Assembly: GCA_947460255.1 (NCBI GenBank)
Contig: CANHIS010000033.1
Coordinates: 1 to 32,428 of the forward strand
DNA from: Bacteroidota bacterium
Lineage (GTDB): Bacteria > Bacteroidota > Bacteroidia > M30B66
Length of the DNA: 32,428 nucleotides
Direction of reading: 5' to 3'
Shown: in pieces, positions 1 to 32,428 of the stretch
How positions within the stretch are numbered: the stretch's first letter is position 1
Layout of the letters: every line of letters begins with the position of its first letter
Made by a program: the position numbers and the translations under genes
The notes under the pieces: generated by a model
What the model was told of the DNA's origin: nothing
Database searches by the model: none
The model's input: the letters and a program-made list of their open reading frames with translations, nothing else

Positions 1-307
1 CGTTTAAAATGAACGTGTACGGACCTGGTAAACAGCTTTTCATCAACTTAAAGATGTGCGTGTCTACTTGCTTCGAATAATCAGTTAAACGAGAAAGATC
101 ATCGAATACAAAAGAGAAATCGGCTTTTTCAACCTTGATTCCTTTCAACTTTGCAACGCGCTCTACAGCCTTTGACTTGTTGATGTCGCATCCAAAAGAG
201 TACACACCGTCGGTTGGATAAATGATCACGCCTCCATCACGCAATACATCAATTACTTTTTGCAACTGACGTAAATCGGGAGTGATGTGATGAATGCGTA
301 TGAGCAT
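1..307 (-). CDS. L-threonylcarbamoyladenylate synthase (Sua5/YciO/YrdC family), 3' part cut off by window edge
   Basis: The first ~102 codons of a minus-strand gene that runs off the left edge. The protein starts [20 protein letters not shown] and contains IIYPTDGVYSFGCDI, then ADFSFVFDDLSRLTDYS and LPGPYTFIL, which is the nucleotide/threonine-binding N-terminal pattern of the Sua5/YciO/YrdC fold. Family members make threonylcarbamoyl-AMP from threonine, bicarbonate and ATP for the t6A modification of ANN-decoding tRNAs in the cytoplasm. The DFSF and PGPYTFIL wording is closer to the YciO subgroup than to classic TsaC, so the exact role is less certain than the fold. Its ATG shares one base with the transaldolase stop codon (TAATG), so the two are probably translationally coupled. 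Confidence 0.85.
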   Translation of the reverse strand, partial: MLIRIHHITPDLRQLQKVIDVLRDGGVIIYPTDGVYSFGCDINKSKAVERVAKLKGIKVEKADFSFVFDDLSRLTDYSKQVDTHIFKLMKSCLPGPYTFILN

Positions 308-963
308 TAACCGTTCACTTTTTTATAGTCGGCGAGAAACTTTTCCAAGCCAATATCGGTAAGTGGATGCTTCAACAAATCGGTAATTACATTGAGCGGA
401 CAAGTTGCTACATCGGCGCCAATTTCTGCGCATTCCATGATGTGCATTGTATGGCGAATGGATGCAGCTAAGATTTGAGTTTCGTAACCATAGTTGTCGT
501 AAATCTTGCGGATTTTTTCGATCAGTTCAACGCCGTATGAACTCACATCATCCAAACGACCCAAAAAAGGAGAAACATAAGTTGCACCTGCTTTGGCAGC
601 CAATAATGCCTGGCCAGCAGAAAAAACCAAAGTACAATTGGTACGAATTCCTTTGCCACTGAAATACTTGATGGCCTTGATGCCGTCTTTTGTCATCGGA
701 ACTTTCACCACAATTTGTGGGTGCAATGATGCCAAGTTTTCTCCTTCACGAACCATTCCATCGAAATCTGTGGAGATCACTTCAGCACTTACATCACCTT
801 CAACGATATTGCAGATATCAACATAATGCTGCATAATTTTATCGTTTCCGCTAATCCCTTCTTTGGCCATGAGGCTTGGGTTGGTAGTTACTCCGTCGAG
901 AACGCCAAGGTCTTGTGCTTCACGGATTTGATCAAGGTTTGCTGTGTCGATAAAAAATTTCAT
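307..963 (-). CDS. Transaldolase / fructose-6-phosphate aldolase-like (small, ~218 aa)
   Basis: A 218-residue cytoplasmic class I aldolase of the small transaldolase (TalC/FSA) subfamily, which transfers a dihydroxyacetone unit between sugar phosphates in the non-oxidative pentose phosphate pathway. The protein begins [16 protein letters not shown] and has the family motif GVTTNPSL near residue 25; VVKVPMT carries the Schiff-base lysine (about K87). Later it has NCTLVFS and [11 protein letters not shown]. The open frame extends upstream to 1032, but the MKFFIDTAN start fits the family and a TAnnTTTG element lies inside the extension at 985-992, so 963 is chosen. It lies directly upstream of and overlaps the YciO/Sua5 gene. 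The sequence alone does not separate transaldolase from fructose-6-phosphate aldolase activity. Confidence 0.92.
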
Positions 964-984
964 GGGTCGATTCGTTTGGAGGCG

Positions 985-992
985 CAAAAGTA
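985..992 (-). promoter_or_regulatory. Candidate -7 element of the transaldolase gene
   Basis: The minus strand reads TACTTTTG, an exact match to the Bacteroidota -7 consensus TAnnTTTG, about 22 bases before the transaldolase ATG. No clear TTTG is found at the -33 position, so the call rests on the -7 box and its position. Confidence 0.45.
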
Positions 993-1123
993 AGCACTTC
1001 GGCTGTGTAATGGAAGGAAAACTTCCAAGCATTTTTCAAAAATCCAAACTTTGGGCAGAAAGCTACATTTTCGGAGTATTTTCAGACATTTGCCATCAAG
1101 AACCTTTGCTAATTTGCTTCATC

Positions 1124-1465
1124 ATGGCTAAGCCGAAAGACCGAATCAATATCGTATACTCGACCAATCCCAATTTCAGCTACCAAACCGAGCCCGATGA
1201 AGAGCCTGAAACACTTCCACCAGCACAGCAGCAGCTTAAAATCATGCTGGATAAAAAAGCAAGAGCGGGCAAACAGGTTACGCTAATTGCTGGATTTATT
1301 GGCAAATCAGAAGACCTTGAAACCCTTGCAAAAACACTCAAAAACCTCTGTGGTTCGGGTGGAAGTGCAAAAGACAACGAGATTTTGGTTCAAGGCGATC
1401 ACCGCGAAAAAATCATCACCTATTTAACATCAAAAAGCTATAAAGCAAAAAAGATAGGAGGTTAG
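1124..1465 (+). CDS. SUI1/YciH-type translation initiation factor homologue
   Basis: A 113-residue protein starting MAKPKDRINIVYSTNPNFSY. The C-terminal half (about residues 40-110) is an eIF1/SUI1 domain: RAGKQVTLIAGFIG, then LKNLCGSGGSAKDNEILVQG and a final IITYLTSKSYKAKKIGG, close to the GGS-x-K-x-G pattern of bacterial YciH. Eukaryotic eIF1 controls start-codon selection; bacterial YciH proteins bind the small ribosomal subunit, and their role is less settled. The frame is open back to 944, but that upstream part overlaps the divergent transaldolase gene and has no family similarity, so the internal ATG is used. Its stop region overlaps the convergent bshA end by four bases. Confidence 0.88.
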   Translation: MAKPKDRINIVYSTNPNFSYQTEPDEEPETLPPAQQQLKIMLDKKARAGKQVTLIAGFIGKSEDLETLAKTLKNLCGSGGSAKDNEILVQGDHREKIITYLTSKSYKAKKIGG

Positions 1466-2595
1466 TTGAGTGGTAAACCGGTTAATCGAGAATACATCTG
1501 TTCATACATCGGCAAAATGGCTTTTTCGGAAAACATAGCAGCTCTCAATTTTGCTTGCTCTCCAAATTTTTGAAGCATAGCAGGGTCTTTCAATAGATTC
1601 ATGGCATTCTGGGCCATATCGTCAATGTCGCCCACATTACTTAAAAAGCCACTATAACCCTGCAAATTCACTTCTGGAATTCCGCCAGTGTTGGTAGAAA
1701 TCACAGGTACTCCTGATGCCATCGCCTCCAAAGAAGACAGGCCAAAACTCTCCGATTCGGAAGTCAAAAGGAACAAATCCGACATGCACAGAATTCGCTC
1801 GATCGCTTTCGTTTTTCCTAAGAAAATCACATCATTGATCACTCCAAGTTCGCGTGCCAAGTTTTCCACGTTACTGCGTTCTGGACCATCTCCAGCCAGC
1901 AGAAGTTTTGATGGAATTTCACGGTGTACTTTTTCGAAAACCTTCACTACATCTGCGATTCTCTTTACGGGCCGAAAATTCGAAATGTGCGTGAGTATCA
2001 TTTCCCCGTTTGGGGCATAGGTACTTTTATAGCATTGATCGTAAACTTTCCCATAATTGTCGAGATCAATAAAATTCGGGATCACTTCAATTTCGCGATT
2101 CACCGAGAAATACTCCAATGTGTCTTTTCTCAAACTATCCGAAACCGCAGTTACGCCGTCGCTCATATTTATGGCAAATTCAATCACTGGTCTGTAGGAT
2201 GGATCACGCCCAACCAAAGTGATATCTGTACCGTGCAAAGTGGTAATAAATGGAATATTCTTGCCGCGCGATTTGAGAATTTCTCTCGCCAAAAATGCAG
2301 CCGAAGCGTGCGGAATGGCATAATGCACGTGCAATAAATCTAAGTCTTGGTGCATCACAACATCCACCAATTTAGAAGTCAAAGAAATTTCATAAGGGAG
2401 GAATTCGAATAGTGGATAATTCGCCACAGGAACTTCATGATAGAATAAGTTTCCTGAAAAAGTATCCAATCGAAACGGCTGACTATAAGAAATAAAATGC
2501 ACTTGATGTCCTTTTGCAGCCAACGCAATGCCTAATTCGGTAGCTACAACGCCACTTCCACCAAAGGTGGGATAGCAAACAATTCCTATTCTCAT
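1462..2595 (-). CDS. bshA: N-acetyl-alpha-D-glucosaminyl L-malate synthase BshA (bacillithiol biosynthesis)
   Basis: A 377-residue GT4-family, GT-B fold glycosyltransferase. BshA joins GlcNAc from UDP-GlcNAc to L-malate, the first step of bacillithiol synthesis. The N-terminus MRIGIVCYPTFGGSGVVATE is the BshA hallmark, followed by VPVANYPLFEFLPYEISLTSK and HVHYAIPHASAAFLA. The C-terminal donor-binding domain carries SESESFGLSSLEAMASGVPV (about residues 278-297), the E-x7-E motif, and TNTGGIPEV. Length is standard. BshB and BshC are not in the window. Its ATG overlaps the stop of the upstream retropepsin-like gene (ATGA), so the two are co-transcribed and probably coupled. Confidence 0.93.
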   Translation of the reverse strand: MRIGIVCYPTFGGSGVVATELGIALAAKGHQVHFISYSQPFRLDTFSGNLFYHEVPVANYPLFEFLPYEISLTSKLVDVVMHQDLDLLHVHYAIPHASAAFLAREILKSRGKNIPFITTLHGTDITLVGRDPSYRPVIEFAINMSDGVTAVSDSLRKDTLEYFSVNREIEVIPNFIDLDNYGKVYDQCYKSTYAPNGEMILTHISNFRPVKRIADVVKVFEKVHREIPSKLLLAGDGPERSNVENLARELGVINDVIFLGKTKAIERILCMSDLFLLTSESESFGLSSLEAMASGVPVISTNTGGIPEVNLQGYSGFLSNVGDIDDMAQNAMNLLKDPAMLQKFGEQAKLRAAMFSEKAILPMYEQMYSRLTGLPLN

Positions 2596-3023
2596 GATTC
2601 TTCGATGTTAAAATGGAGCATGGAAGCTTGAAAGTCGATCAGGGCATTGTATTCCAACATGAGGTCGCTGCCCAAAACGCCATCAAATGGTTCAAAACCA
2701 AGAGCCACATAAGAAGCATTCACGTGGGAAAGATCCAACACAAGAACTGGCAGATTGTTGATTTTTAAATCGCCCAAACGCAACGATGAAAGTTTGGCCG
2801 TTGCGCCCGGAAAAGAATTGGTGCCTAAGCCAGTTGTTAATGCATTGGATTGCTGAATCTCTTGATTTGGGAACAGTTCCTCCATTCGTGTTTTGTCGAA
2901 AACAGTTCTTGAAGCTCCTGTATCTACAATCAAACGTACTTTTCGTCGGCCTGCTTTGGCTTCAACAAGAAGATGCACACCATCGTCCTCTATAAGCATC
3001 AATTGAATCGGCAGGCTGATCAT
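2592..3023 (-). CDS. Retropepsin-like aspartyl protease family protein
   Basis: A 143-residue protein with one retroviral-type aspartyl protease domain. The catalytic triad motif is LIVDTGASRTVFD (D34-T35-G36), and the second hydrophobic-hydrophobic-Gly element is FDGVLGSDLMLEYNALIDF near residues 113-131. A single DTG motif implies an active homodimer, as known for clan AA enzymes. There is no signal peptide or membrane segment, so it is predicted cytoplasmic; the substrate is unknown. The gene sits between mdh and bshA and overlaps bshA by four bases. Its ATG lies only a few bases after the U-tract of the mdh terminator hairpin. Confidence 0.8.
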   Translation of the reverse strand: MISLPIQLMLIEDDGVHLLVEAKAGRRKVRLIVDTGASRTVFDKTRMEELFPNQEIQQSNALTTGLGTNSFPGATAKLSSLRLGDLKINNLPVLVLDLSHVNASYVALGFEPFDGVLGSDLMLEYNALIDFQASMLHFNIEES

Positions 3024-3029
3024 GGGTAT

Positions 3030-3051
3030 AAAAAAAGGGGCCGGAGCCCCT
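3030..3051 (-). terminator. Intrinsic terminator of mdh, abutting the next gene
   Basis: On the minus strand a 6-bp stem AGGGGC/GCCCCT with loop TCCG is followed by seven T residues. It lies just after the mdh stop and about six bases before the ATG of the retropepsin-like gene, so it could also attenuate that gene. Confidence 0.75.
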
Positions 3052-3070
3052 GTATTTGTTAAAGATGAAA

Positions 3071-4015
3071 TTAAGCAGTGGCTGATTTGGCCATTGCATC
3101 GTAAACGTCCATTACCTCTTTTACGGCAGCAGCACTGTCGTTTAGAAGTTTCTTTTCGTCGTCGTTCAATTTAAGCTCGATAATTTCTTCGATTCCATTT
3201 TTACCTAGTTTCACTGGAACGCCTAAGTAAATATTGTTGAGGCCGTATTCGCCGTTCAACAATGCACAACAAGGGAATATTCTTTTTTGGTCGCGAACGA
3301 TTGCTTCCACCATTTGAGCAGCAGCAGCTCCAGGAGCATACCAAGCTGAAGTTCCCATAAGGTTTACCAATTCTCCACCACCTTTTTTGGTGCGTTCGAT
3401 GATTGCCTCTAATTTGTCGGCATCAATCAATTCGGTTACTGGAATCCCAGAAACTGTTGTGTAACGTGGAAGCGGAACCATTGTATCACCATGCCCACCA
3501 AGAAGCATCGCTTGAATATCCTTTGGAGAAACATTCAATGCTTCAGCCAAGAATGCACGGTAGCGAGCTGTATCGAGAATACCAGCCATACCGAAAACCT
3601 TGCGAGAATCAACCTTAGCAGTTAGGTAAGCTACATAAGTCATTACATCCAATGGATTCGAAACCACGATGATGATTGCATCAGGAGAATGTGCAATTAC
3701 GTTATCAGTTACCGATTTTACAATGCCAGCGTTAGTTGCTATTAAGTCGTCGCGGCTCATACCAGGCTTGCGAGGAAGCCCAGAAGTGATAACCACTACT
3801 GCTGAACCAGCTGTTTTTGAATAATCGTTAGTGTAACCTACAATGCGAGAGTCATATAGATTAATTGGAGCTGTTTGCCACATATCGAGCGACTTCCCTT
3901 CCGAAAGGCCGTCCTTGATATCGATTAGTACAACTTCATTTGCGAGTTCTTTCTCTGCAATAACATTCGCGCAGGTTGCCCCAACATTTCCTGCACCAAT
4001 TACCGTAATTTTCAT
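3071..4015 (-). CDS. mdh: Malate dehydrogenase (LDH-like type), NAD-dependent
   Basis: A 314-residue cytoplasmic enzyme of the lactate/malate dehydrogenase superfamily that interconverts malate and oxaloacetate in the TCA cycle. Visible parts: the Rossmann motif VIGAGNVGATCA (residues 5-16); LIDIKDG, with Asp32 at the end of beta-2 indicating NAD; GLPRKPGMSRDDLIATN with the substrate-loop Arg82 and Arg88; D148 and R151 in GILDTARYRAF; and the catalytic His175 in GGHGDTMVPL. Arg82, where LDH has Gln, supports malate as substrate. The gene is divergent from the MscS-type channel with about 90 bases between them and ends in its own terminator. Confidence 0.95.
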   Translation of the reverse strand: MKITVIGAGNVGATCANVIAEKELANEVVLIDIKDGLSEGKSLDMWQTAPINLYDSRIVGYTNDYSKTAGSAVVVITSGLPRKPGMSRDDLIATNAGIVKSVTDNVIAHSPDAIIIVVSNPLDVMTYVAYLTAKVDSRKVFGMAGILDTARYRAFLAEALNVSPKDIQAMLLGGHGDTMVPLPRYTTVSGIPVTELIDADKLEAIIERTKKGGGELVNLMGTSAWYAPGAAAAQMVEAIVRDQKRIFPCCALLNGEYGLNNIYLGVPVKLGKNGIEEIIELKLNDDEKKLLNDSAAAVKEVMDVYDAMAKSATA

Positions 4016-4096
4016 GATGTGTGATTTTTTTATTTCAAGTGAAATGCGGCGCTAAATTAGAAATTCATTCAATGTTTAGGTGCATGCAGGAACAAT

Positions 4097-4104
4097 TACT
4101 TTTG
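4097..4104 (+). promoter_or_regulatory. Candidate -7 element next to the MscS-type gene start
   Basis: TACTTTTG matches TAnnTTTG exactly and ends only four bases before the ATG at 4109. With usual -7 geometry, transcription would begin at or very close to the A of the ATG, which implies a leaderless mRNA. The -33 region is weak (TTTA, 18 bases upstream). Confidence 0.4.
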
Positions 4105-4108
4105 TAAA

Positions 4109-4954
4109 ATGGCATTGAGCAAAAATCTTTACAAAAGGATATTTCTTTTATCGGCAATTCTAATCATTGTAGAACTTATCTATGTAGGTATTCGACGCGA
4201 ATTCATTGCAATTGATTCGATATTTTTAAGCATCATCGAACTCGTTCTCACACTTATTATTTCTCTTTTGGTGGTTACCGTAGTGCTCCGTTTCACCCAA
4301 AACAAAGTGTGGACAATGTTCGAGCAAGAAATGGAGGTTGAGCAGCGAATCATTATTTCAAAACTGTATTCGGTAAGTCTATACACCATTGCATTAATAA
4401 TCACCTTTTGGAAAGCAGGCGTTTCTTTAGGAAACATTACCATTTTCGTGGGTTTAATTGCCACCGGTTTTGCATTTGCCATTAGAGATTTACTACTGTC
4501 GTTTTTTGCTTGGTTCATCATTCTCAATAAGAAGCCTTTTCAAATGGGCGACTACATTCGGTTGGGCGACGATATGGGCTTGGTAACGCGCATCGGAACT
4601 TTTTTTTTCACACTCGAACAAGCACGAAGTCCTGAATTTATAAAAGTACCCAACAGCTTGGTTCTTGGAAAAAGTGTGAGGAACTTAGGTGAAGGAAGCT
4701 TTACGCAAGAACTACTGTTTCCAATAAAGTCGCTACCCGACGATTATTCTGTTAATCTGCATGAGATTTTGATTTTTATAAAATCGAGAACCAAATTCAA
4801 AGACTTTTTAAAAGCAACAATATCAACTGATCAAACACACTGGTATATAAAAATAGAGTACCAAACTTCCTTCGAGCAGGATTACTTAAAGGCGGTAATC
4901 ACAGCCGAAATCTTTAGAGTTTTCAGAGAGCATGTAAAAATGACTCAGCAATAA
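4109..4954 (+). CDS. MscS-family mechanosensitive ion channel protein
   Basis: A 281-residue inner-membrane protein. About three hydrophobic helices occupy the first ~145 residues (near 12-27, 37-60, 90-106 and the pore-like stretch 108-143). The MscS core follows: GLIATGFAFAIRDLLLSFFA, then FQMGDYIRLGDDMGLVTRIG, the beta-domain with its GxV turn, and VPNSLVLGKSVRNL. MscS channels open under membrane tension and release solutes during osmotic downshock. The protein is close to MscS core length, with a short C-terminal alpha/beta domain and no extra regulatory domain. The gene is divergent from mdh. No clear Shine-Dalgarno sequence is present; the -7-like box just before the ATG suggests a leaderless start. 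Confidence 0.85.
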   Translation: MALSKNLYKRIFLLSAILIIVELIYVGIRREFIAIDSIFLSIIELVLTLIISLLVVTVVLRFTQNKVWTMFEQEMEVEQRIIISKLYSVSLYTIALIITFWKAGVSLGNITIFVGLIATGFAFAIRDLLLSFFAWFIILNKKPFQMGDYIRLGDDMGLVTRIGTFFFTLEQARSPEFIKVPNSLVLGKSVRNLGEGSFTQELLFPIKSLPDDYSVNLHEILIFIKSRTKFKDFLKATISTDQTHWYIKIEYQTSFEQDYLKAVITAEIFRVFREHVKMTQQ

Positions 4955-5491
4955 TTTTCTAGAGTTTAAATTTCTTTCCTCGATTCTCGAGGGATGATTT
5001 GAATTCGGCAAGAGACAATTTGATCGTTCATCAACTAAAATTTCTCAAACATTCGTCGGGCTTGGCTTAACATCTCGGTTGAAGCCCAGCAACCTGAACT
5101 ACAAGTACAGTATTTACCTCATGGAAGATTGTATGGCATTGATTTCAAACTTCATTGTGCAGTAATCCTATGAAAATTTTGAGTTCGGCTTAACAAGTTT
5201 ATTGGTATTCCCAACCACCAACTTTTGCTATTCGACATGCACAGAACAAAACGTAAAAACGATGATTGAATGTGGGATTTACAAAACTCAAATTGAATCT
5301 GCACAGGCATCGAAGTAAGAAGTTCCCATTTAGAACAACATTAAATCGACATGATTAATCTACCAGTAAACCCACTAGAACACTGCACATTTTCTGCAGT
5401 TTCATTAATTATTGAAGTTCACAATGTGATGTAGAGTATTTAATAGATTTGGTTTGTTTAGATTTTAAATCTTTCGCTATTTTACCGAAAC

Positions 5492-5520
5492 AAGAGCATC
5501 AATAAGAAAACGATGCTTTT
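5492..5520 (+). promoter_or_regulatory. Terminator-like hairpin in the response-regulator leader
   Basis: AAGAGCATC pairs with GATGCTTTT (nine pairs, one G-U) around the loop AATAAGAAAAC. A short T-run forms its 3' side. It sits 60 bases before the response-regulator ATG and could be a weak terminator of an upstream transcript or an attenuator. Confidence 0.4.
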
Positions 5521-5539
5521 GGCTAATTCCTAACCTAAT

Positions 5540-5564
5540 GAAACCGTTGGTGTGTTTCGGTTTC
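5540..5564 (+). promoter_or_regulatory. Hairpin directly upstream of the response-regulator start
   Basis: A perfect 7-bp stem GAAACCG/CGGTTTC with the 11-base loop TTGGTGTGTTT ends 16 bases before the ATG at 5581. Its position could affect ribosome access. No known riboswitch class is recognised. Confidence 0.4.
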
Positions 5565-5580
5565 AGACGAATTTAAGTTT

Positions 5581-6003
5581 ATGAAAATGAGTGACGAGAC
5601 AAAAATTTTCATCGTAGAAGATGAGCCTTTCTTCGCAAACCTGATCAATTACGATTTGGAAGCGAACTATTATGATGGTATTAAAGTATTTTTCAATGGT
5701 GAAGAAGCTATTGAAAATTTGAAACTAAAACCACGTGTTGTAATTCTAGACCACCAGCTCCCTGGAATGAGCGGCTTAGAAGTCCTTCAAAAAATCAAAG
5801 CTTTTGATCCAGATATTCATGTAATTTTTCTTTCTGGCACTGGGCCGGGTGTTGCTATCTCTGCGTTTAAAATGGGCGCTCATGATTTCATCGAAAAGAG
5901 TGAAAACGCTTTCAATGAAGTAAGAGCTCTCTTGAAAAAGATTTTCAGTGAAGAAGGCGAAAAAGAAATCAAGGTAAAGAATTACCCTGGGCACGAAGAA
6001 TAA
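5581..6003 (+). CDS. Stand-alone (single-domain) response regulator
   Basis: A 140-residue CheY-like receiver without an output domain. The acidic pocket is in FIVEDEP (E13, D14), the phospho-acceptor is D57 in VVILDHQLPGMSG, the switch serine is S85 in IFLSGTG, and the conserved lysine is K106 in HDFIEKS. The tail after residue ~120 is charged and ends KVKNYPGHEE. Single-domain regulators act in phosphorelays or by protein contact; no histidine kinase is encoded nearby, so the partner must lie elsewhere. A second ATG at 5587 (MSDETK) is an equally good start. The gene is isolated, follows two leader hairpins and ends in a strong terminator shared with the convergent gene A. Confidence 0.9.
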   Translation: MKMSDETKIFIVEDEPFFANLINYDLEANYYDGIKVFFNGEEAIENLKLKPRVVILDHQLPGMSGLEVLQKIKAFDPDIHVIFLSGTGPGVAISAFKMGAHDFIEKSENAFNEVRALLKKIFSEEGEKEIKVKNYPGHEE

Positions 6004-6024
6004 ACTCTTCATTTTTATCGCATC

Positions 6025-6063
6025 AAAAAACCTTCGATCAATTAAAGTCGAAGGTTTTTTTTT
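6025..6063 (+). terminator. Intrinsic terminator of the response-regulator gene (possibly bidirectional)
   Basis: A 13-bp stem AAAAAACCTTCGA/TCGAAGGTTTTTT with a 10-base loop, followed by more T residues. The A-run on the 5' side also gives a T-tract on the minus strand. Confidence 0.85.
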
Positions 6064-6074
6064 GAACTGCGCAC

Positions 6075-6113
6075 AAAAACAAAGGGCAGTTTTCTTGAGA
6101 AAACTGCCCTTTG
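6075..6113 (-). terminator. Intrinsic terminator of gene A
   Basis: A perfect 15-bp stem (CAAAGGGCAGTTTTC and its complement) around a 4-base loop lies 20 bases beyond the gene A stop. On the minus strand it is followed by a short T-run. Confidence 0.85.
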
Positions 6114-6133
6114 AAAATCAATAGGATTTACAA

Positions 6134-7621
6134 TTAGTTCTTGATCAAACGGTCAACAGTTTTGTAACCATTCGCATCAACCGATACTGTGTAAACTCCA
6201 GCAGGTAAGTGTGCTACCGAAATCTCAACGTTCACGCTAGTATTCGCAGAAGCATTAACTGATTCTTGAACTACCACACGGCCAGTAATATCGAACATGC
6301 GAACTACATAATTTTGATCTGTTGAAGCTGTTTCGATATTTACATTCACGCGATCGTTTGAAGGGTTTGGAAAAAGCCCCATAAAAAACACACCTGCATC
6401 TTCATCAGGATAGTTGTTTTGATCGTAAAGACCATATCTTCCATCATTAAGACCAGCGCATCCATAACCGAATACTGCGTCTACATCATATCCGTCTGCC
6501 GAACCTGGGAATTTGTTGCTAGATTTAATAGACTTGTCGATGATACGTAAAAAACGCAATGTTCCACCAGGCATTCCATTGATGTCTAATTTTCCATCAC
6601 GGCAAAGACGACCAGAACCACCAAGATATGCATCATCAGGTTCGTTTGAAGAAGGATCTGCAGCCAACAAAGTAAAGTTTACTCCGTCGTTTGATCCCCA
6701 GAATTCAGCAATTTCAGGATAGTTTGCGCAATTACGGGTAGCATTATCACCGAAAGTAGTCTCAAATACCTCAAGATCAGCGCCCATTCTATCCACAATT
6801 GTGTAGTAGAATTCGAGAGTGATTTGGCCTTCAGTTACATCAGCAGTTGAAGCTTTGTCAAAACCTAAAGACACAAACATCGGGGCTTGAGCAACATCGC
6901 TTCCTGAAGTTGAACCAACAGCTTTGTTCGGATCGCGGCGGTTCAATGCCGGAAGGTTGCTATTTCCTTTGATTGTTCCAACAATGTAATTGCTGAAAGC
7001 ATTTGCGAAACGAGGTCCACTAAGATCCATCAAAGGAACTATGTTAGAGAGATAATTGGCTTTTACACCATCCACATCATAGCCATCAGCTTCTGGCGAA
7101 AAGGCCGCATTGGGAGATGCATCTACAATTTTTACAAACATTGCCCATGGCATTGCATCAGGCAATTCGATGTTTAGATTCTGACAGCCATTGTCAACCA
7201 CTTGCAACCAGCTACAACCGTCTTGCGAAATGAAAACATCAGCAAATTCTTGCCAAGTAGCACAAGCTGGCGTGTTGTAGGAAGTTTCAAAAATCTGAAG
7301 ATCAACTCCTTCTCCACGACCAAATGGCTGTGAAAAACCAAGAATCATTTCTCCACCAAAACCGAGCGAAGTGAAGTTTACTGTTGATGAGTTTCCAGCA
7401 ACTTCGCCAAAATCAACATCACTTTCTTGTGGTGTTCCGTTGGCATTGTTTTCATCGTCGCGCGCATCCGGAATTGCACCAAGACCATCTGCTGTTGTAC
7501 CTGGAGTGTAACTAACTACCGTTGTTGGATACAATGGTTGAGCAATTAAGCTACCAGCACTAATACCCAGAAACGCTACTATAGACGCAACTGGCAATCT
7601 TAAATTTGTTAAGGTTTTCAT
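6134..7621 (-). CDS. Secreted two-module protein with T9SS type A sorting domain (paralogue A)
   Basis: A 495-residue secreted protein. Residues 1-28 form a signal peptide ending SAGSLIAQ. Two copies of the module shared by the whole array follow: about 33-190 (FTSLGFGGEMILGF, EADGYDVDGV) and 212-389 (MFVSLGF, DLEVFETTFG, YPEIAEFWGSNDG, GSADGYDVDAV). The C-terminus (about 415-495) is a T9SS sorting domain with LFPNPSNDRVNVNI, FDITGRVV and LPAGVYTVSVD. The first module carries an insertion (about residues 53-78) absent from the others. T9SS cargo is exported across the outer membrane and either anchored or released. The modules look like beta-sandwiches with Asp-rich loops; ligand and function are unknown. 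This is the most divergent of the four paralogues. Confidence 0.85.
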   Translation of the reverse strand: MKTLTNLRLPVASIVAFLGISAGSLIAQPLYPTTVVSYTPGTTADGLGAIPDARDDENNANGTPQESDVDFGEVAGNSSTVNFTSLGFGGEMILGFSQPFGRGEGVDLQIFETSYNTPACATWQEFADVFISQDGCSWLQVVDNGCQNLNIELPDAMPWAMFVKIVDASPNAAFSPEADGYDVDGVKANYLSNIVPLMDLSGPRFANAFSNYIVGTIKGNSNLPALNRRDPNKAVGSTSGSDVAQAPMFVSLGFDKASTADVTEGQITLEFYYTIVDRMGADLEVFETTFGDNATRNCANYPEIAEFWGSNDGVNFTLLAADPSSNEPDDAYLGGSGRLCRDGKLDINGMPGGTLRFLRIIDKSIKSSNKFPGSADGYDVDAVFGYGCAGLNDGRYGLYDQNNYPDEDAGVFFMGLFPNPSNDRVNVNIETASTDQNYVVRMFDITGRVVVQESVNASANTSVNVEISVAHLPAGVYTVSVDANGYKTVDRLIKN

Positions 7622-7644
7622 AATGAATTTGGTTTAAAGACAAA

Positions 7645-7675
7645 CAAACCTAAATATTTGACATTAATCTTACAA
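7645..7675 (-). promoter_or_regulatory. Promoter of gene A
   Basis: The minus strand reads TTG, a 20-base spacer, then TAGGTTTG, matching the Bacteroidota TTTG/TAnnTTTG pattern with normal spacing. The -7 box ends 23 bases before the ATG. Confidence 0.6.
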
Positions 7676-8146
7676 CACCTCCCGCCATCCAAAACACCAA
7701 ACATATGAACACCTTCCATTAGATAACTATACAAACATTAACCTAAAATACCATTAAAATATCAATACGATACTTTTGACACTTTATATAATTTAATTGC
7801 ATTTATTTGATTTAGTATTTCTTACACACGACACAATAAAATACATAAGTATATTGCCATAAACTTGATTATCAAGACATTATATTCTTAACACGTAATA
7901 AACATCCTTTCTATCTGCAAAAAAAATTTAACCAGAGTAAATCGTTCATCCTAAAACCTTGTGGCAAACTCCTTAAATCTGAGCAACGATGCTAGAAACC
8001 TATAAAATAAATGCTTAAATTTTTAAACAAAAACTACGACCGCGAAAACCGTTAGAAACAAGACGCCCATTCGATCATCTATTCTTAATCAGTTTTTGGA
8101 TACTTATCAACAGCGCAATATTTACATGAACAGGTCCTACATCATT
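7676..8146. other. AT-rich intergenic stretch between genes A and B
   Basis: Part of the 585-base gap between two minus-strand paralogues. It is very AT-rich and I find no gene, tRNA or strong hairpin. A plus-strand TACTTTTG at 7771-7778 resembles a -7 box but has no partner -33 element and no open frame after it. It may simply hold upstream regulatory sequence for gene A. Confidence 0.55.
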
Positions 8147-8183
8147 TATAAAACAAAAGCGCCCGACAAATTGCCGAGCGCTT
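8147..8183 (-). terminator. Intrinsic terminator of gene B
   Basis: The minus strand folds AAGCGCTCGGC/GTCGGGCGCTT (11 pairs with two G-U) around AATTT and continues TTTGTTTTAT. It lies 23 bases after the gene B stop. Confidence 0.85.
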
Positions 8184-8206
8184 CCTATTGTTGGGTTTAC
8201 GTAATC

Positions 8207-9907
8207 TTAGTTTTTAATCACCTTGATGCTTTGTTTTTGGCCGGCCGATTCAAGTGTCACAACATACACTCCTTTTGGAAGTTTGTCACCCGACATATTA
8301 TGCGTGTGCTTTGTGTTTCTAGGGATATTTATTGTTTCAACATGAACCATTTGTCCAACGTAATTAAACATTCGCACAGTAACTTTTTCATCCCGTGAGC
8401 CAGTTTCATACAATAGCTGGAACTGATCTTTGAATGGGTTTGGCTGAATTTGAGCCTCTGCAATTTCATCTGGAATCGAATTGTTATCAAACGGACGCAC
8501 ACGAGTTTCATTAGTACATCCATAAGAAATCACCACAAAACCATCAATATCATAGCCATCTGCAGAATTCGGGAACGCAGTTGCAGGCGATCTGTCGGTT
8601 ACTCTTAAATACTGCATTGCGTAAAGCTCATCAGTCATATCAATTTCACCATCCAAACAAACTTCACCCATTGGTTTCCATAGAATACCATCCAATGAAC
8701 CTTCAAAGTAAGCCGTTTCTTTGTATCCCTCGCAGTTTTGTTGACCAAAAGAAGTTTCTACAACTTGAATATCATTGCCTGGACGGTTAAAAATCACATA
8801 ATCAAACTTGAATACTGCGGATCCGGCAAAGCCTAAAGTCAGGAAGTTGATTCCTAAATCATTGTTTTGTGGAACTCCTAGTGCCGCTTCAGGATTGGTT
8901 CTGGATGAATGAATAGCAGTTCCGTTTTTACGGGTTCCTTGAATGTATTCAACAACCTCTTGTGCAGATCCAGCTACCAAACCATCGTCGGCAGTAACAC
9001 TTGCTGTTCCATTGAGACATTCTACGCCATCAACATCGTAACCATCAGCAACGCTATTGTTAAATGGATGTTCAACTGGACTTACATCTTTTAGCTTGAT
9101 GAATCGAGCCCAAGAAAAAGAACCTAAATCGAAGGTGGCATCTTGACATTTTTCACCTAGATAAATGAAATGACAGCCATCCTGCGAAGCATAAGCTTGA
9201 ATCTTTTCAGGATATCTGTTGCAGCCAAGATTACCAAATGTGCTTTCGGTTACTTTGATATCGTCGCCCGATCCATTTGCGATTGGCTGAGCGAATTTCA
9301 AAACAATTTCACCACCAAATCCCAACGATACAAAATTCAAGGCATCATCGTTTTCAGGTGCTCCAAGTGCTTTAGATGGGTCTCTTCGCTCCTCTACGAC
9401 AAATGAGCCATCGTTACGTTTCTTTGGATCATAGCTAACTACTTCTGAAACGTAACAACCTCCACCTCCGCAAGAAGCTCCTGATGAAGCCTTTACAGAC
9501 TGTTGCCATGCTGAATTTTCATCCTGCCAGCGAATCCGTACAGTATTCGGACCTGGAATGGTGTTGGAATAAAAGAAGTTTTCGCCTTTGTGGGCGATTA
9601 TGAGACCAGTTTGAAAATATGGATACAAATCCCATTCAATTGGCACATCGAATTCGTTCGGATTCACCACACGCCAGCGTCTGCTCACATTGGGATTTTC
9701 CGAACACATCGAAGTTAATGTTAATGGCTGAACAGACTCTCCGTCTTCAACCAGATTGGCTCGAGATTCACCGGAAGTAAAGAAATTCAGGTAAACCATC
9801 GACCCTACAACTACTGCCAATAACATTCCCGCGCTTCCTACTAAAAGGCGTTGTCGGAGAGAGGTTTTAACGGTTGTTTTGTTTCTGAGTGTAGTTCTTT
9901 TTTTCAT
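8207..9907 (-). CDS. Secreted two-module protein with N-domain and T9SS sorting domain (paralogue B)
   Basis: 566 residues. The N-terminus is unusual for a secreted protein: about 20 strongly basic residues (MKKRTTLRNKTTVKTSLRQR) precede a hydrophobic segment (about 21-43), so it may be a long signal peptide or a membrane anchor. Residues 62-146 form an N-domain (LTLTSMCSENPNVSRRWRV, then IPGPNTVRIRW and KASSGASC) shared with gene C. Module alpha is at 154-300 and module beta at 317-464, each with an NFVSLGFGG-like strand and a DGYDVDG/DGYDIDG loop. The T9SS tail (about 484-566) has IQPNPFKDQFQLLY and LPKGVYVVTLES. Conserved cysteines (TFGNLGCNRYPE, SQDGCHF, GEKCQD) may form disulfides outside the cell. 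Function is unknown; adhesion or glycan binding is only a guess. Confidence 0.83.
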   Translation of the reverse strand: MKKRTTLRNKTTVKTSLRQRLLVGSAGMLLAVVVGSMVYLNFFTSGESRANLVEDGESVQPLTLTSMCSENPNVSRRWRVVNPNEFDVPIEWDLYPYFQTGLIIAHKGENFFYSNTIPGPNTVRIRWQDENSAWQQSVKASSGASCGGGGCYVSEVVSYDPKKRNDGSFVVEERRDPSKALGAPENDDALNFVSLGFGGEIVLKFAQPIANGSGDDIKVTESTFGNLGCNRYPEKIQAYASQDGCHFIYLGEKCQDATFDLGSFSWARFIKLKDVSPVEHPFNNSVADGYDVDGVECLNGTASVTADDGLVAGSAQEVVEYIQGTRKNGTAIHSSRTNPEAALGVPQNNDLGINFLTLGFAGSAVFKFDYVIFNRPGNDIQVVETSFGQQNCEGYKETAYFEGSLDGILWKPMGEVCLDGEIDMTDELYAMQYLRVTDRSPATAFPNSADGYDIDGFVVISYGCTNETRVRPFDNNSIPDEIAEAQIQPNPFKDQFQLLYETGSRDEKVTVRMFNYVGQMVHVETINIPRNTKHTHNMSGDKLPKGVYVVTLESAGQKQSIKVIKN

Positions 9908-10090
9908 CTGGCACTTATTTATGCTTGTGCATTACAAAACATCAGACGAATACTATGAATTAGTGTTTCATTGAAGCAATAGGCGTTGAAGTAAGTTTTT
10001 CTGTGGTCTCTATCAAAATTCAACCAATCGCCTAGTGCATCAGCGATTTGAAAAAATGAACAATTGAAACCTACATGTAAGAACTACCTG

Positions 10091-10132
10091 AAAAAAGTTA
10101 GCCCCGCCCCGAAAAATCGGAGCGGGGCTAAC
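10091..10132 (-). terminator. Intrinsic terminator of gene C
   Basis: An 11-bp GC-rich stem GTTAGCCCCGC/GCGGGGCTAAC, extended by an inner CCGA/TCGG, is followed on the minus strand by six T residues. It lies 22 bases after the gene C stop. Confidence 0.9.
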
Positions 10133-10154
10133 CAAGATGCATTTAAGAATAAGC

Positions 10155-12332
10155 TTATTGCTTAACTACTTTCAAAACTTCTTTCGTTGAATTCGTTTCA
10201 ACAGAGATGAAGTAAACGCCTCTTGAAAGGTCAGATACATTCATTGAATGTTGAACTGAAGAAGATGCTGAAACATTTAAACGCTCAGAAGAAATCAATT
10301 TCCCAAGGTAGTTTGTAACTGTTACTGTTGCAGAATTGTCTTGATCTCCAGTAGAGATTACTAGGTTCAAGTTATCGCTGAATGGGTTAGGATAAACTTC
10401 TGCAGTTGTAATTTCATTTGCAGTTGTTATGTTGTCAGCCCAACGAGCAGTTGTGTTTGAAGCTGTTCCACAAGAATTGTTAATTACTACAACACCATCA
10501 ACATCATAAGCATCTGCTGAACCAGAGAAAGAAGTTAAAGCAGAACGGTCAGTGATGCGAACATATTGAATAGTTCCAGCTGCAGCGATGTCTACTTGAC
10601 CATCTTGGCAAATTGTTCCAAGGCTAACCCAATTTTCTCCATCAAGAGAACCTTCGATTTCAGCTGTTTCAGGGTAAGAATTGCAAGCAGGATTGCCGTA
10701 TGAAGTTTCAACTACCTGAAGATCATTCGCAGAAGGAGTGTCAAAAATCACATGCTTGAATTTAAGAACGATGCTACCACCAAATCCAAGTGCTACAAAG
10801 TTTACATTGTTAGTACCTTCTGGAAGACCTAGAGCATTTGCAGAATTTGCACGTGCAGCTGGTACAGCAGTTCCGTTTTTACGAGTACCTGCATTGTATG
10901 AAATCACTTCATTTGCACCAACAACAGCTGGATCAAGAACTGGATTTGCTTCGTAACCATTTAAACACATAATTCCATCAACATCGTAAGCATCTCCGTT
11001 TGGAGTTCCTTGATAAGCAGCATTTAATGGACTAACATCTACTAATTTGATGTATTGAGCCCAAGCAAGCATTCCAAGATCGAAATCTGTGTCTTGGCAA
11101 CCTTCTCCAAGGTAAACGAAGTTACAACCATCTTGAGAAGCAAATGCACGGATAGTTTCTGGGAAACGGTTACAACCGATGTTTCCAAATGTGCTTTCTA
11201 CAACACGAACATCATTGCCTTCGCCATTCTTAATTGGGCTACCGAATTTCAAAGTGATTTGACCACCAAAACCAAGAGATACGAAGTTTTCTGTATCGTT
11301 TGCTTCTGGAGCGCCTAAAGCTTTTGTAGGGATTGAACGTCCAGCATCAACTGGAGAAATACCATCGTATTTATTTCCTTGTGTGAAGCTGATTACTTGT
11401 TCAGCGTAACAAGTAGTTGGCAATTCAGGACAAACTTCAATTAGGCTAAGATCATCCAAGCCAAAGTCATTTCCTGTTTTAGATAGGTTAGCATCAACGA
11501 TTCTCAATTCGATTGAACCTGTTGAAGAAGCAGTGAATGTTGAAGCAAACTCTGTCCAAGAAGTAAGGCCTTCAGGTGAGAATGTACCCAACAATTCAGC
11601 TCCAGCATATACACGAAGCACAGCAGGAGACACAGCAAATGTATTTTGAGCATATGCTTTGAAAGCGTAATTCTTTCCAGCTACAACATTCACATTCTGA
11701 CTCCAAACAGTAAGCGTTGAAAGTGTGTTACCGTTAACCATCATGTAGTTACCAGAACGGCCAGTTCCTACCAATTGAGGATGGTAAGTAGCAACGTTTG
11801 GACCAACACCATAAGTGTTCTCTAATACCAATTCGTTGTTCGCAGCTCCATCAACTTTGTAAGTGTAACCTGAAGTGAATCCTGTGTTTCCACCTTCGAA
11901 ATTACCATTTACGATTAATTCTGTCCCGCAAGGAACTACTGGAGGAGGCGTTGAACACTGCGCTCCACCTGAAGCTTTTACTTTAGAGTATTGTGCACCT
12001 TCAACTGTCCAAAAAATACGGGTTGTATTTGGTGAACCAGGAACAGTAACAGTTTCGAAGAAGCTATCACCAGGCTGTGCAACACCAGATCCATTTTGAC
12101 CTGCGTTGTAAACATCCCAAGTGTAACTAACTGGTGCGTTTGTGAAATTTCTCACTCTCCATACGCGCGTAGCTGCTGGATCATTCGAACACATTGATGT
12201 TAAATTTAAATAGCCTGATGGAGCCACTTCATTTAGAGTTTGCTGAAATGCATTTGCATTTGAGCTCTCAACATTTCCGAAATTCAAAGTAGCGAAGAGC
12301 GCTATTCCGGTAATTGTAAAAAGGTTTTTCAT
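10155..12332 (-). CDS. Secreted multi-domain protein with T9SS sorting domain (paralogue C)
   Basis: 725 residues. A signal peptide (1-28, ending ESSNANA) is followed by an N-domain (40-126, LNLTSMCSNDPAATRVWRV) shared with B. Next is a G-domain (135-301: CGTELIVNGNFEGGNTGF, WSQNVNVVAGKNYAF, NDFGLDDLSL) that resembles galactose-binding/CBM-like jelly rolls and is shared with D. Module alpha is at 311-459 and module beta at 475-621. The T9SS tail (645-725) has VYPNPFSDNLNLVI and ends VETNSTKEVLKVVKQ. N and G are separated by a short proline-rich linker (STPPPVVPC). The last ~60 residues are nearly the same as in D, indicating recent common origin or exchange. A carbohydrate-binding or matrix role is plausible from the G-domain but unproven. 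Confidence 0.85.
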   Translation of the reverse strand: MKNLFTITGIALFATLNFGNVESSNANAFQQTLNEVAPSGYLNLTSMCSNDPAATRVWRVRNFTNAPVSYTWDVYNAGQNGSGVAQPGDSFFETVTVPGSPNTTRIFWTVEGAQYSKVKASGGAQCSTPPPVVPCGTELIVNGNFEGGNTGFTSGYTYKVDGAANNELVLENTYGVGPNVATYHPQLVGTGRSGNYMMVNGNTLSTLTVWSQNVNVVAGKNYAFKAYAQNTFAVSPAVLRVYAGAELLGTFSPEGLTSWTEFASTFTASSTGSIELRIVDANLSKTGNDFGLDDLSLIEVCPELPTTCYAEQVISFTQGNKYDGISPVDAGRSIPTKALGAPEANDTENFVSLGFGGQITLKFGSPIKNGEGNDVRVVESTFGNIGCNRFPETIRAFASQDGCNFVYLGEGCQDTDFDLGMLAWAQYIKLVDVSPLNAAYQGTPNGDAYDVDGIMCLNGYEANPVLDPAVVGANEVISYNAGTRKNGTAVPAARANSANALGLPEGTNNVNFVALGFGGSIVLKFKHVIFDTPSANDLQVVETSYGNPACNSYPETAEIEGSLDGENWVSLGTICQDGQVDIAAAGTIQYVRITDRSALTSFSGSADAYDVDGVVVINNSCGTASNTTARWADNITTANEITTAEVYPNPFSDNLNLVISTGDQDNSATVTVTNYLGKLISSERLNVSASSSVQHSMNVSDLSRGVYFISVETNSTKEVLKVVKQ

Positions 12333-12386
12333 TTAAAAGAAGTTAGGTTATGTATTCCCCTAAACGCATTTATTGTTTAGAGGTTA

Positions 12387-12394
12387 CAAATGTA
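12387..12394 (-). promoter_or_regulatory. Candidate -7 element of gene C
   Basis: The minus strand reads TACATTTG, an exact TAnnTTTG match, 54 bases before the ATG. The -33 region is weak. A 6-bp hairpin (CTAAAC/GTTTAG, 12360-12380) lies in the predicted 5' leader. Confidence 0.45.
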
Positions 12395-12545
12395 AGATAT
12401 TATCCATTAATAAAAACACAGCAACCTAATTAATAGCGATTTACGATGCACAAATCATTCATTTACAAAGCTATTCTGATGTAATGTTTTAATAAATAAG
12501 GCTAAACACCTATAGAATTTTACCGTGATTGAACAATAATCTTAC

Positions 12546-12581
12546 AAAAAAAAACGGCTGCCGTTTTGGGGCAACCGTTTT
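12546..12581 (-). terminator. Intrinsic terminator of gene D
   Basis: The minus strand folds AAAACGGTTGCC/GGCAGCCGTTTT (12 pairs, one G-U) around a 7-base loop and is followed by a run of T residues. It lies 18 bases after the gene D stop. Confidence 0.88.
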
Positions 12582-12599
12582 AAACAAAATAACTGTAGC

Positions 12600-14933
12600 T
12601 TATTGCTTAACTACTTTAATCACTTCTTTAGTAGAGTTAGTTTCTACAGAGATGAAATAAACACCGCTCTTGAAAGCAGACATGTTGATCATGTGATTTA
12701 CAGTTGAAGAAGACGCAACATTTAATTTTTCAACAGAAACTTGTTGACCAAGGTAATTGCTAACAACGATTGTTGCAGTGTTGTCTTGATCGCCAGTTCC
12801 GATTACCAAATTGATTTCGTTTTGGAATGGGTTAGGGAATACATCGATTGAAGTAACTTCATCAGGTGTATTTACATTGTCACCGAAACGAGTATCATTA
12901 TCGTTTGAACAATCTTGGTTGATAACAACAACACCATCTACATCGTAACCATCAGCTGATCCATTGAAAGAAGAAGCAGGAGTGCGGTCAGTGATACGGA
13001 TGTATTGGATAGTTCCAGCAGCATTGATGTCAATTTCGCCATCAAGACAAATTGTGTTCAAGCTAATCCAGTTGATACCGTCTAATGAACCTTCAACTTC
13101 AGCAGTTTCTGGGTAAGAAGCACATGAAGGATTGTTAAAAGTTGTTTCAGTTACACGAAGATCGTTTGCTGCTGGGTTGTCAAAAATCACGAATGGAAAT
13201 TTAATTGTTAATTGACCACCGAATCCAAGTGATACGAAGTTTATCACATCTGTTCCTTGTGGAGCACCAAGAGCGTTAGCTGGATTTGTACGAGCAGGTG
13301 TTACAGGCGTTCCGTTTTTACGTGGGCCTGCAGTGTATGAAATTACTTCTGATGCTCCTGCTGGAACTTCAGCAAGAACTGGGTTCTCTTCGTAACCATT
13401 CAAACAAAGGATACCGTCTAAATCGTATGCATCAGCAACTGGAGTTCCTTGGTAAGCACCGTCAACTGGACTAACATCTACAATTTTAATGTATTGAGCC
13501 CATCCAAGTGAACCTAAATCGAAGTCAGTATCTTGACAACCTTCGCCAAGGAATACGAAATTACAACCATCTTGAGAAGCAAACACATTGATTGTTTCTG
13601 GGTAACGGTTACAACCGATTCCTCCGAAAGTAGTTTCTACAACGCGAACATCGTTACCATCGCCATTTTTAATTGGGCTACCGAATTTCAAAGTGATATC
13701 GCCACCGAAACCTAGAGATACGAAGTTTTCAGTATCAGTTCCTTCTGGCATACCTAAAGCCTTCGCAGGATTAGAACGACCTACAGAAACGAAAGAACCA
13801 TCATTCTGCTTCTTTTGGTTAAAAGAAACAACTTCCATTGCGTAGCAGTTGTTAATCAAGTCACCAGTGTAAGCGCCATTCAAACATTCTACAGCATCAA
13901 CATCATAACCATCAGCAACTTGGCTATTACCAGCAGATGCAGCAGGAGTAGAATCAGTAATTTTAACGAATTGGATATAATCCATTCCATCAGGAATTGA
14001 CACTGAACCAGTTTGAGCGATTTCTCCTACTGGAACATAACCAAGACCATCTTGAGAAACTTCGATGAATGCACGTTCTCCGTTAACACTTGCAGATGAT
14101 TCCCAGATTTTAACATCTGCGCCATCACCATTTGCAATTGGAACTTCGAATTCAACTACAACATTTCCACCAAGACCAAGTGAAAAGAAATTTTGAACTG
14201 GAGCGTAGATTGCTGGATTCTGACCGTTTGGTGCACCAAGTGTATTTTCCGGGTTCGAACGCTCAGCATTAACTGGAGTTCCTAAACGGGTAAGACCTTG
14301 TGAGAAAGAAAACACACCTGTTGCGAAACAACCTGCTGGAGTTTCGTCACAAACTTGTGTAAAGCTAACATCATCAATTCCGAAATCGTTGCTTGCAGCT
14401 GCAAGGTTTGCATTCACAATCGACAATGTGATTGTTCCAGTAGCTGTTGCAGTGTAAACTCCTGTAACTTCATTCCAACCAGCTGCTACTGGTGAAAATG
14501 TTGCAAGAAGTTCAGTTCCAACAGAAAAACGAAGAATTGCTTGATTGCCACCAGCCAAACGCTGAGCAAAAGCTGAGAAGTTATACGTTTTACCAGCAAC
14601 TACATTTACATCTTGAGACCATGCAGTCTTGATGCTTCCTGTGTTACCGTTCACCATTAGAAATTTGCCTGAACGACCAACTCCTGTAATACTTGGATGA
14701 TAAGCAGAAACATTCACATCAACACCAAAAGTGTTTTCAGGAATCATTTCTCCGTTACCCGGACCATCATTTACAAATGTATAACCTGAAGAAAAGCCAT
14801 TAAAGCCTGCTTCAAAATCGCCATTTGCGATAAGATTGCTTCCGCAAGGCTGAGCTTGGGAAACAGCGTTGGCTATATTCAGCACAGAAAAAAGTGCGAG
14901 GCCAGCGATTTTAATAGAGTTTTTGTTTTTCAT
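12600..14933 (-). CDS. Secreted three-module protein with T9SS sorting domain (paralogue D)
   Basis: 777 residues, the largest of the array. The signal peptide (1-27) ends NAVSQA. The G-domain (30-195) starts CGSNLIANGDFEAGFNGF and ends NDFGIDDVSFTQVC, parallel to gene C. Three modules follow with a regular ~160-residue period: an extra, divergent module (206-353) lacking the paired cysteines, module alpha (366-513) and module beta (528-675). The T9SS tail (697-777) has VFPNPFQNEINLVI and ends VETNSTKEVIKVVKQ. Every module ends in a D-G/A-Y-D-x-D-G/A loop that looks suited to calcium binding. Unlike C there is no N-domain. The product should be surface-attached or released; no enzymatic motif is visible. 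Confidence 0.85.
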   Translation of the reverse strand: MKNKNSIKIAGLALFSVLNIANAVSQAQPCGSNLIANGDFEAGFNGFSSGYTFVNDGPGNGEMIPENTFGVDVNVSAYHPSITGVGRSGKFLMVNGNTGSIKTAWSQDVNVVAGKTYNFSAFAQRLAGGNQAILRFSVGTELLATFSPVAAGWNEVTGVYTATATGTITLSIVNANLAAASNDFGIDDVSFTQVCDETPAGCFATGVFSFSQGLTRLGTPVNAERSNPENTLGAPNGQNPAIYAPVQNFFSLGLGGNVVVEFEVPIANGDGADVKIWESSASVNGERAFIEVSQDGLGYVPVGEIAQTGSVSIPDGMDYIQFVKITDSTPAASAGNSQVADGYDVDAVECLNGAYTGDLINNCYAMEVVSFNQKKQNDGSFVSVGRSNPAKALGMPEGTDTENFVSLGFGGDITLKFGSPIKNGDGNDVRVVETTFGGIGCNRYPETINVFASQDGCNFVFLGEGCQDTDFDLGSLGWAQYIKIVDVSPVDGAYQGTPVADAYDLDGILCLNGYEENPVLAEVPAGASEVISYTAGPRKNGTPVTPARTNPANALGAPQGTDVINFVSLGFGGQLTIKFPFVIFDNPAANDLRVTETTFNNPSCASYPETAEVEGSLDGINWISLNTICLDGEIDINAAGTIQYIRITDRTPASSFNGSADGYDVDGVVVINQDCSNDNDTRFGDNVNTPDEVTSIDVFPNPFQNEINLVIGTGDQDNTATIVVSNYLGQQVSVEKLNVASSSTVNHMINMSAFKSGVYFISVETNSTKEVIKVVKQ

Positions 14934-15229
14934 AATTGTTAGGTTCAGTTTTGGATTCTATTACGTCTGCAATCTACAATCTGTTACATATGACAGAAAC
15001 AAAATTTATTTGTGGTGCTTGTAGATTTATAATCAGCACATTAAATTAAAATTGTTTCCTCTTTTGTGTCGAAATTGAAGATTGGTTTTATAAAGAACTT
15101 ATGCAAAAGTATGTAAACATTTACGATAATATCCAAATTCTTACATCAAAAAATGTATGCAAAAGAAATAAGCCTTGATAATCAATTATTTAGATTAATC
15201 ATCGAGACGTATTTTCTTCAATCATTCAT

Positions 15230-16885
15230 TTACTGAGTTTGATTTAGTTTTGAATGACGTCGGCTGTAAAAGAAATAAACGAGAATTCCGATTGTACCCC
15301 AAATGATAAAAGCCATCCAAGTGTGCTCACGCACTTGTGTCATTAAAAAGAAATTGAAAGCCATACCCAAAGTGGCAACCACAGGTAACCATGGCGTTCT
15401 GTAAGGTCTTTCAAGATTCGGCTCTTTGACGCGAAGCAACCAAACGGCTCCACAAACCATTGCGAAAGCCAATAGTGTTCCCATTGAACACATTTCAGAA
15501 ACTGTATTTATCGGTGTGGTTGCGCCTACTACAGATACGATTAACCCTACGAAAATGGTACTTCTGTATGGAGTCTTATACTTCGGATGAATTTTCCCAA
15601 AAAGGCTGTGTGGCAATAAGCCATCCTTTGCCATTCCAAGAAAAATCCGAGTTTGGCCCAACATCATTACCAACATAACAGAAAATAATCCTGCTGTTGC
15701 GGCAATCGTAATGAGATAAACTGCCCAATCGAGTCCAACGCCTGAAAAAGCTGATGCAACTGGCGCTCTCAAGTCGAGCATGGTATAGTTCACCATCCCT
15801 GTCAATACAAATGAGACTAATATATACAGTATGGTGCAAATGATCAATGAAGCGATAATGGCGAATGGTACATCCTTTTTGGGATTAATTGCTTCACCTG
15901 CTTGAGTAGATACTGCATCAAAACCAATATATGCGAAGAAAACAATCGTTGCGGCTGTTACTACACCCGACCATCCAAAATGAGAATCGCCTTTGGCATC
16001 GAATATTTGCTCAGGAACAAAAGGCGTCCAATTGTCTGTATTAACATAGAAAAAGCCAACTACAATAACAAACAAAACCACAGCAACTTTCAAAATCACG
16101 ATTAAGTTGTTGGTTGATGCAGCCTCCTTAATTCCCTTTACCAAAACTGCCGTTACAAACCATGTTACGACCATGGCTGGCAAGTTTATAGCCCATCCAG
16201 GTAAGGTGATAGAAGAATAGTGTTTCGCCAATTCTGTTAAGTTAACTCCTTTTGACAATTCTGTTGCATCCGATACAACTTTCATATCCTTCACCAATTC
16301 ATGAGCGGGTGTAGATGCAAGTGCAGATTTCAATGATGCCAGATCAGGTGTAACACTTCCTAAGGCCTTCAGATAATCTTGAATTGCAGTAATTCCAGCA
16401 GCTTTCGCCAACTCTGCTTTTGCAGAGGCATAATCCATACTGAGATACAATGGTATATGGACATCGATCAAATCCATCAGTTTTAGAAAGTATCCACTCC
16501 AACTAACAGCTACAGTGGTAGCTCCCATCATGTATTCAAGCACCAAATTCCATCCGATAAACCAGGCGAACAACTCCCCTACTGTTCCATATGCATATGC
16601 ATACGCTGAACCTTCAACAGGCAAAACTGAGGCAAACTCTGCATAACAAAGTGAGGCGAACAAACATCCAACACCAGCAATAATAAAGGAAATTGCAAGT
16701 GCAGGACCTGCAAATTGATTGGCAGCAATTCCGGTTAAAGTAAAAATACCTCCTCCGATAATTGCACCGATACCAAGAGATGTTAATCCCCAGCGGGTTA
16801 AAACTCTTTTGAGTTCACTTTTTTGGATGTCGGCCTCGTAAGCTGCAATAGGTTTTCTGCGCCAAATGGATCTGTTTGAAGACAT
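15230..16885 (-). CDS. APC-superfamily amino acid permease (cationic amino acid transporter-like)
   Basis: 551 residues with about 12-13 transmembrane helices. The N-terminal signature TSLGIGAIIGGGIFTLTG (about 35-52) is the unwound TM1 of APC transporters, followed by YAEFASVLPVEGSAYAYAYG and WFIGWNLVLEYMMGATTVAV, as in YfnA/CAT-type permeases. It probably imports amino acids through the inner membrane using the ion gradient; the substrate cannot be read. A hydrophilic insert of roughly 85 residues (about 140-230, rich in Ala, Lys and Ser) lies between TM3 and TM4, where many relatives have a short loop. The gene lies downstream of the AgcS-type symporter gene on the same strand with a 110-base gap. 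Confidence 0.88.
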   Translation of the reverse strand: MSSNRSIWRRKPIAAYEADIQKSELKRVLTRWGLTSLGIGAIIGGGIFTLTGIAANQFAGPALAISFIIAGVGCLFASLCYAEFASVLPVEGSAYAYAYGTVGELFAWFIGWNLVLEYMMGATTVAVSWSGYFLKLMDLIDVHIPLYLSMDYASAKAELAKAAGITAIQDYLKALGSVTPDLASLKSALASTPAHELVKDMKVVSDATELSKGVNLTELAKHYSSITLPGWAINLPAMVVTWFVTAVLVKGIKEAASTNNLIVILKVAVVLFVIVVGFFYVNTDNWTPFVPEQIFDAKGDSHFGWSGVVTAATIVFFAYIGFDAVSTQAGEAINPKKDVPFAIIASLIICTILYILVSFVLTGMVNYTMLDLRAPVASAFSGVGLDWAVYLITIAATAGLFSVMLVMMLGQTRIFLGMAKDGLLPHSLFGKIHPKYKTPYRSTIFVGLIVSVVGATTPINTVSEMCSMGTLLAFAMVCGAVWLLRVKEPNLERPYRTPWLPVVATLGMAFNFFLMTQVREHTWMAFIIWGTIGILVYFFYSRRHSKLNQTQ

Positions 16886-16995
16886 AGTTTTCGTGTGACT
16901 CGATTTTTGAGCGACCGAAAATATAAATTTTCATTTACAGTGCTACACCTCAAATTCAACTAATCTAGTTTGGGCACACTTGGTTAGAGGCTTAA

Positions 16996-18486
16996 CTATT
17001 TATGGCGAGCGATTTCACCAGATTTTACTTTGGCAAAATAACTTTTCATGTCGGCCTTCACTTCACCAGCCATGAAGTACAATCCAAGAATATTCGGGAA
17101 GCCCATTGCGAGAATCATCATATCTGAAAAATCGATTACAGCACCCAAACTTGCTGAAGAGCCAATAACAACAAAGCCAAGAAAAATAAGCTTGTACAAA
17201 TTTTCCATTTTACGGTTGTTTCCAAAAAGAAACGTGAAGGCTTTCATTCCGTAATACGACCAAGAAATCATGGTTGAAAAGGCAAAAAGGACAATGGTGA
17301 TAAGTAAAATGTACTTGAACCAAGGCACTACGCTGCTAAACGCTGCGGAAGTTAAGGCCGAACCTTCCATTCCGTTGGTATCCGATGCAAATCCAGTAAA
17401 TACTAGCACTAAGGCAGTCATGGTACAAACCACTATAGTATCTACAAAAGGTTCTAAAAGTGAAACGATTCCTTCAGATATTGGATGATCTGTTTTCACG
17501 GCTGAATGCGCAATAGCTGCAGATCCAACACCTGCTTCATTGGAAAATGCGGCTCGTTTAAAGCCTACAATCAATACACCTACAACTCCACCCGAAATTC
17601 CATCTGCCGTAAAGGCGCCATTGAAGATTGCTGAAAATGCGGCTCCAATGTTTTGGATATTCATCAAGATGATATACACACTCGTCAACACATACAAACC
17701 AACCATAAATGGCACCATCTTGTCGGTTACACTGGCAATTTTCTTAATTCCACCAATGATGACAATTCCGACCAAAAGTGCTAGGAAAATGCCGTAAACA
17801 AAGCCAAAACCATTGAACACAGGAAACACATTCGCCAACTGAGCAAATGATTGGTTTGCTTGAAACATATTACCGCCACCGAAGGAGCCTCCAACACACA
17901 GAATGGCAAACAAAGCTGCGAGGAATTTCCCCAGTTTCGGAAATCCTTTCTTGTTTAAACCTTCAGATAAATAATACATTGGCCCACCAGAAACCTCTCC
18001 TAATGCGTTGATTTTTCTATACTTAACACCTAAAGTACACTCTACGAATTTCGACGACATACCTAGAAATCCTGCTACGATTATCCAAAACGTTGCTCCT
18101 GGCCCTCCGATAGAAATTGCAACAGCAACACCAGCAATATTTCCCAAGCCAACAGTCCCTGAAAGAGCCGTTACCAAAGCTTGAAAATGCGATACTTCTC
18201 CTTTATCTCCTGGTTTGTCATATTTACCCTTTATCAAATCAACTGCATGCTTTACTCCACGAAGATTGATAAAGCCCATATAAACGGTAAAAAACAAGGC
18301 TCCAAGAATTAGCCACATTACCACCAAGGGCATATCGAATCCAGCAGAGGCAAACGGTTTGTAAAAAATCACTTCACCTAAAGCATCTACGGCTGGCTTA
18401 ATAAAATTGTTGATTTTTTCATCTATGCTTCCATCAACCGTTAAATTGAAAAAAAACGAAGGAATATCGAATCGAGAAAGTTGCAT
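16996..18486 (-). CDS. AGCS-family sodium:alanine/glycine symporter
   Basis: 496 residues, an inner-membrane transporter with about 10-11 helices. The family signature GTVGLGNIAGVAVAISIGGP (about 110-129) is present, as are MSSKFVECTLGVKYR, GGPMYYLSEG and FKRAAFSNEAGVGSAAIAHS. The family moves alanine or glycine with sodium. The sequence begins with a short amphipathic N-terminus before TM1 (about 52-74). Downstream lies a second amino acid permease and upstream a DAHP synthase/chorismate mutase, so the neighbourhood concerns amino acid metabolism, but the 152-base gap to the upstream gene argues against a single tight operon. Confidence 0.93.
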   Translation of the reverse strand: MQLSRFDIPSFFFNLTVDGSIDEKINNFIKPAVDALGEVIFYKPFASAGFDMPLVVMWLILGALFFTVYMGFINLRGVKHAVDLIKGKYDKPGDKGEVSHFQALVTALSGTVGLGNIAGVAVAISIGGPGATFWIIVAGFLGMSSKFVECTLGVKYRKINALGEVSGGPMYYLSEGLNKKGFPKLGKFLAALFAILCVGGSFGGGNMFQANQSFAQLANVFPVFNGFGFVYGIFLALLVGIVIIGGIKKIASVTDKMVPFMVGLYVLTSVYIILMNIQNIGAAFSAIFNGAFTADGISGGVVGVLIVGFKRAAFSNEAGVGSAAIAHSAVKTDHPISEGIVSLLEPFVDTIVVCTMTALVLVFTGFASDTNGMEGSALTSAAFSSVVPWFKYILLITIVLFAFSTMISWSYYGMKAFTFLFGNNRKMENLYKLIFLGFVVIGSSASLGAVIDFSDMMILAMGFPNILGLYFMAGEVKADMKSYFAKVKSGEIARHK

Positions 18487-18638
18487 GCTGGCTTTGAAGT
18501 GAAATTCTGCTGAATTACAGAAGTGCAGTCATCTTGCACAAGCAACTGCTTGTTGAAGATTTCCGGCAAAATAAACAAAAACTACTGAAACGAAACAGTT
18601 GCAAACACAAAGGATGCACAACTAACTATAGATGCCTT

Positions 18639-19742
18639 TTAGGCTTTTCTAAACAACTCAGTTTGGATCCGAATTGACTCCTCGTGAATGAGTTCGTATA
18701 ATTTCTTAATAAAGCTGGCATCTAAGCCTGAACTTGAGCCATGCGCAATTTGTCGGGTGAGGATTTCTTCCCAGCGACGAATTTGAAGAATGGTTACCTG
18801 TTTATCTTTCTTGTATTCTCCAATTTGCTTGATCAAGTTCATCCTTGTAACCAAAGCCTGGAGCAATAAATCGTCGGTTGAATCAACACGACTTCGGAGC
18901 TCTAGCAACTTCCGATGAAAATCGCTGCCGTCCCCTTCCGCTTTTCGAAAAATCAATCCTTCGAACAATACACTCAAAACTGCTGGAGTGATTTGTTGTT
19001 TCGCATCACTTAGTGCAACGGCTGGATTAAAGTGAGTTTCAATCATCAAGCCATCCAAATCTAAATCTAAAGCTTTTTGTGCGACACCTGGAATTAATGC
19101 TGGATCTCCAGAAATATGGCTTGCATCACAAATCACCTTCAGATCGGGCATTTTCGTTTTAAGATCGATGACAATTTCCCATCTCGGAGCATAACGGTAA
19201 ACATCTGTTTCAAAAGAATGGAAACCACGGTGAATCGCTAAGACTTGGTCTATCCCTACTTTTTGAAGTCGTTCAATTGCACCCATCCAAAGCGAAAGAT
19301 CAGGATTGATCGGGTTCTTTACAAAAACTGGAATGTTGGTTCCTTTCAGCGCTTCTGCAATTTCCTGAACCGCAAATGGATTCACAGTGGTTCTTGCGCC
19401 AATCCAAAGCATATCGATACCAGCCTTCAAACAGGCTTCCACATGCTGAGTTGTAGCCACTTCGGTTATTACCGGCATTCCGGTTTCTTTTCCGACGGCA
19501 CTCAACCACTGCAAGGCAAAATCACCTGCTCCTTCGAAAGAACCGGGCCTTGTTCTAGGCTTCCAAACACCTGCACGAAAAATATTATTAGGAAATCGCT
19601 CCGCTATAAGCCTGGCTGTTTCAAGAACTTGAAGTTCTGATTCGGCGCTGCAAGGACCAAACAAAGTAATTGGCTTAGTGAGTTGATCGCGAAACTGCTT
19701 CAATTCGGAAGTCAGAATAGGATGATTAAAGTCATTAGACAC
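18639..19742 (-). CDS. Bifunctional 3-deoxy-7-phosphoheptulonate synthase / chorismate mutase type II
   Basis: 367 residues. The N-terminal domain (about 20-260) is a type I-beta DAHP/KDO8P-synthase-like barrel: PITLFGPCSAES, FRAGVWKPRTRPGSFEG, PVITEVATTQHVEA, WIGARTTVNPF, PVFVKNP, ICDASHISG and GLMIETHFNP. The C-terminal domain (about 275-367) is an AroQ-type chorismate mutase: LLELRSRVDSTDDLLLQALV, RMNLIKQIGEYKK and FIKKLYELIHEESI. Together it condenses PEP with erythrose-4-phosphate and converts chorismate to prephenate, the first and branch steps for phenylalanine and tyrosine; such fusions often allow prephenate feedback control. The frame has no upstream ATG before a stop, so it starts at GTG (19742). 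The DHS-like gene ends 37 bases upstream. Confidence 0.93.
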   Translation of the reverse strand: MSNDFNHPILTSELKQFRDQLTKPITLFGPCSAESELQVLETARLIAERFPNNIFRAGVWKPRTRPGSFEGAGDFALQWLSAVGKETGMPVITEVATTQHVEACLKAGIDMLWIGARTTVNPFAVQEIAEALKGTNIPVFVKNPINPDLSLWMGAIERLQKVGIDQVLAIHRGFHSFETDVYRYAPRWEIVIDLKTKMPDLKVICDASHISGDPALIPGVAQKALDLDLDGLMIETHFNPAVALSDAKQQITPAVLSVLFEGLIFRKAEGDGSDFHRKLLELRSRVDSTDDLLLQALVTRMNLIKQIGEYKKDKQVTILQIRRWEEILTRQIAHGSSSGLDASFIKKLYELIHEESIRIQTELFRKA

Positions 19743-19779
19743 GCTGATTAAACAACCAATTAAGTCTGATTGTTCAGTA

Positions 19780-20751
19780 TTACCAGCTTAAAACCCAAGC
19801 AAAAATTAACGGTGCAACGATGGTCGCATCAGATTCAACGATAAATTTCGGAGTTTCTTTATCGAGTTTACCCCAAGTAATCTTTTCGTTTGGAACTGCT
19901 CCAGAATAAGATCCATAGCTTGTTGTTGAGTCTGAAATCTGACAGAAATATGACCAAAATGGAACGTCATGCCATTCCAAGTCTTGGTACATCATCGGCA
20001 CAACACAAATTGGAAAATCACCTGCAATTCCACCACCAATTTGGAAGAAACCTACACCCTTACCGGCAGAATTTGCTCGGTACCATTCGGTTAGCCACAT
20101 CATATATTCGATTCCAGATTTCATCACCGAAGGTTGAAGTTCTCCTTTAATGCAGTAAGATGCAAAAATATTTCCCATCGTGCTGTCTTCCCAACCTGGC
20201 ACTACAATCGGAATATTTTGCTCTGCAGCAGCAATCATCCACGAATCTTTTGGATCGATCTCATAATACTGTTCCATTTCCCCTGAAAGGAGCATTTTAT
20301 ACATGAATTCATGCGGAAAATAACGCTCACCGCTTTCTTGGGCATTCATCCATTGTTTCACGATATGCTTTTGAATTCGGCGAAAAGCCTCTTCTTCTGG
20401 AATGCAAGTATCTGTAACTCTATTGTATCCTTTTTCGAGTAAATCCCATTCATCTTGTGGACTTAAATCACGATAATTTGGCACTCGTTTGTAATGAGAA
20501 TGCGCAACCAAATTCATGATGTCTTCTTCAAGGTTCGCTCCAGTACATGAAATGATGTCCACTTTTCCTTGGCGGATCATTTCAGCGAAAGATTTACCAA
20601 GTTCGGCTGTACTCATTGCACCAGCCAAAGTTACCATCATCTTTCCCCCAGCTGTAAGATGGGCTTCGTAGCCTTTGGCGGCATCTACTAAAGCTGCTGA
20701 GTTGAAATGGAGATAATGTTTTTCGATGAATTGAGAAATCGGACCTTTCAT
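19780..20751 (-). CDS. Deoxyhypusine synthase-like protein
   Basis: 323 residues from MKGPISQFIEKHYLHFNS. The deoxyhypusine synthase family fold is shown by GKMMVTLAGAMSTAELGKS, IISCTGANLEEDIMNLVAHS, IVVPGWEDSTMGNIFASY, FFQIGGGIAGDFPICVVPMM and, near the end, ITWGKLDKETPKFIVESDAT, whose WGK lysine (about K295) matches the catalytic lysine of the eukaryotic enzyme. Eukaryotic members transfer aminobutyl from spermidine to eIF5A using NAD. Bacteria lack eIF5A, so the substrate here is unknown; a polyamine-related reaction is inferred. The frame is open to 20841, but a -7-like TATATTTG inside that extension supports the shorter start. The gene lies just upstream of the DAHP synthase gene. Confidence 0.87.
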   Translation of the reverse strand: MKGPISQFIEKHYLHFNSAALVDAAKGYEAHLTAGGKMMVTLAGAMSTAELGKSFAEMIRQGKVDIISCTGANLEEDIMNLVAHSHYKRVPNYRDLSPQDEWDLLEKGYNRVTDTCIPEEEAFRRIQKHIVKQWMNAQESGERYFPHEFMYKMLLSGEMEQYYEIDPKDSWMIAAAEQNIPIVVPGWEDSTMGNIFASYCIKGELQPSVMKSGIEYMMWLTEWYRANSAGKGVGFFQIGGGIAGDFPICVVPMMYQDLEWHDVPFWSYFCQISDSTTSYGSYSGAVPNEKITWGKLDKETPKFIVESDATIVAPLIFAWVLSW

Positions 20752-20771
20752 GGCAAAGTTATTTTGGGCGG

Positions 20772-20779
20772 CAAATATA
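20772..20779 (-). promoter_or_regulatory. Candidate -7 element of the deoxyhypusine synthase-like gene
   Basis: The minus strand reads TATATTTG (TAnnTTTG), 20 bases before the ATG at 20751. No good -33 box is seen. Confidence 0.45.
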
Positions 20780-20922
20780 GGTTTTTTGAATGCTAAATTC
20801 AGCTGGACTTTTACAAATTGGCGCTTATACGACATATACATTGTTAATTACTAGAGTATTAACACCCAACTTTACCATTACTTTAAAAAATTAACATCAT
20901 GCGAATAATTGCCTGAAAGACT

Positions 20923-20930
20923 TAATTTTG
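20923..20930 (+). promoter_or_regulatory. Candidate -7 element of the lamin-tail-domain gene
   Basis: TAATTTTG, an exact TAnnTTTG match, lies 21 bases before the ATG at 20952. A -33 TTTG at normal spacing is not evident. Confidence 0.45.
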
Positions 20931-20951
20931 CGCACTGATAAATAAATCGTC

Positions 20952-21968
20952 ATGATAAAATCTTTACTGCTAACGAGTTCAATTCTATTTGCTGCATTGT
21001 CTGCAAATTCACAATGCAACGAATTGTTTATTTCCGAATATGTTGAAGGTTCTGGAAATAACAAAGCCCTAGAGCTTTACAATCCAACCAATGCTCCCGT
21101 TGACTTAGGAAGTTATCGATTGATTAGATGGGATAATGGATCAGTAGTAGCTGCAGATAACGCTATTCAAGTTTTGCCTGCAGGTGTTTTTATTGGTTCA
21201 AAACAAACTTACGTTATTGCGCTAAACTTAACGGATCCTAATGGAACTGGTCAAACTGCACCTATCGATGCTGCACTTCAGGAAAAAGCAGATACGTTGC
21301 TATCAAATGGCTGTGGAACTGAACCAGGCAACATCAGAACCATGTGTTTCAATGGTGACGATGCGTTATCATTGGAAAAAAACAATGCCGGAACTTGGCA
21401 AATTGTGGATATTTTCGCATGTATCGGAGAGCAACCATTAAATTCTCAAGGAACAGCAAATCCTACAGCGGCTTGGACCGACATTGCTCCATATTCAAGC
21501 ATACCAGTTGGTTACGATGGTTCTGTTCCTTATTTCTTCAGATACTGGACGCAAAACCAAACACTCAAGCGCAAACTATCTGTTACAAGTGGTGTTACTA
21601 CGAATCCTGCACCTCAATCATTTAATCCTTCTATTCAATGGGATTCATTGGCCGAAAACATGTTCGATTCTTTAGGATTCCATACTTGTGCCTGCAATAC
21701 AGTTGGAATTTTGGATATCGACGACGAGTCGCGCACTCTTGTTTACCCAAATCCTGCTGCTGATCTTACCTACATAGAAGCAGCATTTGAAATTCGTGCA
21801 GTAGAATTCAGAAACTTACTAGGACAATTAATGTTGGTTGAAAACAATGCGACCAAATCGAAAAAAGTAACAGCTCGTACTAACGAACTTCCTTCTGGTC
21901 TTTACACTGTTCGTGTGATGTTCACAAACGGAAAAACATCTGAACGGAAACTTGTAGTTCGTCCATAA
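20952..21968 (+). CDS. Secreted lamin-tail-domain (LTD) protein with T9SS sorting domain
   Basis: 338 residues. The signal peptide ends ALSANSQ (about residue 21). The next part (about 22-185) is a lamin tail domain: CNELFISEYVEGSGNNKALE, LYNPTNAPVDLGSYRL and FNGDDALSLEKN. The C-terminus (about 262-338) is a T9SS tail with LVYPNPAADLTYIEA, FRNLLGQLMLV and LPSGLYTVRVM. In Bacteroidota and other bacteria LTD domains are often attached to secreted nucleases and phosphatases; here the domain stands alone but lies just upstream of an operon ending in a secreted endonuclease I. It probably works outside the cell as a binding module. A terminator separates it from the TonB receptor gene. Confidence 0.85.
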   Translation: MIKSLLLTSSILFAALSANSQCNELFISEYVEGSGNNKALELYNPTNAPVDLGSYRLIRWDNGSVVAADNAIQVLPAGVFIGSKQTYVIALNLTDPNGTGQTAPIDAALQEKADTLLSNGCGTEPGNIRTMCFNGDDALSLEKNNAGTWQIVDIFACIGEQPLNSQGTANPTAAWTDIAPYSSIPVGYDGSVPYFFRYWTQNQTLKRKLSVTSGVTTNPAPQSFNPSIQWDSLAENMFDSLGFHTCACNTVGILDIDDESRTLVYPNPAADLTYIEAAFEIRAVEFRNLLGQLMLVENNATKSKKVTARTNELPSGLYTVRVMFTNGKTSERKLVVRP

Positions 21969-21982
21969 TTTCAAACCTCAAC

Positions 21983-22020
21983 AAGCACGGTACTCTTAGG
22001 ATTACTGTGCTTTTTTCTTT
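21983..22020 (+). terminator. Intrinsic terminator after the LTD gene, abutting the TonB receptor start
   Basis: AAGCACGGTA pairs with TACTGTGCTT (10 pairs, one G-U) around a 10-base loop and is followed by a T-run. The T-run ends about two bases before the ATG of the next gene at 22023, so it may also act as an attenuator for the operon. Confidence 0.75.
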
Positions 22021-22022
22021 TT

Positions 22023-24761
22023 ATGAAGAAACTTTTCAGTTTAATCATTCTAAACCTTCTTGGATTAGCGATTTTCGCGCAAGGTGGAACCGTTACTGGC
22101 AAGGTTACAGATAAATCTACAGGTGAAACTATCCTTGGAGCATCGGTAATTTATGCAGCCGGTAAAGGAGCACAAACAGATCTCGACGGAAATTATAAAA
22201 TCGACTTACCCAACGGAAGCTATACCTTAACATGTAGCGCGATGGGTTTCAAATCGCAGTCAATAAACATCGTAATTGCTGATAAATCGATTTCTAAAGA
22301 TTTCGTGATGGAAAGCAATACGCTGAAAGAGGTTGAAGTTTCTTCAGACATTGCCATTGCGCGCGAAACACCTGTAGCTTTCTCTAACATCAGCCCAATA
22401 AAGATTCAAGAACAACTCGGAGCACAGGATCTTCCAATGATCTTGAACTCCACACCTGGCGTGTATGCAACACAACAAGGCGGAGGAGATGGTGATGCAC
22501 GTGTTTCGATTCGTGGTTTCAACTCACAAAATGTGCAGGTGCTTATCGATGGTATTCCGATGAACGACGTGTTTAATGGTCGTGTATTTTGGACCAATTG
22601 GTTTGGTCTAGACAACCTTACATCGGGCGTTCAAGTTCAGCGCGGTTTGGGAGCATCAAAGTTGGCGATTCCATCTATCGGAGGAACGATGAACATCTTA
22701 ACAGCAGGAATTGATTCGAAACGCATGCTCTCAGTTCGACAAGAAGTTGGAAACGACATGAACCTAAGAACTGGAATTAATTTTAACTCAGGAAAACTTA
22801 AGAATGGCTTTGGCGTGAGCGCGGCATTCTCCTATCGCTCAAATGATGGATACGTTGATGAACTTAGTTCTGAAATGTTTTTCTATTACCTTAAGGTGGA
22901 AAAATTCTTTGGAAAGCATTTGTTTTCCTTGTCTGGATTCGGAGCTCCACAGCGCAGTGCTCAAAGGGATTTCCGCGTTGATCAACCAATCTACACCTAT
23001 AGCAAAGCACTTGCTGCTCAATTAGGTGTAGACACAACAGGGAAAATCGAATACGGAAGAAGATACAATCCAAGTTGGAATCTTCTTCGCCAAACTGCTA
23101 CTGGCGGAGCAGATGCACCGGCAGATGTATTCAATACAAGCATCAATCAGTTTCATAAGCCTGTGATTTCCTTGCGTCACTTTGTGAATATCAATCCGAG
23201 GTTTTACTGGTCGAACATTCTTTATGGTTCCTATGGAATGGGTGGAGGGATTCAGCCAAACAACACAATCGCCTTGGATTCTACTGGCCGACAGAACATT
23301 CAAGCAATTTATGACGGAAATACCACTAGCCCGTTCAATATTTATCAAGGGTTTGGCCCAGATAGTTTGTATAAAGGTCAACGAAGAGCTACAAATTTCA
23401 TTCGCAAGAACTACAATCAACACCAATGGTACGGTGCCCTTTCTACCTTCAAATGGTCGGCCTTTTCGGGATGGGATATTTCAGGTGGGTTGGATTTGAG
23501 AACTTACAACGGACAAGTATTCAGCCGCGTGGACGACCTGCTTGGAGCTGACTTGTGGGTTACTTCAGTAAATCAAAACATTGAGCCGAATCAGCCCGTT
23601 TTCGTTGGCGACACCATCACGCAGTTTATTGAACGCAATATTCGCTGGGGGGGTGCATTTGCTTTGGCAGAGTACAAAGTTGGAAAATGGTCGGCCTTCA
23701 TCAACTTAAGTTCTTCCATGAGTTTTTACAAACAGTATAACCACTTTTTGAAAAAGCAACTTGACGTTGAAGACACTACATTGTATATCGGTTACGGAGA
23801 TACGATCACATACAAAGACGTAACTTACAACCAAGGATCTGAAGGTTTGAAAACCAATCAAAGCGAATGGGTTCGTCTAGTTGGTTACACCATTAAAGGC
23901 GGGGTAAACTACAACATCAACGACCGAATGAACGTGTTTATGAATATTGGTTATTTGAACCGTGCTCCATTGATGCAATTCACAATTCGCTCCGACAACC
24001 GTAAGTTCCAAACCATCGACAATGAATTGATTCAATCGGCAGAGCTTGGCTATTCTTACAAATCATCAAAATTCGCTGCAAACTTTAATGGTTATTACAC
24101 AGTTTGGAACAATCGACCAACTTCCGTTTCATTTACCGTAAACGGGGAACCAGTTAGCTCTAATGCCTCAGGCATGGGTGCACTTCACACAGGTTTAGAA
24201 TTGGATTTTGTTTACAAAGTGTTGAAGAACCTCAACGTGGAAGGAATGATTTCTATTGGCGATTGGCGCTGGAACAAAGTGGCAACTGCGACAGTGTTCG
24301 ACGACAATGGCAATCCAACCGATACTGTTAGATTTGATCCGCGCGGCGTAAAAGTTGGTGATGCTGCACAACGAAGCTATGCAATTTCGATGCGCTACGA
24401 GCCTATCAAACGATTGTATATTAAACCTCAGTTTACATTATTCACTCACAATTTTGCAAACTACACACCTGATGCATTGCAGGTTACGGATTTAGTGAAT
24501 GACTTAGGTCCAAACATTGGCCGTCAATCTTGGAGAATGCCAAACTATGGTTTGTTAGATGTGAACGCGGGTTATGGAGTGATGATTAAAAAAATAAAAC
24601 TCGATTTAAGGATTAGTGTGATAAATATTCTTGATGCTGAAGGCATTACCGATGCACAAAGCAATCAATTTGGAAATACTTCCTCATTTAATGCAGCCAG
24701 TTCAAGTGTAAACTTTTTACTTGGCCGTCGTTGGCAAACATCTTTAACGCTAACTTTTTAA
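22023..24761 (+). CDS. TonB-dependent outer membrane receptor with carboxypeptidase-regulatory-like N-domain
   Basis: 912 residues. The signal peptide ends LGLAIFAQ (about 20). Residues ~23-105 are a CarboxypepD_reg-like domain (GTVTGKVTDKSTGETILGAS, YTLTCSAMGFKSQ). The plug domain (about 110-240) includes VSIRGFNSQNVQVLIDGIPM, VQVQRGLGASKLAIPSIGG and TMNIL; the remainder is a beta-barrel ending in aromatic residues (RRWQTSLTLTF). It imports a bulky substrate across the outer membrane with TonB-ExbBD energy. No SusD-like partner follows, so it is not a typical polysaccharide locus. It heads a tight operon with a lipoprotein (5-base gap) and a secreted endonuclease I (9-base gap), which hints at nucleic-acid-derived substrates. 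The start abuts a terminator hairpin and has no clear Shine-Dalgarno sequence. Confidence 0.9.
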   Translation: MKKLFSLIILNLLGLAIFAQGGTVTGKVTDKSTGETILGASVIYAAGKGAQTDLDGNYKIDLPNGSYTLTCSAMGFKSQSINIVIADKSISKDFVMESNTLKEVEVSSDIAIARETPVAFSNISPIKIQEQLGAQDLPMILNSTPGVYATQQGGGDGDARVSIRGFNSQNVQVLIDGIPMNDVFNGRVFWTNWFGLDNLTSGVQVQRGLGASKLAIPSIGGTMNILTAGIDSKRMLSVRQEVGNDMNLRTGINFNSGKLKNGFGVSAAFSYRSNDGYVDELSSEMFFYYLKVEKFFGKHLFSLSGFGAPQRSAQRDFRVDQPIYTYSKALAAQLGVDTTGKIEYGRRYNPSWNLLRQTATGGADAPADVFNTSINQFHKPVISLRHFVNINPRFYWSNILYGSYGMGGGIQPNNTIALDSTGRQNIQAIYDGNTTSPFNIYQGFGPDSLYKGQRRATNFIRKNYNQHQWYGALSTFKWSAFSGWDISGGLDLRTYNGQVFSRVDDLLGADLWVTSVNQNIEPNQPVFVGDTITQFIERNIRWGGAFALAEYKVGKWSAFINLSSSMSFYKQYNHFLKKQLDVEDTTLYIGYGDTITYKDVTYNQGSEGLKTNQSEWVRLVGYTIKGGVNYNINDRMNVFMNIGYLNRAPLMQFTIRSDNRKFQTIDNELIQSAELGYSYKSSKFAANFNGYYTVWNNRPTSVSFTVNGEPVSSNASGMGALHTGLELDFVYKVLKNLNVEGMISIGDWRWNKVATATVFDDNGNPTDTVRFDPRGVKVGDAAQRSYAISMRYEPIKRLYIKPQFTLFTHNFANYTPDALQVTDLVNDLGPNIGRQSWRMPNYGLLDVNAGYGVMIKKIKLDLRISVINILDAEGITDAQSNQFGNTSSFNAASSSVNFLLGRRWQTSLTLTF

Positions 24762-24766
24762 GGAAT

Positions 24767-25219
24767 ATGAAAAAACTAGCCATCATCGCATTGCTTAGCG
24801 TAGGATTTATTTCCTGCAGTAAGGAGCAAAATGCTGCCGACCAACTAAATGCTGGTATTTGGAAAATCAGCTTGCTAAAATGGGCAAACGGCAAAGAAGT
24901 TGAAACCACAAACGACATTCACAAGATGGAGTTTTTTCCTTGCACCGATGCTTATACAGCAACTTGCAAAGGCGTTTACACACTCGATTATGCTGATACA
25001 GCCCGAACAGACCTTCGCGATACATTTCAGTTCGACATCAAAGGCAGCGAGTTATCAATCACTGCAGTCAAAAGTTCTGTGGGATCAAATACCTTTGTGA
25101 CCAAAATACTTCGTCAGCGCTACGAAATTGAACAACTTACCGACTCAGAATTGGCGCTTAAAAGATTCCGAACATTCGCCGACAGCACAGAAGGCTACAT
25201 CCGTGCACAAAAACAATAA
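24767..25219 (+). CDS. Small lipoprotein, lipocalin-like in pattern
   Basis: 150 residues. The start MKKLAIIALLSVGFISCSKE gives a lipoprotein signal peptide with the lipobox cysteine at about residue 17; AAGGA just upstream is a plausible ribosome-binding site, which is why the longer frame from 24731 is not used. The mature part starts with LNAGIWKISLLKWANGKEVE and alternates short beta strands, including FQFDIKGSELSITAV and YEIEQLTDSELALKRF. This resembles small lipocalin-like lipoproteins of Bacteroidota, but the assignment is by pattern only. It lies between the TonB receptor and the endonuclease genes and is probably an accessory to one of them in the envelope. Confidence 0.75.
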   Translation: MKKLAIIALLSVGFISCSKEQNAADQLNAGIWKISLLKWANGKEVETTNDIHKMEFFPCTDAYTATCKGVYTLDYADTARTDLRDTFQFDIKGSELSITAVKSSVGSNTFVTKILRQRYEIEQLTDSELALKRFRTFADSTEGYIRAQKQ

Positions 25220-25228
25220 ATTAAATAC

Positions 25229-27520
25229 ATGAAAAAACTATTCTTAATTCTTGCTACTGTATTCAGTTCAATGGCTGCAGAAGCACAAAGTCCAGTTCCT
25301 ACATCTTGGGATTGCACTGGAGCTGCAACACCAGAAGGTTGGACTTTTGTTCCAACTGGTGGAAACGGCAACACAAACTACACAGGCAGTTCTGCTTGTG
25401 ATGGTGCTTCCTCTCTAAGAATGGATGCAGCAAATGAAGCATTGGTGATCTTTTTAGGTCAACAACCAGGAGAAGTAAGTTACCAGATTGGCGGATCAAC
25501 AAGTGGAAGCCCTTTTGAAGGAACTTTTGTGGTTCAAGAATCTGTTGATGGTGTGGCATATACCAATATGGCTTCTTACACAGATGCTGACTTGAGCGTT
25601 TCAAGTTGTTTGTCAGCATCCGTTACGCCAACAAATCCTTTGAGTCGTTACATTCGCTTTTTCTTCCAAAACAAAGTATCTGGCTCCAATATAAAAATTG
25701 ATGAGATCAGCATTGCAACACCAGTAATTACGACTGCTAGTATTGACGTAAAGCAAGGAACAACAACAGTTTTAAATGGTGGTATTGCAGATCCTTTCAA
25801 TGGTACTTCAGTAACTTTTCAGGTGAATAACATCGGAACAACAGAAGACCTTGTGGTTTCCGAAGTTAACTTCACTGGCGCCAACGCTGGACTTTATTCA
25901 CTAGCGAGCCCTTCACTTCCATTTACAGTTGCTGCAGGTGGTAACACCAATTTGGTGGTGAATTTCTCACCAACTGCAGCCGGAACAAATGTGGCGGGAA
26001 TCGAGCTTTTGAATAACGACTTAGATGATGCAACTTTTGCCTTCACACTTTACGGAGTAAATGGAAACTTCGCAACTGAACCTGCATCTGCAGTTACGGC
26101 AATATCAAATCCAGTAAACAAGACATTCCGCACAGTTATTGGCTTCAATGGTAACATTCTAAACGAAGACATTCTTGGCGGTTACGTAGTTCTTCGTAGT
26201 GAAGGAGCTCCTATCAGCTCAGCTCCCTCTGACGGATCGAACTATACTCGTGGGCAAACTATCGGAAATGCTAAAGTTATTTTTGCAGGACGCCCAGAAG
26301 ACGCAAATGTTAGTCTCAATGCGCGTTATGTAATTGCAGGAAAAACCTACCATTTTGCAGTTTTCCCTTATTCAGGTGCGGGTACTTTCACGAATTACAT
26401 CAACACGATTTCTGAAACTACAGTTACTTCACCAGCAACTATGGTATCGGCAAACGAATACACAGGAATTAGTACCGCTAATGCTACGCTTGCAGCAGAT
26501 CTTCAAGCAATTACAGAAGATCACTTTTCTATTTTCTACAGCAATTACGCGCCGATAGTGATCAATTTGTTCCAAGCCCGCGATACCTTTGCAACTGTTG
26601 GAGCAAATACTTTCACCCGTGTAATCAATTGCGCTTACAGCGGAGAAACGAAGCTTTTCAACGATCCATTCGATTGGACAGGAACTGGTTATAGCCGCGA
26701 GCACACTTTTCCACACAGTTGGATGCCATCTTTTCCAGCCGACAATCCTGAGAAACCTGAATACAACGATTACCATAACCTCTACCCTACCCGTCAAACC
26801 AATGTAAATGACGTTCGTTGTAACTACCCATTAGGCGAAGTTGTAGGAACTCCAACTGTTGAATTTCTTGATGGTAAACTTGGTTTAGACGCCAATGGAA
26901 AAACGGTTTACGAACCGAGAGACCAGCATAAAGGTCGCGCTGCCCGTGCATTAATGTACATGGCTGTTACTTACAACTCTCAGGCTAACCCATTCACATT
27001 CACTAATCCTGTTGGACAGCAATGTTTGCAAAATATCATCAGCTATCCACAAGATCAGAACCTTGTTAAGAAATGGCATTTCGATTACCCTCCAGATGGT
27101 TTCGATATTTCTCGTAACGATTTCTTAGACTCAGTTCAAACGAACAGAAATCCATTTGTAGATCAACCAGATTTGGCTTGTTACATTGACTTTAGCAATG
27201 TTTCACATATTGCAAATCCTCCATCACCATGCTGGACATTGAGCGCTACCAATGTTGATGCGGCAGTGATGAATGTAAACATCTTCCCAAATCCAAGCAA
27301 CGTATCTGCATTGCTAACTTTCGGAATGCAGAAATCACAGGCTTACCAAATCGAAGTTTCTGATCTTTCAGGACGTGTTGTTTTCCGCTCTAATGCAGCC
27401 GGACAAACAGGTTTAAACCAAGTAGAAATTCCTACAATCGATTTTTCTAACGGTGCTTACACTGTTAAAATCGAAGCTGGAAATTCAATGCAAGTAAGAA
27501 AAATGATGGTGGCTCACTAA
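25229..27520 (+). CDS. Secreted endonuclease I family nuclease with T9SS sorting domain
   Basis: 763 residues. The signal peptide ends MAAEAQ (about 20). An N-terminal beta-rich domain (to about 165) is followed by a choice-of-anchor-D/HYDIN-like immunoglobulin fold (about 170-275) and a fibronectin-like part. The endonuclease I (NucM/EndA-type) domain spans about 405-675: SREHTFPHSWMP with the catalytic His, then YNDYHNLYPTRQTNVNDVRC and YPLGEVVG, and EPRDQHKGRAARALMYMAV. The family cuts DNA (and sometimes RNA) without sequence specificity using a divalent metal. The tail (about 685-763) has IFPNPSNVSALLTF, VSDLSGRVVF and FSNGAYTVKIE. It is the last gene of the TonB receptor operon and ends in a strong terminator, fitting digestion of extracellular DNA. 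Confidence 0.9.
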   Translation: MKKLFLILATVFSSMAAEAQSPVPTSWDCTGAATPEGWTFVPTGGNGNTNYTGSSACDGASSLRMDAANEALVIFLGQQPGEVSYQIGGSTSGSPFEGTFVVQESVDGVAYTNMASYTDADLSVSSCLSASVTPTNPLSRYIRFFFQNKVSGSNIKIDEISIATPVITTASIDVKQGTTTVLNGGIADPFNGTSVTFQVNNIGTTEDLVVSEVNFTGANAGLYSLASPSLPFTVAAGGNTNLVVNFSPTAAGTNVAGIELLNNDLDDATFAFTLYGVNGNFATEPASAVTAISNPVNKTFRTVIGFNGNILNEDILGGYVVLRSEGAPISSAPSDGSNYTRGQTIGNAKVIFAGRPEDANVSLNARYVIAGKTYHFAVFPYSGAGTFTNYINTISETTVTSPATMVSANEYTGISTANATLAADLQAITEDHFSIFYSNYAPIVINLFQARDTFATVGANTFTRVINCAYSGETKLFNDPFDWTGTGYSREHTFPHSWMPSFPADNPEKPEYNDYHNLYPTRQTNVNDVRCNYPLGEVVGTPTVEFLDGKLGLDANGKTVYEPRDQHKGRAARALMYMAVTYNSQANPFTFTNPVGQQCLQNIISYPQDQNLVKKWHFDYPPDGFDISRNDFLDSVQTNRNPFVDQPDLACYIDFSNVSHIANPPSPCWTLSATNVDAAVMNVNIFPNPSNVSALLTFGMQKSQAYQIEVSDLSGRVVFRSNAAGQTGLNQVEIPTIDFSNGAYTVKIEAGNSMQVRKMMVAH

Positions 27521-27537
27521 GCCAACAATTACAAACT

Positions 27538-27575
27538 AAAAACGCCTCGGTCAATTTGATCGAGGCGTTTTTTTT
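27538..27575 (+). terminator. Strong intrinsic terminator of the receptor-nuclease operon (bidirectional)
   Basis: A 15-bp stem AAAAACGCCTCGGTC/GATCGAGGCGTTTTT around AATTT, followed by T residues. Its A-run gives a T-tract on the minus strand, and its right edge overlaps the stop codon of the convergent regulator gene, so it probably serves both. Confidence 0.9.
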
Positions 27576-28359
27576 ATGCCTTTCGCATGGTATTCTTTAA
27601 CTTATTTACCTCTCGTTGAAGATGCATCACCGTGGAAGCTATTTCAGATCTGTCGAGATTCGGCTCGGGCAGTTCAGACGAAATATAATGGGTGAATTTC
27701 CAAACCTCTAAAACGTGGTTAATCGAGATTTCATAAGGCTCGTAAGCAGGATTTGTTGAACAAAGTAAAAGAGTGCCATCCTCATCAATTTGATTGTAAA
27801 CCGTTTTAAATACAATGCCATCATCTTTGGTGACAATGATATAAGGATTGCCATTCTTGATGAAATTCCAATTCTCAAGATATTCGCCGGTTACCCAAGA
27901 TCCATCTGCTACAGGCGGCATCGAATCTCCTATGATTGGGAAAGTTCTATACTTCCTTCCTGGCGACAAAAACGGCATGTTGAAAGCCGGTAAAACCCGA
28001 ATGTATTCTGGATCTGCATAGCCACTAGTGTATCCGGCGCGAGCCTTCAATGGCACCAACTCAACATTCTCATTGTTGTCTTTGTCGACCGTTGTAGCTA
28101 TAATTCTCAATGAAGTTCCAGAAAGGCGAGACTGAACATCTGCCGCTGGAATTCCAGTGCGTGAAAGGTCTTGTCGCAGCAACGCATCAACCGTGATGGT
28201 GTAATAATCGGAAAGCCGCATCAAATATTCGGTATTGGGCTCCGCCGATCCGTTTTCATATCCGCTCAAGGTGGTACGCTTAATCGAAATGTCGTTGGCT
28301 ACTTCCTCTTGAGATTTCCCTTTCGACTTCCTTAGAAATTTAAGATTGGCTGCGATCAT
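27574..28359 (-). CDS. XRE-family regulator with S24 (LexA/CI-like) self-cleaving domain
   Basis: 261 residues. The N-terminal Cro/CI helix-turn-helix (about 3-60) reads NLKFLRKSKGKSQEEVANDI and TTLSGYENGSAEPN. The C-terminal domain (about 100-225) has the S24 peptidase fold: a candidate cleavage site A108-G109 in KARAGYTSGY, the nucleophile S146 in PIIGDSMPP, and the general-base K185 in GIVFKTVYN. Spacings (38 and 39 residues) resemble LexA and phage CI. A C-terminal helix (about 240-261, VMHLQREVNKLKNTM) could mediate dimerisation. Such proteins are repressors removed by RecA-stimulated autocleavage or other stress signals. It is divergent from a secreted subtilase and has a candidate operator in its own promoter. 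Confidence 0.9.
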   Translation of the reverse strand: MIAANLKFLRKSKGKSQEEVANDISIKRTTLSGYENGSAEPNTEYLMRLSDYYTITVDALLRQDLSRTGIPAADVQSRLSGTSLRIIATTVDKDNNENVELVPLKARAGYTSGYADPEYIRVLPAFNMPFLSPGRKYRTFPIIGDSMPPVADGSWVTGEYLENWNFIKNGNPYIIVTKDDGIVFKTVYNQIDEDGTLLLCSTNPAYEPYEISINHVLEVWKFTHYISSELPEPNLDRSEIASTVMHLQREVNKLKNTMRKA

Positions 28360-28373
28360 GACTGATTTTTGGT

Positions 28374-28381
28374 CAAATATA
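28374..28381 (-). promoter_or_regulatory. Candidate -7 element of the S24 regulator gene
   Basis: The minus strand reads TATATTTG (TAnnTTTG), 14 bases before the ATG. The operator-like palindrome at 28386-28406 lies directly upstream of this box. Confidence 0.5.
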
Positions 28382-28385
28382 AAAC

Positions 28386-28406
28386 AATGTCAGGATATCT
28401 GTCATT
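28386..28406. promoter_or_regulatory. Candidate operator: interrupted palindrome between divergent genes
   Basis: Half-sites AATGTCAG and CTGTCATT are inverted repeats (7 of 8 positions) separated by GATAT. The site falls between the -7 and expected -33 positions of the regulator promoter, a classic place for a repressor, and lies 72 bases before the preferred subtilase start. Binding by the adjacent XRE/S24 protein is inferred. Confidence 0.5.
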
Positions 28407-28477
28407 AATTTTTGATTTCTTTGTTCAACCATTTCAAAATGAGATTGTTTTACCTTGTGATCGTCAATAACAACAAA

Positions 28478-31261
28478 ATGCAAGTTCGGATTATACAGAT
28501 AATTGCACTCTTCATGATGGCTTTCAACCTATCCATGGAGGCGCAAAAAGTTTACACCAATAGCAATTATTCTGATCCTTACTTAGGTGGAACGCTACAT
28601 TTCAAAATCAAGGAAGAATTCCGCAATTGGGCTGATGAATCCAACATCGATCATCCTGCATTTCAGAAATTCTTGGAGTTTCATCCAAGTATTGGCTTGA
28701 AAAAGCGCTTCTCAAACAAGAAAAAACCGCAGACCGAATTCACACCCGAAGGTGAAAGATTTGCTGATTTATCGCTGATTTACAGCCTGAAGTTTAGCGA
28801 TGAAACTGATCCCTATTCTCTGATTGATGCATTGAGAAAAACCGGAATTGCAAGTGTCATCGAGCCTCACTTTTTACCTCAATTGATGTACGTTCCTAAC
28901 GACGACAGTGTGGGCGTGCAGTATGCTTTACAAAAGATTCAAGCATATGCTGGCTGGGATGTTCATCAAGGAGATACAAACACCGTGATCGGGATCACCG
29001 ACACCGGAATTAACCCTTTGCATCCAGATTTAACTGGCAATATCGCACGTAATTATGCCGACCCTATCAACGGGATTGATGACGACAATGATGGATTTAT
29101 CGACAATTTCATTGGATGGGATACTGGAAATGACGACAATGATCCTACCTCCGATGGAAATTTTCACGGACAGCATGTAAGCGGATTATCGTCTGCACAA
29201 ACCGACAACGATCTTGGCATTGCAGGATCTGGATTCAAGTGTCGCTTCATCCATGTAAAAATTGCAAATTCTGGAGGCTCTTTGTCGGGCGCTTATGAAG
29301 GTTTGATTTATGCTGCCGACCAAGGATGTAAAATCGTGAACTGTTCTTGGGGCGGCTTGCAATACAGTGAAATCAATGCAGAAATCGTTCGGTACGCAGC
29401 AATCAACAGAAATGCTTTGGTAACCTGTGGTGCTGGAAACAACAACAACAATCTTCCATTTTATCCTGCTGCTTATGAATATGCGTTTTCGGTTGGCGCA
29501 ACGAACGCATCCGACCACAAAGCCGATTTCTCAAACTTCGGTTACACAATCGATTTGGTGGCTCCAGGCGATTTTGTCTTGTCTACTTGGTCAGGCGAAG
29601 GCTATATAGTGAGCGGCGGCACTTCCATGTCGTCGCCTATTGTTGCTGGCTGCGCTGGAATTGTACATAGTGCTTTCCCATCGCTCAATTCACGACAATT
29701 GGCAGAAAGATTGAAAGTCTTTAGCGACACAATCGACCAAATTCCTTTTAACACGCCTTGGGAAACACGTCTTGGAGATGGCCGATTGAACCTGTACAAA
29801 GCACTTTCTCAATCAGGAATTCCAGCCCTTGTAATGCATGATATTTCAATCACCGATTCAGGGAACGGTCAGTTTTTACCCGGCGATACCATTTCAATTC
29901 TTGGCTTTATCACCAATTATCTGTTCCCTGCGAACGCCGTTACTCTGAGGAATTACTCGTTAGACAATTACTTGGAGCCACTTCAAAACGACCTTCAACT
30001 AGGAAGTTTAGGCACACTTCAAACATTCGAGGCCACTCAAGATTTCCTACGTTTTGTGGTTGCCGACGATTGTCCGCTCAACCATCAAGCTGTAGTCAGA
30101 TTCGAATATGAATCAGATGATGTAATCAGAAATCAATATGTAACAATAAGTTTACACGCTGATTTTGTGAACATTACATGGAATGACATTTCTACGTCCG
30201 TAGGATCGAAAAGCCTCTCAGCTGTAAGTGGAAATGGACTGTTGCGAGGACTCGGATTTCAATACAATGGAAACACTGATTTATTGTACGAATGCGGATT
30301 AATGATTGGCTTAAACGACCAAACAGTGGCCGACAATGTGCGCGGCGCCAATGGAAGTGATGTAGATTTTTCAATCATTGAACGCATTACCAAAACAGCG
30401 CCTTTTGAAGGCCCAACAGAGCAATATTATGGATCGTTTCAAAGTGGAATATTGGAGTTTCCACTATTGGTAAATCAACGCGTTTTGGCCGACAGTTCAG
30501 ATGGCAACGAGAAATTCATCGTGCTTGAATACAACTTGATCAACCCAACAAATCAAACATTCAATAACGTGGTAGCTGGAATTTTTGCCGATTGGGACTT
30601 GATCAGCGCTGGACAAAACGGCTGCGGATATGATGCAGTGAACAGAATTGGTTACGTGAATACCCTACCCGACACATTGTTTGGAGGCGTTCAGTTGCTC
30701 AATGGAGCGAATGCCAATTTCTATGCAGCAGATAACGTTCCGGGCGGAAATGGCGGCATCAATCTGTTCGATGGCTATTCGAGTGAGGATAAAAACCAGA
30801 TGATGCGCACTGTTCGTCTTAATACAGGTGCTGCAAACAGCGGAACCGATGTAATTATCGTTTTGGCGACACTTCCATTCAATCTCGCTCCGCTGGATAC
30901 ACAAACCGTGGCATTTGCACTTGTGGCTGGAAATTCAACTTCCGAACTTCAACAAATTGGTGAGGCGGCAGAAGCATTCTATCTTAATGAAGGGATTCCT
31001 TTAAATAATAACCAAGTTGAAATGAAGCGCCAGGTGGCCTATCCAAATCCTTCAATCGACAGGATTTTCATCCAAGGCCTTGAAAATGGAGAATCAGCAT
31101 TTTACAGGTTGGTAAATTCCGCAGGCATGGAAATTTCATCTGGGAGAATAAATGGAGCAGAATCAATCAATACAAACCAAACATCATCAGGCATTTATAC
31201 GCTATCCGTTCAAACCGAAAAAGGGATTTTCCATCAACAAATCATGATATTGCATCAATAG
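28478..31261 (+). CDS. Secreted subtilisin-like (S8) serine protease with T9SS sorting domain
   Basis: 927 residues from MQVRIIQIIALFMMAFNLSM, whose signal peptide ends about residue 22; the frame extends to 28412 with other ATGs, but this start gives the cleanest signal. A propeptide-like region (about 24-150) precedes the catalytic domain (about 155-440): Asp175 in VIGITDTGINPLHPD, His230 in FHGQHVSGLSSA and Ser383 in GGTSMSSPIVAG. The Asp-rich loop DDDNDGFIDN (201-210) suggests calcium binding. A long beta-rich region follows, and the tail (about 850-927) has VAYPNPSIDRIFIQG and SSGIYTLSVQT, a T9SS type A domain. It should degrade extracellular protein. The neighbouring divergent regulator may control it. 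Confidence 0.9.
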   Translation: MQVRIIQIIALFMMAFNLSMEAQKVYTNSNYSDPYLGGTLHFKIKEEFRNWADESNIDHPAFQKFLEFHPSIGLKKRFSNKKKPQTEFTPEGERFADLSLIYSLKFSDETDPYSLIDALRKTGIASVIEPHFLPQLMYVPNDDSVGVQYALQKIQAYAGWDVHQGDTNTVIGITDTGINPLHPDLTGNIARNYADPINGIDDDNDGFIDNFIGWDTGNDDNDPTSDGNFHGQHVSGLSSAQTDNDLGIAGSGFKCRFIHVKIANSGGSLSGAYEGLIYAADQGCKIVNCSWGGLQYSEINAEIVRYAAINRNALVTCGAGNNNNNLPFYPAAYEYAFSVGATNASDHKADFSNFGYTIDLVAPGDFVLSTWSGEGYIVSGGTSMSSPIVAGCAGIVHSAFPSLNSRQLAERLKVFSDTIDQIPFNTPWETRLGDGRLNLYKALSQSGIPALVMHDISITDSGNGQFLPGDTISILGFITNYLFPANAVTLRNYSLDNYLEPLQNDLQLGSLGTLQTFEATQDFLRFVVADDCPLNHQAVVRFEYESDDVIRNQYVTISLHADFVNITWNDISTSVGSKSLSAVSGNGLLRGLGFQYNGNTDLLYECGLMIGLNDQTVADNVRGANGSDVDFSIIERITKTAPFEGPTEQYYGSFQSGILEFPLLVNQRVLADSSDGNEKFIVLEYNLINPTNQTFNNVVAGIFADWDLISAGQNGCGYDAVNRIGYVNTLPDTLFGGVQLLNGANANFYAADNVPGGNGGINLFDGYSSEDKNQMMRTVRLNTGAANSGTDVIIVLATLPFNLAPLDTQTVAFALVAGNSTSELQQIGEAAEAFYLNEGIPLNNNQVEMKRQVAYPNPSIDRIFIQGLENGESAFYRLVNSAGMEISSGRINGAESINTNQTSSGIYTLSVQTEKGIFHQQIMILHQ

Positions 31262-31275
31262 ATGGCATCATAGAA

Positions 31276-31306
31276 TTTGCGGTAAGATGGATTTAGTTTA
31301 GGTTTG
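31276..31306 (+). promoter_or_regulatory. Promoter of the DUF5606 gene
   Basis: TTTG, a 19-base spacer, then TAGGTTTG: a full match to the Bacteroidota -33/-7 consensus. The -7 box ends 19 bases before the ATG at 31326. It is the best promoter in the window. Confidence 0.7.
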
Positions 31307-31325
31307 CAGAATTCAAGAATCAAAT

Positions 31326-31862
31326 ATGAATTTAACAGGAATAATTGCCGTTTCGGGATCACCCGGATTGTATAAAGTTGTTGCTCAAACGCGCACTGGT
31401 TTGTTAGCAGAATCGCTTGGGGATGGAAAAAGAATTCCAGTTTACTCAACCGACAAAGTGAGTGCTTTAGAAGACATCAGTATCTATGGAAATTCGGAAG
31501 ACATTCCTTTGAAAGATGTTTTAAAGTTGATCAAAGACAAACTTGCTGGTTCAGCACTTCCAACAGCGAAGGCAGAAGCCAAAGAAATCAGATCTGTATT
31601 TGCGAGTTGTGTGCCGGAATATGCAGATGATCGGGTGTATACTTCCGACATGAAAAAAGTTTTCACTTGGTATGCTCTTTTGGATGCAAAAGGCTTGCTA
31701 GATGCAGAACCAGAGCCAGCAGAAGGTGAAAAGCTTTCCGACAAACCAGCAATTTCTACAAAGCCAGCCACCAAAGCAAAAGAAGCCCCAAAAACATCGG
31801 CACCAAAAGCTTCTTCAAAAGGAATGGCAAAGACGCAAACGGTTAGAAAGACAGGCGGTTAA
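31326..31862 (+). CDS. DUF5606 family protein with Lys/Ala/Pro-rich tail
   Basis: 178 residues. The N-terminal part (about 1-130) is the conserved Bacteroidota family: MNLTGIIAVSGSPGLYKVVA, then RIPVYSTDKVSALEDISIY, PLKDVLKLIKDK and YADDRVYTSDMKKVFTWYAL. The last ~45 residues are low-complexity (KPATKAKEAPKTSAPKASSK) and probably disordered and basic, which could contact nucleic acid; that is inference. The family has no established function and no signal peptide, so it is expected in the cytoplasm. It has its own promoter and is followed after 29 bases by the M3 peptidase gene, likely in one operon. Confidence 0.85.
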   Translation: MNLTGIIAVSGSPGLYKVVAQTRTGLLAESLGDGKRIPVYSTDKVSALEDISIYGNSEDIPLKDVLKLIKDKLAGSALPTAKAEAKEIRSVFASCVPEYADDRVYTSDMKKVFTWYALLDAKGLLDAEPEPAEGEKLSDKPAISTKPATKAKEAPKTSAPKASSKGMAKTQTVRKTGG

Positions 31863-31891
31863 CGTAAATAACAATCTAAAAACACCACCGA

Positions 31892-32428
31892 ATGAAATTA
31901 CCGGAAATTCCGGTTCAGCGCTGGGAAGATGTGTCAGCATTGTTCGAAGAACTGGTTGAAAGACCAATTGCATCACACGCAGAACTCAAACTTTGGCTCA
32001 CCGACCGAAGCGAACTCGATGCTTATTTGCAGGAAGACCTAGGCTGGAGATATATTCGTCAAACTTGCGATACAACTGATGAATCCAAGCGCGAATTATT
32101 GAATTTCTTCATTCAAGAAATTGAACCTCATCTAGCGAAATACGCCGATGAACTCAATAGAAAAATGCTTGGTAGCCCGTTTCTGTCGCAGCTCACAGAA
32201 ACGGGCTATTCTGTTTATTTAAGAGGGGTTAAGAAAGAAGTTGAGCTTTTTAGGGAAGAAAACATCCCATTGCTCACCGATATTCAAACGCTTGGCAACG
32301 AATACGGACAGATCTCAGGATCGATGACTGTAGAATTAGACGGCAAGACGGTTACTTTTCAGCAAGCAGCTGTTGAGTTAAAATCATCTGATCGAGCGCT
32401 TAGAAAAGAGGTTTACACCAAAATCAAC
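31892..32428 (+). CDS. M3-family oligoendopeptidase (PepF-like), N-terminal part only
   Basis: The first 179 codons of a gene that runs off the right edge. The protein starts MKLPEIPVQRWEDVSALFEE and continues with SELDAYLQEDLGWRYIRQTC, FFIQEIEPHLAKYADELNRK, LGSPFLSQLT, GVKKEVELFREENIPLLTDI and SGSMTVELDGKTVTFQQAAV. This is the helical N-terminal region of M3 (oligoendopeptidase F/thimet-like) metallopeptidases; the HExxH zinc site would lie beyond the window. Such enzymes digest short peptides in the cytoplasm. It probably shares an mRNA with the DUF5606 gene. A perfect 13-bp inverted repeat sits inside the frame at 32174-32207. Confidence 0.82.
   Translation, partial: MKLPEIPVQRWEDVSALFEELVERPIASHAELKLWLTDRSELDAYLQEDLGWRYIRQTCDTTDESKRELLNFFIQEIEPHLAKYADELNRKMLGSPFLSQLTETGYSVYLRGVKKEVELFREENIPLLTDIQTLGNEYGQISGSMTVELDGKTVTFQQAAVELKSSDRALRKEVYTKIN
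32174..32207 (+). repeat. Perfect 13-bp inverted repeat inside the M3 peptidase gene
   Basis: AGCCCGTTTCTGT and its exact complement flank the 8-base loop CGCAGCTC. It is in frame and encodes SPFLSQLTETG, so the palindrome does not disrupt the protein. A T-rich stretch (ATTCTGTTTATTT) follows. Confidence 0.8.

Follow-up and report, generated by a model that had tools for sequence, protein, structure and literature searches.

The RgpA, Kgp and HagA proteins of P. gingivalis are exported by the T9SS. Their shared adhesin domains diversify via domain rearrangement and allelic exchange (PMC5266723), and, as Bacteroidota surface proteins diversified by recombination, they are the nearest precedent for the locus described here. 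Individual parts of the locus recall other described systems: its repeated core modules are like F5/8 type C/CBM32 domains (PF00754), such as the C-terminal domains of Bacteroides chitobiase, in predicted fold and a weak sequence signal, and like the C-terminal domain of BtuH and BtuGH (7BIZ, 8BLW; PMC8941943, PMC10404256, PMC12751083) in a short motif and a Foldseek match. One of its head domains is like the CBM4, CBM16 and CBM22 carbohydrate-binding modules in its predicted jelly-roll fold.

The locus lies in a stretch of 32,428 nucleotides of a Bacteroidota bacterium, referred to as the window. It consists of four adjacent open reading frames on the minus strand, genes A to D (6134-14933), all of which close with a module alpha, a module beta and a T9SS type A sorting domain, preceded in B, C and D by different heads (Table 1). 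This arrangement had been proposed in a sequence-only reading of the window and was borne out by the open reading frames and by domain comparisons, as was the sharing of the N-domain by B and C (47% identity, E 1e-14) and of the G-domain by C and D (54% identity, E 1e-48). Among B, C and D the alpha modules are 58-77% identical and the beta modules 52-69%; A is the most divergent member, with 27-41% identity to the other three. The sorting domains of all four proteins exceed the curated cut-offs of Pfam PF18962 and TIGR04183, and nothing else in A-D passes the cut-offs of Pfam or NCBIfam. The T9SS sortase PorU is encoded in the same genome (1343 bits). By their sequences, A-D thus form a tandem array whose products are T9SS type A cargo, which we infer to be displayed on the cell surface.

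Table 1. Features of the A-D array, in positions of the window
Feature	Position	Strand	Length
Gene A: alpha-beta-tail, no extra head; conserved one-to-one orthologue	6134..7621	-	495 aa
A T9SS type A sorting domain	6140..6379	-
A module beta, with insertions	6470..7003	-
A module alpha	7061..7525	-
A-B gap, position of a fifth gene, E, in relatives	7622..8206		585 bp
Gene B: N-alpha-beta-tail	8207..9907	-	566 aa
B T9SS type A sorting domain	8213..8452	-
B module beta	8528..8965	-
B module alpha	9008..9448	-
B N-domain, Ig-like (predicted)	9470..9724	-
Gene C: N-G-alpha-beta-tail	10155..12332	-	725 aa
C T9SS type A sorting domain	10161..10400	-
C module beta, F5/8C-like (predicted)	10479..10916	-
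C module alpha, F5/8C-like (predicted)	10956..11405	-
C G-domain, CBM4/16/22-like jelly roll (predicted)	11430..11930	-
C N-domain, Ig-like (predicted)	11955..12209	-
Gene D: G-third module-alpha-beta-tail	12600..14933	-	777 aa
D T9SS type A sorting domain	12606..12848	-
D module beta	12918..13355	-
D module alpha	13395..13841	-
D third module, same family as alpha and beta	13875..14324	-
D G-domain; missing in D orthologues of three relatives	14349..14846	-

The two core modules are related to each other. Alpha and beta of D are 46% identical (E 2e-30), the profile-profile comparison of alpha with beta, a check suggested beforehand, found them homologous (prob 100, E 7e-57), and the third module of D is 37-40% identical to alpha. 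We conclude from these comparisons that alpha, beta and the third module of D are copies of one domain family; the sequence-only reading was right that D carries a third module, and its separate module types merge into one repeated domain. The structure prediction that it had suggested for the alpha-beta pair, calculated from an alignment of 76 such pairs, gave a confident discoidin-like jelly-roll fold (mean pLDDT 94.8, pTM 0.90), and the two modules therefore appear to be packed as one rigid unit. A Foldseek search of the PDB with this model matched the F5/8 type C domains of Bacteroides chitobiase (3f2z, 3ggl, 2kd7) and CBM32 domains, including that of pneumococcal EndoD (2xqx; TM-score by target length 0.68), with neuropilin b1b2 and factor VIII also among the matches. 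Pfam F5_F8_type_C was found in 33 of the 76 pairs, below the cut-off in every case (best E 6e-6); D reached 22.4 bits against a gathering cut-off of 28.2. Searched by sequence alone, the modules had no confident match to a solved structure, and the hit to BRCC36 at E 0.45 is probably due to chance. Invariant acidic residues are present in the modules. The model places the family of alpha and beta in the F5/8 type C (discoidin/CBM32-like) fold class, in a compact form. F5/8C folds bind many things, among them glycans, lipids and proteins.

The N-G region of C was also modelled (pLDDT 87). N is predicted to be a small Ig-like β-sandwich; it matches no Pfam family and, among 149 sampled Bacteroidia genomes, is present in all five from the family of the window and weakly in one other, with a further occurrence in one Cytophagales locus (L043). 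The Foldseek matches of G are CBM4, CBM16 and CBM22 domains, with TM-scores by target length of up to 0.75, the latter for a porphyran-binding CBM; Pfam CBM_4_9 was detected in six G members, below its cut-off. The predicted fold of G therefore resembles that of CBM4/16/22.

Taken together, the F5/8C/CBM32-like and CBM4/16/22-like folds point to adhesion or glycan binding, and the most likely function of A-D would be the binding of glycans or other ligands at the cell surface. In the mechanism that we propose, two rigidly paired F5/8 type C domains would sit beside the surface anchor in each A-D protein; farther from the anchor, B, C and D would add Ig-like domains (N), CBM4/16/22-like domains (G) or more modules of the F5/8C-like kind. 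The proteins would bind carbohydrates or similar ligands at the surface, the F5/8C modules probably using calcium, and the conserved core may act as a platform on which the heads alter reach or specificity. New members would arise by duplication, conversion between neighbouring genes would keep the cores of C and D alike, and heads would be gained and lost. To this reading as a whole, a T9SS surface array with a ligand-binding core and variable heads, evolving by duplication and gene conversion, we assign a probability of about 0.6.

The modules, described in the sequence-only reading as parts of a four-gene family, are not confined to A-D: seven contigs of the genome of the window carry 23 module matches, spread over eleven proteins. 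Very large repeat proteins, e.g. of 1522 and 1926 aa with Ig-like repeats, also bear modules at their C-terminal ends. This occurrence, together with the presence of the tandem F5/8C domains of neuropilin and factor VIII, which bind proteins or membranes, among the fold matches, would suit a structural or cell-cell adhesive role (coat, matrix or gliding adhesins), in which the F5/8C-like modules hold proteins or cells and no specific glycan. We regard such a role as possible but doubtful, since the G heads look like glycan-binding CBM4/16/22 domains and the locus showed no genes for gliding or a coat. The abundance of the modules is restricted to one lineage. In a survey of the 149 Bacteroidia genomes (five from the family of the window and 144 others; E <= 1e-6), the five family genomes have 16-24 module copies each, and of the other 144 genomes, 41 have one copy, one has two and 102 have none. 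The expansion is lineage-specific and confined to the family of the window.

The comparison of the locus across related genomes, which had also been proposed as a check, drew on a family sample of ten genomes in all, and both gene number and heads were found to vary at a conserved locus. Genomes from at least four genera have the array in the same neighbourhood, flanked on one side by malate dehydrogenase, MscS-type channel and response regulator genes and on the other by permease, DAHP-synthase-type and deoxyhypusine-synthase-type genes (named by sequence, two of them verified by Pfam). The set of four genes holds for the genome of the window; its relatives have three to six array genes. The order is A-E-B-C-D in G001 and the same in G004, where D is without G. 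In G003, A-E-B is followed by two C-type genes, one of which has G and the other lacks it through a clean in-frame gap, and by a D without G. The array of G005, A-E and B-D without G, is split over two contigs; G006 has A and two N-bearing genes, with neither D nor E; and G007 has A-E-B-D and a C gene full of stops. All the relatives appear to be MAGs, those of G003, G005 and G009 being fragmented, and some of the absent genes or heads could be assembly gaps. No remnant of gene E was found in the 585-bp A-B gap of the window genome. Upstream of A-D there is no promoter element common to all the genes, and an Rfam search of the array at a relaxed threshold gave just sub-threshold matches, read as chance.

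The proposal that the family grew by duplication and recombination of domains is supported, shuffling for part of the array only. Each of A, B and E has its own clade of one-to-one orthologues across genera, with no detectable exchange, which is the pattern that the sequence-only reading had named as incompatible with shuffling; C and D depart from it. In the core tree, C and D of G000 and G001 fall in one clade (98/99) and those of G003 and G004 in another (99/98), and the AU test rejects a single clade of C cores (p 0.0056) and a single clade of D cores (p 0.0022). The N heads of C, drawn from three genera, nevertheless group in one clade (100/100), so that heads and cores conflict. Between G001 and G004, 51 quartet sites in alpha favour the pairing of C with D within a genome and 4 favour the orthologues. 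The alpha modules of C and D of G001 are 88-90% identical in DNA, against 58-64% for their G heads, and over the same alpha stretch D is only 77-85% identical to its D orthologues. The C and D cores have thus been homogenised within lineages while their heads stayed distinct, which supports shuffling by gene conversion for C and D only. The simplest account of these sequence patterns would be gene conversion between neighbouring C and D cores, with heads inherited separately.

The same homogenisation might be ordinary paralogy, if C and D had been duplicated independently in each sub-lineage and no exchange had taken place; this would be compatible with either a glycan-binding or a structural function. 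The behaviour of A, B and E as plain orthologues and the small family sample are in keeping with such a history, which we nonetheless hold to be unlikely. The C core groups with the local D despite the single clade of C-type N heads in three genera, and a C-type head therefore predates the sub-lineages. In addition, the alpha of D in G001 is nearer to the alpha of C than to that of the orthologous D (98/97), and head change is directly visible in G003, where the C gene that is cleanly in-frame without G lies beside a C-type gene that has it.

Of all module copies in the genome of the window, the most distant is a single-module T9SS protein, here called S (L018:3346-4338). Its operon has a cobalamin riboswitch and also encodes a TonB receptor and proteins of the DUF4465 and DUF5074 families. 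DUF4465 proteins are B12 binders (PMC13398666, PMC12751083). Of 17 other genomes, 15 have a cobalamin riboswitch close to S, and in most of them the partner genes are the same. The profiles of S and the modules align with a probability of 98.9 and E 2.8e-17 (hhalign), which identifies S and the array modules as homologous at the sequence level. A search of the PDB with the S profile retrieved little beyond T9SS tails. S, the modules and the B12-binding domain of BtuH/BtuGH have in common the motif VSLGGxGG..F..I.N..G..DF; a sequence search of solved structures matched this motif in BtuGH at E 0.012, BtuH2 (7biz) is among the Foldseek matches of the alpha-beta pair (E 3e-4), and the profiles of the modules and S match the BtuH C-terminal domain over 37-41 columns (prob 28-30), not its full length. 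S is the cleanest new candidate for cyanocobalamin binding, as a prediction.

With a homologue in B12 loci and a local likeness to BtuH, the array modules might descend, without its riboswitch, from a surface protein of a B12 locus and still bind cobamides or compounds related to them. This is a very improbable reading. The array lies away from the S-type locus with its TonB receptor, DUF4465, DUF5074 and riboswitch, and no cobalamin riboswitch was matched at the array or in the window. The BtuH domain has about 295 profile positions, whereas the modules measure about 150 aa and align with it over just 37 columns; most of the B12 contacts of BtuH sit in the part of that domain which is unaligned to the modules (PMC8941943). 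Moreover, known sets for B12 scavenging do not resemble a family of 23 copies per genome. The array is thus unlikely to bind B12; a remote common descent of the module fold with the BtuH domain is plausible. A broader history can be imagined as a long shot: a single-copy domain of riboswitch-controlled B12 loci across Bacteroidia, multiplied over twentyfold within a single lineage and freed from B12 control, would now form a T9SS set that captures cobamides or other scarce small molecules, conversion keeping the core common and the heads variable.

For a hitherto unannotated F5/8C-like family, the analysis predicts the fold, maps the distribution and identifies a sister protein encoded in B12 loci. 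The array points to T9SS cargo whose cores evolve in concert while the heads vary freely, outside the known pathogen case. The ligand, if found, would account for the roughly ten paralogous proteins displayed at the surface of an uncultured, apparently freshwater lineage of Bacteroidia. A search of the literature for surface arrays combining T9SS and discoidin domains found nothing close.

The array differs from each of the systems that it recalls. The BtuH and BtuGH proteins are lipoproteins with PKD domains, whereas the modules are about half as long, belong to T9SS cargo and, in the array, lie away from B12 genes; the parallel extends to the position of S, their homologue, within B12 loci. 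Unlike PF00754 domains, the array modules stay below the gathering cut-off, form a tandem pair within T9SS cargo and have conserved motifs of their own (SLGFGG, GxGxD and ADGYDVDG), and G, unlike CBM4, CBM16 and CBM22 modules, has no enzyme attached. The domains of RgpA, Kgp and HagA are also different, being cleaved adhesin domains, DUF2436 and protease heads encoded at separate loci; in A-D, Pfam matched none of these. A-D have no recognised catalytic domain and form a tandem array of F5/8C- and CBM-like domains. Recombination among paralogues, as in RgpA, Kgp and HagA, is supported here for C and D only. The array is therefore a clear, not unprecedented, case of modular surface proteins that would have evolved by duplication and gene conversion.

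S, a single-module T9SS protein homologous to the modules of the array, lies near a cobalamin riboswitch in the window genome. Of 17 further Bacteroidia genomes, 15 likewise have such a riboswitch near their counterpart of S. The usual, though not invariable, neighbours in these riboswitch loci are genes for a TonB receptor, DUF4465 and DUF5074 proteins. Pfam annotates only the tail of S, which is a candidate new component of B12 uptake.

Other module proteins carry repeats. One has an N-terminal part made of a long aspartate-rich repeat (NDDSDDDNDNDD) that extends past the contig end, and in two large proteins a short unit (ACYQTATFNNQSCSWVLTG / ACYETASFDALNCEWTVTG) is tandemly repeated upstream of the modules. 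MAGs labelled as Acidobacteriota, Patescibacteria, Parcubacteria, Altiarchaeales, Woesearchaeota and Aenigmatarchaeota also contain homologues of the modules, 39–49% identical in sequence. None of the homologues at the non-Bacteroidia-labelled loci of the table has a T9SS tail; they possibly reflect transfer into episymbiont surface proteins, or else binning errors.

In the relative G007, the C-type gene (gene C of the window is N-G-alpha-beta-tail) contains many stops and frameshifts, damage that may be partly assembly error, since the adjoining DAHP-synthase-type gene is split too. A response regulator gene, kept beside gene A in syntenic relatives, possibly regulates the array. Judged by sequence alone, further apparent T9SS cargo is encoded at 20952–31261 of the window, namely a lamin-tail-like protein adjoining a TonB receptor, and endonuclease I-like and subtilisin-like proteins.

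Coordinates of the genes and loci described
Feature	Position	Remarks
S	L018:3346-4338	Window genome (G000), contig C5; counterparts in L170-L186
Aspartate-rich repeat protein	L014:1-1506	
Large proteins with short-unit tandem repeats	L015:5738-11518; L016:1-2331	
Non-Bacteroidia-labelled module homologues	L050, L052, L073, L077, L079, L088, L096	
C-type gene	L130:2725-4885	G007
Response regulator gene	5581-6003	Window; adjoins gene A
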